From the NCBI GenBank assembly GCA_020641055.1, contig CP067345.1, positions 636,001 to 700,000 on the forward strand: a stretch of DNA of 64,000 nucleotides. Reading direction: 5' to 3'. This stretch comes from Clostridioides sp. ES-S-0010-02 (lineage in GTDB: Bacteria; Bacillota; Clostridia; Peptostreptococcales; Peptostreptococcaceae). The notes beneath the pieces are model-generated. The model was not told the origin of the DNA. It ran no database searches and was given only the letters and a program-made list of their open reading frames with translations. Shown piece by piece: positions 1 through 64,000 of this stretch (its first letter is position 1; the number at the start of each line of letters is the position of its first letter). A program made the translations under genes and the position numbers.

Positions 1-1
1 T

Positions 2-271
2 GAATATGCAGCAGAGATAGCACTTGAACATCATCTAGGAATGACTTGTGACCCTGTATATGGATATGTCCAAATTCCATGTATAGAAAGAAATGCAATG
101 GCAGCTCAAAGAGCTTATGATGCAGCTAAGTATGCATTATTAACTGATGGCTCACATTCTGTCTCCTTGGACCAAGTCGTTGAAACAATGAAAGAAACTG
201 GTATCGATATGATGGATAAATACAAAGAAACTGCAAAAGGTGGACTTGCTAAACACTTCTTCTCTTGCTAA
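2..271 (+). CDS. L-serine dehydratase (iron-sulfur type), C-terminal end only
   Basis: This is the 3' end of a gene that enters from the left edge; the reading frame is open from base 2. The visible residues match the end of the alpha region of bacterial Fe-S L-serine ammonia-lyase (SdaA/SdaB family), which converts serine to pyruvate and ammonia in the cytoplasm. Two conserved cysteines in GMTCDP and [11 protein letters not shown] fit two of the [4Fe-4S] ligands of the family. The protein ends in a conserved-looking Cys tail (HFFSC). A strong terminator follows at once. Serine dehydratase suits an amino-acid-fermenting clostridium. The rest of the gene is outside the window, so I cannot say whether alpha and beta regions are fused. 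Confidence 0.9.
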
Positions 272-287
272 AATTAAAAATTTTTCA

Positions 288-333
288 ATAATAATTCCCC
301 TGTTTTGATTTATGAAACAGGGGAATTATTATT
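288..333 (+). terminator. Rho-independent terminator after serine dehydratase
   Basis: A long stem with arms containing ATTCCCCTGTTT and AAACAGGGGAAT encloses a loop of about 8 bases. It lies 17 bases after the stop codon. The A/T-rich base of the stem supplies the U-tract. Confidence 0.85.
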
Positions 334-477
334 AATGGTGAATTATTTAATAATGCAAAATATTTTTATATTCAATTTAGTTTTTTATTTTTAAATATGA
401 AAGTATATTATATAATATTTTAATTATAAGAGATATAGAAATATTTTTATAATAAATTATAATTTGGAGGAGATTAC

Positions 478-1596
478 ATGAGAGAGGCATCGTATTTACA
501 AGAACAACTTTACAAGCATAGGAATGCATTAAATCCTATTGCAGAAATTGGAAGAAAAGAGTATAAGACTTCAAAATATATAAGGGATTATCTTGACAAA
601 ATAGGAGTTGAATATGAAGTTTATTTAGAAACAGGAATAGTAGGTGTGATAGAAGGTAAAAGACCAAGAAAAGATATAGCTTTTAGAGCTGATATAGATG
701 GTCTTCGTAGTGAAGAAGGTGTAAAACACTTATGTGGCCATGATGGACATGCTACTATATTGCTTGGATTAATTGAGTATTTAAATGATAATAAAGAAGA
801 TTTAAATGATAATGTTGTATTTATATTCCAACCAGCAGAAGAAGGACCAGGTGGAGCAAAAGCATTGATAGATGCAGGTGTGCTTAAAAAATACAATGTG
901 GATGAGATATATGGGCTTCATATATACCCAGAATTACCAGAAGGTTATGTAGGTACAAGAGAAGGATACTTCATGGCTCAAATAGGAGATATTGATATAG
1001 AAATAGTATCTAAAAGTGGACATGGAGCTATGCCACAGAATGGAATTGATGGTATAGTGATAGCTTCAAACTTTATAAGTTCACTTCAAACTATAGTATC
1101 AAGAAATATAAGTCCAATAGACAATGCAGTGTTGACTATAGGTAGAATTGAAGGAGGGGCTAGAAGAAATATAATAGCTGAAAATATAAAGATGGAAGGC
1201 ACTATTAGATGTTTTAATCCAGAAGTGTATGAGAGAATGAAACTTAGAGTTAAAGAACTAGCTAGAGGCTTTGAATTGTCTTATAACTGTAAAGTAAATA
1301 TAAATATTATGGATGATTATATAGCTGTTAAAAACGATAAGGACTTATATAAAGAGTTTGTAGAAGCTGTTGGAAAGGATACGGCTATAGAATTAGACCC
1401 ACTTATGATATCAGAAGATTTCTCTTATTATCAAAAAGAAGTTCCAGGACTGTTCTTTATGTTGGGTTCAAGAAATGAGAAAAAAGGATTTGTAAATGGA
1501 CTTCATAATATAAACTTTAACTTTGATGAAAAAATATGTGTGAATGCACTAAATGTCTATGCAAAACTATTAAAATATAAAAAAGCAATAGATTAA
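478..1596 (+). CDS. M20 family amidohydrolase (N-acyl-amino acid / amidohydrolase type)
   Basis: 372 residues, the usual length for the M20D amidohydrolase group (hippurate hydrolase, N-acyl-L-amino acid and IAA-amino acid hydrolases). These are cytoplasmic di-metal enzymes that release amino acids from N-acyl conjugates. Visible motifs are RADIDGL (about residue 69), HLCGHDGHAT (about 84-93, with the Cys and His metal ligands), PAEEGPGG (catalytic and metal-binding Glu) and GLHIYPELPEG (metal-binding His). A dimerisation domain with SKSGHGAMPQNG follows, and a late SEDFSYY segment ends in the last metal ligand region. GGAGG lies 6 bases before the ATG. The gene stands alone after a terminator. 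The exact substrate cannot be told from the sequence. Confidence 0.88.
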   Translation: MREASYLQEQLYKHRNALNPIAEIGRKEYKTSKYIRDYLDKIGVEYEVYLETGIVGVIEGKRPRKDIAFRADIDGLRSEEGVKHLCGHDGHATILLGLIEYLNDNKEDLNDNVVFIFQPAEEGPGGAKALIDAGVLKKYNVDEIYGLHIYPELPEGYVGTREGYFMAQIGDIDIEIVSKSGHGAMPQNGIDGIVIASNFISSLQTIVSRNISPIDNAVLTIGRIEGGARRNIIAENIKMEGTIRCFNPEVYERMKLRVKELARGFELSYNCKVNINIMDDYIAVKNDKDLYKEFVEAVGKDTAIELDPLMISEDFSYYQKEVPGLFFMLGSRNEKKGFVNGLHNINFNFDEKICVNALNVYAKLLKYKKAID

Positions 1597-1840
1597 AATA
1601 TATTCAGTTTTGCAATGAATAAGTTGTAGATAGCTTAGAGAAAAAGGTCAATTTTTTTGGTAAGACTGTAAATAACATATATTAAAATTATAAATAACAC
1701 ATACTTAGAAAGAATAATTTTAAAAAGTTATAAGTTTAAAATACTTATATTTAAAAACATATGAATTGATAAATACCCCTTACTTATTTGTATAAATTTC
1801 TTTTAATTGACAAAAATACAAATAAGAAGGGGTGATTTTT

Positions 1841-2086
1841 TTGAAAGAAAATATGAAAAGAGAAAAGAAGATAACTAATGGCAAGAATACTAAAATATTG
1901 ACAAATGATGATATAATGAAATATGAGATAGCCTCTGAACTAGGTCTTATGGACAAAGTTGGAGAACGTGGGTGGGCAGGACTTACAGCTAAAGAAGCTG
2001 GAAGAATTGGAGGTATGCTTACATCACGCAAAAAGAGGCTGAGAAAGATTGTGGAGGGGCAGAATAAAAAGGATGAGTCAATATAG
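1841..2086 (+). CDS. Small acid-soluble spore protein, alpha/beta type
   Basis: About 81 residues. The core KYEIASELGL...GLTAKEAGRIGG carries the alpha/beta SASP signature: the E-I-A-S-E GPR-protease site region and the later G-x-x-GG DNA-binding segment. These proteins coat spore DNA, protect it from UV and are degraded by GPR at germination. The TTG at 1841 is chosen as start because AAGGGG lies 8 bases upstream; the GTG at 1832 overlaps that ribosome site. The protein has a more basic N-terminus and a longer C-terminal tail than the major SASPs, so it is probably a minor paralogue. I recall a fourth SASP gene, CD3220.1, in strain 630 that would fit here (not checked). It overlaps the next gene by 14 bases. 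Confidence 0.82.
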   Translation: MKENMKREKKITNGKNTKILTNDDIMKYEIASELGLMDKVGERGWAGLTAKEAGRIGGMLTSRKKRLRKIVEGQNKKDESI

Positions 2087-2819
2087 TGATTTTGCGTTTG
2101 TATATGATGAACTTATGAATGAAGTTGATTATGATGGATGGGTTAAATATATAGAAGATATAATAGCTAATGAAGGTGTAAAAGTAAAAAATATATTGGA
2201 ATTAGCATGTGGTACAGGTAATCTCACAATTCCATTAACTAAAAAGAGCTATGATATAGCTGGAATTGATATATCTGATGAAATGCTTAGTGTAGCAAGA
2301 GAAAAGGCAGAAAAAGAAGGCGTAGAGTTAGTTTTACTTCAACAAGATATATCAGAGCTGGACTTTGATATATCCGATTTGGATTGTGTACTTTGTGCTT
2401 GTGATGGATTTAATTATATAACTTATGATGATGATTTAGAAAATGTATTTTCAAAAACATATGAATTATTAAAGAAAGATGGAATCTTTATATTTGATAT
2501 AAGTTCATTTTATAAATTAGCCAATATATTAGGAGATAATATGTATGGAGAAAACAGAGAAGATATAGCTTATATGTGGCAAAATTACTTTGATGATGAA
2601 GAAAATTTGATTGAAATGGAACTGACATTTTTTATTAAAGATGAAGATGGAAAGTTTGAAAGATTTGAAGAAGTACATCAACAAAGGGCATATACTGAGG
2701 ATGAAATAATTGATATGCTTAAAAAATCTGGATTTAGGGATATAAAATCTTATGGAGATTTTACATTTGAAAAACCTAATGAAGAAAGTCAAAGGATATT
2801 CTTTGTATGTAAAAAATAA
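2073..2819 (+). CDS. SAM-dependent methyltransferase (YqeM-like)
   Basis: About 248 residues starting MSQYSDFAFVYDELM, the typical opening of the YqeM-like class I methyltransferases. The glycine-rich SAM loop LELACGTGNLT (motif I, near residue 45), GIDISDEML (motif II acidic residue) and LDCVLCACDGFNY (post motif) are all present. The start at 2073 is preferred over the TTG at 2049 because it lines up with the family and has GGAGGGG upstream with a 13-base gap. It overlaps the SASP gene by 14 bases, so the two are likely translationally coupled. The substrate is unknown. Confidence 0.85.
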   Translation: MSQYSDFAFVYDELMNEVDYDGWVKYIEDIIANEGVKVKNILELACGTGNLTIPLTKKSYDIAGIDISDEMLSVAREKAEKEGVELVLLQQDISELDFDISDLDCVLCACDGFNYITYDDDLENVFSKTYELLKKDGIFIFDISSFYKLANILGDNMYGENREDIAYMWQNYFDDEENLIEMELTFFIKDEDGKFERFEEVHQQRAYTEDEIIDMLKKSGFRDIKSYGDFTFEKPNEESQRIFFVCKK

Positions 2820-2990
2820 AGCTTTTCTTGTTGTGTACAAAAAGAAGTGTTATTAATATAAAATATTATTGGTAAAAATAAAAAAGGTAAAGTTTTCTGT
2901 ATTAAAAATTAAAGTAATTTAAAGTAGTAATATAGAAAAAAATAATAATATAGAAAAATAGTATGATTAACAAAATGTGGAGGAATACAG

Positions 2991-3866
2991 ATGAAAGATT
3001 ATGTACTAAGAGCGACATCAGGAAATGGTCAAGTTAGAGCATTTGTTGCAACTACTAGAAATACAGTAGAAGAAGCTAGAAGATTACATGAAACTACAAA
3101 AGTAGCAACAGCAGCACTTGGTAGAACATTAACAGCAACATCTATAATGGGATTGATGATGAAAAATGACAGTGATAAATTGACTGTAATAATAAAAGGT
3201 GGTGGACCAATTGGAACTATCATCGCAACAGCAAATTCTAAGGGGATAGTAAAAGGCTATGTAGGAAATCCTCATGTAGAAGTTGAAGATTATCCAAATG
3301 GAAAGTTGAATGTTGCAGCAGCAGTGGGGACAGAAGGTGTTGTAAAAGTTATTAAAGACTTAGGTCTTAGAGAGCCATATAATGGAACTTATCCATTAGT
3401 AAGTGGAGAAATTGCAGAAGACTTTACTTATTACTTTGCAGTGTCAGAACAAACTCCATCAGTGGTAGCTTTAGGTGTTCTTACAAAAGAGGATGAAGTT
3501 GAGTTTGCTGGAGGCTTTATAGTTCAATTAATGCCAGATGCAGAAGAAGAAACTATCGCAAAATTAGAAGAAAATGTAGCTAAATTACCTTCAATAACTA
3601 ATATGTTAAAGGAAGGAAACTTACCAGAAGATATATTAAATAGAGTTTTAGATGGTTTAGAGCCTAAAGTACTTGATACTTGTGAAGTTGGATTTGAGTG
3701 TGAGTGCTCAAAGGAAAGAGTGAAAACTGCTTTAGTGGCAATAGGGAAAAAATCTTTGGCTCAAATAATAGAAGAAGATAAACAGGCAGAAGTTGGATGT
3801 CAGTTCTGTAACGAGAAATATATGTATAGTGAAGAAGAGTTGATTGAAATTTTAAAGGAAATGTAG
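2991..3866 (+). CDS. hslO: Redox-regulated chaperone Hsp33
   Basis: 291 residues, the normal Hsp33 length. It starts MKDYVLRATSGNGQVRAF and includes the family segment IKGGGPIG...NPHVE. The C-terminal zinc/redox switch is visible as CEC (about residue 235) and CQFC (about 267), the CxC...CxxC pattern that binds zinc when reduced and unfolds on oxidation to turn on holdase activity. An extra Cys (DTCEVGFE) sits just before CxC. It acts in the cytoplasm under oxidative stress. GGAGG is 8 bases before the ATG. A terminator lies 180 bases downstream. Confidence 0.96.
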   Translation: MKDYVLRATSGNGQVRAFVATTRNTVEEARRLHETTKVATAALGRTLTATSIMGLMMKNDSDKLTVIIKGGGPIGTIIATANSKGIVKGYVGNPHVEVEDYPNGKLNVAAAVGTEGVVKVIKDLGLREPYNGTYPLVSGEIAEDFTYYFAVSEQTPSVVALGVLTKEDEVEFAGGFIVQLMPDAEEETIAKLEENVAKLPSITNMLKEGNLPEDILNRVLDGLEPKVLDTCEVGFECECSKERVKTALVAIGKKSLAQIIEEDKQAEVGCQFCNEKYMYSEEELIEILKEM

Positions 3867-4042
3867 AATAAAATGAATGTGGAATATTAAAATAGTAGCA
3901 TTAATAGTGAAATATTAAAATATCAGTATTAATATAGAAATTTAAATATAATTCATTAAAAATAAGAGTTATATGTTAAAAGATGTTAAGAAAGAAATCT
4001 AAGATATGTTGAGAAAGATAAACTTAATAAATTTTAAGAATT

Positions 4043-4097
4043 AAAGGGCTTTCTAATTGCAGTATTTGTAATATTGCGATTGGAGAGCTTTTTTAGT
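4043..4097 (+). terminator. Terminator in the hslO / deacetylase gap
   Basis: A long imperfect stem pairs AAGGGCTTTCTAATTGCAGT with TATTGCGATTGGAGAGCTTT, using several G-U pairs, and runs into TTTTTT. The rest of the 3867-4224 gap holds AT-rich spacer and no gene that I can see. Confidence 0.75.
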
Positions 4098-4224
4098 TTA
4101 TTGTGCCTTGTGTCAAAGATTGTATAAAGCTACAAATTATTGTAAAATAATTTGTGTATTTTAACCTATTTACAACAAAAATTTACAAGATATTTGAATT
4201 GATAAAAAGGAGAAAATTTTAAGA

Positions 4225-5025
4225 ATGGAAAACAAAAAAAAGCACATAGTCATAAGTATATTAATACTGTTTATGATATTTATAATGGCTATTAACCTTA
4301 ATGGTAAACTTGAGACACCTATTCCACAGAGCAATAGCAGAAAATTTAAATCTAATGCTGTATTTTACCCACAGCATCAAGATGATGAAGTCTTATGGGG
4401 AGGAAGTGCTATTGTTAATGCAATAAAACAATGTGGAACTGATAATGTATATGTTGTGTTGGTATCAGATGGCTCTGGAGTGAACGTTTTTAGAGCTAAT
4501 ACTAAATTTAGAAATTTAACTAGGAAGCAAAAGGAAGAGCTTAGGAACAATGAATTTAAGTCAGCACTAAAAGAGCTTGGAGTAAAACAACAAAATATAA
4601 TTATACTTGCTGATATAGATAAAAAAGAGGGGACACATTATAAGTTAATGGAAAAGACAATATTAGATTTTGAACATAAATTTAAGGGGGATGTCACTCA
4701 TATAGCTCATCATTATAAGTACGATGACCATATAATGCATAGAAAAAATGGGGCAGTTTTAAAGAAGCTTAAACGTGAACATAAGATAAAAGATGACTTG
4801 TATTTTATAAAACCAAAATATGTAAAGTACATACCAAGAAATGAAAGAACTATTTATAAAGCAACTAATTTTAATGATTATAGTAAGGTCAAAAGTGCGT
4901 GTTATGAATATAAGGTTGTAAATTCAAAACGAAAAATGTATGGTATAGGGTATATCTCAGCACATAGCTATTTTGAAAACCTTTTAAATGACCCTGAACT
5001 TACGTCTGTGTTAAGTGAAGATTAA
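4225..5025 (+). CDS. Membrane-anchored PIG-L/LmbE-family deacetylase
   Basis: 266 residues. An N-terminal hydrophobic segment after KKKH (about residues 8-24) is a signal anchor or uncleaved signal peptide, so the enzyme probably works outside the membrane. The zinc-binding motif of PIG-L deacetylases appears as PQHQDDEVLWGG (family form PHPDDE) near residue 49, and a second metal/catalytic region as HHYKYDDHIMHR. Family members remove acetyl groups from GlcNAc-containing substrates. An extracytoplasmic member in a Gram-positive may act on cell-surface glycans, but that is inference. It has GGAG 11 bases before ATG and stands alone between terminators. Confidence 0.8.
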   Translation: MENKKKHIVISILILFMIFIMAINLNGKLETPIPQSNSRKFKSNAVFYPQHQDDEVLWGGSAIVNAIKQCGTDNVYVVLVSDGSGVNVFRANTKFRNLTRKQKEELRNNEFKSALKELGVKQQNIIILADIDKKEGTHYKLMEKTILDFEHKFKGDVTHIAHHYKYDDHIMHRKNGAVLKKLKREHKIKDDLYFIKPKYVKYIPRNERTIYKATNFNDYSKVKSACYEYKVVNSKRKMYGIGYISAHSYFENLLNDPELTSVLSED

Positions 5026-5118
5026 AGTAATTTACATAAAGGTATCTTAAAAATATTATTTACTAATGATAAAAAAGTATTTGAGAATAATAAGAATATA
5101 TTATGATTAGACAAGGTT

Positions 5119-5166
5119 TAGTATCTCAGTTATGATTTTAAAAATCATTTTGAGGTACTTTTTTTA
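5119..5166 (+). terminator. Terminator after the deacetylase
   Basis: The stem GTATCTCA...ATGATTTT / AATCAT...TGAGGTAC is followed by TTTTTTT. Confidence 0.8.
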
Positions 5167-5282
5167 TGCTATTAATAAGTTTATACAGACTTTTTATATG
5201 AAATTTTAAACCCTACAGTATACAACCAAGGGATAGGTCACGTGCTATAATTTGCTATAAAAACAATTTAGGAGGTTAAAGT

Positions 5283-7523
5283 ATGGGTAATGAATTTATA
5301 GTTTTAAAAGGATGTAAGGAAAATAATCTAGATAATATTTCATTAAAAATACCAAAAAGAAAAATAACTATATTTACAGGCGTATCTGGTTCTGGAAAAT
5401 CATCTATTGTTTTTGAAACAATTGCAAAAGAATCACAACGTCAATTAAATGAGAGATTTAGTACTTTTGTAAGAAGTTTTTTACCTAAGTATGGAGAAGT
5501 TAAAGCTGATTGTATAGAAAATTTATCAACACCGATTATTATAGACCAAAGTAGACTTGGAGGTAATTCAAGGTCAACCTTAGGTACTATCACAGATGTA
5601 AATTCCTTTTTAAGGGCTTTATATTCTAGATTTGGAAGCAAGCATATAGGTAATGCTAACATGTTTTCCTTTAATGATGTCAATGGTATGTGTCCAGATT
5701 GTCATGGGCTTGGGAAAAAACTAATACCTAACATGAAGCATATTCTTGATATGAATAAATCGCTAAATGAGGGTGCTATTTTGCTTTCAGGTTTCGGAGT
5801 GGGTTCTTGGCACTGGAATATATTTGCCAAATCAGGATACTTTAATATTGATAAGAAAATATGTGATTATTCAGAGAAAGAGCTGAAAAAATTTTTATAT
5901 GGTGAGCCAGAAAAGATTATAGTAGAAGAAACTGGAAAAATAAATATGACATATGAAGGCTTAATGGTTAAGTTTAATCGTCTATATCTAAGTAAAGAAG
6001 GAGAAATTTCTGAGACTACTAAGAAAAAATTGAGTAAACTCCTTATAGAAGACAAGTGTCCTGTTTGCAATGGAAGAAGACTTCATGAAAGCGTATATAA
6101 ATCTTTAATTAATGGCTACAATATTGCAGACTTGACAAGTATGCAACTTGATGAATTAGTTAAGGTTATTAAAGATATAAATGAGCCAGAAGCACAACCT
6201 CTACTTAAAGGAATACTAGAAAAACTAAATAACATCATAGATATAGGTCTAGGGTACTTAACTTTAGATAGGGAAACATCATCACTATCAGGTGGAGAAT
6301 CTCAGCGTGTAAAGATGGTAAAATATTTAAATAGTAACCTTGTAGATTTGATGTATATTTTTGATGAGCCAAGTATAGGTCTTCATCCAAGAGATGTTTA
6401 TAAATTAAATAATCTTCTAAGAAAATTACGTGATAAAGGAAATACAATTATAGTTGTTGAGCATGACCCAGATGTTATTAAAATTGCAGACCACATTGTA
6501 GATGTAGGTCCAAAAGCTGGTAGGTATGGGGGTAAAGTTGTATATGAAGGAAGTTATGAAAAGTTGCTTTCAAGTGGGACATTGACAGGAAATGCCTTAA
6601 ATAAAGCTCTTTCTATTAAGGAAAATGTAAGAGAACATAGAGGATATTTAGAGGTTAAAGATTGTAATAAAAACAATTTAAAAAATATATCTATAAAGAT
6701 ACCTAAAGGTGTATTAACTTTAGTGACAGGAGTAGCAGGAGCTGGTAAGAGTACATTAATTAAACATGAATTTTTAAAGCAAAATACAGATGCTGTATTA
6801 ATAGACCAAAGCCCTGTATCAGCTAATTCTAGGTCAAGCTTAGCAACATATAGTGGAATTATGAACGATATAAGAAACAGTTTTGCAAAAGTAAATGGTG
6901 TTAAAGCGTCTTTGTTTAGCTCAAACTCAGAAGGAGCTTGTGATAATTGTAAAGGCTCTGGAACAGTACAAACAAACCTTGCATTTATGGAAAGTATAAA
7001 AAGCACTTGCAATATTTGTGAAGGAAAAAAATTTAAAAAAGAAGTTTTAGAATATAGATTTCAAGGGCAAAATATAATAGAAATTCTTGAAATGTCGGTT
7101 TCAGATGCGATTGAATTTTTTAGTCTAAAACAGATTAAAAAGAAATTACAGTGCATTGAAAAAATGGGAATCGGATACCTTACTTTAGGGCAAACTCTGG
7201 ATACATTATCTGGAGGAGAGTGTCAAAGATTAAAGCTTGCTAATGAATTAAATAAGGAAAGTTCAGTGTATATATTAGATGAGCCGACAACAGGTCTTCA
7301 TATGGCTGACATTGAAAATTTTATAAGTATAATTGAAGAGATTGTAGATAATGGAAATACAGTTATCATAATTGAACATAATATAGATATAATTAAAAGA
7401 GCAGATTGGATTATTGATATGGGTCCTGAGGGAGGGACAAAAGGTGGGAAAGTAATCTTTGAAGGAACTCCAAAACAATTGTCTAACAATAAAATATCGC
7501 TAACAGCAAAATATATAGTATAA
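5283..7523 (+). CDS. UvrA-like ABC ATPase, short form
   Basis: 746 residues with the tandem-ABC architecture of UvrA: first Walker A GVSGSGKSS (about residue 33), zinc motif CPDCHGLGKK, a further CPVCNGRR pair, signature LSGGESQRVK, Walker B MYIFDEPSIGLHP, second Walker A GVAGAGKST (about 486), CDNCKGSG...CNICEGKKF, LSGGECQRLK and VYILDEPTTGLH. Canonical UvrA is about 940 residues. The missing length falls in the UvrB-binding/DNA insertion regions, so this is a UvrA2-like paralogue rather than the excision-repair subunit. Relatives are linked to drug or DNA-damage tolerance. No UvrB or UvrC gene is adjacent. It has GGAGG 7 bases before ATG. A second short UvrA-like gene lies at 42452-44872. 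Confidence 0.85.
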   Translation: MGNEFIVLKGCKENNLDNISLKIPKRKITIFTGVSGSGKSSIVFETIAKESQRQLNERFSTFVRSFLPKYGEVKADCIENLSTPIIIDQSRLGGNSRSTLGTITDVNSFLRALYSRFGSKHIGNANMFSFNDVNGMCPDCHGLGKKLIPNMKHILDMNKSLNEGAILLSGFGVGSWHWNIFAKSGYFNIDKKICDYSEKELKKFLYGEPEKIIVEETGKINMTYEGLMVKFNRLYLSKEGEISETTKKKLSKLLIEDKCPVCNGRRLHESVYKSLINGYNIADLTSMQLDELVKVIKDINEPEAQPLLKGILEKLNNIIDIGLGYLTLDRETSSLSGGESQRVKMVKYLNSNLVDLMYIFDEPSIGLHPRDVYKLNNLLRKLRDKGNTIIVVEHDPDVIKIADHIVDVGPKAGRYGGKVVYEGSYEKLLSSGTLTGNALNKALSIKENVREHRGYLEVKDCNKNNLKNISIKIPKGVLTLVTGVAGAGKSTLIKHEFLKQNTDAVLIDQSPVSANSRSSLATYSGIMNDIRNSFAKVNGVKASLFSSNSEGACDNCKGSGTVQTNLAFMESIKSTCNICEGKKFKKEVLEYRFQGQNIIEILEMSVSDAIEFFSLKQIKKKLQCIEKMGIGYLTLGQTLDTLSGGECQRLKLANELNKESSVYILDEPTTGLHMADIENFISIIEEIVDNGNTVIIIEHNIDIIKRADWIIDMGPEGGTKGGKVIFEGTPKQLSNNKISLTAKYIV

Positions 7524-7641
7524 TAAATAAAATACAATAAATATAGATGATATATGAGTAAATATAATGGGTATATAATATGATAGTTAAGTTTAACAAT
7601 AATAAATAATATGATAAATATTCAAATTTAATTAAATATAG

Positions 7642-7692
7642 TGTCAGAAATCCGTTTAAATAGCAAGTTTTTAACGGTTCTGACATTTTTTA
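7642..7692 (+). terminator. Terminator after the short UvrA-like gene
   Basis: The stem TGTCAGAA...CCGTTTAAA / TTTAACGG...TCTGACA is followed by TTTTTT. The remaining part of the 7524-7887 gap has a TTGACA at about 7709 but no convincing -10, and no gene. Confidence 0.85.
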
Positions 7693-7887
7693 TTATTTTC
7701 ATGAAGATTGACAAGGTAGGATTTTCTATTAGTTACTTTTTAGTGTCTACTTGAAAGTTTGATATTATGACCTTAACATGTAATTTATGGAATAATTTAC
7801 TTAGTGTAGTAAGATGCAGTCTATAACTAAACTATAATTTTATAATTTGAATCTTATTAAGTAAAACTCATAAAAGGAGTGTAAGTA

Positions 7888-9423
7888 ATGCTAAACGATA
7901 TGCTAACGCTATTATCTGAAAGAAGTGATTTTTTTATAAAACTATCCATCGAACATTTGACAATTTCTATTATTTCTATAATAATTGCAATTGTTTTAGG
8001 TGGTATAATTGGTATCATTGTAAGTGAATTTCACAAGTCTTCTAAGCCCATCTTGGGGACTATCAATTTTCTATACACTATACCATCTATTTCTATGTTA
8101 GGTTTTTTGATACCATTATCTGGAATTGGAAATACTACAGCTGTTATTGCTCTTACTATATATGCATTATTACCTATGGTTAGAAATACATATACTGGAA
8201 TTACTAACGTAGATAAAAATATACTTGAAGCAGCGAAAGGTATGGGAAGTACAGACTTTCAGATACTATATAAAATAAAACTTCCACTAGCCTTACCTGT
8301 TATTATGTCTGGGATTAGAAACATGGTTATTATGACAATTGCATTGACTGGTATCGCTTCATTTATAGGTGCTGGTGGTCTGGGGGTAGCTATATATAGA
8401 GGAATCACAACAAACAACACAGTAATGACAGTCACTGGAAGCATTCTTATTGCTCTATTGGCTTTGTTATTTGATTTTATTCTAGGATTAGTAGAAAGAT
8501 TTTTACAAAGAAAAAGAAAAAAGAAAAATAGGAAAAAAGTATTTGCCATTCTAGGAAGTCTTATCCTCATAACAACTATCTTTACATCTTATTTTTTTAA
8601 CTCTGCAAAGACTCAAACTATTCATATTGCTACAAAACCAATGACTGAACAATATATTCTTGGTGAAATGTTGGATATTTTAATTGAAAAAAATACAGAT
8701 TTAAAAGTAGAAATTACACAAGGTGTAGGCGGAGGAACATCCAATATTCAGCCAGCTATGGAGAATGGAGAATTTGATATTTATCCAGAGTATACAGGGA
8801 CAGGATGGAATATGGTACTGAAGAAAAATGAATTATACACTGAAAATATGTTTGAGAAATTACAATCTGAATATAAAACTAAACTTAAAATGCAGTGGAC
8901 TGGGATGTATGGTTTTTCTAATAGTTATGCGTTGGCAGTCAGAAAAGAAATTGCAGATAAATATAAATTAAAGAATATCTCAGATTTGAGAGATATATCT
9001 TCTAAATTGACATTTGGTGCAGAGTATGATTTTTATGAAAGAGAAGATGGCTATACTCCACTATGCAATACCTATGACTTACACTTTAAAAACACAGTTG
9101 ATTTAGATATTGGACTTAAATATCAGGCAATCAATGAGGGAAAAATTGATGTAATGCCTATATTTACAACTGATGGTCAGTATAGTGTTTCAGATGTTGT
9201 AGTTTTAAATGATGATAAAAGCTTTTATCCATCTTATCAATGTGGAAATGTTATTCGTTCAGAGGTGTTAGAGGAACACCCAGAGCTTTCAAAAGTATTC
9301 CAGATGGTTAAAAATATTTTAACTGATAAAGAGATGGCTAAATTGAATTACGATGTAGAAAATAATAATTTAGAGCCTAGAGAAGTTGCACATGAGTTTT
9401 TGAACAAAAAGGGACTTTTATAA
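7888..9423 (+). CDS. Osmoprotectant (glycine betaine/choline-type) ABC permease fused to its substrate-binding domain
   Basis: 511 residues. Residues 1-210 form an OpuC/ProW-type permease with about five to six membrane segments and the EAA loop EAAKGMGSTDFQILYKIKLP (about 111-130), which docks the ATPase. A basic stretch (RKRKKKNRKK) and one more membrane helix then lead to an extracytoplasmic OpuAC/ProX-type binding domain (about 245-511) opening TIHIATKPMTEQYILGEML and containing GEFDIYPEYTGTGW, typical of compatible-solute binding proteins. The fusion resembles OpuFB and the OpuC-type fused proteins of clostridia. It should import betaine-like solutes during osmotic stress. GGAG lies 9 bases before ATG. 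The ATPase gene follows after 14 bases. Confidence 0.9.
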   Translation: MLNDMLTLLSERSDFFIKLSIEHLTISIISIIIAIVLGGIIGIIVSEFHKSSKPILGTINFLYTIPSISMLGFLIPLSGIGNTTAVIALTIYALLPMVRNTYTGITNVDKNILEAAKGMGSTDFQILYKIKLPLALPVIMSGIRNMVIMTIALTGIASFIGAGGLGVAIYRGITTNNTVMTVTGSILIALLALLFDFILGLVERFLQRKRKKKNRKKVFAILGSLILITTIFTSYFFNSAKTQTIHIATKPMTEQYILGEMLDILIEKNTDLKVEITQGVGGGTSNIQPAMENGEFDIYPEYTGTGWNMVLKKNELYTENMFEKLQSEYKTKLKMQWTGMYGFSNSYALAVRKEIADKYKLKNISDLRDISSKLTFGAEYDFYEREDGYTPLCNTYDLHFKNTVDLDIGLKYQAINEGKIDVMPIFTTDGQYSVSDVVVLNDDKSFYPSYQCGNVIRSEVLEEHPELSKVFQMVKNILTDKEMAKLNYDVENNNLEPREVAHEFLNKKGLL

Positions 9424-9437
9424 TTGGAGGAAATATA

Positions 9438-10199
9438 ATGACACCTATTATACAATTTAAAAATATTGAAAAACAATATAATGATAAAACAATCATAAAT
9501 AATCTAAATTTAGATATAGAAAAAGGAGAATTTTTAACTGTTATTGGGTCATCTGGAAGTGGAAAAACAACACTTCTAAAAATGATTAATGGTCTTATTT
9601 TGCCAGATGGAGGAGATATTTTAATTAATAAAACAGACATTAAAAATGAGGACTTAATTAAATTAAGAAGAAAAATAGGCTATTGTGTGCAGGGAAGTGT
9701 TCTTTTTCCTCATATGACTGTTGAAGAAAATATTTCATATGTGCCAAATCTCCTTAATCGAAAAAATAAGTTAGAGATAAAAAATGCTGTAGACAAATGG
9801 ATGCAAATCGTGGGATTACCAAATGATATGAAAACAAGATACCCATCTGAATTATCAGGTGGTCAGCAACAGCGTGTAGGGATTGCACGTGCTTTAGCTT
9901 CTTCACCAGAAATCTTATTGATGGATGAACCTTTTGGAGCTGTTGATGAAATTACACGAAAACAGTTACAAAAAGAGATAAAAGAAATTCATAAAAAAAC
10001 AGGAATTACGATTATCTTTATTACACATGATATTTATGAGGCCTTGATTTTGGGTACAAAAACTTTAGTATTGAATCATGGAGTCATTCAACAATATGAT
10101 ACTCCTGAAAATATTTTAAATGCTCCTGCGAATCAATTTGTAGACCAATTACTGAATGTAAAAAAATCTATAACAAGTTATGATGACTTAAAAGAATAA
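9438..10199 (+). CDS. Osmoprotectant ABC transporter ATP-binding protein
   Basis: 253 residues. Walker A GSSGSGKTT (about residue 36), Q-loop YCVQGSVLFPHMTV, signature LSGGQQQRVGIARAL and Walker B ILLMDEPFGAVDE are all intact, and the H-loop is FITHDIYEAL. The sequence is of the ProV/OpuCA branch but ends right after the ABC domain, without the tandem CBS domains that many OpuA/OpuC ATPases use to sense ionic strength. It pairs with the fused permease/binding protein just upstream (14-base gap, GGAGG site), giving a two-gene importer like OpuF. Confidence 0.92.
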   Translation: MTPIIQFKNIEKQYNDKTIINNLNLDIEKGEFLTVIGSSGSGKTTLLKMINGLILPDGGDILINKTDIKNEDLIKLRRKIGYCVQGSVLFPHMTVEENISYVPNLLNRKNKLEIKNAVDKWMQIVGLPNDMKTRYPSELSGGQQQRVGIARALASSPEILLMDEPFGAVDEITRKQLQKEIKEIHKKTGITIIFITHDIYEALILGTKTLVLNHGVIQQYDTPENILNAPANQFVDQLLNVKKSITSYDDLKE

Positions 10200-10240
10200 A
10201 GTTAATCCAAAAATTAAATTATGATAATACTGAAAAGCTA

Positions 10241-10271
10241 TTGACCTTGAGTTAACTTTAAGTCGTATACT
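10241..10271 (+). promoter_or_regulatory. MerR-type promoter with 19-bp spacer upstream of the cupin gene
   Basis: The -35 TTGACC (10241-10246) and -10 TATACT (10266-10271) are separated by 19 bp, the over-long spacing typical of MerR-family promoters. The spacer holds the dyad core AGTTAACT with CTT and AAG flanks. The same core lies at the same offset from the -35 upstream of the aldo/keto reductase at 49629. Confidence 0.65.
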
Positions 10272-10314
10272 AAAAATGTAAGAATAGTTAAGCAAGGCAT
10301 AGGAGGTATTAAAT

Positions 10315-10728
10315 ATGGATAGAGAAAGAGATTTAGGTACAGGAGCAGTTTTCCCTATTGGGGAAGAAAACAAAGCATTTGCACAGTATTTTACAGGAGA
10401 ATGTTATTTAAATATGCTTACTACTAAGGGTGTGGGAATTGGTAATGTGACTTTTGCTCCTTCTACAATCAATTCATGGCACATACATCATAAGGGTGGA
10501 CAGATTTTACTTGTAACTGGAGGTAGAGGATATTATCAAGAGTTTGGAAAACCAGCTCAGGAATTGCATGCAGGTGATGTAGTTAATATACCACCAGATG
10601 TAAAACACTGGCATGGAGCTGCACCAGATAGTTGGTTTCAGCATCTAGCTGTAGAAGTACCAGCAGAGGGAGCCTTCAATGAATGGTTGGAGCCTGTATC
10701 TGATGAAGACTATGGTAAACTAAAATAG
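10315..10728 (+). CDS. Cupin-domain protein
   Basis: 137 residues forming a single cupin barrel. The metal-binding motif 1 is visible as WHIHHKGGQILLVTGGRGYYQ (H-x-H...E/Q variant) and motif 2 as GDVVNIPPDVKHWHGA. Small cupins of this sort in Firmicutes bind a metal and act as dioxygenases, isomerases or detoxification proteins; the substrate is unknown. The start has AGGAGG 9 bases upstream. The upstream promoter has a MerR-type 19-bp spacer, suggesting induction by a thiol- or carbonyl-reactive compound. A terminator follows closely. Confidence 0.85.
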   Translation: MDRERDLGTGAVFPIGEENKAFAQYFTGECYLNMLTTKGVGIGNVTFAPSTINSWHIHHKGGQILLVTGGRGYYQEFGKPAQELHAGDVVNIPPDVKHWHGAAPDSWFQHLAVEVPAEGAFNEWLEPVSDEDYGKLK

Positions 10729-10753
10729 AATATTTATAAACTTATAAAAAATG

Positions 10754-10800
10754 AAGAGTGTATATTAGTTAAAATTACTAAATATACACTCTTTTTATTT
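10754..10800 (+). terminator. Terminator after the cupin gene
   Basis: The stem AGAGTGTATATTAGT / ACTAAATATACACTCT is followed by TTTTT. Confidence 0.85.
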
Positions 10801-10909
10801 TGAATTAATGAAAACTTAAGAGAATAATAGTTTTTTAGAAAATAAAATTAGTATAATAAAATAGGAAACTCAATGATTTAATGTGTATAAAAAATATGGA
10901 GGAAATAAA

Positions 10910-11602
10910 ATGGAAACTATAATGGTTGTAGAAGATGATATTATGCTTAATAATGGTATATGTTTTAACTTACAAAGTGATGGATTTCGAGTTGTACCAA
11001 CATATAGTCTAAAAGAAGCTAAAGAGAAATTTGAGAAAGAAAAAATAGATTTAATGATATTAGATGTAAATCTTCCTGATGGAAATGGATTTGACTTGTG
11101 CAAAGAAATAAGAGCTAGTTCAAAAGTAGGTATTCTGTTTTTGACAGCATGTGATATGGAATCTGATATTGTAAATGGATTTAAGATAGGAGCAGATGAT
11201 TACATAACAAAGCCATTTAGTATAAACATATTGATACAAAGAATAAAAGCACTGCTTAGAAGATGTAATGTTGAAATACAAGAAGAGGTCTTATTTGAGG
11301 GAGAATTTGAATTTAATTTTGATAATATGACTGTAACTAGAAATAGCGAAAATATAATCCTTTCACCTATAGAATATAGAATTCTAAAGAAATTGGTGCA
11401 ACATAAAAATGAAATAGTTACAAGACAAGCATTGATAGATGCAATATGGGACAATGATAGTGAGTATATGGAAGAACATGCATTGACTGTAAATATAAAT
11501 AGATTGAGAAAGAGAATAGACCAGAAAACATCAAAGCATAAGTACATAAGAACTATTTATGGAATAGGTTATATGTGGGTTGGTGAACAAGATGAAAAAT
11601 AA
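10910..11602 (+). CDS. OmpR-family response regulator
   Basis: About 230 residues: an N-terminal receiver domain with acidic pocket VVEDD, phosphoacceptor Asp in DLMILDVNLPDG, and the conserved Thr and Lys regions (FLTACD, ITKPF), then a winged-helix DNA-binding domain (EYRILKKLVQHKNEIVTRQALIDAIW...NINRLRKRID...IRTIYGIGYMW). ATG 10910 is chosen because GGAGG lies 6 bases upstream. It overlaps the kinase gene, so the two form an operon. Together with the ABC exporter at 12955-16195 it looks like a BceRS/LanRK-type module that senses peptide antibiotics or envelope stress. The role is inferred from context. Confidence 0.9.
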   Translation: METIMVVEDDIMLNNGICFNLQSDGFRVVPTYSLKEAKEKFEKEKIDLMILDVNLPDGNGFDLCKEIRASSKVGILFLTACDMESDIVNGFKIGADDYITKPFSINILIQRIKALLRRCNVEIQEEVLFEGEFEFNFDNMTVTRNSENIILSPIEYRILKKLVQHKNEIVTRQALIDAIWDNDSEYMEEHALTVNINRLRKRIDQKTSKHKYIRTIYGIGYMWVGEQDEK

Positions 11603-12656
11603 TAAAAGTTTAAATAAGAACTATTACAAGAACATTTCTATTATATATTTCATAGTGTCATGTTTATCCTTAATAATAATAAGAATGCAAACTAACAAAA
11701 TTTTATATGTGCATCCTGACTTAGCTGAATTTATTGTAAATATTAATTGTATAATTTTAATTTTTATATTTACTATGTTTTTTATATCGTTATTTTTTGT
11801 ATATAAAATAAGAAAAGACATAGTTGAATTTAGTAGCAATATCATATATAACATAGATGAATTTATATCGGGTAATAAAAATATGCACTTTGATTTAAAT
11901 AAAGATACTTTAACTGCAAAAGTTCAAAATAAAATTAAATATATGATAGAGGTTATGGAAGTTAAAAACAGCAAGTATTCAGAGGAAAAAGAAAATATAA
12001 AAACTTTAATATCAGATATATCGCATCAAATAAAAATACCAATAGCTAATATATCTATGTATAATGAGACTCTAATACAAAAAGAGTTAGATAGAAAGAA
12101 TCAAGTATTGTTTTTAGAAAACATGCAAAGTCAGGTAAATAAATTGGACTGGCTGGGAAAAGCACTTATAAAAATTTCTAGGTTAGAAACTGGTATTATA
12201 TCTTTGAATACGACTAAAAGCAGAATAAGTGATACTATTGCAAGTGCATTAAGTGGAGTCTTTTTAAAATTAGAAGAAAAAAATATATTACTAGAAATTG
12301 ATTTAGATGATAAAATTGAAGTTTGTCACGATAAAAAGTGGACTAGTGAAGCTTTATTTAATATTATAGAAAATGCAGTAAAGTATACCAATGAGGAAGG
12401 AAAGATAAGTATAAAGACTGATAAAATGGATATATTCACTAAAATTATCATAAGTGACAATGGAATGGGTATAGATGAGAGTGAAATAAACAATATATTT
12501 AAAAGGTTCTATAGAAGTAGAGAAGTTGGGAATATAGAAGGTATTGGAGTTGGATTGTACTTAGCAAGAGAAATTATAAATAAACAGAATGGATATATAA
12601 AAGTAGATTCTCAAAAAAATATTGGAACTACATTTAATATTTATATGAAAAATTAG
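11592..12656 (+). CDS. Sensor histidine kinase, short-loop (intramembrane-sensing type)
   Basis: About 354 residues. Two membrane segments (about residues 14-32 and 48-70) are joined by only about 20 extracytoplasmic residues, as in BceS-like kinases that sense through a partner transporter. The phosphoacceptor region is SDISHQIKIPIANISMYNE, the N box NAVKYTNEEG, G1 ISDNGMGIDE and G2 GIGVGLYLAREI, all intact. ATG 11592 overlaps the end of the response-regulator gene by 11 bases. It should phosphorylate the regulator at 10910. A terminator separates it from the ABC genes, which may be the targets. Confidence 0.88.
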   Translation: MKNNKSLNKNYYKNISIIYFIVSCLSLIIIRMQTNKILYVHPDLAEFIVNINCIILIFIFTMFFISLFFVYKIRKDIVEFSSNIIYNIDEFISGNKNMHFDLNKDTLTAKVQNKIKYMIEVMEVKNSKYSEEKENIKTLISDISHQIKIPIANISMYNETLIQKELDRKNQVLFLENMQSQVNKLDWLGKALIKISRLETGIISLNTTKSRISDTIASALSGVFLKLEEKNILLEIDLDDKIEVCHDKKWTSEALFNIIENAVKYTNEEGKISIKTDKMDIFTKIIISDNGMGIDESEINNIFKRFYRSREVGNIEGIGVGLYLAREIINKQNGYIKVDSQKNIGTTFNIYMKN

Positions 12657-12724
12657 ACTTAGCATTTATTTAAAATTGATGTTTATAATATATAACTTGA
12701 AAATAAAATCAAAAATTCTTAGAA

Positions 12725-12770
12725 GTAGTGTATATAGTGTTTATTAGATAACATTATATGCACTATTTTT
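12725..12770 (+). terminator. Terminator between the two-component genes and the ABC genes
   Basis: The stem TAGTGTATATAGTGTT / TAACATTATATGCACTA is followed by TTTTT. It implies that the ABC operon has its own promoter in 12780-12940. That leader region contains no recognisable riboswitch. Confidence 0.75.
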
Positions 12771-12954
12771 AGTTTCACTTCAATAAATATCACAAAATAT
12801 CTCAAAATTGTTATAATTCATATCTAAAATATAACAGCACTGTGAGGATTGGATAGGGGCTTACATGATAATATCTAAGTAAGGAATCAATAAGCGTGAA
12901 AGTTTAATATACAATTAAAAAATATATAAAATAAAGTAAGAGGGAGATTTGATT

Positions 12955-13644
12955 ATGAAAATACTGGAGACTAATAATTTAAAAAAATATTATGGAAAAG
13001 GTGAAAATATAGTAAAAGCTTTAGATGGAATAAATATAAGTATAAATAGAGGGGAGTTTGTAGCTATAGTTGGGACTTCAGGTAGTGGAAAAAGTACCTT
13101 GTTACATATGATAGGGGGACTTGATAGAGCAAGTGATGGAAAAGTAATTGTTGATAATAATGATATATTTGCTATGGATGATGAAGAACTTACAATATTT
13201 AGAAGACGTAATGTAGGCTTTATATTTCAAAATTATAATTTAGTTCCAATACTAAATGTTTATGAAAATATAGTATTACCTATAGAACTTGATGGATGTA
13301 AAATAGACACTAAATATATAGATGAGATAATAGAAGTTTTAGGATTAAGTCAAAAAGTGGATGACCTACCAAATAATCTATCAGGAGGACAGCAACAGAG
13401 AGTAGCTATTGCAAGAGCTTTAGCAACAAAACCATCAATAATACTAGCTGATGAACCAACAGGTAATTTAGATAGCAAAACAGAACAAGATGTGCTAGGA
13501 CTTTTAAAAGTTACTAGTAATAAGTTTAGCCAAACTATAATTATGATAACTCATAATGAACAAATTGCTCAAATGGCTGATAGAATTATAAGGATTGAGG
13601 ATGGAAAAGTTGTAAATAGAGGTGAGAACAATGTTACAGAATAA
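12955..13644 (+). CDS. ABC transporter ATP-binding protein (MacB/LolD-like)
   Basis: About 230 residues. Walker A GTSGSGKSTLLHMIGGLD, Q-loop FIFQNYNLVPILNVYENI, signature LSGGQQQRVAIARAL, Walker B ILADEPTGNLDS and H-loop MITHNEQIA are all intact. The GGLD and NLDS wording is typical of ATPases that pair with FtsX-type permeases (BceA, MacB, YtrE). ATG 12955 is chosen because GGGAG lies at 9-base spacing. It overlaps the permease gene by 14 bases. Confidence 0.92.
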   Translation: MKILETNNLKKYYGKGENIVKALDGINISINRGEFVAIVGTSGSGKSTLLHMIGGLDRASDGKVIVDNNDIFAMDDEELTIFRRRNVGFIFQNYNLVPILNVYENIVLPIELDGCKIDTKYIDEIIEVLGLSQKVDDLPNNLSGGQQQRVAIARALATKPSIILADEPTGNLDSKTEQDVLGLLKVTSNKFSQTIIMITHNEQIAQMADRIIRIEDGKVVNRGENNVTE

Positions 13645-16195
13645 CAATAAGGAAATTATAAAAAAGTTAAGTAATAGAAGTTTCAAAACAAATAAAATGA
13701 GAAATATAGTTTCAGTGCTTGCAATAGTATTGACAACAGTTTTGTTTACATCATTGTTTACAGTGGGATATAGTATGTTGGACGCTTTTAATAGTTACAA
13801 AGCTATGGAATATGGGACAAAGAACCATGTTCAATTTCAAGCTTTAAGTAATAGGCAAATTGAAATTATAAAAAAAGATAGTTCAGTAGACAAAAACAGT
13901 ATTGGAATAGTAAAAAACATAGCAAGTTTAAAAAATCCAGAGTTTTCAACTCAGACAGTGAATTTAACCGTTTATGATAAAAAAAGTCTTGAAAATGCTG
14001 CAAATGTAGAGATGATTGAAGGGAGTTTACCAAAAAATAATGATGAAATAGTCATGCCTACAAAGATATTAGATATGTTAGATATACCTCATAAAATAGG
14101 TGCTGAAGTAAAATTAATAATTCCAAAAACTAAAGATGGGGTACTAACTAATGAAAAAGAAACGTTCAAATTTAAACTAGTTGGATATTTTGAATACAAA
14201 ACAGCTACAGCAATACCTCTTCATGATGTATTTACGAGTGAAGCTTTCTATGATAATTACAAAAAAACAAATGAAGTAGCTCCTACAAGTATATCCTTTA
14301 ATTTTTTTAATGATAAAGATTTGCAGTCTAAATTTGATAAACTAACTGATAAAATCCAACCTTATTCAGGAAAATCAACTATAAATCCTATATATTTAAG
14401 TAAACAAGCAACTACTTTCAAAGAAGTTGTTAAAAATGTATTACCAATAATCTTAATTGTAATGCTTATACTTTTAAGTGGATATTTATTAATTTATAAT
14501 ATTTTTTATATTTCAGTTGTTAAAGATATAAAATATTATGGATTATTAAAAACAATAGGAACATCGCCATATCAATTAAAAAAATTGATTATTAAACAAG
14601 CTAATAGATTATGTATAATAGCTATACCAATAGGTTTATTATTGGGATTTTTAATAGGAATAGTGTTTGTTCCTCTAGTTGGTAAGTTTATGGATGGATT
14701 AAATAAAACTGCATTTGAATATTTTAATCCGTTAATATTTGTATTTGCCGTTGTATTTTCATATGTAACTGTTAGATTGTCATGCAAAAAACCTGCTAAG
14801 ATTGTAAGTTCTGTATCTCCTATAGATGCTGTAAGATATAGTGATAAAAGTAATAAGATTAAACGTAAGTCTAAAAGAGGGAAAAGTGGTTCTAAAATTC
14901 ATAAGATGGCATTTGCAAATGTGTTTAGAAATAGACGCAAAGCTATTTTAGTTTTAGTTTCTATGTCACTAAGTTGTATAATATTTTTGACTGTATCTGC
15001 AATTATAAGTAGCTCTAATCCAGAAAGAGCTGCTGAAGGTATGATGTTAGGGGATATAGAAATACGTCATGGACTTGCAGACACTGCTAAATCTGAAGAT
15101 AACGAAGTTGCTCCAATTGACGAAAATCTTATAAAAGATATTAAGAATCTTGATGGAGTGAGTAATGTAAGTAAGGTGTACAAGGATTTAAGTTATATAG
15201 TTTATGAAGGAGATTTAAAAGATGAGATATTGACTCAAAAAGTAGATGAAGAATATAAAAAGCAATTTCTTCAGGGCAGAGACCCAAAAGAAATTGCAGA
15301 AAATAATGGTTTTTTAGCCTCAGATACAGTTGGATTATCTTCAGGTAGATTATTAAGTAAACTATCAAAAAACAATATTATATATTCTCAAAAGAATTCT
15401 AAAATACTGTCAGGTTCTATAGATGAGAAAAAATTTGATGAAGGTGGATATGTAGTAATTACTGGGCATGAAGGAAGTAAAATAAAAGCAGGAGATAAAA
15501 TTAAGTTTAGATATTTAAAAGGAGATACTATAGGGAAAGGATATATAGATAAAGAGTTTAAAGTCATGGCAGTTTTTGATGGTGCACAAAATTTTAATAT
15601 GGGGATGTACATTAATGAAAATGACTTTAAAAATATGGTTATAAAGCCATATATAGAAAATCTGGTAATTGATATAAATGGTGATGTGAAGTCTGTTGAA
15701 AATAAAATAAATAATTTGAATAAGAAATACAATAATCCATATACAAAAGTTTATTCAAAAAATATCTATATAGAAGAGGCAAGAGAGAGTCAAAAGGTTA
15801 TAAAGATTGTAGGTATGAGTGCGGTATTTATAATAGGATTGATTGGAGTGCTAAACTTTATAAATACTATGATAACAAATATAATGTCTCGTAAACAAGA
15901 GTTTGCAATGATTGAGGCAGTAGGAATGACAAGAAAACAGCTTCAAAGAATGATAATGCTTGAAGGTTTTTATTATGGGGTGATAATAACTATTGTAAAT
16001 CTTACTTTTGGAAGTATCGCAACATTTTTAGGGTTTAATATTATGAAATTAAGATATTCTGTGTATGCTTATCCATTAGGGGCGCTTATAATAAGTATAT
16101 TAATAGTATTTTTGATAACGTCTATAGTGCCTTTAATAGTTTATCATAATGTTTCTAAGGATAGTATTGTTGAAAGAATTAGGGAAGCTGAATAA
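13631..16195 (+). CDS. FtsX/MacB-type ABC permease
   Basis: About 854 residues. There is one membrane segment near residues 20-42, a large extracytoplasmic domain, a three-helix FtsX domain (about 270-385, including FYISVVKDIKYYGLLKTIGT), then a second half with one helix near 437-457, another large outside domain and a final FtsX helix set (about 725-850, including MSRKQEFAMIEAVGMTRKQL). This duplicated FtsX layout is that of mechanotransmission exporters that remove or shield against peptide antibiotics, or handle lipoproteins. It is longer than BceB (about 650). GAGGTG lies 7 bases before ATG. Linked to the short-loop kinase upstream, it is a candidate resistance pump, possibly protecting against the nearby lanthipeptide (inference). 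Confidence 0.87.
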   Translation: MLQNNNKEIIKKLSNRSFKTNKMRNIVSVLAIVLTTVLFTSLFTVGYSMLDAFNSYKAMEYGTKNHVQFQALSNRQIEIIKKDSSVDKNSIGIVKNIASLKNPEFSTQTVNLTVYDKKSLENAANVEMIEGSLPKNNDEIVMPTKILDMLDIPHKIGAEVKLIIPKTKDGVLTNEKETFKFKLVGYFEYKTATAIPLHDVFTSEAFYDNYKKTNEVAPTSISFNFFNDKDLQSKFDKLTDKIQPYSGKSTINPIYLSKQATTFKEVVKNVLPIILIVMLILLSGYLLIYNIFYISVVKDIKYYGLLKTIGTSPYQLKKLIIKQANRLCIIAIPIGLLLGFLIGIVFVPLVGKFMDGLNKTAFEYFNPLIFVFAVVFSYVTVRLSCKKPAKIVSSVSPIDAVRYSDKSNKIKRKSKRGKSGSKIHKMAFANVFRNRRKAILVLVSMSLSCIIFLTVSAIISSSNPERAAEGMMLGDIEIRHGLADTAKSEDNEVAPIDENLIKDIKNLDGVSNVSKVYKDLSYIVYEGDLKDEILTQKVDEEYKKQFLQGRDPKEIAENNGFLASDTVGLSSGRLLSKLSKNNIIYSQKNSKILSGSIDEKKFDEGGYVVITGHEGSKIKAGDKIKFRYLKGDTIGKGYIDKEFKVMAVFDGAQNFNMGMYINENDFKNMVIKPYIENLVIDINGDVKSVENKINNLNKKYNNPYTKVYSKNIYIEEARESQKVIKIVGMSAVFIIGLIGVLNFINTMITNIMSRKQEFAMIEAVGMTRKQLQRMIMLEGFYYGVIITIVNLTFGSIATFLGFNIMKLRYSVYAYPLGALIISILIVFLITSIVPLIVYHNVSKDSIVERIREAE

Positions 16196-16293
16196 TAATT
16201 AAATATAATAGAAACTGAATAATGGTTAAATATAATTCAAGCTAAATAATAATTAAATGTAGCATAAAAAAATATTTTTTTATATGCACAATA

Positions 16294-16347
16294 GAAAGAG
16301 GATGTCGCATTAGCACGTTAAATTTGTTCTGTGATAGCTCTTTTTTG
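16294..16347 (+). terminator. Terminator after the ABC permease
   Basis: The stem AAAGAG..TGTCGCA / TGTGATA.CTCTTT (two G-U pairs) runs into TTTTTT. Confidence 0.65.
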
Positions 16348-16444
16348 CTTATAATAATACATTTAGAATGCTTTTTTTAATGATGGATATATATTACACA
16401 TTTGTTTTTTACTATTTTATTGTGCAGTTTAGAAATGTTATGAG

Positions 16445-17305
16445 TTAACAACACAATAATGTATTTTGATAAAACATTTTTTTACATTGGCTTAAAAATC
16501 TTCTAAATTTCATATTTTGCTTTACTTGAGCGAAAGATCCTTCTGCTTGTATACTTCTATTCATTCTAAGCTGACATCCCTCTGGGCTCATAATTATATT
16601 TAAGTTTTCTTTTTTCATGAAATAACTTAGACACTTGTAAGTTCCTAGTTTTATTCTCAAGAGGAATTTTGCTATTATTCTTCTTGAGACAACTGCTTTT
16701 ATACTGAGAATTATGGTATTCTTTAAAAGTGTGACAAGTTATTTCACTTTTATAGCCTGTTTTTGATTTCCTATTTATTATTTTATGAGCAAATAATTTT
16801 TTACTATTTTTACAAATATAATAATCATTTGCTTCATTATAGTCTATATTATCAATATGTCCAATATCAGTTTTATATATTCTAGTTTTACTAATTTCAT
16901 AATTTGTAGGTTTTATGAAAGATAATTGATCATTACGCTCTAAAAATGTATAGTTTTCCTCAACTTCATATCCAGCATCAGCTATTATTTTAGGATATTT
17001 AAACTTAGTATAGTCATCAATAAATTTTAAAAATGGTATTAATGCTGTAGTATTAGTAAGTTGATGTACTAAACTTACCCAAACCATATATTCTGAATTT
17101 ACAGCAAATTGTATATTATATGCTGGTTTCAGTTGTCCATTTTTCATTCTCATAAAAGTTACATCATTATCTGTTTTAGAATAACTATTTCGTTAACCCA
17201 TTATATGAAGATCTTTAGTATATTTTTAAAATCTATCAATATAATTATTTAATTGCTTGATATGTTTTTGAACAATAGACTTTTTCTTTCCTTTTTCATG
17301 AATAA
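16445..17305 (-). pseudogene. Degenerate IS1182-family transposase
   Basis: On the minus strand the peptide signature of IS1182-type transposases is readable in pieces. Reading from 17305 down are an N-proximal piece ending KYTKDLHIMG (with TAA stops before and after it), RNSYSKTDNDVTFMRMKNGQLKPAYNIQ-like sequence, the DDE-domain stretch PKIIADAGYE, and after a frameshift near 16620 the C-terminal QAEGSFAQVKQNMKFRRF. At least two in-frame stops and one frameshift make it dead. The N-terminal third is missing. It sits between the two-component/ABC module and the lanthipeptide locus, evidence of past mobile-element activity at the left edge of the locus. Confidence 0.88.
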
Positions 17306-17538
17306 ATGTTATTTTTGATTCTTTTGATATTGATAAAGATACTTTAAAGTGTGATATTAATGAAAATAATCCTAAGTTTAAAAACTTATTGAGAAGAGAT
17401 TTTGTATTATATAATATTAGATGAGGTATAGGTATATACGCCAATTTAGATGATGATCTTTATGATTATCCTAGTAAAGTATATCGTTATGCTATAGCGC
17501 TTAGAAATATAAATATATTAGGTGTTTCTAATTCATAA
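17302..17538 (+). pseudogene. Unidentified gene remnant with an in-frame TGA
   Basis: An open plus-strand frame runs from 17302 to 17538, broken by a TGA at 17422-17424. The translation is protein-like: INVIFDSFDIDKDT... before the stop and YANLDDDLYDYPSKVYRYAI...LGVSNS after it, without the Ile/Asn/Lys noise of nearby spacer. It has no start codon or ribosome site and abuts the dead transposase. I do not recognise the family. It is probably debris of a gene interrupted when the mobile element or the lanthipeptide locus arrived. Confidence 0.45.
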
Positions 17539-17549
17539 AAAGTTAATAG

Positions 17550-17708
17550 AATTATTCTAATTGTGAAATTAACAATCTATACATTTATAAATATTGCCCA
17601 TTAAATTTCACAACAAATGCTTTTATAAAGTGGAATAAATATAAATTACATAATAAAGATGAATATATAATATCTCATCTAGTTTTTAACTTTAAAGAAA
17701 TAGAATAA
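17550..17708 (+). pseudogene. Second unidentified coding remnant
   Basis: 52 codons open in plus frame between a TAG (17547) and a TAA (17706), reading like a protein C-terminus (INNLYIYKYCPLNFTTNAFI...HLVFNFKEIE). It has no start and no ribosome site. It follows the remnant at 17302-17538 in a different frame and may be the end of the same former gene. Confidence 0.3.
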
Positions 17709-18506
17709 AAAAGTAAGTTATTTAGAATGAAAACGAGTAAAATAATTAATAGTTATGAATGCTATTATTTCAAATACAGAAAATAAGAAATAGTTATAAA
17801 TTAGATACAGTTAATAAAAAAATAAAATATATAATTTTATTTTGATATTTATTTAAAATAAAAATAAAAATTTAATAATTATTTTATGAATATAAATTTA
17901 TAAAATAAAAGAATAAAAATAAAATAAATGATTTGGATTATATGGTTTAGATAAAATATTTGCTGAATATCTATCTTTAACATAAGAACTATGTTAGTTA
18001 TGAATATAAATTTTGTAAAATAAGTAAAATTCAGGTACTAATTATACAAAATTTTTATATATAAAAGTTATGTATTATATATTTATGATTATAATTGTTT
18101 TATTTTTAATTAAATCTATTCTATTATAATAGAATAGATTGTAAAAAAAATAAAATATTAATAGTATATTGTTGAAAAATGAAAAAAAGATTTCGAAAAA
18201 ATTATGTTAAAAGTTTATGTAGATGAAAATAAATATTAAATATAAAAAAGAAAAATAAATATTGAATAATTATTTGATTAGTTATAATAAGGCTATTAAA
18301 TAATAATAAAATTATGTACAAATTATTTTTGCTTCAAAATAACAAGAATACAATGCATTTTTTGAATATTTTGAAAAAATGAATATAATATGTTTTTTAT
18401 TATATTTTTTTGTATATAAAAAAGTATTGTAATGAGTAAAAAAAAATAGTAAACTGATTTCATAAAAATGATTTTTATATGAATCTTAAGAATAGGGAGG
18501 GGTTTA
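17709..18506. other. AT-rich leader region upstream of the lanthipeptide operon
   Basis: About 800 bases, very A/T-rich, with no gene visible on either strand. It holds a perfect 28-bp palindrome at 18113-18140 and a weak sigma-A-like pair (TTGAAT 18262, TATAAT 18283, spacer only 15). The promoter for lanC1-lanT-lanB probably lies here, but I cannot place it firmly. Confidence 0.5.
18113..18140. repeat. Perfect 28-bp palindrome upstream of lanC1
   Basis: Two 14-base arms, AATCTATTCTATTA and TAATAGAATAGATT, meet without a loop. No U-tract follows on either strand, so an operator or cruciform is more likely than a terminator. It lies 367 bases before the first lanthipeptide gene. Confidence 0.6.
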
Positions 18507-19817
18507 TTGGAAATATATAGATTTATTGATTTGGAATCTAAAAATAGAGTTATAAACTTTATAAACTTATATTTCGATGAGATAAAGAAACAGTTCATTA
18601 ATAAAAGTTTAAATCTCAATTATGCAGAAAGTATATTATTATCTATTGCAGATGGATTTTTTTTATTTAATTCAAATGAAAAAGAAATTTTTGATGAAAT
18701 AGGATATTTCTTATGCAAGTACATAAAAGAAGATTTAGAAAAATATGGGATATATAAATCTTTAGGAATGCTATCAGGTTTTGGATACACATGTTTTTGT
18801 GTAAATTCATATAGTAATATTACTGGTAATTTGAAAAAATTTTCTAATACTTTAAATAACATACTATTAAATGAAGTTTATGAAAATGTAAAAAAATATT
18901 ACCATCAAGATTTATGTGTTGATAAATATGATTTAATATCAGGTATTTCAGGGAATTTATATTATTTGCTTGATTGTAATTTTATTTTAGATTGTGATAT
19001 AAAGAAAATTAAATATATAGTTAGATATTTGGTTTATCTTTCTTTATACGATAATGAATTTATTAATTATTTTATTTCAAAATTTGATTCTTTAACTAAT
19101 CTTGAAAAAGAAAATTCTAAGTTTAAAAATGGATCTTTAAATTTTGGATTATCTCATGGTATTATAGCTCCATTAGTTGCAATATCAAAAGCTTATTCTT
19201 TAGGTTTTATTGTTAGTGAAATAGAAGATTCTATAAAGACAATTTATTCATTATATAATAATGAACATTTTAAAATCAAGAAGAATGGATTAGAATTTTG
19301 GCCATCTCAAATTTCTATGGATGAATATTTAAATAAGACAGTTGTAAAATACTTTGTAATGAATTCAAGTTGGTGTTATGGTAATTTTAGCATATATAGA
19401 TGTCTTTATAAAACTCTAGAATATTATGATTTATCAGAAAAAAATAAAAAAAGATATTTGGAATGTTTATATAACATATCAATAATAAATATAGATGAAC
19501 ATAATTTATTAAGTCCTTCATTATGCCATGGATATGCAGGAGTTCTTTGTCAGATTTTACAATGCTACTATGAGACAAGTGATTGTCAATATTTAAAACA
19601 GATAAGTAATATTTTAAAAAAAATAGAAAGCTTATACAATAATAACAACTTAATGATTGAGAAAGATTATAAAATATTAATGGATGATAATAACATATTT
19701 AGAGAAGGATTTAAGTATGATTTTTCATTATTAGAAGGCAGAACTGGAATAGTTTTATCTTTTCTAAATTTATTTAATAACAATTTAAGTTATTGTAAAT
19801 TACTACTTATTGATTAA
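18507..19817 (+). CDS. Lanthipeptide cyclase, LanC-like (copy 1)
   Basis: 436 residues with LanC organisation. The catalytic/zinc motifs are intact: GLSHGIIAPL (active-site His region, about residue 215), SSWCYG (first zinc Cys, about 290), SLCHGYAG (zinc Cys and His, about 338) and the C-terminal LLEGRTGIVLSF. LanC enzymes catalyse Cys thiol addition to dehydroserine/dehydrobutyrine to form lanthionine rings in the cytoplasm. The TTG start at 18507 has GGGAGGGG just upstream. It is the first gene of lanC1-lanT-lanB; the ABC exporter ATG follows its stop codon directly. A second, diverged LanC lies at 27734. Confidence 0.9.
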   Translation: MEIYRFIDLESKNRVINFINLYFDEIKKQFINKSLNLNYAESILLSIADGFFLFNSNEKEIFDEIGYFLCKYIKEDLEKYGIYKSLGMLSGFGYTCFCVNSYSNITGNLKKFSNTLNNILLNEVYENVKKYYHQDLCVDKYDLISGISGNLYYLLDCNFILDCDIKKIKYIVRYLVYLSLYDNEFINYFISKFDSLTNLEKENSKFKNGSLNFGLSHGIIAPLVAISKAYSLGFIVSEIEDSIKTIYSLYNNEHFKIKKNGLEFWPSQISMDEYLNKTVVKYFVMNSSWCYGNFSIYRCLYKTLEYYDLSEKNKKRYLECLYNISIINIDEHNLLSPSLCHGYAGVLCQILQCYYETSDCQYLKQISNILKKIESLYNNNNLMIEKDYKILMDDNNIFREGFKYDFSLLEGRTGIVLSFLNLFNNNLSYCKLLLID

Positions 19818-21623
19818 ATGGAAGTGATTATTATTAAACTAAAAATCTTAAAAATGAAACAAATAATGAACTTAATTTTAGAAACTGATAAAAAATTTAT
19901 CTTTATAAGTCTAATATCTTCAGTAATTTTATCAATTATACCATTATTATCTATAAATTTAATGCAAGAGATAATTAATTTATTACAAATAGGTAATAAG
20001 AATCTAGAAAAGATTTTCTCTATTGTAGTTTTATATTTGATTATTAATTTGGTACTCTCTATACTAGAGATGTTGTTAAGTTATTATAATAGCAAATTTG
20101 GATTAAAATTTAATTTGCATTTAGAAAACTTGATTTTAAGAAAAGCATCAAAACTATCACTAAAAGACTTTGAAGATAGTGATGTATATGACAAGTTCAA
20201 TAGAGCTCAATCAGAAATTAATGATAAAATTATACTTATGATTAGTACTATGATTGAACTGATAACTATATCAACAACTAGTATTTTATATATTTTGAAA
20301 TTTATGAGTTTCAATATTTGGATGATGCCTTTTATTATAATTATACCTATTATAAAATATTTTATCATAAACAAACTTAATATTAAACAATATAATATTA
20401 TTAGAAATAGAACAAATGAATATAGAAAGTCATGGTATTATAGTTATTTAATTACCAATGGAGATGCTTTCAAAGAATTGAAAATAAACAATTTATTTTC
20501 TTATTTTATAAAAAAGTACACTACATATAAAATTAAGTTTAATAAACAAGATCTAACATTGGCAAAAGAAAGATTAACTAAAATGTCAATTTTAAATGTA
20601 TTAGAAGAAATTATTGATGGTATATTATTTGTAATAATAATATATTATGGAATAATTAGAATTATATTAATAGGTGATGTTATTACATATACAAAATTAA
20701 TAATGAATATTAAAGATAATATTAAGAAATTTTTGAATTCAATGACAACATTGAAAGAAAACAGTTTATATGTAGATATGTTTTTTGAACTTTTAGATAT
20801 GACAGATGAAGTTGATTTTCAAGTAAAAAAAGATTTAACAAAAATAGATTCTATCAAAAAGATTGAATTAAAAAACGTGTTTTTCAAATATAAAGAGAAA
20901 CAAGATTATATATTAAAGGATATAAACCTAGTTTTAGAAAAAGGAAAATCTTATGCAATTGTAGGTTTAAATGGAAGTGGAAAAACTACTCTGGGAAAAT
21001 TAATAATGGGATACTATTTCGATTATAAAGGTGAAATTTTAATTGATGGAATTAGTCTTAGAGATATAGATATGGATTCATATAGAGAAAAAATGGGTTT
21101 TTTATTTCAAGACTTTCTAAGATTTGAAGCAACATTCAGAGAAAATATTTACTATGGAAATTTAAATCTAATTGATAATGATATAAATTTAGACAAGATA
21201 ACAAATAGATTTGATTTAAATAAGATTTTAGAGGGTGAGAATGATAAATATGATACTCAACTGGGATATTGGTTTGATTCTGGAAAACAAATTTCAATGG
21301 GACAATGGCATAGAGTTGCATTAGCAAGAACTTTTGTTAAAGATGCAGATGTATATTTGCTAGATGAACCAAATTCTAGTTTGGATCCTCTAACTGAAAA
21401 TAGCTTATCGAATTTATATTCTGAAGTTTTTGAAAATAAAATAGGGATAATAGTAACTCACAGATTCATAAATATTGTAAAGAAAGTTGATGAAATAATA
21501 GTCATGGATAGTGGCATTGTTATAGAGCAAGGAACACATGAAAGCTTATTGAAATATGGGGATTTGTATTCAAAGCTTTATAAAATACAATTAGAAGGAG
21601 ATGTTTTTTATGGAGAATGCTAA
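19818..21623 (+). CDS. Lanthipeptide ABC exporter, NisT-like LanT
   Basis: 601 residues: an N-terminal half with about six membrane helices (residues 25-330) and an ABC domain with Walker A GLNGSGKTTLGK, Q-loop FLFQDFLRFE, signature variant SMGQWHRVALAR and Walker B VYLLDEPNSSLDP. There is no N-terminal C39 peptidase, so this is the class I type that exports modified peptide with its leader still attached, and a separate protease is needed. The signature lacks the usual LSGGQ but fits the xSxGQW form seen in LanT proteins. The ATG at 19818 immediately follows the lanC1 stop. GGAAGTG lies inside the first codons, so a slightly later, unusual start cannot be excluded. Confidence 0.92.
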   Translation: MEVIIIKLKILKMKQIMNLILETDKKFIFISLISSVILSIIPLLSINLMQEIINLLQIGNKNLEKIFSIVVLYLIINLVLSILEMLLSYYNSKFGLKFNLHLENLILRKASKLSLKDFEDSDVYDKFNRAQSEINDKIILMISTMIELITISTTSILYILKFMSFNIWMMPFIIIIPIIKYFIINKLNIKQYNIIRNRTNEYRKSWYYSYLITNGDAFKELKINNLFSYFIKKYTTYKIKFNKQDLTLAKERLTKMSILNVLEEIIDGILFVIIIYYGIIRIILIGDVITYTKLIMNIKDNIKKFLNSMTTLKENSLYVDMFFELLDMTDEVDFQVKKDLTKIDSIKKIELKNVFFKYKEKQDYILKDINLVLEKGKSYAIVGLNGSGKTTLGKLIMGYYFDYKGEILIDGISLRDIDMDSYREKMGFLFQDFLRFEATFRENIYYGNLNLIDNDINLDKITNRFDLNKILEGENDKYDTQLGYWFDSGKQISMGQWHRVALARTFVKDADVYLLDEPNSSLDPLTENSLSNLYSEVFENKIGIIVTHRFINIVKKVDEIIVMDSGIVIEQGTHESLLKYGDLYSKLYKIQLEGDVFYGEC

Positions 21624-24600
21624 TATATATAAATGTCATGATGTTTTCATGGTGAGAACACCATCTTTGCCAATAAACATATACTCAGAATTGGATAGCA
21701 AATATAATGAAAATGTAGAAAAACTAATTCAGGATTATAATTTATACGATTTTTTTGGAGAGAATTTACTTATATCAAGTAAAAATTTATATGATTCTTT
21801 TAAAAAATATACTATTAATAAAGAAGAAGGTAAACAAAAAAAAATAAGGAAATATAATGAAAGTATTTTGAAATATTTGATAAGATCATCATCAAGACCG
21901 ACTCCATTTGGAGGACTTAGTAAGGTTGGATTAGCAAAATTTACTGGTGAAAATGAAAATGAGAAAAATAAATTAATAAGTATATCTAAGGATTTAGTAG
22001 TTAAAAAAATTAGTGTTGATAATTCTTGGTTTCACTATATAGTTAATTTATTTGAAAGTGATAGAGATATCTTAATTCAACTTAACTTAAAAATAAATCC
22101 ATTATGTTATAAATATGGAAATAGATTTAAAAATCCCTATTGCTCTAACTTAGGTAATGAAAATAACATAAATAGAAATAACATTAAATATTCAAACTTA
22201 GTAAAACAGATTAAGGAAGAACTAAAATCTTTTAAAAGTTTTAATGAACTATGTTCATCTATATTGGATATGTATGAAGGAATTGACGAATCAATTGTTT
22301 ATGATACTATCATTAAACTTATAAAAAGTGAATTTATACTAACTGAGTTGAGAACCGATTTGTTGACTTCAAACCCATTAAAAAAACTAATTTCGAAACT
22401 TGAGTTAATAGAATTAAATGAAGAGAAAAAAATAATTTTATCAAAATTAAAGGAACTGGATTATTTAATATTTCTTTATAATAATTGTAATTTAAATAAT
22501 ATTAATAGTATTTTTTCTATAATGGAAAGTATACATAAAGTAAATTCATACTTAATGTTGAATACTGGGATTAAATTTAATAATAATTCAATCAATCTTA
22601 ATATAAAAAAAGATTTAGAAGAATTTGTAAATATTTTTAAATACTTATATGTTGATAAGAAGTATATAAATGAGAATAAACATTTAGAACAAGAATTCCA
22701 AGAAAAATATGGGTCTAATACAGAAATTTCTTTTATAGAATTTATTGACTCTAATGGTTTTAATGCAATAAATAAATTTAGATATAAAAATGATTATAAT
22801 AATATAATGTCTGAAAGAGAAGAAAAAATAAATGATTTATTAGATAAAAAGTTAAGCTTATATCAACTAAATCATAATGATGAAATAGTAATAGAAGAAA
22901 ATGATATAAAAGATGATATTAAGTCATGTATTGATTTACCTATATCATTTGATTTAAATATTTTTATAACACAAGATAAAATGAACAAATATAATTACTT
23001 TCTTGGTCCTAACAGTGGGAGTATCGAAGGGGGTGCTATGTTTCAAAGATTTGAAGAAGTTTTAGATGAAAAATTATTTGAGGAGCATAGGAATATATAT
23101 GATGAAAAAAATGAAATAATTGATAATGATCATATAATAGCAGAAATAAAAGAAATAAACTCTTATGGAAGGATTACTAATATATTCAATAAAACAAGAA
23201 ATTATGAGCATTATATAAACTGTGGATTTCCTTCTAAAAGTATTGATTCAGATATTAACATAGCAGATTTATCGGTAGGTGTAGATGATAATGATTTATT
23301 TTATATTAAGTACAAAGATAATAAAAAAATAAAGTTTGTATTAGATAATATGATAAATCCAAACTTAATAAATGATGTAGCATATATTTTATATCGTATA
23401 ACAAGTAACTATAATAATCACTTTTTATCTAGGATATATATGTTCAAAAATATTAACAGATTTTACATACCAAGAATAAAAATTGGAAAGGTCATAGTTT
23501 TTCCTAAGACATGGATATTAAACTCTCATGATTTTTCAATAGAGAATCGTTCTAAATTTCACTCTGAGTTAAAAGTATACATAAATAAGTTTTCTATTGA
23601 TAAATTTGTTTATTTAAAAAATGATGATAATCGTTTATTGATAAATTTGGAAAAGGAGATATATAGTGAAATAGTATTATCTTCATTAAGAAAAAATAAA
23701 GTAATTGAACTTTGTGAAGTTGAAAGTAATCTTATTGATGGGAGCATAGTAACTGATGAGAATAACAATAACTATGTGTCAGAATTTGTATTTACATTTA
23801 TGGTAGAAAATTATAAAAAAACTAAACCAATAAGACAAGGTAAAAGAGTAATAAATAATTATAGATGTTTTAATTTATTTTCAGATGGGTGGATTTATTT
23901 CAAACTCTATGGTATAGGAGATAGAGATCTAGAAATATTAAATTCTATTGTAGATGATTTAATTCCTAATTTAGATAAACACTTATTTTTCTTCATCAGA
24001 TATTCAGATACTATAGGAGAACATTTAAGAGTACGATTTAAATTTGAGAACAAAGAAAGTTCTTTAAATAATATAACAATAATTAGTAATTGGATAGAGC
24101 AAATACAAAATGATGGAATGATTAATAAAGTAATATTTGATGTTTATGAGAGAGAAACGAATAGGTATGGAGGTTTCAATCTTATTAGTAAAGCTGAAGA
24201 ACTATTTGAATCTGATAGTAAATTTGTAATATCATTATTAAATCATTTTGATACTTCAAATCAAGAAGAGTTAGATAAAATTTATCTATTTGGAGTGATT
24301 TCTATTTTAAAAACATTAACTCAAAATCTAGAAGAACTATATGAAATGTTAAGAATATTTGATGACTTAGAATATAGAAAAAATTTTCATAAATACGACT
24401 TTAATTATGTTAGCTTTGTTGAAAATATTATAAATGAAAAATTTGAAGGATTTATGGAAGAAGAACAGTTGTTAAAAGAATATCTACATAGGAAAAATAA
24501 ACTAATTCAATTTAAAAAATTAATTTACAATGAAGAATCAATTGTTAATATTGATGATCTCAGAGATGTACTCTTATCAATATCACACATGTTTTGCAAT

Positions 24601-24696
24601 CGTCTACATGGTAATAGAAATTATGAAAAAAGAATTTTATCATTAGCTTTTTTGTCAACTAATAAAATTATTAATCAATTAAAATACAAACAATAA
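21610..24696 (+). CDS. Lanthipeptide dehydratase LanB (class I), full length
   Basis: About 1028 residues, normal for a full LanB such as NisB. The N-terminal glutamylation domain includes SSSRPTPFGGLSKVG (about 94-108), a LanB hallmark. A long central region follows, then the C-terminal SpaB_C elimination domain (about 755-1020) with FSDGWIYFKLYG, FFIRYSDTIGEHLRVRFKF and VYERETNRYGG. The enzyme uses glutamyl-tRNA to glutamylate Ser/Thr of the precursor and then eliminates glutamate to give Dha/Dhb. AGAAGGAG lies 9 bases before ATG 21610, which overlaps the lanT stop. It identifies the locus as class I. The precursor genes follow directly. Confidence 0.95.
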   Translation: MENANIYKCHDVFMVRTPSLPINIYSELDSKYNENVEKLIQDYNLYDFFGENLLISSKNLYDSFKKYTINKEEGKQKKIRKYNESILKYLIRSSSRPTPFGGLSKVGLAKFTGENENEKNKLISISKDLVVKKISVDNSWFHYIVNLFESDRDILIQLNLKINPLCYKYGNRFKNPYCSNLGNENNINRNNIKYSNLVKQIKEELKSFKSFNELCSSILDMYEGIDESIVYDTIIKLIKSEFILTELRTDLLTSNPLKKLISKLELIELNEEKKIILSKLKELDYLIFLYNNCNLNNINSIFSIMESIHKVNSYLMLNTGIKFNNNSINLNIKKDLEEFVNIFKYLYVDKKYINENKHLEQEFQEKYGSNTEISFIEFIDSNGFNAINKFRYKNDYNNIMSEREEKINDLLDKKLSLYQLNHNDEIVIEENDIKDDIKSCIDLPISFDLNIFITQDKMNKYNYFLGPNSGSIEGGAMFQRFEEVLDEKLFEEHRNIYDEKNEIIDNDHIIAEIKEINSYGRITNIFNKTRNYEHYINCGFPSKSIDSDINIADLSVGVDDNDLFYIKYKDNKKIKFVLDNMINPNLINDVAYILYRITSNYNNHFLSRIYMFKNINRFYIPRIKIGKVIVFPKTWILNSHDFSIENRSKFHSELKVYINKFSIDKFVYLKNDDNRLLINLEKEIYSEIVLSSLRKNKVIELCEVESNLIDGSIVTDENNNNYVSEFVFTFMVENYKKTKPIRQGKRVINNYRCFNLFSDGWIYFKLYGIGDRDLEILNSIVDDLIPNLDKHLFFFIRYSDTIGEHLRVRFKFENKESSLNNITIISNWIEQIQNDGMINKVIFDVYERETNRYGGFNLISKAEELFESDSKFVISLLNHFDTSNQEELDKIYLFGVISILKTLTQNLEELYEMLRIFDDLEYRKNFHKYDFNYVSFVENIINEKFEGFMEEEQLLKEYLHRKNKLIQFKKLIYNEESIVNIDDLRDVLLSISHMFCNRLHGNRNYEKRILSLAFLSTNKIINQLKYKQ

Positions 24697-24753
24697 TCAT
24701 GTAAATAACAAATGCTTTGTAAATATATAAAAAATACAAGGAGATGAACGTAA

Positions 24754-24951
24754 ATGGGTAAATTTGATGATTTTGATATTGATTTAAAAGAAAATAAAAA
24801 TGGTAATGATGTAGAACCTCGTTTAACTGGTGCTGTATGCTTTAGTATAAATGTATCACTTGAAGCTTGTACAACAGTAATGTCAAAAGTTACATGTGGA
24901 GAGAGTGGTAATTGTAATATTACAAAGATAAGTAAATGTACAGGTAGATAA
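24754..24951 (+). CDS. Lanthipeptide precursor LanA1
   Basis: 65 residues, split as 23 leader + 42 core. The leader MGKFDDFDIDLKENK... holds FDID, matching the F-N-L-D box that LanB/LanC bind in class I leaders, and ends EPR, equivalent to the PR cleavage site of nisin. The core has five Cys (core positions 6, 16, 25, 31, 39) and eleven Ser/Thr. Likely rings are T2-C6, S12-C16, S21-C25, S28-C31 and T34 or S37-C39, three of them the S/T-x-x-x-C spacing. The core ends SKCTGR. AAGGAG lies 10 bases before ATG. The core does not match nisin, subtilin or gallidermin. Ring pairing is inference from spacing only. Confidence 0.93.
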   Translation: MGKFDDFDIDLKENKNGNDVEPRLTGAVCFSINVSLEACTTVMSKVTCGESGNCNITKISKCTGR

Positions 24952-25370
24952 TTTAATTAACATTTATGATTAAATAAATTTTATAAAGCATTTGTTATAA
25001 ATATAGTATTAGTAGTCCTTTACAAGTAAAAATATAGCTGAGTTTGAGTTTTGTAATGAATAGGCTCAGCTATATCATTGGTTAATTTCAATTCAATTTT
25101 AATGATTAACTAAATAGTTTTATTAAGCAATAATACTTAAAAGAAAGTTTATAAAATGTAGAAACATATTTTAGTAGTACAATATATTTTATCAAAATTT
25201 ATTTAAGATATAAAAATCACTGATTGTTATTTAATAAACAAATTATTCTAACAATTGCTAGTTTGAATAACAATAATTCAAAAACAAAAGAAATTATAAA
25301 AACTTAAATAGTAATCATGTAAGTAACAGGTGCTTTATGAATATATAAAAATACAAGGAGATGAATATAA
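24952..25370. other. Spacer between lanA1 and lanA2, part of a tandem duplication
   Basis: No gene. The sequence just after lanA1 (AATTTAATTAACATTTATGA...) reappears after lanA2, and the about 55 bases before lanA1 (ATCATGTAA..TAACA..TGCTTT) reappear before lanA2. The spacer therefore contains the junction of a duplication with a period of about 617 bases. Confidence 0.75.
25032..25075 (+). other. Hairpin downstream of lanA1
   Basis: An 11-bp perfect stem (ATATAGCTGAG / CTCAGCTATAT) with a 22-base loop lies 80 bases after lanA1. No U-run follows, so it may be a 3'-end stabiliser or processing site rather than a plain terminator. A counterpart lies after lanA2. Confidence 0.6.
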
Positions 25371-25574
25371 ATGGGTAAATTTGATGATTTTGATATTGAT
25401 TTAAAAGAAAATAAAAATAATGAGGTACATGCAGAGCCTCGTAAAACTGGTGGAGAGATATGCTTTAGTATAAATGTATCACTTCAAGCTTGTACAACAG
25501 TAATGTCAAAAGTTACATGTGGAGAGAGTGGTAATTGTAATATTACAAAGATAAGTAAGTGTACAGGTAGATAA
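25371..25574 (+). CDS. Lanthipeptide precursor LanA2
   Basis: 67 residues, split as 24 leader + 43 core. It matches LanA1 over the first 16 leader residues and, with one change (Glu to Gln), over the last 37 residues. The differences cluster at the leader end (NNEVHAEPR against NGNDVEPR) and the first ring, KTGGEIC against LTGAVC, which would enlarge the first ring by one residue. The FDID box, the PR cleavage site and five Cys are kept. AAGGAG lies 10 bases before ATG. It arose by tandem duplication of lanA1 with its flanks. Whether the two act together or are alternative products is unknown. Confidence 0.93.
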   Translation: MGKFDDFDIDLKENKNNEVHAEPRKTGGEICFSINVSLQACTTVMSKVTCGESGNCNITKISKCTGR

Positions 25575-25656
25575 TTTAATTAACATTTATGATTAAGTAA
25601 ATTTTATAAAGCATTTGTTATAAATATAACATTAGTATATCTCTATAAGTAAAAAC

Positions 25657-25710
25657 ATAGCTGAGTCTAAGTATTCTAATAATTATTATAAAAAATTTAG
25701 ACTCAGTTAT
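25657..25710 (+). other. Hairpin downstream of lanA2
   Basis: The stem ATAGCTGAGTCTAA / TTAGACTCAGTTAT (14 bp, one G-U pair) has a loop of about 26 bases. It shares the lower stem with the lanA1 hairpin, but the loop has diverged and the upper stem is longer. The stem seems to be under selection. Confidence 0.65.
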
Positions 25711-25791
25711 ATCATCATTTGATTTCAATTTAATTTTAATGATTTTTATACATTATTTTTTATAAAAAATTAAAAAGGGAGGTTATGTTTA

Positions 25792-26763
25792 TTGAATTTA
25801 CAATCAAAATGGATAAACTTTTTAAATCCAATATATATTAGTAATGAAAAAAAAAGAAAAAAAATACAAACTATAATATTTTTTTCTATAACTTATGGTT
25901 TATCCTATTCATTAGGTCTACTATCAATATGTTTTAGAGACTCTATAGATCAAGAAAGTTTTGCTGGATTTATGATGATATTACCATTATCTTCAGTTTC
26001 TATTGCAAAATTTTACACAGAAGGAAGAACTAATGATAAATATGATTTTTATTCATCAATAATATTATTTTTCATTACCTATTTATTTTTTTTTATTATT
26101 GAATTATTAAATTTAATAAATATTAATCAATTTCAATTAGTGAATTCTAGTTTAATTTTAATAAGTAGCTTATGCGTTATTGTCTATTCTTTTAGAATAA
26201 AAAGTTTACATATTTTGAAAAATTTTAAAATAGGTATTTTACTAATTTTTTATTTTATATTTTCTCAAATTGTTTTTGGAGTAATAATAAGTGATAATCA
26301 ATTTAATTATAAAAATTTCTTGAATTATATATTCCTTCCTATAGTATCATTAACATATATTTATCCTTTTTTATCTGAAGAATATGGTTGGAGATATTTT
26401 TTACAAAGTATTTTTTTTGATAGATTTGGTAAAAAAATAGGTATTATAATGGTAGGAACCTGTTGGAGTTTATGGCATTTACCATTACAATTTACACTAT
26501 ATAGTCCCAAAGCTCCAATAATTGGATCTATAGCCCATTTGATATATGGTATTGGACTTTCTATATTTTTAGGTTATGTTTATATGAAAACTAAGAATAT
26601 ATGGTACTGTTCTATAATTCATGTTTTAATTAATAGTTTAGGTGTCATTTTCAATGACTCTGAAATGGTCATTAGTTATCATACTATTATAAAAAGATTG
26701 ATATTTATATTATTGTTTTATATTCCATTTCTACTCACAAAAGAATACAATAAAGATTTATAA
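25792..26763 (+). CDS. CPBP-family (Abi/CAAX-like) intramembrane metalloprotease in the lanthipeptide locus
   Basis: 323 residues with about eight membrane helices. The catalytic motifs of the CPBP/Abi family are intact: EEYGWRYF (EExxxR, about residue 196), CWSLWHLP (the second-motif His) and IIHVLINS (HxxxN, about 279). In bacteriocin loci such proteins serve as immunity proteins or process peptides. No LanP serine protease and no LanFEG/LanI is seen here, so this is the best local candidate for leader removal or immunity. The TTG start at 25792 has AAGGGAGG 9 bases upstream; an out-of-frame ATG lies between. Confidence 0.85.
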   Translation: MNLQSKWINFLNPIYISNEKKRKKIQTIIFFSITYGLSYSLGLLSICFRDSIDQESFAGFMMILPLSSVSIAKFYTEGRTNDKYDFYSSIILFFITYLFFFIIELLNLININQFQLVNSSLILISSLCVIVYSFRIKSLHILKNFKIGILLIFYFIFSQIVFGVIISDNQFNYKNFLNYIFLPIVSLTYIYPFLSEEYGWRYFLQSIFFDRFGKKIGIIMVGTCWSLWHLPLQFTLYSPKAPIIGSIAHLIYGIGLSIFLGYVYMKTKNIWYCSIIHVLINSLGVIFNDSEMVISYHTIIKRLIFILLFYIPFLLTKEYNKDL

Positions 26764-27006
26764 CTAATTTATATAAAATAAAGTTTCAAATAAATGTTTT
26801 TATAGAAAACTCATTATAACAGTGAAAAATAAATAATTCTATATTTAAATTTAAAAGTATTGTATAAGAAATTAGTTTATAGATGATTTTAATAATATAT
26901 TATACTTTATTAAAATTTACATTAAATATACAAAAAATTATTAATTTTTTATTGAATTAAAAAAGTTAGATATACTAAATTTTTCATTGAAAAATTTTAA
27001 TGTGAG

Positions 27007-27753
27007 GTGTTTATTATTAAAAAGAATATTGTAGCAATTACTGGCTCAAATAATGCTAATTCCAAGACAAAGAAAGTTACAGATAAAATACTTGATGAAC
27101 TTATAAAACTTAATTCAGGGTATGAATATAAGAATATTTTATTAGGTGATTTTGATATTAAGTACTGTATTGGATGCCAAAAATGTTTTAAAAATGGATT
27201 TTGTGAAATGGATAACTTTGATAATTTTACTCTTATTCGTGAAGATATGAAAAATGCAGATATTATAATTTTTACTTCTCCTGTATATGTTGATAGTGTA
27301 CCTGGAATAATGAAAACATTTTTAGATAGATTATCGTATCAGTGTCATATCTTAAGTCTTTCAGGAAAATTAGGTTTTACTTTAGCAGTTGGAGATCAAG
27401 GTGGAACAGAAAAAGTTAATGAGCATTTAGATAGTATGCTTAAACACTTAGGTGTTAAGGTATTATCGAGCTATAGTTTTTTAAATATAAATGATTCAAT
27501 TCATGAAAAAACATCTTTGATAGCGAAGGATATATTAAAGAAGACACAAGAGAATTATGGATATTCTAATTATTATCTAGAGCGATTGTTCAAAGCTTAT
27601 AAAGTAGAATATATATCCGAAGCCTATAAGAATAAAATATCAAAACATAATGAAATAAAATTTTGGAATCAAAATTGGATAAAAAAAACTGATTCATTTC
27701 AAGAATTCGCTATAAAAAAAAGGAGTATAGATCATGATTTTACAGAAAAGTAA
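27007..27753 (+). CDS. NAD(P)H-dependent FMN reductase / flavodoxin-fold protein in the lanthipeptide locus
   Basis: 248 residues. Residues 8-165 form a flavodoxin-like fold with the FMN phosphate loop TGSNNANSKT, a Cys pair in YCIGCQKCFKNGFC and the FMN segment FTSPVYVDSVPG. The C-terminal 70-80 residues (NYYLERLFKAYKVEYISEAY...FWNQNWIKK) are an extension beyond ordinary NADPH-FMN reductases. It overlaps lanC2 by 20 bases, so it is part of the locus. It may reduce dehydro-residues to D-amino acids, as flavin-dependent LanJ enzymes do, or supply flavin for another step; both are inference. The GTG at 27007 coincides with its own GAGGTG ribosome site, so the true start may be an ATT a few codons later. 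Confidence 0.8.
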   Translation: MFIIKKNIVAITGSNNANSKTKKVTDKILDELIKLNSGYEYKNILLGDFDIKYCIGCQKCFKNGFCEMDNFDNFTLIREDMKNADIIIFTSPVYVDSVPGIMKTFLDRLSYQCHILSLSGKLGFTLAVGDQGGTEKVNEHLDSMLKHLGVKVLSSYSFLNINDSIHEKTSLIAKDILKKTQENYGYSNYYLERLFKAYKVEYISEAYKNKISKHNEIKFWNQNWIKKTDSFQEFAIKKRSIDHDFTEK

Positions 27754-29035
27754 GATTGAACTAGAAAATGAGTATTTTGAGAAAATTAAATACATTATTG
27801 AATGGTATATGTTGTCTATAAAAGAAGAGTATATAAATGATTATATACCACCATTTAGATATGAAGATTATTTAATTACAATTTCAGAGTTTTTGCCATT
27901 GATAAATAATGAGAGTAGAGAAGAATATATAGAAATGGGATATAGTTTAGCAAAAGGGATAAAACATAAATTAGAATATGAATTTGAAAATTATAAAAAT
28001 CCTTATATGTATTCTGATTTAGGATATATGGCTTTCTCAGTATATTTATTTAATAAAAAAACTGGGCTTTTAGAGAAGTTTTTATACTCACTAAATAATT
28101 TATTGCTAAATGAATGTTATAAAAAAGTTATAGTTCTAACAAGTAATAATATATTTGATGTAAATACAAAAAATACTGATTATGATTCAATATATGGAGT
28201 ATCAGGAGTATTAAACTATCTTTTAGAATTTAAATGGAGAGATGAAGATCTTTTTAAGATAATAAAACTTGGGGAATATCTTATGTCGCTTTGCCTTGAA
28301 TATGAATATAAAGGATATATGGTTCCAAGATTTCATATTAAACCTGAAAATTTAATAAATGAAAAGTATAAATATATATTCCCGGAAGGAAGTTTAGATT
28401 TTGGTATGGCTCATGGTATGTTAGCGCCTTTGATTTCAATAACAAAATTGAAAAGTAAGGTTGAAAATATAAGAGAAATTGATAAGGCTATAGATAAAAT
28501 TTTCAACTTATATGATGTATTTTTAAATAAAGATGATGGGTATTATAAATGGCCATCACAATTATCTATTGAAGACTATTTAAAAGAAGAAAGTAATTAC
28601 AATTCTTTTGCAATGTCAAGGTGGTGTTATGGAGGGATTAGCATAGCTAAGGGATTGAGAAATGCTTCTTTAAACTTAAAAAATGATAAATTAGTGAAGA
28701 AATATGATAACATATTAAAGAATTTATTGACATATAAATATGATGAGTATTATTTGACTACACCTATTTTATGTCATGGTCACAGTAGTATTTTATCTGT
28801 AATGACAATAATGTATAAAGAAACTAATGATAAAGATTATTTGTATAATCTTAATATGACCTTGAAAGAAATATTTCAATTATTTGAACCATCATTAAAG
28901 TATGGTTTTAAAACATTAGATGATTCAATAATAGATAGTACTTCATTTTTAGAAGGAACAACTGGAATAATCTTATCATTAATTTCTATATTAAGTAAAG
29001 AATCTGATTATGAGAAATTATTATTTTTATCTTAA
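27734..29035 (+). CDS. Lanthipeptide cyclase, LanC-like (copy 2)
   Basis: 433 residues, a diverged paralogue of the LanC at 18507. The motifs are complete: GSLDFGMAHGMLAP, SRWCYGGIS (zinc Cys), PILCHGHSS (zinc Cys-His) and SFLEGTTGIILS. Since both copies keep all metal ligands, neither looks dead. They might act on different rings, on LanA1 versus LanA2, or form a heteromeric complex with LanB/LanT. AGGAG lies 8 bases before ATG, inside the end of the flavin reductase gene (20-base overlap). It is the last gene of the locus. Confidence 0.9.
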   Translation: MILQKSKIELENEYFEKIKYIIEWYMLSIKEEYINDYIPPFRYEDYLITISEFLPLINNESREEYIEMGYSLAKGIKHKLEYEFENYKNPYMYSDLGYMAFSVYLFNKKTGLLEKFLYSLNNLLLNECYKKVIVLTSNNIFDVNTKNTDYDSIYGVSGVLNYLLEFKWRDEDLFKIIKLGEYLMSLCLEYEYKGYMVPRFHIKPENLINEKYKYIFPEGSLDFGMAHGMLAPLISITKLKSKVENIREIDKAIDKIFNLYDVFLNKDDGYYKWPSQLSIEDYLKEESNYNSFAMSRWCYGGISIAKGLRNASLNLKNDKLVKKYDNILKNLLTYKYDEYYLTTPILCHGHSSILSVMTIMYKETNDKDYLYNLNMTLKEIFQLFEPSLKYGFKTLDDSIIDSTSFLEGTTGIILSLISILSKESDYEKLLFLS

Positions 29036-29042
29036 ATTAAAA

Positions 29043-29093
29043 AATTTAGTATAAAAGATATAATTTTTAATTTTACATCTTTTATACTAAATT
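29043..29093 (+). terminator. Hairpin terminator at the end of the lanthipeptide locus
   Basis: A perfect 17-bp stem (AATTTAGTATAAAAGAT / ATCTTTTATACTAAATT) begins 8 bases after the lanC2 stop. The trailing U-tract is weak. Confidence 0.7.
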
Positions 29094-29624
29094 AGTTTAT
29101 CAAAATATGTGTGAAGCTGAAGGCTCTAATGTTTTTGGATGTAATTGTCTTATACTGTATTTTTTCAATATTTATAAAGTTAAAATATTACCAAGAATCT
29201 GTATTAGAGCAAAATGTAATAATGTTTATATGAGTAAGTGAATATAGTATAAGGATTTTGGCTTTGTACATAAAAATAAAAATACTTGACAAACCATTGG
29301 AATATTAATCGTGTCCAAATACATATTAGAGGAGACAAAATTATAGAAGTTCTAGAATCATGAAAAAATATTAGAATAATAGATATAGAAAAGAACTTGT
29401 AAGCTAGGGTAGATTTCTGGGTTTAAAATAACGTATTTAATTTATTTGTATAGAACAATTAAAAATTTACTTATTGAGATAATTAAAAAATAACTGTCAC
29501 AGAAAAAATAATTTACTCATGTGACAGCCATTTTTGATATTATGTTTTTGTTTTTTATCTGAAAAATTTAAAATAAAAATGTTATTTTAATAATCTAAAT
29601 AAAATTTATTTTAATATTAATTTT
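29094..29624. other. Intergenic region right of the lanthipeptide locus
   Basis: No convincing gene. A 44-codon frame at 29107-29241 has no ribosome site. A promoter-like TTGACA (29287) is followed by AGAGGAGAC with only ATT behind it, like a decayed gene start. The hairpin CTGTCAC/GTGACAG at 29494-29527 probably terminates the minus-strand flavodoxin operon. Confidence 0.5.
29494..29527 (-). terminator. Terminator of the PadR/flavodoxin operon
   Basis: The stem CTGTCAC...GTGACAG, read on the minus strand, is followed by TTATTTTTTAATT about 100 bases after the stop at 29625. Confidence 0.5.
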
Positions 29625-30275
29625 TTATTTTCTTAATATATCACTTTTAGTCAGTCCATTTGATTTACCTTGAGGAGTCCAATGATAATTAGACATAGAT
29701 TTAAATAGAAATCTAGGAAAGTTAGGTGATATAAAAATATTATCTTTACTAGAAGTGTTACTATCTATGTTGTTACTAAGTATATTCTTTGATAGTTCTC
29801 CTAATGAAGTTCCTAAGCTTTTTTTTGGACCTTTACCTAAAGGAGTAGATTGTAATGAACCTAGCATTTCTCCTCCACCAATTCCTATCCCTTGAACCCA
29901 TGTAAAGTTAACCCTTTTACACCAATTTTCTATCATTTGAATTGCTAAATGAGTTTGTTTCCCTTCATAGAATCCACAGTTAACTATTGCATATACTGGA
30001 ATAGATTTTTTATTTAGTTTCTTCGCACATTCTTCACATTCCTCTAAAAAACGAATTAAATGAGAAGGAATGCCATCTACATAAAGAGGAAATGCAATTA
30101 TTAACCTATCACAAGTAAGTATGGCTTCAATAGCTTTAGGATATTTAGATACATTGTCTATTTTAAATGTGAGAATGTCATTATCCTTTTGTATAAGTTT
30201 TTCTACTTCAGATAAAAAGTATTGTGAATTATTTTCTTTTACTTTTGGGCTTCCATTTATCATTACTATATTCAT
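29625..30275 (-). CDS. Flavodoxin-like NAD(P)H-dependent oxidoreductase
   Basis: 216 residues. MNIVMINGSPKVKENNSQYF is the flavodoxin-fold opening with the FMN phosphate loop, followed by AFPLYVDGIPSHLIRFLEE, the usual FMN-reductase wording. A GWCK-like region (WCKRVNFTWVQGIGIGGGE) and a Gly-rich loop follow. It is a cytoplasmic quinone/nitro or flavin reductase of unknown substrate. It overlaps the upstream gene by 4 bases (ATGA type), so the pair is translationally coupled. The operon is headed by a PadR regulator, which suggests induction by an aromatic or xenobiotic compound. Confidence 0.82.
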   Translation of the reverse strand: MNIVMINGSPKVKENNSQYFLSEVEKLIQKDNDILTFKIDNVSKYPKAIEAILTCDRLIIAFPLYVDGIPSHLIRFLEECEECAKKLNKKSIPVYAIVNCGFYEGKQTHLAIQMIENWCKRVNFTWVQGIGIGGGEMLGSLQSTPLGKGPKKSLGTSLGELSKNILSNNIDSNTSSKDNIFISPNFPRFLFKSMSNYHWTPQGKSNGLTKSDILRK

Positions 30276-30775
30276 AAAGATTCACCTCTTACATCTTGTG
30301 GATTTTTAAAAAATGAAACAGAATGTTCCTTCATATTGAGATTTACAGCATTTGCACGTACTAGATTAGTAGCAGTGTCTTTTTCAGTATCTGTAATACA
30401 ATCCCCATAGAATAAAGCCTTTAAATTTATCTGTTTTTCATATCTATTTTTATGATGCATTTCATTATTCTTTATTACAAAGTATGGAAGGAGATAGCTT
30501 ATACTTCTATCAAGTATATTTTTGACAAATGGGCTAAATCCACCATAACAACATCTACTTATTATAATAAATTCATCAGAATCAGCTATCAATTTACCCA
30601 TATTTCTGTAATAGTCTTTTATGACACATGTAGTAGGTGTTTTAATCCAACAACCAAAACAACCAATACACTTGTGGATTTCTTCAGTGTTTGAAAGTAT
30701 TTTTATATTGTTATCAAGTTTAGGTAATAAATTATCTAAATCTTTTTCAGTTAAATCATGTATTAAAAGTCTCAT
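30272..30775 (-). CDS. Flavodoxin-family protein with Cys-rich motif
   Basis: 167 residues. It lacks a classic N-terminal GSPR loop but has HKCIGCFGCWIKTPTTCVI, the CxxCxxCxxxxxxC-type motif of iron-sulfur flavoproteins, followed by IADSDEFIIISRCCYGGFSPFVKNILDRS, an FMN-reductase segment. It may bind a flavin and possibly an Fe-S cluster (inference). It is coupled to the next flavodoxin gene by a 4-base overlap. A purine-rich GGGGG site precedes ATG. Confidence 0.78.
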   Translation of the reverse strand: MRLLIHDLTEKDLDNLLPKLDNNIKILSNTEEIHKCIGCFGCWIKTPTTCVIKDYYRNMGKLIADSDEFIIISRCCYGGFSPFVKNILDRSISYLLPYFVIKNNEMHHKNRYEKQINLKALFYGDCITDTEKDTATNLVRANAVNLNMKEHSVSFFKNPQDVRGESL

Positions 30776-30818
30776 AAGTTTTACCCCCTTTATATTATGT
30801 AGGTTGACTTTTGTAATT

Positions 30819-31340
30819 CTATCCTACAATTTTTTTTAATAAATTATTACACCAATTAATTACAAAACTATAATAGTCAACGCCATAAATCATTGTGAAA
30901 TACATACATGTGTATTGGTCAATACAACAATTTTGTTCTACCTCAGTTTTTTGTGCATCTAATTTATTTAAAAGTAATTCAATTTCAGCTATCAACATTT
31001 TTAAGTTTGTTTCAATTATTTCTTTAGGTAAGTACTCATAAAAAAATATGTTAACAAGGTGGTTATGCTTTGTCTTAGAAAATTTAATTGGTTTTTCTAA
31101 CCACTCGAGAAAGTATGATTTCCCTATATCAGTTATGGAATATAGTTTTTTTAATTTGCCCCCATCTATAACTTCGCGATAGTAGATATAATCTTTTTCT
31201 TCTAATCTTTTAAGTGCAGGATAAATACTACCAAAACTAGCATCAAAAAAGTATGAAGTACTTTGTGACATCTTTTGTTTTAAATCATATCCACTTAATT
31301 CTTTTTCCATCAGAAATCCTAAAATAATGTATTCTAACAT
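30819..31340 (-). CDS. PadR-family transcriptional regulator
   Basis: 173 residues. The N-terminal winged helix is typical (LEYIILGFLMEKELSGYDLKQ...GSIYPALKRLEEKDYI...KLYSITDIGKSYFLEWL), followed by a C-terminal helical dimerisation region with Cys residues. PadR proteins repress nearby detoxification or efflux genes and release DNA on ligand binding. It heads an operon with two flavodoxin-like genes. AGGAGG lies 5 bases before ATG. A dyad (ATATATC-4-GATATAT... at 31380-31398) upstream is a possible operator. Confidence 0.88.
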   Translation of the reverse strand: MLEYIILGFLMEKELSGYDLKQKMSQSTSYFFDASFGSIYPALKRLEEKDYIYYREVIDGGKLKKLYSITDIGKSYFLEWLEKPIKFSKTKHNHLVNIFFYEYLPKEIIETNLKMLIAEIELLLNKLDAQKTEVEQNCCIDQYTCMYFTMIYGVDYYSFVINWCNNLLKKIVG

Positions 31341-31379
31341 AGTGCCTCCTAATATCGTTTATGTATATATTGTTTAGTT

Positions 31380-31398
31380 ATATATCGTTTTGATATAT
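31380..31398. promoter_or_regulatory. Probable PadR operator
   Basis: The inverted repeat ATATATC / GATATAT has a 5-base centre and lies 40 bases upstream of the padR-type start. ATATCGTTT is repeated again nearer the gene (31352-31360). AT-rich dyads of this type are common PadR sites. Confidence 0.45.
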
Positions 31399-31587
31399 TA
31401 ATTATTACAAATAATGGGTAGACTGTCAATATGTTTTTAAATTAAGTTTTAAACAGAAATACAGATTATCGCTTAAACACTAGGTTTATTATCATATCTT
31501 AAGTTTTAAGAGTTGAATTTACCACTTACATAAGAACTTTGACATGACAATATGATTAAAAGCATATAAATTATTTGAATAGTGCAC

Positions 31588-31645
31588 AAAACCGCAGATT
31601 GTATATAATTCACTAATTAGTGAATTATATACAATCTGCGGTTTT
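31588..31645. terminator. Perfect 58-bp palindrome, probably a bidirectional terminator
   Basis: Two 29-base arms (starting AAAACCGCAGATTG and ending CAATCTGCGGTTTT) match without mismatch or loop spacer. Each end is A/T-rich, so U-tracts arise on both strands. It directly follows the remnant of a response-regulator gene on the minus strand and was probably its terminator. Confidence 0.8.
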
Positions 31646-31880
31646 TATTCGCTGAATTTATAGCCAACACCCCAAACAGCCAATATATTGTGGATTGTCT
31701 GAGTCAGTCTCTATTTTTTTCTTAGTTTTGTACAAATGACGACGTTAGATTATTAACCTTTTATGGTATTGTCATAGCTCCAGATGCTTTCGTATAGCTG
31801 TTTTTTTGCAAATTTAACTACTTCCATCCAGTTATAACCTTCTAGTCAATTTCAAATTTTCTAGTCAGTCAATGATAAAG
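31645..31880 (-). pseudogene. Remnant of an OmpR-family response regulator (DNA-binding domain)
   Basis: On the minus strand, pieces of a winged-helix domain are readable in more than one frame: FAKKQLYESIWSYDNTIKG, then CTKLRKKIETDSDNPQYI, then AVWGVGYKFSE and a stop. Together these are the recognition-helix and wing region of OmpR/PhoB regulators. Stops and frameshifts make it dead. No receiver domain is attached. A truncated receiver domain lies at 38036-38341 on the other strand. Confidence 0.75.
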
Positions 31881-31923
31881 ATAAACTGAAATTTGGGAAC
31901 TCCATGTTATGCCCATAATAGAT

Positions 31924-32133
31924 TTACTTGCTAGATAACAAAAATAATTTTTTTGTAGTGCTGGCATTCACTTTTATCGTTGCTTTCACTGGAAAAAGAA
32001 CATTTCCGCTATTGATATAGGTGCTAACATTCAAAAATCCCATACCTTCAAATGCCGCCTTTAATAATGGCATTGACACTTTGTTTTTACAACTAATGTT
32101 TATGCCACGAAAAAGAGCAATATATTTTTCTAA
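31924..32133 (-). pseudogene. N-terminal fragment of a DUF1697 protein
   Basis: The minus-strand reading LEKYIALFRGINISCKNKVSMPLLKAA...NVSTYINSGNVLF is the opening of the DUF1697 family (normally about 180 residues). After VLF the homology is lost and the frame stops. GGAGG is present upstream, but the position where a start is expected reads TTA. It is a truncated, probably inactive gene. Confidence 0.75.
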
Positions 32134-32188
32134 CTTAAAGAACCTCCATCTATTATAAATAATCTTTGATTCAACTTTCAATTTGCAT

Positions 32189-32626
32189 TTACATCCAACG
32201 CTTAAATACTACAATTTCAGCATCAGAATCATAAACGCTATACTCAGATACCATGAGATATTTTTCATCAGCAATAATTCCATAATATCTGTCACTGTCT
32301 TTTTTGCTAAGCTGATTTCCAAAGTAAATTTTATTATCGTCCCAAAACTTTACAAGCTGCCCTTTTGGCAAGGTATATTCAATGTTAATGAAAGAGCCTT
32401 TCAGTGCATTAAGTTCTGTGACTTCTTCCATATCTTGTATATTAAGTGCATTAAATGCTGCAATCAAATTCTTTTTGAATTTGTATAGAGCATCTTTACC
32501 TTCTTTCAAACATAATGCAACCAAGCACTCTGAACCAAAAGGATGACCTTTCGTTTCAGCACATCCATTACAAGTGTTACTCAATTCGCATTTCCTACAA
32601 TCAACTCCGCAAATAGACTTAGTCAT
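32189..32626 (-). CDS. Cys-rich DUF3795-like protein
   Basis: 145 residues. The N-terminus carries a Cys cluster, SICGVDCRKCELSNTCNGC, as in DUF3795 proteins, which probably bind a metal. The remaining domain (about residues 50-145) resembles no enzyme I know. A purine-rich GGAGG site lies 8-9 bases before ATG. It follows the AraC/GyrI gene on the same strand with a 60-base gap and could be its target. A related Cys-rich gene lies at 38580. Confidence 0.65.
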   Translation of the reverse strand: MTKSICGVDCRKCELSNTCNGCAETKGHPFGSECLVALCLKEGKDALYKFKKNLIAAFNALNIQDMEEVTELNALKGSFINIEYTLPKGQLVKFWDDNKIYFGNQLSKKDSDRYYGIIADEKYLMVSEYSVYDSDAEIVVFKRWM

Positions 32627-32687
32627 TTTTAATTTTCCTCCTTAAATTTTATTTTATCGAGTACGTCTTATCTACTTAGTTTGGATT

Positions 32688-33671
32688 TTACAGTGGATAG
32701 GCGTACATCTTTTTCACAGGTCTAATGTACTTAAAATACTGGTCTGGGTTATAATAAAAGTACATGATTCTTCCAGGGGTAATATCAGGACAGTAACCCT
32801 TACCAATGTAATCAAAAGTTGCCATAGCCATTTCAATCTTTTCTTCAACACTACAATTTTCCTGTTCATAATTAAATGGACCATGTTCAAAGATGATATA
32901 CTCGGCTTCAGGAATATCAATCATAAGCATTTGTGGCGGAAGTTCCCCTTTATAATCAAAAGGAAGTCGTACGCCCCAACACTCTGTACGGAGAATACCC
33001 CAATCGCAGAGCCTGCCATCTGGACTGTTTATATAAGCCATAATCTGACCACTTCCACAGTTAGCTTCGCTTCCACCATCATCATCCAATTTACCCTTGA
33101 TGCTGTCGAGCAAACCACAAATTGTTTCGTGGTCCTGTCCTGGAATAAGGTTTTGTTTTCTCCAAAAATCCCAATACCCGTTACTTTCATTGTTTTTAAT
33201 GTACAAAAATTTATGTGCAGGTATGGTTGCAAAATAAATCTTGACACCATCTGTTGATTTAATCATTCCTATTTCTCCTAATCCTAAAAAGTAGCGGTCA
33301 AAAGGGGTTATTTTTGTACGAAGAACGACTGGCTTAGGATTTTTTCGATATTCACTTGGTGTTACACCATAAGTTCTTTTGAAAGCTCTGGTAAAAGCTT
33401 CATGTGATGAAAATCCATAATCAAAAGCAATGTCCAATAGACTCTTATCACTGTCCCTAACCTCTTTTAATGCAAAGGCTAATTTTCTATTCCGCAAGTA
33501 ATCTCTAAACTGCATACCCGATATTTCTTTGAATTTTTTCGTTGTATAAAATTCAGAATATCCTAATTTGCGAGAAAGAAAGCGTAACGTTAAGACTTCG
33601 CCGTTGTAATTTTTAATACATTTGTCAATCTCGTCAATGATTATCTGAATTTGTTGTTGCCACTCATACAT
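32688..33671 (-). CDS. AraC-family regulator with GyrI-like effector-binding domain
   Basis: 327 residues. Two helix-turn-helix motifs lie at the N-terminus (LTLRFLSRKLGYSEFYTTKKF, about 26-46, and SLLDIAFDYGFSSHEAFTRAF, about 76-96, ending TPSEYRK). A linker and a C-terminal GyrI/BmrR-like small-molecule binding domain (about 120-327, including RTECWGVRLPFDYKG) follow. Such proteins act as drug-sensing activators (Rob/BmrR style). GAGGTG lies 7 bases before ATG. A second AraC/GyrI gene lies at 44963. Confidence 0.87.
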   Translation of the reverse strand: MYEWQQQIQIIIDEIDKCIKNYNGEVLTLRFLSRKLGYSEFYTTKKFKEISGMQFRDYLRNRKLAFALKEVRDSDKSLLDIAFDYGFSSHEAFTRAFKRTYGVTPSEYRKNPKPVVLRTKITPFDRYFLGLGEIGMIKSTDGVKIYFATIPAHKFLYIKNNESNGYWDFWRKQNLIPGQDHETICGLLDSIKGKLDDDGGSEANCGSGQIMAYINSPDGRLCDWGILRTECWGVRLPFDYKGELPPQMLMIDIPEAEYIIFEHGPFNYEQENCSVEEKIEMAMATFDYIGKGYCPDITPGRIMYFYYNPDQYFKYIRPVKKMYAYPL

Positions 33672-33847
33672 TTAACTATTCACCTCGTTTCAATTACCCT
33701 ACATTCATTATAACGAAATAGAGAAGTTATGGCTTGATTTTACTTGTTGTCATTTAATTTTAATTCTGTGGATTTGCATCTTGTCTAATTTACTATATTA
33801 TGTCACATTGACATGACAGCTTAAAAGGAATTAAGAATTAGGAACTA

Positions 33848-33876
33848 TTGACAAAGTGTAAATTTAGCAGTAAAAT
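33848..33876 (+). promoter_or_regulatory. Sigma-A promoter of the marR-MATE operon
   Basis: TTGACA (33848-33853) and TAAAAT (33871-33876) are separated by exactly 17 bases. Confidence 0.75.
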
Positions 33877-33895
33877 AATTGCATGAGCAAATAGA

Positions 33896-33913
33896 TTGTT
33901 GCGCTCGCAACAA
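33896..33913. promoter_or_regulatory. Probable MarR operator
   Basis: The perfect dyad TTGTTGCG-CT-CGCAACAA lies about 20 bases after the -10 and 30 bases before the marR-type start, a position where binding would block transcription. A smaller dyad TTGC-ATGA-GCAA lies just before it. Confidence 0.7.
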
Positions 33914-33943
33914 AAATATAAATAACAATATTAAGGAGAGAAC

Positions 33944-34405
33944 ATGAGAGAGCTATTAAAATGGGTTTCCATTATAAATAGATATAACGCAAACTATATT
34001 GATAGGAAATTGGCTGATATTGGAATTAATAATAGCCAATATTTTTATGTATTACACATATGTAGTAATCCAGGTATTACACAGGATACTATATTTAAAA
34101 GAATTCTTGTAAATCCTAGTAATATAACAAGAGCTTTGGCAAACCTAGAAAAAGAAGGGTTTATCACTAGAGAACCAAGTGTTAAAGATAAAAGAACATG
34201 GCATCTGTATCCTACAGAAAAATCTTTGGCATGTTATGATGAAATAATAAAAATAACGAATGGATATGTAGAGGAATTGTTAAGTTCATTTAAAAAAGAA
34301 GAGCAAGAGTTGTTCATGTCAATGTTAAAAAAGACTGCTTTTATAGCTATTGATATGAATGAAGAAGCAAAATTGGAGGCGAAGGAAGATGGAAGAAAAA
34401 TATAA
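33944..34405 (+). CDS. MarR-family regulator
   Basis: 153 residues with the MarR winged helix: YFYVLHICSNPGITQDTIFKRILVNPSNITRALANLEKEGFITREPSVKDKRTWHLYPT, with the wing motif KDKR. It is a dimeric repressor that responds to small ligands. AAGGAG lies 6 bases before ATG. It overlaps the MATE gene by 17 bases and has a perfect dyad in its own promoter region, so it most likely represses itself and the pump. Confidence 0.92.
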   Translation: MRELLKWVSIINRYNANYIDRKLADIGINNSQYFYVLHICSNPGITQDTIFKRILVNPSNITRALANLEKEGFITREPSVKDKRTWHLYPTEKSLACYDEIIKITNGYVEELLSSFKKEEQELFMSMLKKTAFIAIDMNEEAKLEAKEDGRKI

Positions 34406-35792
34406 AGAACCATTGGAGTATGAGAAAGTTTCAAAATTATTGACTAAGTATGCAATACCTAGCATTATAGCAATGTTAGTAAGTGCGTTATATAACATAG
34501 TTGACCAAATTTTTATCGGGCAAGGTGTTGGAGTGTTAGGTAATGCTGCTACAAATGTTAGCTTTCCACTAACAACAATATGTACTGCAATTGCTTTATT
34601 ATTAGGTATTGGTGGAGCATCTAAGTGCTCATTAGAATTAGGTGCTAAAAATTCAGAAAAAGCTACAAAATCAGCGGGAAATTCTATTTGTCTAATGGCT
34701 ATCTTTGGAATAAGTTTGTTTATAATAGTATCAATATTTTTAACACCACTATTGAAATTCTTTGGTTCCACATCAGAAATATTACCTTATGCACACACAT
34801 ACACAAAGATTACATCAATTGGATTGCCATTTCTTATAATGTCTACTGGAATGAGTAAGTTGATACTTGCTGATGGAAAACCAAAAGCTTCTATGTTTTG
34901 TATGTTGGTAGGAGCAGTTATTAACACAATTTTAAATCCACTATTCATATTTGTGCTTGATATGGGAATTGCTGGGTCTGCTTTAGCTACTGTTATTGGT
35001 CAACTTATATCTTTTGGCTTTAGTGTTTATTATGTAATGAATTTTCAACATATTAAACTACATAAGAAAAGTTTTAAATTAGAAAGTATAATTTATAAAC
35101 ATATATTTGCGCTAGGTTCAAGTTCATGTTTTAACCAATTAGCAATGACTGTAACACAAATAGTTATGAATAATACGTTGGCATATTACGGAGCTAGGTC
35201 AGTTTATGGAAGTGAAATTCCACTTGCTTGTGTTGGTATCATTATTAAAGTAAATATGATTTTTATATCTATAATTATTGGTATATCACAAGGGATGCAA
35301 CCAATTATAGGATACAATTATGGAGCTGAAAAATATAATCGTGTAAAAGAAGCATATAAGTTAGCAGTAGGAAGTGCAACTGTTATATCTGTTATTGCAT
35401 TCTTATGCTTCCAATTCTTCCCACGACAAATTACATCTATATTTGGTAATGGGAATGAAACTTACTTTATATTTGCAGAACATTATTTTAGAACTTTCTT
35501 GTTCTTAACATTTATAAATGGTGTTCAAATAGTATCATCAACTTTCTTTACATCAATTGGAAAATCAGTACTGGGACTTTTTACTTCTTTGACTCGTCAG
35601 ATTCTGTTTTTAATTCCATTAATAGTGATTTTACCAATGTTTATGGGTATTGATGGAGTAATGTATGCGGGGCCAATAGCGGATGCCGCTGCTGCAATGG
35701 TATGTATATATTTTGCAGTTCATGAAATGAAATCATTGACTATAAAGCAAAATAAAGTAGTGAGTAATCATAAGGAGATTGTAGAGGTATAA
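34389..35792 (+). CDS. MATE-family multidrug efflux protein
   Basis: About 467 residues with 12 membrane helices. The family wording is clear: LTKYAIPSIIAMLVSALYNIVDQIFIGQGVG at the N-terminus, the inter-domain repeat PLACVGIIIKVNMIF, and GISQGMQPIIGYNYGAEKY in the second half. It should export cationic drugs by Na+ or H+ antiport in the cytoplasmic membrane. ATG 34389 is preferred, with GGAGG 8 bases upstream inside the end of the MarR gene. It resembles the MepA branch. A hairpin terminator follows. Confidence 0.93.
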   Translation: MEEKYKEPLEYEKVSKLLTKYAIPSIIAMLVSALYNIVDQIFIGQGVGVLGNAATNVSFPLTTICTAIALLLGIGGASKCSLELGAKNSEKATKSAGNSICLMAIFGISLFIIVSIFLTPLLKFFGSTSEILPYAHTYTKITSIGLPFLIMSTGMSKLILADGKPKASMFCMLVGAVINTILNPLFIFVLDMGIAGSALATVIGQLISFGFSVYYVMNFQHIKLHKKSFKLESIIYKHIFALGSSSCFNQLAMTVTQIVMNNTLAYYGARSVYGSEIPLACVGIIIKVNMIFISIIIGISQGMQPIIGYNYGAEKYNRVKEAYKLAVGSATVISVIAFLCFQFFPRQITSIFGNGNETYFIFAEHYFRTFLFLTFINGVQIVSSTFFTSIGKSVLGLFTSLTRQILFLIPLIVILPMFMGIDGVMYAGPIADAAAAMVCIYFAVHEMKSLTIKQNKVVSNHKEIVEV

Positions 35793-35838
35793 GATAATCT
35801 TCAATAGTTCTAACAGCATAGTAATCAAATTATTTTTT

Positions 35839-35876
35839 ATGGTAAGTAAATTGTTTTTATTGAATTTACTTACCAT
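35839..35876. terminator. Bidirectional terminator between MATE and nitroreductase genes
   Basis: A 14-bp stem ATGGTAAGTAAATT / AATTTACTTACCAT has a 10-base loop and T-rich tails on both strands. It serves convergent genes. Confidence 0.8.
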
Positions 35877-35897
35877 ATTTTAATTATAAATAGTTAT

Positions 35898-36491
35898 TTA
35901 TCTCCATTTAGTTACATCATTTAACTTTAATCTAGGTCTTTTTGCTGGTTGTTCATCAGGATAACCTAACGATATTGCTGCAACCAATTGACTATCTGTA
36001 TCTAACCACTCACATAATTCACGATATGCAAAGTACACATCACAAATCCAAAGACTACCTAAACCTAATTCTACAGCTGTAAGAGACATATTTTGAATTG
36101 CAGCTCCAATTGATTGTATGTTTGCCATCTCATAAAAACGTTCTTCAGCAGATAAGTTTTCTAAAGGTGACTTTCCCAACTTGTTTAAAATAAAAATTGT
36201 TATGGGAGCTTGTTTCATAATTTCAACAGTATAATTTGCTCCTGCAATATGTTGACGACTTTCTGGAAGAAGTCCATTGTTATCAATTTCATTTTGAATA
36301 CCTTTGCTCATCGCTCTAAGCATAGATTCTTTTTCTTTTTCAGTGACAACAATAAATTTCCATGGTTGTCTATTTTTAGATGAAGGTGCATCTATTCCAG
36401 CTTCAATTATTTTTTCTATAGTTTCATGTGAAATATTTTGATTTTTATATTTTCTAATGCTACGTCTTTTCGATATAGAATTGCTTATCAT
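35898..36491 (-). CDS. Nitroreductase-family protein
   Basis: About 197 residues. SKRRSIRKYKNQNIS (FMN-phosphate Arg cluster), IDAPSSKNRQPWKFIVV (about 33-50) and the C-terminal LGYPDEQPAKRPRL are typical of the FMN-dependent nitroreductase fold. It reduces nitro compounds, quinones or flavins with NAD(P)H in the cytoplasm. ATG 36491 is preferred, since GGAGG lies 8 bases upstream. It is a single gene, convergent with the MATE gene. Confidence 0.92.
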   Translation of the reverse strand: MISNSISKRRSIRKYKNQNISHETIEKIIEAGIDAPSSKNRQPWKFIVVTEKEKESMLRAMSKGIQNEIDNNGLLPESRQHIAGANYTVEIMKQAPITIFILNKLGKSPLENLSAEERFYEMANIQSIGAAIQNMSLTAVELGLGSLWICDVYFAYRELCEWLDTDSQLVAAISLGYPDEQPAKRPRLKLNDVTKWR

Positions 36492-36929
36492 TATAGTAAC
36501 CTCCATTTATTTTTGTTAATTTTTCCAAGTAAGGTTTTTATTTAAAAGATTATATTAGTTTTAAAAATATATTTAGATAAAATCTATTTATATAAAATAT
36601 ATTTACGTTATGTTTACAAAAAACATATTCACATATAGAAGAATTGTTTTAATTATTTTATCATTAATTTAGAAAAAAGTCATTGTCTTTAGAAGTAGAA
36701 CATGAGAATTCTGGTAAAAATAACACTGAAAATTTAATGTAGCTTTATCAAGGTATTAGTACTTGTATATTTACAACCTAGTGCAGAAAGCTCACTCTTT
36801 TAGGTGTGGATGGATAGCATAGATAGTGTATAAAAATATTGACATTAAGGGATTAACATACTATAATTATTTAAACATAAATATAAACATAAACATAAAA
36901 ACAAAAATAAATACTTATGAGGTGATGTA
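36492..36929. other. Intergenic region, possible IS200/IS605-type right-end remnant
   Basis: No intact gene. Around 36765-36815 a plus-strand frame reads QPSAESSLF and stops within GCTCACTCTTTTAGGTGTGG, which resembles the end of a TnpB gene and its right-end sequence. The rest is AT-rich spacer. The assignment is weak. Confidence 0.25.
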
Positions 36930-37160
36930 ATGAGATTTGATATGGATAATCTGTTATATATACTAATTTATATGACATTATTAGTATCTATCCTTGGATG
37001 CATAATTTACTTTTGTAAAGACCTCTTATATCATAAAATTAAATATGTTTTAAGGAAAAACATATTTATAAATAGATTTACATATTCTGAAAAAAGATTG
37101 CCTAAGCATTATATTGTTTTTCAAAAATATGATATTTGGAGGTATTATAGTATATTTTAA
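36930..37160 (+). CDS. Small membrane protein preceding a YidC homologue
   Basis: 76 residues: one membrane helix (about residues 7-28, [21 protein letters not shown]) followed by a basic tail ([15 protein letters not shown]). GAGGTGATGTA lies before ATG. It is 53 bases upstream of a YidC-like gene and likely co-transcribed. I do not recognise the family. It might be an insertase partner or substrate (inference). Confidence 0.6.
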
Positions 37161-37213
37161 TTTGAAATGATTCTATTACAGTTCAAGAATTTAAAATAAA
37201 AGGAGAGAATAGA

Positions 37214-37864
37214 ATGGATTTCATTTCAAATATACTACAAGAGGTATTAAATATATTATTTAGTTTTACAGGAGATTTTGGGATTGCAATAGTACTTATA
37301 ACTTTAATAGTAAAGTTGATGCTAATGCCATTGTCATTAAAACAAAGATTTTCTATGAAAAAACAACAAGAATTGGCAGAAAAGATGGAACATATAAAAG
37401 AAAAATATAAGGATAATGCTAAAGAACTTGAAAAGCAACTACAGATGCACTCTGTGGAAAGTATGAAGAGTATGATTGGGTGTTCCACAATTTTACTACA
37501 AATGCCAGTAATATATGCACTGTATCATGTATGCTTAAACATGCCAAAGGGATTTACGACAGTTATAATTCCTTGGATTGCTAATTTAAATACAGCTGAT
37601 AATTTATTTATACTACCTTGTATATACACATTAACTATGCTAGCTCCAAATTTAATAAATTATATACCATATTTTAAGGTGAGTTCTCAAAGAACATTTA
37701 ATAAACAAACGATTATAATGACTACTATAACGAGTCTTATAATAACTGTTAGAACTCCAGTAGCCCTAGGTCTATATTTTATAACAAGTGCAATTTATGC
37801 ATTAATTGAAGAGATTTGCTTTAGAATATATTTTAATCAAAAAAATAAACTAGTATTAAAATAA
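37214..37864 (+). CDS. YidC/Oxa1-family membrane insertase paralogue
   Basis: 216 residues, a short Gram-positive YidC without signal peptide or lipobox. After an amphipathic start come FGIAIVLITLIVKLMLMPLSLKQRFSMKKQQ (TM1 and start of the C1 coiled loop, rich in K/E), IGCSTILLQMPVIYALYHVC (TM2) and three more helices, ending in a basic tail. In TM1 the conserved hydrophilic-groove Arg of YidC is replaced by Lys (LIVKLML). Canonical YidC is encoded near rpmH-rnpA, so this is a second copy, perhaps with special substrates together with the small membrane protein upstream. A terminator follows. Confidence 0.85.
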   Translation: MDFISNILQEVLNILFSFTGDFGIAIVLITLIVKLMLMPLSLKQRFSMKKQQELAEKMEHIKEKYKDNAKELEKQLQMHSVESMKSMIGCSTILLQMPVIYALYHVCLNMPKGFTTVIIPWIANLNTADNLFILPCIYTLTMLAPNLINYIPYFKVSSQRTFNKQTIIMTTITSLIITVRTPVALGLYFITSAIYALIEEICFRIYFNQKNKLVLK

Positions 37865-37888
37865 TATAATAAGTATTTTATAAATTCT

Positions 37889-37930
37889 TAGCCTGCCAAC
37901 ATGAATCAAAGTTGGCAGGCTATTTTTATA
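37889..37930 (+). terminator. Terminator after the YidC paralogue
   Basis: A perfect 12-bp stem TAGCCTGCCAAC / GTTGGCAGGCTA is followed by TTTTTAT. Confidence 0.9.
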
Positions 37931-38035
37931 AATTGGTAGGTTATTTTTATAAACATATTATTTTCTAAAAAATAGTTACAAAATAAATTAATATAAACTA
38001 AAATAAAGTTAAAAAACTGAGATGATAAAATAATA

Positions 38036-38341
38036 ATGGCTAAAATATTAGTAGTAGAAGATGAAAAAAGAATGCAAGATATCATTGTAGAATATATGCA
38101 AAAAGGAGGATATACTTGCATAACTGCTGATGATGGAGTAGAAGCACTTACAATAGTGAAGAATAATGATATAGATTTAATGATATTGGATATTATGATG
38201 CCATATTTAGATGGATTCTCAGTATGTAGAGTTTCACGTGAAATGACTAATATACCTATTATTATGTTGACAGCTAAAGGTGAAGAAGAAGATAAATTAA
38301 AAGGCTATGAGTATGGGGCTGATGATTATAAAATGTTATGA
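38036..38341 (+). pseudogene. Truncated response regulator (receiver domain only)
   Basis: 101 residues. ILVVEDEKRMQ, DLMILDIMMPYLDG (phosphoacceptor Asp) and MLTAKGEEED are intact, but the frame stops at GADDYKML just where the TKPF lysine and last helix should be. Without that Lys the receiver is unlikely to work, and no DNA-binding domain follows. The ribosome site is weak. A dead OmpR-type DNA-binding domain lies on the opposite strand at 31645-31880. Confidence 0.8.
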
Positions 38342-38579
38342 TGTATGAGAGTATCTCATTAAAATGATTTTTTATAAAAAGATTGTTCAAAAACTTCATG
38401 ATTTCAATAATCACAGATTTAGGAGTATAGAGAAGCTTTTTATCAAGAATAGGAGAAATATTTTATTTTCAACATGGTATAGTGGGGAAGATGTAAGCCT
38501 TAAATGTAGTTAAAGTAGAGTAGTTAAAGAATTAAGAAGACTCAATAATTAAGAATATTATAGAAAGGAATAATGTATT

Positions 38580-38996
38580 ATGAAAATGCCCAATAAGATT
38601 GAAAATATTATGTTTGCTCCCTGTGGGATGAACTGTAAAGTCTGTTATGAACATTGTTATTCAAAGAAACCTTGTCAGGGATGTTATGCAGGTGACTTGG
38701 GGAAACCAGAACATTGCAGAAAGTGTAATATAAAAGAGTGTACAAAGATAGAAAAGATTACATACTGTTTTGAGTGTGAAAAATTTCCATGCAAATTGGT
38801 CAAAAACTTGGAAAAAAGTTACAATAAAAGATACGAAGAGAGCCTTATAAAAAATAATATTTTAGCTAAAGAGTCTGGAATAACTACTTTGATGGAAGCA
38901 GAATTAAAAAAATGGACTTGTATTTATTGTGGTGGCATTATTTCTTTACATGACTCTGAATGTTCTGAGTGTCATGCTAAAAAGGAATCAAAATAA
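38580..38996 (+). CDS. Cys-rich DUF3795-family protein
   Basis: 138 residues with about 18 Cys. FAPCGMNCKVCYEHCYSKKPCQGC, CRKCNIKECTK and CFECEKFPC are the DUF3795-type metal-binding clusters. A C-terminal CIYCGGIISLHDSECSECH adds a rubredoxin-like zinc pair. Function unknown; such proteins are thought to bind zinc or Fe-S. AAAGG lies upstream of ATG. It is a monocistronic gene with a strong hairpin after it. Confidence 0.75.
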   Translation: MKMPNKIENIMFAPCGMNCKVCYEHCYSKKPCQGCYAGDLGKPEHCRKCNIKECTKIEKITYCFECEKFPCKLVKNLEKSYNKRYEESLIKNNILAKESGITTLMEAELKKWTCIYCGGIISLHDSECSECHAKKESK

Positions 38997-39023
38997 TAAT
39001 AGTCTTATTGGCATATAGCTTTT

Positions 39024-39073
39024 CTCCGTTTCATTTAATTCTTGATGAAAATGAATATGTAAATGAAACGGAG
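39024..39073 (+). terminator. Hairpin after the DUF3795 gene
   Basis: A 14-bp perfect stem CTCCGTTTCATTTA / TAAATGAAACGGAG has a 22-base loop and a weak tail. Confidence 0.65.
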
Positions 39074-39173
39074 GTCTATAAAATTTGAACTAGGTTAATT
39101 AAAACTATTGTAGTGATTAAAACTATCTTAGTGTATTATGTATAAAAATCAAAATAGAACAATTAAAATTTAT

Positions 39174-39257
39174 CTAGTATATTACCTAGTTTATTTAGTG
39201 TATTACTTAATTTTTTTAGTATATTATTTAGTTTCTTTAGCATATTATTTAATTTCT
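39174..39257. repeat. Four tandem 21-bp repeats at the 3' end of the MFS gene
   Basis: Units of the form TTAGTATATTATTTAGTTTCT start at about 39174, 39195, 39216 and 39237, an exact 21-bp period with a few substitutions. The last unit enters the final codons and stop of the MFS gene on the minus strand. Confidence 0.65.
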
Positions 39258-40495
39258 TTTGATTTAAAGATGCCTTGCTTATAAAATTGTCCTGAATAAG
39301 GAATAGATAAAGCAAAAAATGCAATTATTACACCTGAAACAATAATCAAGAAATTAATAGATACCATATCAGCAAGTGGTCCAAAGAGTATCATCCCAAG
39401 AGGTATAAGACCAGTATATATAATAGTAGGTAAGCCCAATACACGACCTTGCATTTCTGGTACTACATGTTCTTGCAACATGGTCATAGCTGTTGCTTGA
39501 ATAATTGGGATTGAAAAACTGGTAAAAAACATGAATATGAAAAATTGCCAAGCTTGTGTAACAGAGCCCAAAATAATAGAAAAGATAGCATAAGATAACA
39601 TTGCCAAGAAAAATGTCTTATTTCGATTTTTAAAGCCACCAAATATTCCTATAACTAATCCACCTAGAACCATACCTGAAAAGCCAATCATTTCAATAAT
39701 AGATAGATAAATATACCCCTTACCAAATGTACGCTCAATCAATAATCCTATAAGAAAGCCTGATGGTACGCAAAGAAAAATGAAAGCGCCATAAGTAAAA
39801 ACTACTTTTCTAATAAATTTATCCGAAAAAGAGTATTTTATTCCAGATATCATGTCTGTTAAAAATGATACTTTTTCAGTTTGTTTTATTATATTATGTT
39901 TAGATATTTTAATGAAGCAGAGTAATACAATAGCAATAATTGCAGTAATAATATCAATTAAAAGTACTTGAGATATTTTATTTCCTAGACCAAGAATTGC
40001 TGCGGATACAATAGGAACTATAAATTGAACTATAGATTGAAGACTGCCATTCATACCATTAAAACGCATTAAGTGTTCCTCTGGCACAAGTTGAGGAATC
40101 AGTGCATTTACAGCAGGTGTCTGTACACCACTTCCTAAAGAACGAATAATAGATACAACAGCAATTGCGATTAATTCATTTTCTCCTTTAATTCCTGACA
40201 TCATAAGCATAAGTAGTATTAGTGTAGAAGCAGCGATTATAGTATCAGATACAATGATGAGTATTTTTCGATTATAGTAATCTGCCCATACACCTGCAAA
40301 AAAAGATATTAGCATTTGTGGTATGAAGGAGCATACAGTTAAGATTGTTACCCATATGCCTGATGACGTTTGAAGTGTGATATACCATATCATTGCCATC
40401 TGTACAAGTGATGAACCAAATAGGGAAATATATTGGCTCACTAAAAAGGTAAGGATTTTTTGCTTCCATGTAAAATGAGTATTTTTGTTTTCCAT
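39245..40495 (-). CDS. MFS transporter (macrolide/multidrug efflux type)
   Basis: About 416 residues with 12 membrane helices, of the MefA/enterobactin-exporter MFS group (FAGVWADYYNRKILIIVSD, GVQTPAVNALIPQLVPEE, MQGRVLG in the second half). ATG 40495 is chosen because AAAGGAGG lies 6 bases upstream and the residues before it do not belong to the family. It is downstream of, and co-directional with, a double-MerR regulator gene, separated by 85 bases that hold a 16-bp inverted repeat overlapping the ribosome site. The likely role is regulated drug export across the cytoplasmic membrane. Confidence 0.9.
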   Translation of the reverse strand: MENKNTHFTWKQKILTFLVSQYISLFGSSLVQMAMIWYITLQTSSGIWVTILTVCSFIPQMLISFFAGVWADYYNRKILIIVSDTIIAASTLILLMLMMSGIKGENELIAIAVVSIIRSLGSGVQTPAVNALIPQLVPEEHLMRFNGMNGSLQSIVQFIVPIVSAAILGLGNKISQVLLIDIITAIIAIVLLCFIKISKHNIIKQTEKVSFLTDMISGIKYSFSDKFIRKVVFTYGAFIFLCVPSGFLIGLLIERTFGKGYIYLSIIEMIGFSGMVLGGLVIGIFGGFKNRNKTFFLAMLSYAIFSIILGSVTQAWQFFIFMFFTSFSIPIIQATAMTMLQEHVVPEMQGRVLGLPTIIYTGLIPLGMILFGPLADMVSINFLIIVSGVIIAFFALSIPYSGQFYKQGIFKSKEIK

Positions 40496-40505
40496 TCTAT
40501 TCCTC

Positions 40506-40560
40506 CTTTGATTTGTGTGTTTAATTTTTCTTGCTCTTAAGAATAACACACAAATCAAAG
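40506..40560 (-). promoter_or_regulatory. 16-bp inverted repeat overlapping the MFS ribosome site
   Basis: Arms CTTTGATTTGTGTGTT (40506-40521) and AACACACAAATCAAAG (40545-40560) are perfect complements 23 bases apart. The arm next to the gene overlaps the AAAGGAGG site, so a transcript hairpin would hide the ribosome site. It may also be an attenuator or operator. Confidence 0.65.
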
Positions 40561-40582
40561 TATGGAGTTAGAGTGGAGGGTT
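40557..40582 (-). promoter_or_regulatory. MerR-type promoter element, copy next to the MFS gene
   Basis: 26 bases match a second element at 41382-41407 in 23 positions. Read on the minus strand, TTCTTA-19-TACTTT gives the long spacer expected for a MerR target, with CCCTCCACT inside. Confidence 0.5.
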
Positions 40583-41327
40583 AAGAAAATTGTTCTTTCA
40601 TGCTTTGAAGATGAGATTTCATTGATTTTGCATTGTATTCCGCCTCTTTCAATGAGGTTATCAATTTGTCACATACTGAGATAATTTCATCATCGTCTTT
40701 TGGAGTATCAATAATATTTTTAATATTAGCATTGGGATTACAAGACAAAGCATTTAACATTCTTAAAATAGCTGAAAGAGAATAGTTTGCAGAGCGTAAC
40801 GAATTAATAATTTTAAGGCGCTTTATATCTTCATCAGTATATACACGATAACCATTTTGCTTTCTTTTTACTTTTAATAACCCGTTCATTTCCCAATTTC
40901 TTAAAGTATCTATTGTAACCTTTAAGTGTTCTGAGGTTTCTTTTCTAGTTAAAAATAACTTGTCTGTCTCTTGTGTGTTTCCATTTAAAATTTCTTTAAC
41001 AATATTGATTGCTTCCTCAGCATTTGATTTTTCTATTTCTAATTGTTGTAAGTAATGACTAACAAGAGAAATAGCTTTGTCAAAATCTTTATTTGCTGAT
41101 GTTCTGACAATCTCAATTGCATTTTTTCTCAATCCTCTTTGTGTAACTTCAATTTTTAAGGCTGTACGAGCAAATTTAAATTGCTCTATATGAAAATCGT
41201 TAAAAATACGATAGCCATTAGGATTACGCTTAGGTTTAGGTATTAGTTCAAGTTCTTCATATAAACGTACTGTATTAGGATGTATACCAATTAAATCTGC
41301 TATTTCTGATGTTGTGTAGGTATTCAT
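40581..41327 (-). CDS. MerR-type regulator with two DNA-binding domains in one chain
   Basis: 248 residues. The first MerR winged helix is at residues 1-70 (YTTSEIADLIGIHPNTVRLYEELELIPKPKRNPNGYRIF), followed by helices at 80-115. A second MerR domain is at about 123-195 (LTRKETSEHLKVTIDTLRNWEMNGLLKVKRKQNGYRVY), then a final coiled helix. A normal MerR protein has one such domain and dimerises; here one chain may act as a built-in pseudo-dimer. It probably controls itself and the MFS pump, since near-identical 26-bp elements precede both genes. Confidence 0.88.
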   Translation of the reverse strand: MNTYTTSEIADLIGIHPNTVRLYEELELIPKPKRNPNGYRIFNDFHIEQFKFARTALKIEVTQRGLRKNAIEIVRTSANKDFDKAISLVSHYLQQLEIEKSNAEEAINIVKEILNGNTQETDKLFLTRKETSEHLKVTIDTLRNWEMNGLLKVKRKQNGYRVYTDEDIKRLKIINSLRSANYSLSAILRMLNALSCNPNANIKNIIDTPKDDDEIISVCDKLITSLKEAEYNAKSMKSHLQSMKEQFS

Positions 41328-41381
41328 TTATATTCAACTCCTCTTGTGTGTATATAGCATCAACAATAATATCACTAAACG

Positions 41382-41407
41382 AAAGTCTGGTGTTATAGTG
41401 GAGGGTT
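41382..41407 (-). promoter_or_regulatory. MerR-type promoter element, copy upstream of the regulator gene
   Basis: 23 of 26 bases are shared with the element at 40557-40582. On the minus strand a 19-base spacer separates ATAACA and GACTTT-like hexamers. It lies 55 bases upstream of the double-MerR start. Confidence 0.5.
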
Positions 41408-41429
41408 GTTATAATAATTCCATATACAA

Positions 41430-42452
41430 CTATTCTATTATAGAAGTAAGTATATGTTTTTTAATAAGCTGCCATCTATCACGAGGTTTAAAAACTATCT
41501 TAGATGGTATTGCTATAACCAAATCGTACTTTGGTATACAACAGATGGCATTTCCTCCAGCTCCCATTGCTGAATACCAAAGAACTCCATCTTCTTCACA
41601 TAGCCACCATAGATAACCATACTCATTGGAATTCATTTTGGTTGATTCTTCAATCCATGATTTAGATATAATACGTTTATTATTCCAAATACCATCATTT
41701 AAATACAGAGAACCAAATCGTAACATATCTCTGGCACTCAATGTAAGTCCCCAGCCACCAGCAGTATTACCTTGTCTGTCTTTTGCCCAACCTTTAAGAT
41801 TTTTTCCAAATAAATCTTCAAAATCAAAATTTTCTATATCATAATCGGGTATTTCTCTCATACCAATAGGTTTGAATAGATGTTCATTAGCAAACTCACG
41901 AGCACACTTTCCTGTAGTATTTGTAATAATAGCTGAAAGTAGGTGAACTCCAGCTGAAGAATATTTGAAAGTTCCAATGTTTTTGTTTTGACCAAGTTGA
42001 TTTAGGGCATATTTTACCCAATCTCGTTGTTTAGAAAGTCTCTCTAATGATTCAGTTGTATTTTTAAAAGGGTATGGTGCAGTCATCGTAAGCAAGTGGC
42101 GTATAGTTACTGCTTTTTTGTATATATCAGCAGGGCTACAATTATATTCAGGAAAAAAATCAACAACTTTTTGCTCAACATCCTTTATATAACCCTTGTC
42201 TATTGCGATACCAATTAGGGCTGATATGATACTTTTTGTGACAGATGCAACATGAAAAGTATCGTCAGCATTATAACCATTATAATATTTTTCAAAGACG
42301 ATACTTCCTCTTCTTGCTATGATTATTGCGTTTATATTGCTATATTGTGAGATTATTAAAGGTTCAAGCTGTGAAAGTTTTTTTGAATCCATTCCAACAC
42401 TTGAAGGGTCTATATTTTCAAATTTCAAATCTAAGCAGTAGCCTTTATCCAT
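41430..42452 (-). CDS. Serine hydrolase of the beta-lactamase (class C / PBP-like) family
   Basis: 340 residues. The SxxK motif is in ASVTKSIISALIG (about residue 70), the YxN-equivalent is FKYSSAGVHLL, and the late conserved segment is YGYLWWLCEEDGVLWYSAMGAGGN (HTG-equivalent). There is no signal peptide, so it is probably a cytoplasmic esterase or peptidase-like enzyme rather than a secreted beta-lactamase. Its ATG overlaps the stop of the UvrA-like gene (TAATG) and GGAGG lies 8 bases upstream, so the two are co-translated. A functional link with a UvrA-like ATPase suggests a drug-resistance or detoxification unit (inference). Confidence 0.87.
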   Translation of the reverse strand: MDKGYCLDLKFENIDPSSVGMDSKKLSQLEPLIISQYSNINAIIIARRGSIVFEKYYNGYNADDTFHVASVTKSIISALIGIAIDKGYIKDVEQKVVDFFPEYNCSPADIYKKAVTIRHLLTMTAPYPFKNTTESLERLSKQRDWVKYALNQLGQNKNIGTFKYSSAGVHLLSAIITNTTGKCAREFANEHLFKPIGMREIPDYDIENFDFEDLFGKNLKGWAKDRQGNTAGGWGLTLSARDMLRFGSLYLNDGIWNNKRIISKSWIEESTKMNSNEYGYLWWLCEEDGVLWYSAMGAGGNAICCIPKYDLVIAIPSKIVFKPRDRWQLIKKHILTSIIE

Positions 42453-44872
42453 TATAAATACCTCCCTGTTATAGACTTTGAGTTTTCTTTTAGTTGTTGA
42501 GGAGAACCCTCTGCAATGATATATCCGCCTTTGTCTCCTCCTTCTGGACCAAGTTCAATAATCCAGTCACAAGTATTTAGAACTTCTATATCATGTTCAA
42601 CAACAATTACAGAATTTCCATTTTCGATTAATTCATCCAACAATTGAATTAGTTTAGCAGTATCATACAGACTTAGACCAGTAGTGGGTTCATCCAACAC
42701 ATAGAGTATATTGCCTTTTCGTTTTTTACCAATCTCTTTTGCAAGCTTGATTCTTTGAGATTCTCCACCACTTAAAGTAGGGGTAGGTTGACCTAGCTTT
42801 ATATAACCCATACCAATTTGTTCTAGTACTTTTAAGTGTGAAACAATATTTGGAGTATCTTCAAAAAAAACAACAGCTTCAGATACACTCATATTTAAGA
42901 CATCATAGATATTTTTATTCTTATATTTAATGGATAGGGATTCATCATTAAATCTTTTTCCATGACACTCACTGCATATACTGTCCATACTTAAATTATT
43001 TCCCAACCAGATTTTTTCATATCCACTACCACTACACTTAGGACAAGCACCTTTTGAATTGAATGAAAAATGCCCAGCAGTGAAATTTTGTTTTATTGAT
43101 TCTGGTTGACCTGCAAATAAAACACGTATCTTATCCCATATCCCAATATAAGAGGCAGGAGTTGAGTTCATATTTCTACCAATAGGAGTTTGAGATATTT
43201 CTGAATATCCAGAGATATATTGTGTACCACTTAATTTATCAGCAATAGTTTCTACAATTGTATAATCATCCTCATTACTTACTTCATTTTCTTTAATAGT
43301 GGTTTTATTATTACTTGCTTGATTGTTGAAGTAACTTCTAAGAAGAGGGAGTAATGTATCTGATATAAGGGAACTTTTTCCACTACCAGATTTTCCAGCT
43401 ATTCCAACCATAGCACCTAAAGGTAATGATGCAGTAACGTTTTTAAGATTATTTGTACTTGCATTTTGAACAACTATACAATGCATTTTTTCAATGTCCG
43501 TAATATTTTTAGATGATGTTCTAGTAGGCATGGAGTATTTTCCTGAGATATATTGTCCAGTAATTGATTCATTTGACTTAAGTAGACCTTCTAAATCTCC
43601 TTGATATATTAATTGTCCACCTTCAATACCAGCTTTTGGCCCTATATCAATAATATGTTCTGCCATACTAATTGTATTTTTGTCGTGTTCAACTACAATG
43701 ACAGTGTTACCTAAATCTTTTAAATCTTTAATGGATTTTAGAATGTCGATTTTTTCGGATTCATGTAATCCCGCAGTTGGTTCGTCAAGTACGTAAATTA
43801 ATGAGTCCATCTCTGAATCAAGGTGAGAATTTAAAAATAGCCTTTGTATTTCTCCGCCACTTAAAGTTGACATCTCTCTGTACAAGGACAGATGACCTAG
43901 TCGTGCCCTTATTAGATTATTTGTCTTAATTAAAATATCAGCTATTAAATTTTTACCTAGAATAGTTAGTTTGTCTTGATTCAATAATGACTTTAGGAAT
44001 TCATGAACTTCTAAAATGCTCATCTTTCCAAGTTCACCAATATGCTTTCCATTTAATAAAACTTGGCGTGCTTCTTCACCAATTTTAAAACCATGGCACT
44101 CAGAACAAGTAGTCATTCTATAAATACCATTTAAGTCTTCACCTCTTTGGTGACGACCATGAAGTACTTTTGCTAAAGAAGAACTTTGTTTTCCATTTTC
44201 ATAGTGACCATATAGTACCTCGTTTTGTACTTCCTCAGGCAATTGTAAGAATGGTATATCTAAGTAATCTTTGAACTTCTTAGATAACACTCTCAAATAT
44301 CCTGGTGTGATTTGGGCTCTATCCAAAACTTTTTTTAGGGTAGTGCGCTTATCCAAGATAAGTTTTTCAATATTAATCTCAAAGTATGCTCCACGTCCAG
44401 AACATTTCATACACATTCCATCTGAAGAGGTATATGAGAAATAACTTGGTCTTAAGCGTTCTTCTTTATTACCACAATTATTACAAATAAGATTGTTGTC
44501 TACAGGAGTGTTACACGCAGAACATATTACTTGTCCTTCTCCTGAATATAATAGTGTAAGCATACTAATAATATTGGTTCTAGTACCTACTGTTGAACGA
44601 GGATTACTCTGACGGATGATATTTTGTTTAACAGCTATAGTAGGAGCTAATCCTTGAATATTGTCAAATTTATTCTCATTATCAATGCCTGAAAGTATGC
44701 CTAAGGACTGTAAGTACTGTTTACGCCCCTCCTCAAATACAATATCGAACATAAGACTGGATTTACCTGAACCACTAACACCTGTTGCAACTACAAGCTT
44801 ATTTTTGGGGATAGAGATATTTATATTTTTTAGGTTATGTATTTTTGCACCTTTGATTTTTATTTCTTTCAT
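42452..44872 (-). CDS. UvrA-like ABC ATPase, second short paralogue
   Basis: 806 residues. Tandem ABC modules are visible with GVSGSGKSSLMFD (first Walker A), zinc motifs CSACNTP...CNNCGN, CMKCSGRG and CSECHGFKIG, LSGGEIQRLFL, then GIAGKSGSGKSSLIS (second Walker A), CPKCSGSGYE...CSECHGKRF, LSGGESQRIKLAKEI and YVLDEPTTGLS. It is about 130 residues shorter than true UvrA and belongs with UvrA2/drug-resistance paralogues. GAGGTG lies 7 bases before ATG. It forms an operon with the serine hydrolase. An AraC/GyrI drug-sensing regulator on the same strand lies just upstream. Confidence 0.87.
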   Translation of the reverse strand: MKEIKIKGAKIHNLKNINISIPKNKLVVATGVSGSGKSSLMFDIVFEEGRKQYLQSLGILSGIDNENKFDNIQGLAPTIAVKQNIIRQSNPRSTVGTRTNIISMLTLLYSGEGQVICSACNTPVDNNLICNNCGNKEERLRPSYFSYTSSDGMCMKCSGRGAYFEINIEKLILDKRTTLKKVLDRAQITPGYLRVLSKKFKDYLDIPFLQLPEEVQNEVLYGHYENGKQSSSLAKVLHGRHQRGEDLNGIYRMTTCSECHGFKIGEEARQVLLNGKHIGELGKMSILEVHEFLKSLLNQDKLTILGKNLIADILIKTNNLIRARLGHLSLYREMSTLSGGEIQRLFLNSHLDSEMDSLIYVLDEPTAGLHESEKIDILKSIKDLKDLGNTVIVVEHDKNTISMAEHIIDIGPKAGIEGGQLIYQGDLEGLLKSNESITGQYISGKYSMPTRTSSKNITDIEKMHCIVVQNASTNNLKNVTASLPLGAMVGIAGKSGSGKSSLISDTLLPLLRSYFNNQASNNKTTIKENEVSNEDDYTIVETIADKLSGTQYISGYSEISQTPIGRNMNSTPASYIGIWDKIRVLFAGQPESIKQNFTAGHFSFNSKGACPKCSGSGYEKIWLGNNLSMDSICSECHGKRFNDESLSIKYKNKNIYDVLNMSVSEAVVFFEDTPNIVSHLKVLEQIGMGYIKLGQPTPTLSGGESQRIKLAKEIGKKRKGNILYVLDEPTTGLSLYDTAKLIQLLDELIENGNSVIVVEHDIEVLNTCDWIIELGPEGGDKGGYIIAEGSPQQLKENSKSITGRYL

Positions 44873-44962
44873 TAATTCACCTCATTTTATTAATTTTATC
44901 AAACTATAAAATTGGTATGTTTTAATCATTAATATAAGAAGAGGTTAAGCGAAATCATAGTA

Positions 44963-45883
44963 TTAAAAAGGCTCTATAGGTAAATATATATCAACTATAT
45001 GTTTATTTTGTGGGTGACTATTTGGGTCATTAAGATATACTTCAAAAGGAAAAGAATTACGTAGTTTATGCTCATCATTTGATAGCCATTCATTATACAT
45101 AAAATCCCAAGCATCACTATATTCATCTTGAAAAATACTAAAATGTCCCACCAGATATTTCCCAGAAGGTATTGTAATATTGCCAAGGTCGCTATTTTCT
45201 TTGACAACAATATTATCTGGAATTGTCATACAAATACTAGTCCTCAAATGATGTTCTTGTGTAAATTGAGGATTATCATGATAAATAGCTAATATCTTTG
45301 TCTTTTCAAGTTCAATTAGATTCTGCTCATTTGCATAATCAAAGAGTTTTTCTACAATCTTTGGAAAGTGACTGGCCAAATTTCCATATGACCCAGTGTA
45401 TCTAATATAAGCTGTATTTACATTATCAAGTTCTAAGATTTCAATTTCTCCCTTAACCTCTCTCTTATTTTTAGATTTAAGTTTTGATATGTGTCTATTA
45501 TACTGAGAAATTTTATATGGTTCTTTGCAATTCTTGCTATAATTGTTTCTATATTTTATAGGGCTTATCTTATAATAATTTTTGAAGGCTCGCGAAAAAA
45601 CTGCGGAATCAGTAAAACCGAAATAATGTGCAATATCAGTAACTGTCATATCAGTACGATGAATAAGAAAAGAAGTGGCTCCTTCTAGTTTTAACCTATT
45701 TACATACTGTGACAATGTTTCTTTTTCTATCGCTTTGAAAATTCTATGAAAATGAAACTTTGAAAAACCTGCTATATTAGAAAGCTCTTCAAGAGAAAGA
45801 GAATCATACAAATGCTCTTCTATGTAGTCTTGTACTTTGCAAATACGACGTAAGTATTCTTTTTTAATTTGGGAATCGGTCAT
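44963..45883 (-). CDS. AraC-family regulator with GyrI-like domain
   Basis: 306 residues: an N-terminal double helix-turn-helix (LSLEELSNIAGFSKFHFHRIF, about 29-49, and MTVTDIAHYFGFTDSAVFSRAF, about 78-99, then ISPIKYR), followed by a GyrI-like ligand domain (about 145-306). AGGAGG lies 7 bases before ATG. It sits just upstream of the UvrA-like/serine hydrolase operon on the same strand and may control it. It is about half similar in layout to the regulator at 32688 but clearly diverged. Confidence 0.88.
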   Translation of the reverse strand: MTDSQIKKEYLRRICKVQDYIEEHLYDSLSLEELSNIAGFSKFHFHRIFKAIEKETLSQYVNRLKLEGATSFLIHRTDMTVTDIAHYFGFTDSAVFSRAFKNYYKISPIKYRNNYSKNCKEPYKISQYNRHISKLKSKNKREVKGEIEILELDNVNTAYIRYTGSYGNLASHFPKIVEKLFDYANEQNLIELEKTKILAIYHDNPQFTQEHHLRTSICMTIPDNIVVKENSDLGNITIPSGKYLVGHFSIFQDEYSDAWDFMYNEWLSNDEHKLRNSFPFEVYLNDPNSHPQNKHIVDIYLPIEPF

Positions 45884-46423
45884 AAGTATACCTCCTTATT
45901 GTAAAAATACATATTTTAAATACCCTTATTTATAGTAAATAAAGCGTTGAGTATGTGAAATTTAAAGTAAAAAAATGTTAAATAGATTTTTTATTAGGAG
46001 TTTTTCTTATATATAACAACAATTTATATTATAAGAGAATTTCTATCTTACTTTGTAACACTTAGTATAACATAGTGATATATTTTTAGATTGTATATTT
46101 GATTATACATTTATATAAAGTTAGAGACTATAACATAGACAAAAACTTAATATCTAGTAGGGGTGTAAACTTTGATACTAAGAACAATATATCAATTTCA
46201 AGAAAATGTTTACTAAATAATAAAATATTTATATTAAAAAAATTATTAAATTTATTGTTTAAATAAAAAAGTTAAATCTCATCTATTAACATAGAGCCTT
46301 TAAAACTTTAAAATGAAAAATATAGAAGAATGATTTTTAATAAAATATAATCATCTAATAAATTATTAAGAAATACAAAAATACTTACAAACAACTATTT
46401 ATTTTAATTGGGGGAATAAGAAT
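45884..46423. other. Intergenic region without visible genes
   Basis: 540 bases of A/T-rich DNA between divergent genes. I see no RNA gene, no clear terminator and no ORF with a ribosome site. Confidence 0.5.
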
Positions 46424-47287
46424 ATGAACAATGGTTTTTATCAATTAAATTCAGCAGTGTTATATTTTAACGAGCGAAGTGATGTAAACAAAATAAGGTT
46501 TAATCACTATATAATGAGAAAAGAAAACATACAAAGATTAAGGGGAACTTTACCAAGGGGACAGTTTATGATGACTGTAAGAAAGGCTGCATCTGACCTT
46601 GATTTATCAATATCTACAATAAGTAGGCTTGTAAATGAATTTATAGATTTAGGAATATTGAGACTAATAAGTCGAGGAGTGAAGGGAAATTGTTGCTCTG
46701 TATATAGTTATATATGCTCTGAAAGTAATGATACAGGTGTAATAAAGAAACGTAGAAGTTTTTTTGAAGATATATTAGAAAATATTAATGAAACAAATAA
46801 TAGTATCCAAAAGGTATCAAAACATGAATATAAGTATGACAAAGATAAGACCAGTGATACCAATATGTATAGCTATGTAGATAAAGAGTATAGACAATGG
46901 GGTTATGACCCAGAACTTCATACTGTAGATGAAACAGAAGATGTAACAAAGAAAAAAGAATTATTAAAAAAAAATTTAAAAAAAGAGTTATTAAAAAAGA
47001 ACTCCAAGAAAAATACTGATGTGGAAGAGGAATACTGTTATATAGAAAGTATTTATGAAAATATTATAAAAAAGTTAAATAAAGAGTCAGGGGAAAGTTT
47101 TAGGTTTGATTCAGAAACAGATAATAAACTTATAGCTGAAAGAAGAAAAGAAGGCCATAGCTTAGAAGATTTTTATAAAGTTATAGAATCAAGAGTGAAG
47201 AGCTGGAAGGAGACTCCTACACTAGTGGATATAAAACCAGAGACTCTGTTTGGTCATGAATTCAAGACTTACTTAAATGAAAAGTGA
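46424..47287 (+). CDS. Phage-type replication protein (Phg_2220_C domain), isolated
   Basis: 287 residues. The N-terminal part (about 45-105) reads as a winged helix (TVRKAASDLDLSISTISRLVNEFIDLGILRLI). A variable, charged linker with lysine-rich repeats (KKELLKKNLKKELLKKN) follows, then the C-terminal phage domain IIKKLNKESGESFRF...IAERRKEGHSLEDFYKVIESRVKSW...KPETLFGHEFKTYLNE, which matches the conserved phage C-terminal (Phg_2220_C) pattern of replication organisers. No other phage gene is nearby, so it is a lone relic or a domesticated gene. Runs of nine and seven A (46966 and 46978) in the linker are slippage-prone. Confidence 0.8.
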   Translation: MNNGFYQLNSAVLYFNERSDVNKIRFNHYIMRKENIQRLRGTLPRGQFMMTVRKAASDLDLSISTISRLVNEFIDLGILRLISRGVKGNCCSVYSYICSESNDTGVIKKRRSFFEDILENINETNNSIQKVSKHEYKYDKDKTSDTNMYSYVDKEYRQWGYDPELHTVDETEDVTKKKELLKKNLKKELLKKNSKKNTDVEEEYCYIESIYENIIKKLNKESGESFRFDSETDNKLIAERRKEGHSLEDFYKVIESRVKSWKETPTLVDIKPETLFGHEFKTYLNEK

Positions 47288-47427
47288 TTATAGTGGATAA
47301 GAAATATAAGTTTAGAAGAGATATACTAGAATAGATATTATGAAAAATCTAAAATTCATATATAGTTTATGTTCAGATATATTATATGTATAGAAAATAG
47401 GGTTATTAGTGTTATTAATAATAAAAA

Positions 47428-47460
47428 ATATTACTGGAATTTTTAAAATTCCAGTAATAT
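47428..47460. terminator. Hairpin between convergent phage-type and Cwp genes
   Basis: A near-perfect stem ATATTACTGGAATTTT / AAAATTCCAGTAATAT with a 1-base centre. It can work in both directions, though the tails are only moderately T-rich. Confidence 0.7.
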
Positions 47461-47525
47461 CAAATTTAAATTACAGCAATATCAAATAAGAAAATTTTTA
47501 TAAACTGTATCATTAGAGTCATACA

Positions 47526-49193
47526 CTATATTGTATCAACTTCATATTCTAATATTTTTCCAGTGATTGCACTGATTGTTATATCATATTCATTATTTCC
47601 CTTTATTATTTCGCCTTCATATTCTTTATCATCTTTATCATATTCAAATTTTACTATTTTACCACCAGGTACTTTGTTTAGCATTATTGACTTAGCTTTT
47701 TCAATGCTAATTATAGAGTTATTGTTATTAGAATTAGAATCACTATTATTGTGATTATTATCAGAGTCATCATAATCATTATCATCATAATCATCGTCCA
47801 TATCAATATCTATAATTCTTCCATCAAATGCATTTATCTCTATTTCATATGTTTTATTATCTTTTACAACTTTAGCTTCATATTCATTATCGCCAGCATC
47901 ATATTTACAGTATATTAAATTACCATTAGGAATGGCATCTAGTATTATAGATTTAGCTTTATCTAAAGATATATTTTTGACACCTAAATTATTATTTATA
48001 TCATCATCTTTTTCAATTTCTATTATTTTACCAGAGTAGGCGTCTATTTCTACTTCATATACAATATTATCCTTTATAACCTTACTGTCGTATTTATTAT
48101 CATCTTGGTCGTAGTAACAAACTAAAACATTACTTTCTGGAACAGCTTGTTTTAATATTTCCTTAGCTTCAATTAAAGATATTTTTTTAGTTTTATTTCT
48201 TATATCGACATTTTTTAGCTTTAAGATATCCTCAAATGCTTTTTGGTTATCACCTCCGCCAACTTGTGTTACTTCTTTTATGTCTTTATTGTTAATAAAA
48301 TCTTTTTGGCTGTTTACAAGAGTGCCATTAGATATTATTACAGGAGAATTTTCTTTGGCTGCCAATACTCCTATTGATAATGCGTCTACTAGTGCATTTT
48401 CCTTGTTCATACCATCTTTAGTAACAAACACATTTTTTATACTTTTGGTTTTGTAAAATTGTTCAATAATTTTGGCATTGGTATTGTTTCTATCTGAACC
48501 ACTGATTCTTTCTTTATTCGGATATTTTTTTACTGTATTGTCTGATAAAATCTTATTTCCACCAACTATATAAGATTTTTTTATAGACCTATTGTTTAAG
48601 AAATTTATACTGCTATTATTTCTGTTTTCCTCTGATACTAGTATTATAGGCATATTATGTATTGCTGATGGAGAAGCTATGCTAACTGCATCAGATAACC
48701 CCTTTAATCCATTTACAACTGCTACATTTTCCACTTTTTTTATTTTATCTATTTCTTTAAGTAAATTTGTAGACATTTCATAGATATTATTTCCTACTAT
48801 TTTATTTACCTTTATGTTGAGTGATTTTATTTTATTTTCTACTTTATTAGATATACTATTTCCACTGTCCACTATATATACATTATCTACGCCAAGTCTT
48901 TTAAGTTCAGTTTTAGTTGAACTTTCTATACTATTATCATTTACTAATAGTATAGGAGCATTTTTTAATTTAGCAAAAGGATTTGCACAAAGTGCACTTT
49001 GAATAGAGTTACCATTGACTATAATTGCTACCTTTGATTGAACCCATCCTAATTTACTCACTTCTACAGCCGTTTCATATCTTGTTTTACCTATTAATCT
49101 TTCTTGCTTTGTTACGTTGTTTGCAAAGATTACTGAAGAGCTAGAAAAAAACATCATACCTGCCACTAATATAGCTAAGTTTTTCTTATTCAT
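47526..49193 (-). CDS. Cell-wall protein: three Cwp (PF04122) repeats plus three PepSY domains
   Basis: 555 residues. The signal peptide is about 1-25 (NKKNLAILVAGMMFFSSSSVIFA). Three CWB2/PF04122 repeats span about 31-330, starting ERLIGKTRYETAVEVSKLG; this triplet anchors S-layer-associated Cwp proteins to the anionic polymer PSII in C. difficile. Three PepSY-type domains follow (about 340-400, 408-468, 495-555), each with a KAKSI...EYE.KV...YE.EI.A..G.I pattern. An Asp/Asn-rich spacer (DDDYDDNDYDDSDNNHNNS) sits before the third. PepSY domains often inhibit or guide extracellular proteases. GAGG lies 9 bases before ATG. I cannot say which numbered Cwp it is. Confidence 0.92.
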   Translation of the reverse strand: MNKKNLAILVAGMMFFSSSSVIFANNVTKQERLIGKTRYETAVEVSKLGWVQSKVAIIVNGNSIQSALCANPFAKLKNAPILLVNDNSIESSTKTELKRLGVDNVYIVDSGNSISNKVENKIKSLNIKVNKIVGNNIYEMSTNLLKEIDKIKKVENVAVVNGLKGLSDAVSIASPSAIHNMPIILVSEENRNNSSINFLNNRSIKKSYIVGGNKILSDNTVKKYPNKERISGSDRNNTNAKIIEQFYKTKSIKNVFVTKDGMNKENALVDALSIGVLAAKENSPVIISNGTLVNSQKDFINNKDIKEVTQVGGGDNQKAFEDILKLKNVDIRNKTKKISLIEAKEILKQAVPESNVLVCYYDQDDNKYDSKVIKDNIVYEVEIDAYSGKIIEIEKDDDINNNLGVKNISLDKAKSIILDAIPNGNLIYCKYDAGDNEYEAKVVKDNKTYEIEINAFDGRIIDIDMDDDYDDNDYDDSDNNHNNSDSNSNNNNSIISIEKAKSIMLNKVPGGKIVKFEYDKDDKEYEGEIIKGNNEYDITISAITGKILEYEVDTI

Positions 49194-49390
49194 ATTTTTT
49201 ACCTCACAATCCTTATATTTTATTATTTAGTATGAACTAGTAAAATATAATCTTAAAATCAACAGATAAGATTATTCAATATAAAGCTTTTATTTTATTA
49301 TTTAACATTGTATCATAAATCTTTGGGAAAATGTTTTTGACATTGAATATATGTAAATCAGGATGGATTATTTTTATCATTTGATAAATA

Positions 49391-49500
49391 GGTTTTTCCC
49401 CATTATTTCATGTGTTCTAAAACAGGGACAAAGCTTATTCCTAAATCTGTTAGGAAATATTCTACTTTAGGTGGAATTTCTTGATAAATTTTTATAGTAT
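49391..49500 (-). pseudogene. C-terminal remnant of an HxlR-family regulator
   Basis: The minus-strand reading YQEIPPKVEYFLTDLGISFVPVLEHMK, then stop and WG, is the wing and last helix of HxlR regulators. No N-terminal part is present. It lies in the divergent position typical of a regulator for the oxidoreductase at 49629. Confidence 0.75.
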
Positions 49501-49523
49501 TTAATTAAAAAATAAAAAAACTA

Positions 49524-49554
49524 TTGACTTGAAGTTAACTCTAAGTAGTAAAGT
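49524..49554 (+). promoter_or_regulatory. MerR-type promoter with 19-bp spacer upstream of the aldo/keto reductase
   Basis: TTGACT (49524-49529) and TAAAGT (49549-49554) are separated by 19 bases and flank CTTGAAGTTAACTCTAAG. The AGTTAACT core is nine bases from the start of the -35, the same offset as in the cupin promoter at 10241. Confidence 0.65.
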
Positions 49555-49628
49555 ATAATTATAGAAAATTTATAAATATTTAAAAACATAAATTAAAGTA
49601 GAGAATACATAAAGGGGGAAGCAAGACA

Positions 49629-50750
49629 ATGGAACAAAAAAAATTAGGGTTTGGGTTAATGCGTTTACCAATAAAAGACGAAAATGATGCTACAAGTATT
49701 GATATGGACTACTTAAATAATATGGTTGATACTTTTTTAGAGAGAGGATTCACATATTTTGATACAGCATATGTATACCATATGGGTAAAAGTGAAATAG
49801 CACTTAGAGAATCTCTAGTAAAGAGACATAAAAGAGAAAGTTTTACCGTAGCTACAAAACTACCACTAATGGCTTTAAAAACAAAAGAAGAGCAGGAGCC
49901 TATTTTTAATGAACAGTTAGAAAAATGTGGTGTAGATTATTTTGATTATTATCTTTTACATAACATTGGTGTATCACATTATGAAATAGCTAAAAAATTT
50001 GACAGTTTCAAGTTTATTGAAGAAAAGAAAAAAGAAGGAAAAATAAAAAATATTGGTTTTTCTTTTCATGATAGTGCAGAACTATTAGACAAAGTATTGA
50101 ATGAGCATCCAGAAGTAGATTTTGTGCAGTTACAAATTAATTATTTAGATTGGGATAATGAAAGCATACAATCTAGAAAGTGTTATGAAGTAGCAAAGAA
50201 ACACAATAAACCTGTTATAGTTATGGAACCAGTAAAAGGTGGTACACTAGCAAAAATACCAGAAAGAGCCGAAAAATTATTTAACGATTATAATCCAGAT
50301 ATGTCAGTGCCATCATGGGCAATTCGTTTTGCAGCAAGTAAAGATAATGTCATGATGGTTTTAAGTGGAATGTCAAATATGGAACAACTATTAGACAACA
50401 CAGGGTATATGCAAAATTTTGAACCATTTGTACAGGAAGAATATGATGTTATAAATGAAGCAGTGGAAATTATAAATGAAGCAATCGCAGTTCCATGTAC
50501 TGCTTGCCAGTATTGTGTAGAAGGATGTCCAAAAAATATCGCTATTCCAAACTATTTTGCTTTATACAATGCAGAAAAGCAAGCTCTTAATACTGGATTT
50601 TCAACACAAATGGTTTATTATAATAACTACATTAAAACTTATGGAAAAGCATCAGATTGTATTGGATGTAAACAGTGTGAAAAAAATTGTCCACAACATA
50701 TTAAAATTGTAGAATCTCTAAAGAATGTAGCAGAAATATTTGAAAAATAA
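49629..50750 (+). CDS. Aldo/keto reductase with C-terminal 4Fe-4S ferredoxin domain
   Basis: 373 residues. The N-terminal AKR barrel (about 1-275) has the catalytic tetrad regions [13 protein letters not shown] (Asp, Tyr), TKLPL (Lys) and YLLHNI (His). The C-terminus has two [4Fe-4S] clusters: [12 protein letters not shown] (about 293) and [12 protein letters not shown] (about 343). Such fused reductases reduce aldehydes or ketones and can pass electrons from ferredoxin-like centres. GGGGG lies 10 bases before ATG. The promoter upstream has a MerR-type spacer, and a merR gene follows downstream. Confidence 0.92.
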
Positions 50751-50763
50751 TTGCTACTATAAA

Positions 50764-50907
50764 ATAATTAATGATATATAAAGAACTTGAAGTTAATTAA
50801 GTATAAGTGAAATAATTAATGTTATATAGAAAAGTTGAAGTTAATGAAATATCAGTAAAATAATTAATGTTATATAGAAAAGTCGAAGTTAATGAAATAT
50901 CAGTTAA
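50764..50907. repeat. Three tandem 48-bp repeats between the aldo/keto reductase and merR
   Basis: Units beginning ATAATTAATG start at 50764, 50812 and 50860, an exact 48-bp period. Units 2 and 3 are nearly identical; unit 1 is more diverged and contains CTTGAAGTTAATTAAG, close to the MerR-type operator before 49629. The array ends about 50 bases before the merR start. Confidence 0.85.
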
Positions 50908-50960
50908 ACTATTTAATCCGATTTTAAATTATACAGTATCAAGAAAGGAGGAGGATTTGT

Positions 50961-51377
50961 ATGACAATTTCAGAAGTAAGTAGAAAATACGAACTTTCAG
51001 CAGATACTTTACGATATTATGAACGAATTGGTTTAATACCACCTGTAAATAGAAATAAAAGTGGAATTAGGTCTTTTACAGAAAAAGATTGTGAGTGGGT
51101 TAATTTCATCAAATGTATGAGAAGTGCAGGACTTTCCATTGAGACATTGATTGAATATGTAACTATGTTTCAACAAGGGAACAAAACTATCAAAGCGAGA
51201 AAAGAACTTTTAATAGAACAACGAAATCAGCTTTCTAGAAGAATTGAAGATATGCAGAAAACTTTAGAACGATTAAATAGTAAAATTGATGGATACGAGG
51301 ATAAAGTTATTGAAAAAGAAAAAACATTAAAAAATAATAGTGAGAGTCAAAGAACGGAGGTATTGTCTTATGAATAA
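50961..51377 (+). CDS. MerR-family regulator
   Basis: 138 residues. The N-terminal winged helix TISEVSRKYELSADTLRYYERIGLIPPVNRNKSGIRSF is a classic MerR DNA-binding domain (AdhR/YyaN-like), followed by a long coiled-coil dimerisation helix (about 80-125). No metal-binding Cys cluster is present, so it is more like the aldehyde/thiol-stress type. AAAGGAGGAGG lies 6 bases before ATG. It overlaps the flavin reductase gene by 8 bases. It is the best candidate to bind the 19-bp-spacer promoters at 49524 and 10241. Confidence 0.9.
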   Translation: MTISEVSRKYELSADTLRYYERIGLIPPVNRNKSGIRSFTEKDCEWVNFIKCMRSAGLSIETLIEYVTMFQQGNKTIKARKELLIEQRNQLSRRIEDMQKTLERLNSKIDGYEDKVIEKEKTLKNNSESQRTEVLSYE

Positions 51378-51909
51378 AAGTGTACTTGTATTGTCTGCAA
51401 GCCCTAGAAAAGGTGGTAATTCTGATTTATTATGTGACCAATTTATGCAAGGGGCATTAGAATCTAAAAACCAAGTAGAGAAAATATTTTTAAAAGATAA
51501 GGATGTTAAATATTGTATAGGATGTGGAGTCTGTTACGAGAAAGGTGGAAACTGTTCACAAAAAGATGACATGGAAGAAATTCTTGAAAAAATGATTAAA
51601 GCAGATGTGATTGTTTTGGCAACTCCAGTTTATTTTTATACTATGAATGCACAGATGAAAACTATGATTGATAGAACTTGTTCGAGATACACTGAAATTT
51701 CTGGAAAAGAGTTTTATTTCATCGTTGCTGCAGCCGACAATAGTGAGCAGGCTATGGAAAGAACATTAGAAGGATTCAGAGGATTTACGTCATGTCTAAA
51801 TGGTGCTAAGGAAAAAGGTATAGTGTATGGCATAGGAGCTTGGCATGTAGGTGACATCAAAGAAAGTGTAGCAATGAATCATGCCTATGAAATGGGCAAG
51901 TCAGTGTAG
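51370..51909 (+). CDS. NAD(P)H-dependent flavodoxin-fold reductase
   Basis: About 179 residues. SVLVLSASPRKGGNSDLLCDQF (FMN loop), YCIGCGVCYEKGGNC (Cys cluster as in iron-sulfur flavoproteins) and LATPVYFYTMNAQMKTMIDRT are typical of the NADPH-FMN reductase family. ATG 51370 is chosen because GGAGG lies 9 bases upstream inside the end of merR. It is co-expressed with that regulator and probably part of the same carbonyl- or electrophile-stress unit. A terminator follows. Confidence 0.9.
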   Translation: MNKSVLVLSASPRKGGNSDLLCDQFMQGALESKNQVEKIFLKDKDVKYCIGCGVCYEKGGNCSQKDDMEEILEKMIKADVIVLATPVYFYTMNAQMKTMIDRTCSRYTEISGKEFYFIVAAADNSEQAMERTLEGFRGFTSCLNGAKEKGIVYGIGAWHVGDIKESVAMNHAYEMGKSV

Positions 51910-52032
51910 TGAAGAGAGATTTTTAAGAGTATCAGATTTACTAAATTTTATTGATAGAGTGAGTTCAGAATAATCTAGACAAAATAATCTTGATAAAATA
52001 AATAGTAGACTAAAATGTATTCTACCATTTAG

Positions 52033-52080
52033 AGGCTGTAAGTAGATTTGTGTAAAACAAATTTACCTACAGCTTTTTGT
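52033..52080 (+). terminator. Terminator after the merR-flavin reductase unit
   Basis: The stem GGCTGTA.GTA.ATTTG / CAAAT.TAC.TACAGC is followed by TTTTT. The remaining 52081-52366 region holds only A/T-rich spacer leading to the next operon. Confidence 0.8.
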
Positions 52081-52366
52081 TGTATATAATTGGTAAACTA
52101 GATAATTAGTTTTTTCATCCATAGCATCAGTCTTCATATTTTATTATCATATCATAAATATAAATACTAATTTTATAAAGTGAATAAATTATAAAATAAA
52201 TATAAATAAATTATATATAAAATATAAACGTTTTATAAACAAATCAACTACTGATAAGATGAATTTTAATGATAGTATAGGAGTTACAGGAAGTATATGA
52301 TTATAGTTAAAATGCACTTATTCCTGTAAATACAAACAATTTAAATTTTAAAAGGAGGAATTAATC

Positions 52367-53716
52367 ATGGCAATTGAAACTAAAACTCCAGACTGGGTTA
52401 ATGTGCTGGAACTAAACAGTGAAATAGACATTACTGGAAAAAAAGATGTAAGTGATATGATACAAGAAATTGTTTCTGATGAATCATTAAAGGATTCCGT
52501 TATATATTTTCCAAATGGTGACTATTTATTTGAAAAAGGTATCAAAATTAGCCAACAAATAACACTTCAAGGAAATTCTTATTATGGGGGAGATGTTCCA
52601 GAATTAAGTGAAAGTGAAGAAGATAAAAAAACATTCATAGGAGCAACAAATTTTATAACTAGAGGCGTTTCTAATATGAGTATCATTACATTAGCAGAGA
52701 AAAATCAAACTGTAAAGAATATTAACTTTTACTATGATAATCGCGAAAAAAATAAATTACCTGAAGATGTATCTGCTATAACAGAAGGAGAAGGAGTACA
52801 AGGTCTATCACATTTTGAACATCTATATATTTCTGGATTTTCAGGAACAGGAATAGAAATTCCACTTTATGCTACTGCAAATGATATTACTGTTACTTCA
52901 TGTGGTCTTGGTATAAAACTTGGAGAAAAATCAATGCTTTCTAGTAGTAAGATTTATGGATGTAAAAAAGGAATGGAAATTACAACTGGTGTCAGCTTAA
53001 ACAACATAAGAATAGAAGACATTCAAGAAGTAGGTATTGATAATAAAGGGCTTGGTTTCAATCTTATTATGAATCTTGCAGTTGATAAATGTGGATACTG
53101 CGGATTTATGTTTGAAAAAATGTCTCATAGCCAGATAACTGCAAGATTTACTAACTGTAGCCAATATTATAAAAATGTTGACTATGATACTTATAAGAAT
53201 CTTCCAGACAAAAAAGAAGAGGCTTATTCTATATTCTATGGAGACACTTTAGATAACTGCAATATTGTATTGGTAAATAATAATGTTGATACTCTAGAAA
53301 ATGGTTTAGAGCGTAAAATACATGTAATTAAAGCAAATGATACTAAAAATGTAACTCTAGAATGTGATGCTGAGGCTGATAATTTTATACAATGTGCAAA
53401 AGGAAACTTATTATTAGAAAATGGTAGGAATACTTATAAGTTCTATGATGGTGAGATTTGTTCTGTAGGTGGAGTTCAAATTGCTTATACTCATAAAGAT
53501 CAAGGTGATTTTATTAGAATAATTGACAATACACTTAGTATAAGAAATAATGCACAGGATTTAATAGTACCTAGATTAAGAAAGAACACTGTTATATCTT
53601 CAATATTAGATTCAGAAGAAGAAATAAGTAAGTTGCATAGTGGAACATGGGAACAAATTGGTGTAAAAACAGTTAATGGACAGCCTATGTACTATTATAA
53701 AAAAATAGAAGATTAG
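52367..53716 (+). CDS. Right-handed beta-helix (pectate-lyase-like) protein, paralogue 1
   Basis: 449 residues. The opening WVNVLELNSEIDITGKKDVSDMIQEIV...SVIYFPNGDYLFEKGIKI is the N-terminal cap of the pectate-lyase-3/tailspike-like beta-helix family, followed by many short beta repeats (LTVTSCGLGIKLG, GCKKGMEITTG, DKCGYCGFMFE). The C-terminal part ends GTWEQIGVKTVNGQ...YYYKK, shared by all three paralogues. There is no signal peptide. I see no clear polysaccharide-lyase catalytic triad. AAGGAGG lies 8 bases before ATG. It is the first of three tandem genes with small gaps. Confidence 0.75.
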   Translation: MAIETKTPDWVNVLELNSEIDITGKKDVSDMIQEIVSDESLKDSVIYFPNGDYLFEKGIKISQQITLQGNSYYGGDVPELSESEEDKKTFIGATNFITRGVSNMSIITLAEKNQTVKNINFYYDNREKNKLPEDVSAITEGEGVQGLSHFEHLYISGFSGTGIEIPLYATANDITVTSCGLGIKLGEKSMLSSSKIYGCKKGMEITTGVSLNNIRIEDIQEVGIDNKGLGFNLIMNLAVDKCGYCGFMFEKMSHSQITARFTNCSQYYKNVDYDTYKNLPDKKEEAYSIFYGDTLDNCNIVLVNNNVDTLENGLERKIHVIKANDTKNVTLECDAEADNFIQCAKGNLLLENGRNTYKFYDGEICSVGGVQIAYTHKDQGDFIRIIDNTLSIRNNAQDLIVPRLRKNTVISSILDSEEEISKLHSGTWEQIGVKTVNGQPMYYYKKIED

Positions 53717-53741
53717 TTTCAAAATGAGGAGGTAGTGAATT

Positions 53742-55205
53742 ATGGGAGAACCTATAATAATTAAAGAAACAGATGGATGGATTAATGTTTTAGATTATGG
53801 AGTTTGTAATAATGAAAAAGAAGATGTAAGTTCTAGAGTACAAGAAATCATAAAGGCTGCACCAGAAGATTCTATTATATATTTTCCAAGTGGGAAGTAC
53901 TTATTTACAAGCGGTATAGAGATTAACAAACGATTAACACTATGTGGAGATACCTATTTTAGGTCAAATAATGCAGGTAATCCAGCTTTTAATTCAGGGG
54001 CAACACAATTCTCTTGTAACTTTGATAAAAAAAAGATAGAAGAGGGTAAAATAGAAAGTTTCGCAGTGATAACAGTAAAGGGTGTAAAACATTGTATTAA
54101 AAGTATTTCTTTCCAATCAGATAGCTGCTATAGACCTAGCGATAAAGTTGATAATACTCATAACCCTCCTGCAAATGGAGAACCAGGACTTCATCATAAA
54201 ATAATTTTAACATATGAAGGAAAATATATATCAGCAATTGTGTGTGATAATGTATCAGAAGGATCTGGTCATTATGAGAATCTAGACTTTGGTGGTTTTG
54301 CTGAAATTGCACTTGAAATGCCTAATAATTCTACAGCAAATGATATTACTATTTTTACATGTAATCGTGGGATTAGTGCAGGAGAAAATTCAATAATTAC
54401 TAATGGAAAGACTTGGGGATGTACTTATGGAATGAAAATTTCTACTGGAACATTTATAAATGGTATGAGAGTAGAAGAAGTTGGTAAAGTTGCTATTGAC
54501 AGTATTGGTAAGGGCTCAAACTTTATAACAAATATTACAATTGACCAATGTGGCTATTGTGGATTCAAGTTTAATTCAATATCTAATACCCAAATATCAG
54601 GAAATATCTCAAGATGTGGACAATATTATTTTAATTTTAGCTATGAGGATTATTTAAAGTTAAATGATAAAGATAGAATTGAAGAAGCATATTCTTTGTT
54701 ATATGGAAATTCAATAGAATCAAGTAATATAACAATAACAAATAATAACACAGACTATTGGGAAGATGGTGGGGATGTTAAAGATGAAAATGGTAATACC
54801 AAGTTTAAGGAACATAAGATATATCTTATAAAAGCATTTGAAACCAAAAATGTATTATTAAGATGCACTATAGATGCTACTGATATGGTTCTTGAATCAG
54901 AAAAAGGAAATTTGATATACAATAACAAAGGACAAACAGTTATATTCCATGATGGGGAACTTAGTAGTGTCAATGGTATTGGCATATCTGAAGAAGATTA
55001 TGGTGATAAAATCAAGATAAAAAAAGGCGATATGTATATAAATGATAATATGAAGATGTATAGCCCACAGATAAATGACATCCTGACAACAGGAAATAAT
55101 ACAAGTGATACAGTTGCTACCTATTATGGTGGAAAATGGGAGAAAGTTGGCGAAAAAGTAGAGCTTGGAACGACGGTACGATATCATAAAATGATAGAGA
55201 AATAA
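53742..55205 (+). CDS. Right-handed beta-helix protein, paralogue 2
   Basis: 487 residues, the longest of the three. Its N-terminus WINVLDYGVCNNEKEDVSSRVQ...IIYFPSGKYLFTSGIEI is closest to the family consensus. An insert near 95-160 and another near 345 (DGGDVKDENGNTKFKEHK) account for the extra length. The shared block FNSISNTQISGNISRCGQYY...YEDYLKL...EEAYSLLYGNS and the C-terminal GKWEKVGEKVE are present. There is no export signal. GAGGAGG lies 9 bases before ATG, 25 bases after paralogue 1. Confidence 0.75.
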   Translation: MGEPIIIKETDGWINVLDYGVCNNEKEDVSSRVQEIIKAAPEDSIIYFPSGKYLFTSGIEINKRLTLCGDTYFRSNNAGNPAFNSGATQFSCNFDKKKIEEGKIESFAVITVKGVKHCIKSISFQSDSCYRPSDKVDNTHNPPANGEPGLHHKIILTYEGKYISAIVCDNVSEGSGHYENLDFGGFAEIALEMPNNSTANDITIFTCNRGISAGENSIITNGKTWGCTYGMKISTGTFINGMRVEEVGKVAIDSIGKGSNFITNITIDQCGYCGFKFNSISNTQISGNISRCGQYYFNFSYEDYLKLNDKDRIEEAYSLLYGNSIESSNITITNNNTDYWEDGGDVKDENGNTKFKEHKIYLIKAFETKNVLLRCTIDATDMVLESEKGNLIYNNKGQTVIFHDGELSSVNGIGISEEDYGDKIKIKKGDMYINDNMKMYSPQINDILTTGNNTSDTVATYYGGKWEKVGEKVELGTTVRYHKMIEK

Positions 55206-55250
55206 GTAAATAATATTCTAGTATTAAATAAGAAAGGAATAGATAATATT

Positions 55251-56648
55251 ATGGAAGAAATTAAAAATAAAAAATGGATTAATGTGTTAGAAAGAGAGCC
55301 TAAGATTAAAAACGATGGTTCGGATGATGTAGGACCTTTTATACAGAAAATTATTAATGAAACAGAGTTTTGTGTTTTGTATTTCCCAAAAGGTAAATAC
55401 TTATTTAAAACTGGTATCACGATTGATAAAGAAATAACCTTACATGGAGATTCTGATTCATCAACACCTGCTACACAATTTATAACACATGGAATTCCTA
55501 ATATGAGTATTATCACATTGACAAAAAGAAAACAATGTATTAAAAATATAAGTTTTTATTCTGATAGCTGTGATGTACTCGTTAATGATGAACCTCCAAC
55601 AAAGGGTAACCCAGATTATCATTATAAGATTGAAACTAAACTAGAGGGTGTGTCAGCGATTAAGACTGATGATATAGGTAATACCGAGAGAGGTCTAGGT
55701 CATTATGAAAATCTTTATATAAGTGGTTTTTCAGATATAGGAATTCAGATACCATATTATTCAATTTCAAGTGACATTACAGTTTCATCTTGTGGATTAG
55801 GTGTTGATACAGGTACTGATGTAATTATTTCCAATAGTAGAATATCCAAATGTAAAAATGGAATGAGAATTAGAACTGGTACTAGTATAAATAATGTAAG
55901 GATTGAGAAAATACAAGAAGTTGGTCTAGAAAGTAGTCGAGTTAAAAACCTTGAAGGATATGGTAGTTATAAAATCAATAATATTACAATCGATCAATGC
56001 GGACATTGTGGTTTTGCATTTGGTACGGTGATAGATTCTTATATATCTGGGATTATAAGAAGATGTGGTCAGTATTATTATAATACAGATTATGATACTT
56101 ATTTAAATATGGAAAATAGGAAAGAAGATGCATATTCATTATTCTATGGAGATAGTCTTAAGAATTGCCATGTTAATTTGATTAGTGATAATAAGGATAA
56201 TTGGGATGATGGATTAGAATATAAACATAAAGTTTATGTATTTAAAACTACCTATATGGTAAAATCTACATTGAAATGTAACATATATGCTCATGATTAT
56301 ATAATAAAAGCAGCAAATGGCGGTGGAAATTTAAGATTACAAAATAACTTCAATGATTATATATTTATTGATTCCTCTAGCCCAGAAATTGCTAATGGGA
56401 TTAGCACAATGTCGCACCACGAAAACGGAAACTTATTACTATTAAACAGTGGTAAGTTGAAATTTGGAGATGTTGATAAGAAAAATGACATATTTAAATC
56501 CAATCCTGGTTTGATTGTTAAATCAACAGAGTCAGATATTTGTCAGATAATACATACCTATGGAGACTATTGGGAAAAACTTGGTTCTGAGCTTATAGGA
56601 AAAGAAACTGTGTATTATTATAAATACATTTCTGAAAATCCATTATAA
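55251..56648 (+). CDS. Right-handed beta-helix protein, paralogue 3
   Basis: 465 residues. WINVLEREPKIKNDGSDDVGPFIQKII...LYFPKGKYLFKTGITI, ISSDITVSSCGLGVDTG, IDQCGHCGFAFG, RRCGQYYYNTDYDTYL, KEDAYSLFYGDS and the C-terminal DYWEKLGSELIGKE follow the paralogue pattern. A fragment of a fourth copy most like this one lies at 57001-57150. AAAGG lies upstream of ATG. A strong terminator directly follows, so the three genes form one transcription unit. Confidence 0.75.
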   Translation: MEEIKNKKWINVLEREPKIKNDGSDDVGPFIQKIINETEFCVLYFPKGKYLFKTGITIDKEITLHGDSDSSTPATQFITHGIPNMSIITLTKRKQCIKNISFYSDSCDVLVNDEPPTKGNPDYHYKIETKLEGVSAIKTDDIGNTERGLGHYENLYISGFSDIGIQIPYYSISSDITVSSCGLGVDTGTDVIISNSRISKCKNGMRIRTGTSINNVRIEKIQEVGLESSRVKNLEGYGSYKINNITIDQCGHCGFAFGTVIDSYISGIIRRCGQYYYNTDYDTYLNMENRKEDAYSLFYGDSLKNCHVNLISDNKDNWDDGLEYKHKVYVFKTTYMVKSTLKCNIYAHDYIIKAANGGGNLRLQNNFNDYIFIDSSSPEIANGISTMSHHENGNLLLLNSGKLKFGDVDKKNDIFKSNPGLIVKSTESDICQIIHTYGDYWEKLGSELIGKETVYYYKYISENPL

Positions 56649-56654
56649 ATAGCA

Positions 56655-56693
56655 TAAAGAAATGAATCCTGTTATAGGGATTCATTTCTTTAT
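56655..56693 (+). terminator. Terminator after the beta-helix operon
   Basis: A perfect stem AAAGAAATGAATCC / GGATTCATTTCTTT with a short loop lies 10 bases after the stop. Confidence 0.88.
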
Positions 56694-56716
56694 GTAAAAT
56701 ATTTTATAATAAATTT

Positions 56717-57000
56717 TTAGTCTATATCAAGCATTTTTAAGTACTTTTCATTAACTTTATATACATCATTTTTTCTAGATAAAATCTCTATTTCTTCAAG
56801 GTTCTTAAACACTTTCATTAACTAGTCAACTAATTCGATTTCCTCTATTCCAGCCTTTAAGTATCTACTTTTATTATTTTTAATATAGTTTTCTAATGTC
56901 ATAGGATAGTTATCTTTACTACAAATATATTTTAATATATGTTCTTCTGTTGCTGATAGAGTAATATCATTTTCAAATAACTCCTTAAGCTTATGTATCT
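56717..57000 (-). pseudogene. Degenerate helical protein gene with an internal stop
   Basis: The minus-strand frame reads IHKLKELFENDITLSATEEHILKYICSKDNYPMTLENYI...GIEEIELVD, stops at TAG (56822-56824), and continues LMKVFKNLEEIEILSRKNDVYKVNEKYLKMLDID to a TAA at 56717. It looks like a small DNA-binding or phage-type regulatory protein but I do not recognise the family. It begins exactly where the fourth beta-helix fragment starts on the other strand. Confidence 0.5.
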
Positions 57001-57150
57001 AAAACTTATTATATGATAAAGTCGATATCGAAATGTAACGTAGATGCTTATGATTATATAATAGAAGCAGTACATGAAGATGGGAATTTAAGATTACAAA
57101 ATAACTTTAATGGCTATATAGTAAAAGCAATACATAAAGGCTATAATTAG
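57001..57150 (+). pseudogene. Fragment of a fourth beta-helix paralogue
   Basis: About 49 codons read KTYYMIKSISKCNVDAYDYI...EDGNLRLQNNFNGYI, aligning with KTTYMVKSTLKCNIYAHDYI...GGNLRLQNNFNDYI of paralogue 3. The frame then ends at TAG within a terminator. Everything 5' of this point is missing. Confidence 0.85.
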
Positions 57151-57185
57151 ATTTACAGAAAAGTAAATTTATCCACAGCCTTTTG
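57139..57185 (+). terminator. Terminator at the end of the fourth-copy fragment
   Basis: The stem GGCTATAA.TAGATTTAC / GTAAATTTAT.CACAGCC is followed by TTTTGG. It resembles the terminator at 52033. Confidence 0.7.
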
Positions 57186-57316
57186 GTATACACAGTTTTT
57201 CAATATGCACAGAATTTTGATATACATACAAATCTATGCACATTTTTATCATTTATTTGATATCTAAATTTATATGTGTTTTAGTAGTTGTTTTGGTTTT
57301 AATAGTTAGTAGCATA

Positions 57317-57802
57317 TTAAACAGATTTCTGCATAATATCATTCTCTTTACTAATTAACTTTTTTAGATTTTTCCAATCTATTTCTTCCATATTAGCAAA
57401 ATAATGTCCACTTCCTACACAAGTTATATAGGACTTGCCATCTAATTCAAATGAAGAACCACCAATACATTTTGGATTACATTTTTTACAAGTACGAGTT
57501 TTTGTAATACTATCTTTAATAGTTTTAGAACATTCCTCCACAGTATCTCTATATGTATTTAGATTATAAAGGTTTGCTTTAACTCTCCATTTTTTCTCAT
57601 TACATTCAATAGTAAATAGACTACGCTTTGGTTTTTTAGTTGAATATAATATACGATAAGAGCGAGCTCCTGTTCGTGGTTCAATCTTGCAATCGAGTGA
57701 TTGACCAAGCTTATGAAAATCATAAGCAATATTATAATCTTTCCCACTTAGTACTTTTAGCATTTCTTCTGTTGTTTCTGCTGTTAATGGACTTTTGTTC
57801 AT
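57317..57802 (-). CDS. Hypothetical cytoplasmic protein with Cys motifs
   Basis: About 161 residues; family not recognised. The N-terminal half (ETTEEMLKVLSGKDYNIAYDFHKLGQSLDC...YRILYSTKKPKRSLFTIE) looks like a small alpha/beta domain. The C-terminal part has CKKCNPKCIGG and CVGSGHYFANM, possible metal ligands. ATG 57802 is preferred because GGGGG lies 9 bases upstream; the longer start lacks a site. It stands alone between A/T-rich spacers. Confidence 0.65.
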   Translation of the reverse strand: MNKSPLTAETTEEMLKVLSGKDYNIAYDFHKLGQSLDCKIEPRTGARSYRILYSTKKPKRSLFTIECNEKKWRVKANLYNLNTYRDTVEECSKTIKDSITKTRTCKKCNPKCIGGSSFELDGKSYITCVGSGHYFANMEEIDWKNLKKLISKENDIMQKSV

Positions 57803-58154
57803 AATTAAAAACCCCCTATATAAATAAAAATTTTGCATATAAATAGTAGCTTTATATACAAATAAAAACTAATAATAGTATAGTCAATCAAGTTATCAAA
57901 ATCAATAAAATAGCTGTAATCTTACATTATTAGGCATGAAATGAGAGGTATTGTTTTGTAGAGGTAAAGACTTAATAGTATGAAAATTCACTCAAACATG
58001 GTACAATTCTATAAAAGATTTAAAAAATAAGAAGGGAGAAAGTTGCTGAAATAATCTTATACTTTACTTATATTTTATAAAATAAACGTATATCTTATAA
58101 AATAAATGGGGTCATTAAAAAATAGTTTTGTAAGTTTTCAGCAGCAGTAGTGGA

Positions 58155-58301
58155 ATGATAATTTTTTGGTTACTATTATACTTGGCTATTATATTTTCAA
58201 TAGGTTCTATGATAACAAAAGTAAATAAGGTCTGGATTAAAGTGTTGCTATTTGTAGCAGTAGGATTGTCAACCATAGTTCTTTCATACATGATAGCATA
58301 A
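58155..58301 (+). CDS. Possible small membrane protein (48 residues)
   Basis: The ORF reads IIFWLLLYLAIIFSIGSMI, a short basic turn (TKVNKVWIK) and VLLFVAVGLSTIVLSYMIA: two clean hydrophobic helices in a hairpin. The ribosome site is weak (GTGGA next to the ATG), so it may be a remnant. Family unknown. Confidence 0.35.
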   Translation: MIIFWLLLYLAIIFSIGSMITKVNKVWIKVLLFVAVGLSTIVLSYMIA

Positions 58302-58353
58302 TAACTTAAAGCTTTAGAACTATTTAAATAAAATTCGCAAATTCTCAAAACAA

Positions 58354-58388
58354 GAATTCTCAAGTTGGTAAAATTCCAGATATGAGAA
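58354..58388. promoter_or_regulatory. Probable enhancer (UAS) of the sigma-54 activator upstream of ridA
   Basis: The pattern AATTCTCAAGTTGG...CCAGATATGAGAA matches the dyad upstream of dpaL (AATTCTCGTATTG...CAATATGAGAATT). It lies about 106-140 bases before the -24 element. Confidence 0.6.
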
Positions 58389-58493
58389 AAAAATTAGTAC
58401 TATAAAAAAACTATTTTCGGATTATTTTTTATGGAAAGGTTTCAATTTAGGTGTTTTAAGTGGTTCCATAAAGTTTTATGAATAAAAAGAAAT

Positions 58494-58509
58494 TGGCATG
58501 CTAATTGCT
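58494..58509 (+). promoter_or_regulatory. Sigma-54 promoter of ridA
   Basis: TGGCAT-GCTAA-TTGCT has the -24 GG and -12 GC at canonical spacing and is nearly identical to the dpaL promoter at 61751. Confidence 0.85.
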
Positions 58510-58667
58510 TTAATAAATATTAACATGAACACAAATAAATATAATAATCTGAGTATTGATTATTTGAAACTTTGGACTTGATTTCTTGTCTAGAGGTTCA
58601 TATTAATATTGGTGTTTAGGAAATTTTATTTTCCTGTAAATATAACTTAATAATAGGAGGTGAAATC

Positions 58668-59045
58668 ATGTCAAAAGTAGTAATAGCTACAGAGAAAGCT
58701 CCAGGAGCAATTGGACCATATTCTCAAGCAATACAAGTTGGAAATATAGTTTCTACATCAGGTCAACTTCCAATAGACATGAAGACAGGCGAGTTAGTAT
58801 CTGACCCAAAAGAAGCAACAAAAGCTTCTTTAGACAATGTAAAAGCAATACTAGAACAAGCTGGTACAACTATGGATAAAGTATTTAAAACTACAGTTTT
58901 CGTAAAAGATTTAAAAGATTTTAATGATATTAACGAAGTGTACGCTACATATTTTAAAGAAAATCCACCAGCAAGATCATGTGTACAAGTTGCTCAATTA
59001 CCAAAAGATGCAGTTTTAGAAATTGAAGCAATGGCAGTATTATAA
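58668..59045 (+). CDS. ridA: RidA-family 2-iminobutanoate/2-aminoacrylate deaminase
   Basis: 125 residues, full family length. The start MSKVVIATEKAPGAIGPYSQAIQVGNIVSTSGQLP and the catalytic Arg region PPARSCVQVAQLPKDAVLEIEAMAV (about residues 104-122) are diagnostic. RidA hydrolyses reactive enamines/imines such as 2-aminoacrylate released by PLP-dependent dehydratases and lyases. Here it has a sigma-54 promoter and an upstream dyad matching those of dpaL, whose product makes 2-aminoacrylate. AGGAGG lies 7 bases before ATG. A strong terminator follows at 59160. Confidence 0.96.
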   Translation: MSKVVIATEKAPGAIGPYSQAIQVGNIVSTSGQLPIDMKTGELVSDPKEATKASLDNVKAILEQAGTTMDKVFKTTVFVKDLKDFNDINEVYATYFKENPPARSCVQVAQLPKDAVLEIEAMAVL

Positions 59046-59159
59046 TAATAAAACCAATGACAAAACTAATGAAAATTAAAAACTAATAAAAAAAGTCTAC
59101 AATTAAAAAGTTTATATTAAAAAAGTCTATATAAAAATCTATCTAAATATTTAACTATT

Positions 59160-59230
59160 GAGCTTTTCTTATATAACATATATTTTTGTGCCAAAAATAT
59201 ATTTGTTATAGGAGGAAAGCTTTTTTTATT
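59160..59230 (+). terminator. Terminator after ridA
   Basis: A long stem built from AGCTTTTCTTATATAACA and TGTTATAGGAGGAAAGCT with an inner ATATTTTTG/AAAAATATA pairing, followed by TTTTTTT. The rest of the 59046-59413 gap has no gene. Confidence 0.8.
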
Positions 59231-59413
59231 TTATTATTTGTGTATTATAATTAAAGTAATCCTAATATAAAACAATCTTTTTATAATTATTATTATGTAT
59301 TTCAATGTAAATATATAAATAAGTAATGTTTTATATATATTTTAAAAATTAACTATATGTTAAAATATAGCTAAACTGATAATTTAGTAAATTAAATTCT
59401 AATGGGGGAAACT

Positions 59414-61222
59414 ATGGTAAGTAAATTAAAAGAATTTCAACAGGAAATGATAAAATACACTGAAACAGTAGCTAGCGTGTTAGATGTAGATATTGAAATA
59501 GTTGATGATAGATTAATAAGAATTAGTGGCACAGGTCTGTATAAATCAAAAATAAATGAAAGCGTTGTTACTGAAGGTTTTCTTTATGATAAAGTTATAC
59601 AGACAGGTCAGGAGTTAGTCGTATTAGATATATGTGATAATCAGCTTTGTATAGAATGTTCCCATTACATGAAATGCCTAAATAAAGTAATAATAGCAGT
59701 TCCAATAAAATATAATAATCGTACTATAGGAGTAATTGGTGCTATTAGTACAGATAAAACTAAAAAAGTAGAAATAAGTGCAAAAATAGATAATTATTTG
59801 AAGTTTGTCAATCATATATGCGATTTAATTTCTATGAAGATAGAAGAACATGAAGTGTCAAAAAGTAGCAGTAGAAAAATGAACATGATGATAGAAATAA
59901 TTGAAAATGTTGAAAAAGGTGTTGTTATATTAGATATAAATAGCAAAATATCTTATATAAACAATATTGCTTTGAAAAAATTAGATATTGGAAAAGATAT
60001 AATAGAAAATACAGTAAAAATAGTATCTGTTGAATCTTCTTCAAATGGACATGAATTACTAGAAATTGATATTGATAACAAAATTTATAATATAAATGCC
60101 AAAATAATTCCTGTATATCCATATATAAATCAATATGACAAGATAATTATATTTGATAAGACATATATAAACCATAAAGGACATGGGAAAGTCAATAGTG
60201 GATGGGGAAATAGTGATATAGAGTCTATAATTGGGAACTCAGAATCAATGGTGAAAGTTAAAGAGAGAACTAAGAAATTAGCAAAGTCAAATTCAACAGT
60301 TCTTATAACTGGTGAAAGTGGTACAGGGAAAGAGCTAATTGCTAGAGCTATACATGCTGAAGGAAGTAGATGGAATAAGCCATTTATTGCTATAAACTGT
60401 GCTGCTATTCCAGAAAACCTTCTTGAAAGTGAGTTATTTGGCTATATAAAAGGTGCATTTAGTGGGGCTAGTAGTGGAGGTAAGGTTGGTAAGTTTGAAC
60501 TTGCAAATGAAGGGGTCATATTTCTTGACGAAATGGGAGACCTATCTATGCCTTTACAAGCAAAGTTACTTAGAGTTTTGCAGGAAAGAAAATTTGCAAG
60601 AATTGGCTCAAATAAACTTATAGATTTAGATATAAGAGTAATTGCTGCAACGAATAAAAACTTACTTAAGTTGGTGAATGAAGGTAAGTTTAGAGATGAT
60701 TTGTACTATAGGTTAAACGTAATTCCTATAAATTTGCCACCTCTTAGGGAAAGAAAAGATGATATTGAAACTATAATGATGAAATTTGTTTCCAAGTATT
60801 CTTTAGAATTAGATATAAAATTGAATCAAATAGAAAAAAATGTAATGAATATGTTGGTTAATTATAATTGGCCGGGAAATATAAGAGAATTAGAAAATGC
60901 AGTTGAATATATGATGAATTTAGTTGGAGAAGATGGAATAATCTATAAAGATATGCTTCCATTAGATATTTTGAACTATTATAATATTGAAGGAAATAGT
61001 TTTAAGAGTAATAATGAGGTAACAAAGTTTGAAGATGATATAGTCGGGGGAATAGTAGAAAACCAAGAAAAAATACTTTCAATTAAAGAATTGGAGTTAA
61101 CTTACATACATAAGTTGTTAAATAAATATGGAAGAGATACAAAGACAAAAAAGAAAATAGCAAAAGATTTAGGGATAGGTTTAGCTACATTATACAGAAA
61201 ACTAGAAGAGGAACAACAATAA
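59414..61222 (+). CDS. Sigma-54-dependent transcriptional activator (bacterial enhancer-binding protein)
   Basis: About 602 residues. The N-terminal sensor region (about 1-150) has a Cys pair segment (CDNQLCIECSHYMKC) that could bind a ligand or metal. A PAS-like domain follows (about 155-265, VEKGVVILDINSKISYINN), then the AAA+ domain with GESGTGKELIARAIH (Walker A), ELFGYIKGAFSGA (the GAFTGA loop, here GAFSGA), FLDEMGDL (Walker B) and FRDDLYYRLNVIPINLPPLRERKDD. A C-terminal Fis-type helix-turn-helix follows (TKKKIAKDLGIGLATLYRKLEE). ATG 59414 has GGGGG 5 bases upstream. It is placed between its two likely targets, ridA and dpaL. Confidence 0.93.
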   Translation: MVSKLKEFQQEMIKYTETVASVLDVDIEIVDDRLIRISGTGLYKSKINESVVTEGFLYDKVIQTGQELVVLDICDNQLCIECSHYMKCLNKVIIAVPIKYNNRTIGVIGAISTDKTKKVEISAKIDNYLKFVNHICDLISMKIEEHEVSKSSSRKMNMMIEIIENVEKGVVILDINSKISYINNIALKKLDIGKDIIENTVKIVSVESSSNGHELLEIDIDNKIYNINAKIIPVYPYINQYDKIIIFDKTYINHKGHGKVNSGWGNSDIESIIGNSESMVKVKERTKKLAKSNSTVLITGESGTGKELIARAIHAEGSRWNKPFIAINCAAIPENLLESELFGYIKGAFSGASSGGKVGKFELANEGVIFLDEMGDLSMPLQAKLLRVLQERKFARIGSNKLIDLDIRVIAATNKNLLKLVNEGKFRDDLYYRLNVIPINLPPLRERKDDIETIMMKFVSKYSLELDIKLNQIEKNVMNMLVNYNWPGNIRELENAVEYMMNLVGEDGIIYKDMLPLDILNYYNIEGNSFKSNNEVTKFEDDIVGGIVENQEKILSIKELELTYIHKLLNKYGRDTKTKKKIAKDLGIGLATLYRKLEEEQQ

Positions 61223-61602
61223 ATTAAACATAGAAAATAGTTTTAAATGTATGGCAATGTGATTTGTAGGTCAATAAAAATAAAGCCTCTATAATAGAAG
61301 TGTCACTAGAAGAGACTAATATAGTAATAATACTATATAAAAATAAAATTATAAGCTTGTAAGATATTGAGTCAGTATAAATAATAGAAAATAAAAGTTT
61401 GAGCTTATAAAGTACAAATATGTAAAACATAAAAATAACAGTATTATAGAAAGCTAAAATAAAAACATAAAATATAGAAGGTTATAACAATATAAATATA
61501 GAAGGTAAAAATAGTAATATACAAGACAAAATAACAGACATATAGAAAAGTAAAAGCATAATAAAGGAAAATAAAAACAAAGAAACGGTTTCTCGAAATG
61601 AT

Positions 61603-61640
61603 AATTCTCGTATTGATAAAAATTTCCCAATATGAGAATT
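61603..61640. promoter_or_regulatory. Probable enhancer (UAS) upstream of dpaL
   Basis: An inverted repeat AATTCTCGTATTG / CAATATGAGAATT (one mismatch per arm) has a 12-base centre. It lies about 111-148 bases before the -24 element, the same distance as at ridA. Confidence 0.65.
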
Positions 61641-61750
61641 TTTTCTTTTATAAATCTTATTTTTCACACTCAGATTTTACAACATTTAAATAAATTTGAA
61701 AAAAGTATGTAATTCCAACATAAAAAAAATATTTTTAGAATAAATAATAT

Positions 61751-61766
61751 TGGCACAGTAATTGCT
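61751..61766 (+). promoter_or_regulatory. Sigma-54 promoter of dpaL-ygeY
   Basis: TGGCAC-AGTAA-TTGCT is a textbook -24/-12 element, 70 bases before the dpaL start. Confidence 0.9.
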
Positions 61767-61835
61767 TTATATAAAGACACAAAGATAAAAAATTAATAAT
61801 GACATCGAAAAATTTGAAAGGGGAATATAAAATAA

Positions 61836-63050
61836 ATGAGAGAAATAAAATGGAAATTAAATAACTTACCTAAAGCAGAGGAAAAAGAAAAAGGAATTGA
61901 ATTTTTAAAGGACGAAGAAATTGCAAAAGCTAAAGCATTTCATGAGAGTTTTCCACAATATGAAAAAACTCCTTTAGTTAAATTAGATAACTTAGCAAAA
62001 TTATTAGGAGTTAGCGGAATATATGTTAAAGATGAATCTTATAGATTTGGATTAAATGCATTTAAAGTTTTGGGTGGTTCTTACTCTATGGGTAAATACT
62101 TAGCTCAAAGATTAAATAAAGATATATCAGAGTTAGGATATGAAAAATTAACTTCAAAAGAAATAAAAGACCAATTAGGAGAAATAACTTTCTTTACAGC
62201 TACAGATGGAAATCATGGTAGAGGAGTTGCTTGGACAGCTAATAAATTAGGTCAAAAATCTGTTGTATTAATGCCAAAAGGTTCTTCTGAATTTAGATTA
62301 AATAAAATCAAAGGAGAAGGTGCAGATGCTAGTATAACAGACTTAAATTATGATGATGCAGTAAGATTAGCTAATGATTATGCAGAAGCTGATGACCATG
62401 GAGTAATGGTTCAAGATACAGCATGGGATGGATATGAAGAAATACCAGCATGGATAATGCAAGGATATGGAACTATGGCTAAAGAAGCTATAGAACAATT
62501 AAAAGAATATGGAGTAGATAGACCAACGCATGTATTTGTGCAAGCAGGAGTTGGTTCGCTTGCTGGTGCAGTTCAAGGATATGTTGCTTCAATATATGAT
62601 GAATGCCCAATAACAGTAGTAGTAGAAGCTGATGAGGCAGATTGTTACTATAAATCAGCAGAAGCAGGAGATGGAAAACCAAGATTTGTAGGTGGAGATA
62701 TGCCAACTATAATGGCAGGTCTTGCTTGTGGAGAACCAAATACTATAGGATTTGAAGTATTAAAAAATTATTCATCAGCATTCGTTTCAGCACCAGACTG
62801 GGTTTCTGCTAAAGGTATGAGAGTTTTAGGAAATCCTCTAAGAGGAGATGAAAAAGTAATCTCTGGAGAATCTGGAGCAGTTACAACTGGAGCATTAGTT
62901 TCAATACTTGAAAGTGAAGATTTAAAAGATTTAAGAGAGGCTTTGAAATTAGATGAAAACTCTAAAGTATTATTAATAAGTACAGAAGGAGACACTGACC
63001 CAGACAAATATAAAGATATAGTTTGGAATGGAGAATACCAAAGTAAATAA
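61836..63050 (+). CDS. dpaL: Diaminopropionate ammonia-lyase (YgeX/DpaL)
   Basis: 404 residues, the normal length. This fold-type II PLP enzyme has the Schiff-base Lys in FGLNAFKVLGGSYSM (about residue 76), substrate loop TATDGNHGRGVAW (about 115) and PLP-phosphate glycine loop in FVQAGVGSLAGAV (about 240). It splits 2,3-diaminopropionate into pyruvate and two ammonia via 2-aminoacrylate. In enterobacteria and clostridia the gene sits in the ygeWXY/ssnA/xdh cluster tied to purine or selenium metabolism; here ygeY follows at 63184. AAAGGGG lies 12 bases before ATG. Sigma-54 control is supported by the promoter at 61751. Confidence 0.95.
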   Translation: MREIKWKLNNLPKAEEKEKGIEFLKDEEIAKAKAFHESFPQYEKTPLVKLDNLAKLLGVSGIYVKDESYRFGLNAFKVLGGSYSMGKYLAQRLNKDISELGYEKLTSKEIKDQLGEITFFTATDGNHGRGVAWTANKLGQKSVVLMPKGSSEFRLNKIKGEGADASITDLNYDDAVRLANDYAEADDHGVMVQDTAWDGYEEIPAWIMQGYGTMAKEAIEQLKEYGVDRPTHVFVQAGVGSLAGAVQGYVASIYDECPITVVVEADEADCYYKSAEAGDGKPRFVGGDMPTIMAGLACGEPNTIGFEVLKNYSSAFVSAPDWVSAKGMRVLGNPLRGDEKVISGESGAVTTGALVSILESEDLKDLREALKLDENSKVLLISTEGDTDPDKYKDIVWNGEYQSK

Positions 63051-63183
63051 AAAATTTAAAATAAAAAATAAATAAAGTCTAAATAAAAGTTTAATAAGTG
63101 AAATATTAATAAGTAAATAAGTAAAATACCAATAAATAAAGTGAAACATCAATAAATTAAAAATTATATGGGGGAATATCAAA

Positions 63184-64000
63184 ATGTTAAATGAAATAAG
63201 AAAAAAACAATTAACTGAAGTATGCCAAGATTTAATAAGAAATGCTAGTTATTCAGGTCAAGAAGAAAATGTAGTAAAGGCAATTGAAGAAAATTTTGCT
63301 ATGCTAGGTTTTGACAGCTGGTCAAGAGATAGATATGGAAATATAATAGGATGCATAAAAGGAAACAAACCAGGGAAAAAAATATTATTTGATGGGCATA
63401 TAGATACAGTTCCAGTTCCAGATGCAAGTAAGTGGAGTGTTCCTCCTTTTGAAGCAAGAATAGTAGACGGAAAAATATATGGTAGAGGAACTTCTGATAT
63501 GAAGGGTCAAGTAAGTGCTATGATGGCGGCTGTTTCATACTTTGCAGAAGATACTAATAAAGACTTCGAAGGTGAATTATATGTAGCAGGAGTTGTTCAT
63601 GAAGAAATATTTGAAGGAGTTTCAGCTAGAGAAATAAGTAAAGCTGTTAAACCTGATTATGTTGTAATCGGAGAATCTTCAGAACTAAACTTAAAGATTG
63701 GTCAAAGAGGTAGAGGAGAAATAGTTGTAGAAACTTTTGGTAAACCAGCTCACTCTGCTAACCCAGAAAAAGGTATAAATGCAGTTTATAAAATGGCTAA
63801 TGTAATTCAAAGAATACAACAATTAGTACCTCCAACTCATCCAGTTTTAGGTGATGGAATATTAGTTTTAACAGATATAAAATCTTCTCCATATCCAGGT
63901 GCATCAGTGGTGCCAGATTATTGTAAAGCTACTTTTGATAGAAGATTATTAGTTGGAGAAACAAGAGAAGGAGTACTAGCTCCAATACAAGCATTATTAG
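63184..64000 (+). CDS. ygeY: YgeY-family M20 metallopeptidase, partial (runs off right edge)
   Basis: The first 272 residues are visible. DGHIDTVPVPDASKW (metal His and Asp), GRGTSDMKGQVSAM (bridging Asp), VHEEIFEGVSARE (catalytic and metal Glu) and AHSANPEKGINAVYKM (dimerisation-domain His) place it in the M20 YgeY/SgcX-like subgroup often next to dpaL. It is a cytoplasmic di-zinc amidohydrolase of unproven substrate. GGGGGA lies 9 bases before ATG 63184. The 133-base gap to dpaL shows no terminator, so the two are probably co-transcribed from the sigma-54 promoter. Confidence 0.92.
   Translation, partial: MLNEIRKKQLTEVCQDLIRNASYSGQEENVVKAIEENFAMLGFDSWSRDRYGNIIGCIKGNKPGKKILFDGHIDTVPVPDASKWSVPPFEARIVDGKIYGRGTSDMKGQVSAMMAAVSYFAEDTNKDFEGELYVAGVVHEEIFEGVSAREISKAVKPDYVVIGESSELNLKIGQRGRGEIVVETFGKPAHSANPEKGINAVYKMANVIQRIQQLVPPTHPVLGDGILVLTDIKSSPYPGASVVPDYCKATFDRRLLVGETREGVLAPIQALL

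Follow-up and report, generated by a model that had tools for sequence, protein, structure and literature searches.

What does a class I lanthipeptide locus with two cyclases, two precursors and a flavin reductase make, and how did such a gene set come together? The locus lies in a stretch of 64,000 nucleotides from Clostridioides sp. ES-S-0010-02, analysed here as a whole and called the window. From 18507 to 29035, eight open genes follow one another on the plus strand in the order LanC-LanT-LanB-LanA-LanA-CPBP-reductase-LanC, and they stand within an insert:

16310-29559, strand not applicable: insert, 13.25 kb, containing the complete lan locus and a transposase remnant; absent from G005
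16566-17153, minus strand: transposase fragment, Pfam DDE_Tnp_1 6.5e-4, 20 bits, below the cut-off of 23
18507-19817, plus strand: LanC1, lanthionine cyclase of 436 aa, starting at TTG; LANC_like PF05147 9.9e-33
19818-21623, plus strand: LanT, ABC exporter, 601 aa; ABC_tran PF00005 1.5e-27
21601-24696, plus strand: LanB, dehydratase, 1031 aa; Lant_dehydr_N PF04738 2.9e-83, Lant_dehydr_C PF14028 1e-39
24754-24951, plus strand: LanA1, precursor peptide of 65 aa; FDDFDIDL and EPR in the leader; predicted core LTGAVCFSINVSLEACTTVMSKVTCGESGNCNITKISKCTGR
25371-25574, plus strand: LanA2, precursor peptide of 67 aa; predicted core KTGGEICFSINVSLQACTTVMSKVTCGESGNCNITKISKCTGR
25792-26763, plus strand: CPBP (Rce1-like) membrane protein, 323 aa; EEYGWR and, further on, two His; PF02517 6e-17
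27007-27753, plus strand: probable LanJB-type FMN reductase, 248 aa; FMN_red PF03358 7.1e-26; CX2CX2CX5C, C-terminal extension
27734-29035, plus strand: LanC2, second cyclase, 433 aa; PF05147 3.6e-35; 20 bp overlap with the reductase gene

The ORFs at these positions and their Pfam matches bear out the gene content given in a preliminary description of this DNA (one LanB, one LanT, two LanC, two LanA, a CPBP protein and a flavin reductase). The run that it called uninterrupted is so in strand and order, but AT-rich gaps flank each lanA and precede the reductase gene. It had also noted the absence of LanP and LanFEG, and this holds for the insert, since beyond the eight lan genes there is no plus-strand ORF of at least 50 aa and the only additional ORF of at least 100 aa is the transposase fragment, so that no ORF is left to encode them. 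LanB has a single match in the whole genome, at this locus. The best NCBIfam model for LanT is MsbA, with a score under the cut-off, and no peptidase C39 family match to LanT was reported in the Pfam search.

LanB carries the N- and C-terminal lantibiotic dehydratase domains in one protein, and a profile of five LanB sequences aligns along NisB and along 9g04, probably MadB, as far as near the C-terminus. Both LanC have the zinc-site Cys, Cys and His together with the conserved Asp and His; Asp142, His217, Cys290, Cys340 and His341 (LanC1 numbering) are invariant across the eight aligned LanC, both window copies included. With the LanC residues invariant and LanB aligned in this way, the catalytic motifs are indeed intact, as first described. 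The LanC1 residues would correspond to the NisC site residues Asp141, His212, Cys284, Cys330 and His331 (PMC9889658, in part), equated by motif, the printed alignments having used MadC (8byk) and not NisC. The maddinglicin cyclase 8byk was the sole solved chain found in the LanC1 structure search; with 9g04 it provides the nearest solved structures, a class I LanC and LanB, to those of the window. The maddinglicin precursor MadA is given as 73% identical to geobacillin I, with a nisin-like N-terminus, in the available part of PMC9889658.

The two precursors are identical in 57 of 67 columns and differ mostly at the leader end and the core start; from CFSINVSL onward the cores differ by one residue. 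Neither matches a Pfam family. Each predicted core holds 11 Ser/Thr and 5 Cys, and the leader, aligned with the LanA of relatives, shows an FxLD-type box in the form FDDFDIDL, and EPR before the core. Cut at EPR, the unmodified cores have calculated masses of 4325.07 Da (LanA1) and 4468.14 Da (LanA2); each dehydration would take off 18.011 Da, to 4126.95 and 4270.02 Da at the least, and each reduced residue would add 2.016 Da. Each gene is framed by a copy of an inverted repeat:

24705-24998, plus strand: 19-nt inverted repeat, copy 1, framing lanA1 and enclosing its ribosome site and ORF; predicted RNA stem
25323-25621, plus strand: 19-nt inverted repeat, copy 2, framing lanA2

Five A/G differences set the 5' arm of copy 2 apart from that of copy 1, and every pair is kept as A-U or G-U; the 3' arms are the same in both copies.

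With moderate confidence, we propose that the locus directs two near-identical class I lanthipeptides in which some spare dehydro residues are reduced to D-Ala/D-Abu. LanB would dehydrate Ser/Thr of both LanA cores, LanC1 and LanC2 would close as many as five thioether rings by adding the cysteines, and the LanJB-type reductase would hydrogenate some of the at most six leftover dehydro residues to D-Ala/D-Abu. LanT would export the peptide. The leader would be cut after EPR, by a protease encoded elsewhere than in the insert or by CPBP itself; the likeliest role of the CPBP protein is protection of the producer. Five ORFs in the genome match the S8 family, the nearest about 58 kb from lanC1; a clostripain-type protease for the EPR site was also considered and set aside, as the genome gave no C11 family match.

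When the locus was sought in other genomes, as the preliminary description had advised, related clostridial loci were found, none with the window's gene order or core. A single LanB query against genome contigs returned no relative, while the LanB alignment returned 11 (C. liquoris is counted once, G663 not being added). Eight related loci, in C. liquoris, C. mobile, Evtepia gabavorous, Metaclostridioides mangenotii, Peptostreptococcus sp. D1, Lachnospiraceae 3-2 and C. difficile CD10-165 and 173070, share with the window the LanB group and an FDLDL-type LanA, and seven of them a CPBP gene (one broken); two LanC occur in two (L007, L013) and a reductase in three (L008, L010, L013). The gene set is class I, has intact enzymes and is unusual, as had been claimed, but it does not stand alone, since the second LanC (L007, L013), the CPBP genes and the lack of LanP/LanFEG matches recur in these loci.

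In the LanB and LanC trees, built without MadB/MadC and, for LanC, without BR31, the window falls in a clostridial class I group apart from six other class I loci (LanC tree, 100/100; LanB tree, SH-aLRT 100). A CPBP gene is present in 8 of 10 loci within the group (one broken) and in none of the six outside it, and the window, with LanB and LanC in the group and CPBP in the locus, belongs to this CPBP-bearing group. LanC2, however, groups with the LanC of L008, L009 and L010 (100/98), and the LanC pairs of L007 and L013 form a separate clade (100/99). A recent local duplication, with the window's LanC1 and LanC2 as sisters, was rejected (AU p 0.0004, a guide only, as the test was run after the tree had been seen). 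For the L007 pair, sisterhood was not rejected (p 0.055); the tests neither establish nor reject (p 0.21) that the window LanC1 groups with C. liquoris and C. mobile. LanC2 and the reductase differ in descent from LanB. As LanC2, to which the reductase is adjacent, belongs with a different sub-lineage, the locus looks composite. That an iron-sulfur flavoprotein LanJB and a dedicated LanC2 form a coupled module, added in one piece to a C-T-B-A locus to give a D-Ala/D-Abu product, the two LanC splitting the rings or acting before and after reduction, is possible but on balance doubtful.

The CPBP protein could instead be the missing leader protease, in place of LanP, rather than an immunity protein; we hold this only tentatively. 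Besides the frequency of the gene in the group, the reading would fit the lack of an S8-type protease in the insert, the EExxxR and His motifs of the window copy, aligned with nine CPBP of related loci, and locus L011 outside the group, which instead has a subtilisin-like protease and LanEFG; precursor cleavage by CPBP in L. lactis is suggested in the available text of PMC6768957. Yet an intramembrane protease would presumably need to cut a soluble leader, the S8-matching ORFs stand elsewhere in the genome, and the copies vary, with three in C. liquoris, two in Lachnospiraceae 3-2 and none found in C. mobile, which fits protection of the producer better.

The D-residues of the product proposed above depend on the flavin reductase. 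A flavin reductase had been named at the outset, but the likely role of the protein as a LanJB dehydro-residue reductase had been missed. LanJB are flavin enzymes that reduce Dha/Dhb, as described in parts of PMC7268733, PMC11519912 and PMC10373908. The window reductase matches 1sqs/SP1951 over residues 9-235; no link between SP1951 and lantibiotics was found in the open-licence PMC literature. Among 14 plasmid contexts of its relatives, the eight better-scoring (E <=7e-11 in one search or <=3e-18 in another) stand beside LanB (one) or LanM (seven), one of them in a record annotated lactocin-S, and the six weaker (E 1e-8 to 6e-6) have no annotated lanthipeptide gene in context. In 391 sampled Clostridia genomes the reductase was found in six (E<=1e-20), and five of these copies, that of the window's genome (G000) included, adjoin LanB or LanM; on the 6.2 kb contig of the sixth no lanthipeptide synthetase was seen. 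The C. difficile 173070 reductase, from a class I locus, and a class II counterpart on a P. sordellii plasmid pair as sisters, with 99/98 support and 60.9% identity; such a relationship would be expected of an enzyme whose substrates are the dehydro residues that the two classes share.

It is unlikely, in our judgement, that the flavoprotein leaves the peptide untouched and serves as a general redox helper, for example by keeping precursor thiols reduced. In favour of such a helper, the split between lanthipeptide-linked reductases (plus the unplaced L073) and plain flavodoxins is weakly supported (73/81), the window and L010 standing apart from a group of 13 other linked rows, and a similar Cys motif, CX2CX2C with a fourth Cys 4-7 residues on, occurs in six of eight comparison flavodoxins (exact CX2CX2CX5C in two). 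The recurrence beside LanB or LanM in several hosts argues against it, as does a C-terminal E-x3-W motif, present in 13 of 16 linked or unplaced rows (and in SP1951) and in none of the eight comparison rows. Spare Ser/Thr, counted with a crude cut after residue 23, number 5-11 per precursor in loci with the reductase (n = 9 peptides) and 2-7 in those without (n = 8), ranges that overlap and so do not predict the enzyme; the count excludes the second C. mobile LanA and the LanA of L031 and L015, and no LanA was identified in L011. Judged from sequence, the window reductase is likely of the LanJB kind and is predicted to reduce Dha/Dhb to D-Ala/D-Abu.

The nearest Clostridioides relative, G005, is collinear with the window at 94% identity as far as 16309; collinearity resumes at 29560, and in G005 only 197 bp separate the two flanks. 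The G+C content is 21.7% in the insert vs 28.7% in the remainder of the window. The locus was imported into the Clostridioides genome; the preliminary description had overlooked both the import and the mixed descent. In viral contigs 45 matches to the pattern were obtained, none of them a relative. Matches to LanB occur in 78 plasmid records, in every case below 60% identity and at 24-29% among the 20 matches listed. We think it improbable that the import is decaying or silent, LanC2 and the reductase being passengers and no product being made. The insert does hold the transposase fragment and AT-rich debris, and related loci are broken (CPBP of C. difficile 173070, LanB of C. liquoris), but none of the eight window genes is interrupted, their motifs are conserved, some of the genes overlap, and the lanA cores differ by a single residue from CFSINVSL on.

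An ordinary member of the nisin/gallidermin family is hardly credible: apart from the leader box, EPR and a weak match to TIGR03731 (the NCBI gallidermin/nisin model) in the leader part only (20.7 and 16.2 bits vs a cut-off of 29.3; LanA1 leader, E 3.2e-4, below cut-off), the core has no CTPGC, the insert has no LanFEG or LanP (L011 being the positive control for LanEFG), and LanB and LanC fall outside the group that holds LanEFG-bearing L011 and nisin-like L032.

Neither two-LanC loci nor LanJB genes in class I clusters are new to the literature. The available parts of the sources describe two-LanC clusters in Frankia EAN1pec and C. cellulovorans (PMC3091789) and in Clostridium sp. BR31/Merdimonas faecis (Clos24, PMC6768957). 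Clos24, the core of which was expressed with nisin enzymes, resembles the window in its two lanC parted by lanT and lanB and in its FDLDL leader, but its core is unlike the window's and lanM lies upstream. Its core shares SVETPTTGMTSACCKK with the LanA of L013, compared by eye, and in this apparent kin both LanC come from one sub-lineage, whereas those of the window come from two. CrnJ (carnolysin) and BsjJB (bicereucin), the proven LanJB, compared here by their description, are, like the window reductase, flavin-dependent members of the FMN reductase family encoded in the cluster, but they come from class II and not from a LanB/LanC locus; CX2CX2CX5C, present in the window reductase, is absent in four of nine LanM-linked rows, that of the lactocin-S record included.

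FMN-reductase genes occur in class I clusters, and D-residues were observed only in class II according to the text available from PMC7268733 (2020), to which the part seen of PMC11519912 (2024) adds one class V case. In the open-licence PMC literature we found no report of D-residues in a class I product, nor one of the window locus in work on C. difficile lanthipeptides and bacteriocins or on two-LanC loci; the available portion of PMC12506125 has no mention of it. As a concrete and intact candidate, the locus allows one to test whether LanB/LanC systems also install D-residues, and its two cyclases of different descent with two near-equal precursors offer a natural test of how LanC might divide ring formation. 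If the product were antibacterial, it could, speculatively, serve as a weapon when gut clostridia compete with one another.

Two neighbours of the insert are not favoured as parts of the pathway. The ABC transporter at 12949-16195 is also found at the insert-free site of G002, G005 and G006, its permease being full length in four of eight genus genomes, G000 included; the FMN reductases at 29625-30775, considered as tailoring enzymes, lie in a stretch matched in seven of the eight, again with G000. Two-component genes lie at 10883-12656.

The window holds a class I lanthipeptide locus that is real and intact-looking, new in its core, gene order and mixed descent, and within a kind already described. 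As the preliminary description had it, the eight lan genes (18507-29035) are all open and all on the plus strand. Pfam and NCBIfam models recognized among their products two LanC and a single full-length LanB that carries both dehydratase domains. The other products recognized were an ABC-type exporter, for which no peptidase domain was reported, a CPBP protein of the Rce1-like kind and an FMN reductase. The catalytic motifs said there to be intact are indeed retained: LanC1 Asp142, His217, Cys290, Cys340 and His341 are invariant in 8/8 aligned LanC, both window copies included, and are equivalent by motif to NisC Asp141, His212, Cys284, Cys330 and His331 (named in the available part of PMC9889658), while the LanB profile could be aligned along NisB and 9g04, with the alignment seen to near the C-terminus. 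The window CPBP protein keeps EExxxR and two later His, and 10/10 aligned sequences have the two Glu, the Arg and the two His.

Both small ORFs, LanA1 and LanA2, start with MGKFDDFDIDLKENKN, which gives them the FxLD-type leader box that is a feature of class I precursors. The excerpt of PMC6768957 names an FxLx box, and the gallidermin/nisin model of NCBIfam matched the leader part of these ORFs alone, with a score below its cut-off. Cleavage of the leader is predicted after EPR. The comparison locus L032 has EPN just before a nisin-like core, ITSVSLCTPG, which would support this boundary. The predicted cores have 42 and 43 residues, each with 11 Ser/Thr and 5 Cys, and therefore at least six Ser/Thr per core cannot become ring members with these Cys.

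Relatives were annotated with BLAST of the window proteins and Pfam.

Gene order in related class I loci (A, B, C and T, LanA, LanB, LanC and LanT; Red, reductase)
L007, C. difficile CD10-165: C T B C CPBP; LanA on the opposite strand
L013, Lachnospiraceae 3-2: A CPBP Red CPBP C T B C
L012, C. liquoris: B A CPBP CPBP C CPBP T; a stop interrupts LanB
L020, Evtepia: B A CPBP C T
L018, C. mobile: B A A C
L008, C. difficile 173070: A B C T Red; CPBP broken, opposite strand
L009, M. mangenotii: A B C T CPBP
L010, Peptostreptococcus D1: T CPBP A B Red C
L031: LanB plus three LanA-like ORFs; neither LanC nor LanT matched within 19.5 kb

The window and its relatives form a group apart from six other class I loci, with 12 rows in the LanC tree (100/100) and 10 rows in a quick LanB tree (SH-aLRT 100). 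Since LanB is interrupted in L012 (8995-12102) and CPBP in L008 (1477-2457), both relatives look partly decayed. Alongside its LanB and three LanA-like ORFs, L031 (genome G282, 1098-11321) has three mutually similar-looking proteins of about 650 aa; its peptides are perhaps dehydrated yet not cyclised by LanC. Genes for M56 (BlaR1-type) peptidases adjoin the lan loci in L007 (1969-3492) and L013 (894-2436), L007 also having a penicillinase-repressor gene and L013 a small gene similar to it by appearance; control of these two loci by cell-wall stress is possible.

The two LanC of the window, 35% identical, have different affinities. LanC2 clusters with the LanC of L008, L009 and L010 (100/98), and the LanB of these three loci form a clade (100) separate from the seven-row group (95) that holds the window LanB. 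The window and L010 reductases are sisters (99/98; 43.5% identity), and in both loci the reductase gene lies immediately 5' of lanC. A sister relationship of LanC1 and LanC2 was rejected (p 0.0004, in a test chosen after tree inspection). In L007 and L013 the LanC pairs fall together in another clade (100/99), and for the L007 pair a sister relationship was not rejected (p 0.055). By these groupings and sister tests, two-LanC loci have at least two origins, one within the L007/L013 line and one in the window, where a reductase-LanC module was joined to a C-T-B locus. That module presumably arrived as a single unit.

CPBP appears to take the place that LanP/LanFEG have in most such loci, since a CPBP profile matched in 8/10 group loci (the L008 copy being broken) vs 0/6 outside loci, and L011, the sole outside locus with LanEFG confirmed, has MutE/EpiE and MutG permeases, a lantibiotic-protection ATPase and a subtilisin-like protease. 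The profile was made from ten intact CPBP of group loci, so the matches of those loci follow from how it was built, which does not apply to L008 or to the misses. The group loci without CPBP, L018 and L031, also lack a LanT match. In L032 the ABC ATPase scored below the cut-off of the lantibiotic-protection model, and the permeases of that locus gave no match. The portion available of PMC7268733 describes certain class III clusters as including a CAAX protease.

The solved chain nearest to the window reductase, with a nearly full-length match, is SP1951 (1sqs). Among plasmids, the search gave nine records with at least 80% coverage, of which four had their contexts examined; in all, 8/14 contexts examined were lanthipeptide loci.

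Plasmid reductase contexts that are lanthipeptide loci
P. sordellii pCS1-5: LanB, LanT, LanC
P. sordellii FL-manatee
Two S. aureus plasmids
P. megaterium
L. sakei, lactocin-S
S. aureus pHUV05-02
Macrococcoides canis

No annotated lanthipeptide gene was found near the other six, which were weaker matches picked for comparison. In 391 Clostridia genomes there were six matches at E<=1e-20, five adjoining LanB or LanM and the sixth on a short contig. Of the lan-linked or unplaced rows, 13/16 carry a C-terminal E-x3-W motif, vs 0/8 comparison rows; it is missing from the class I row of P. sordellii, from that of lactocin-S and from L073, which is unplaced. D-Ala is present in lactocin S. The motif CX2CX2CX5C (residues 54-66 of the window reductase, 27007-27753), which is of the iron-sulfur flavoprotein type, occurs exactly in 6/6 class I rows, 5/9 LanM rows (it is missing from two S. 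aureus, P. megaterium and L. sakei lactocin-S) and 2/8 comparison rows; as 6/8 comparison rows carry a form with looser spacing, it is old and not specific. Judged by sequence, LanJB-type genes seem to pass from one lanthipeptide class to another, because the reductases of L008 (9845-10576; class I) and L054 (7004-7744; class II, P. sordellii plasmid) are sisters with 60.9% identity.

Two LanC in one locus and a LanJB gene in a class I cluster are each already in print, so neither is a novelty by itself. In the sections available, Frankia EAN1pec and C. cellulovorans (PMC3091789) each have two LanC like the window locus, as does BR31, where they flank lanT and lanB (PMC6768957); FMN-reductase LanJB genes were found in class I clusters, with D-residues at that time observed solely in class II (PMC7268733), PMC11519912 gives class II and one class V case, and CrnJ is given as LanJB (PMC10373908). 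The gene set, called unusual in the preliminary description, is so in its combination, core and mixed descent, without a match in those parts of the literature searched, and not in its two LanC. A product with D-residues, if true, would make the locus more noteworthy.

The window corresponds to positions 636001-700000 in a genome made up of one contig (4,259,110 bases). It is collinear, at 94%, with its nearest relative, G005, up to 16309 and again from 29560; the 13.25 kb between is absent from G005, which has 197 bp between these flanks. At this site two further genomes, G002 and G006, carry about 1.6 kb. The insert has 21.7% G+C vs 28.7% in the remainder of the window, and a transposase fragment at its start. 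The window LanB family is rare and scattered: matches at E<=1e-20 occur in 3/8 genus and 6/71 family genomes (the window genome counted in), and profile matches in 8/393 order genomes at E<=1e-30 and 2/391 class genomes at E<=1e-150, one being the window genome.

An inverted repeat encloses each lanA together with its ribosome site.

Inverted repeats framing the lanA genes
24705-24998: 19 nt, framing lanA1 and its ribosome site; predicted RNA stem
25323-25621: 19 nt, framing lanA2 and its ribosome site; predicted RNA stem

These repeats may set the lanA transcript level, possibly as a transcript stabiliser or attenuator, although with two copies chance is possible. The predicted stems have z of -2.1 and -2.8, and a pattern derived from the arms matched exactly at these four arms only, with a fifth place at two mismatches. 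The 3' arms of the two copies are identical; the 5' arms differ at five positions, all A/G, such that all pairs are retained as A-U or G-U. A hairpin lies 3' of each lanA unit.
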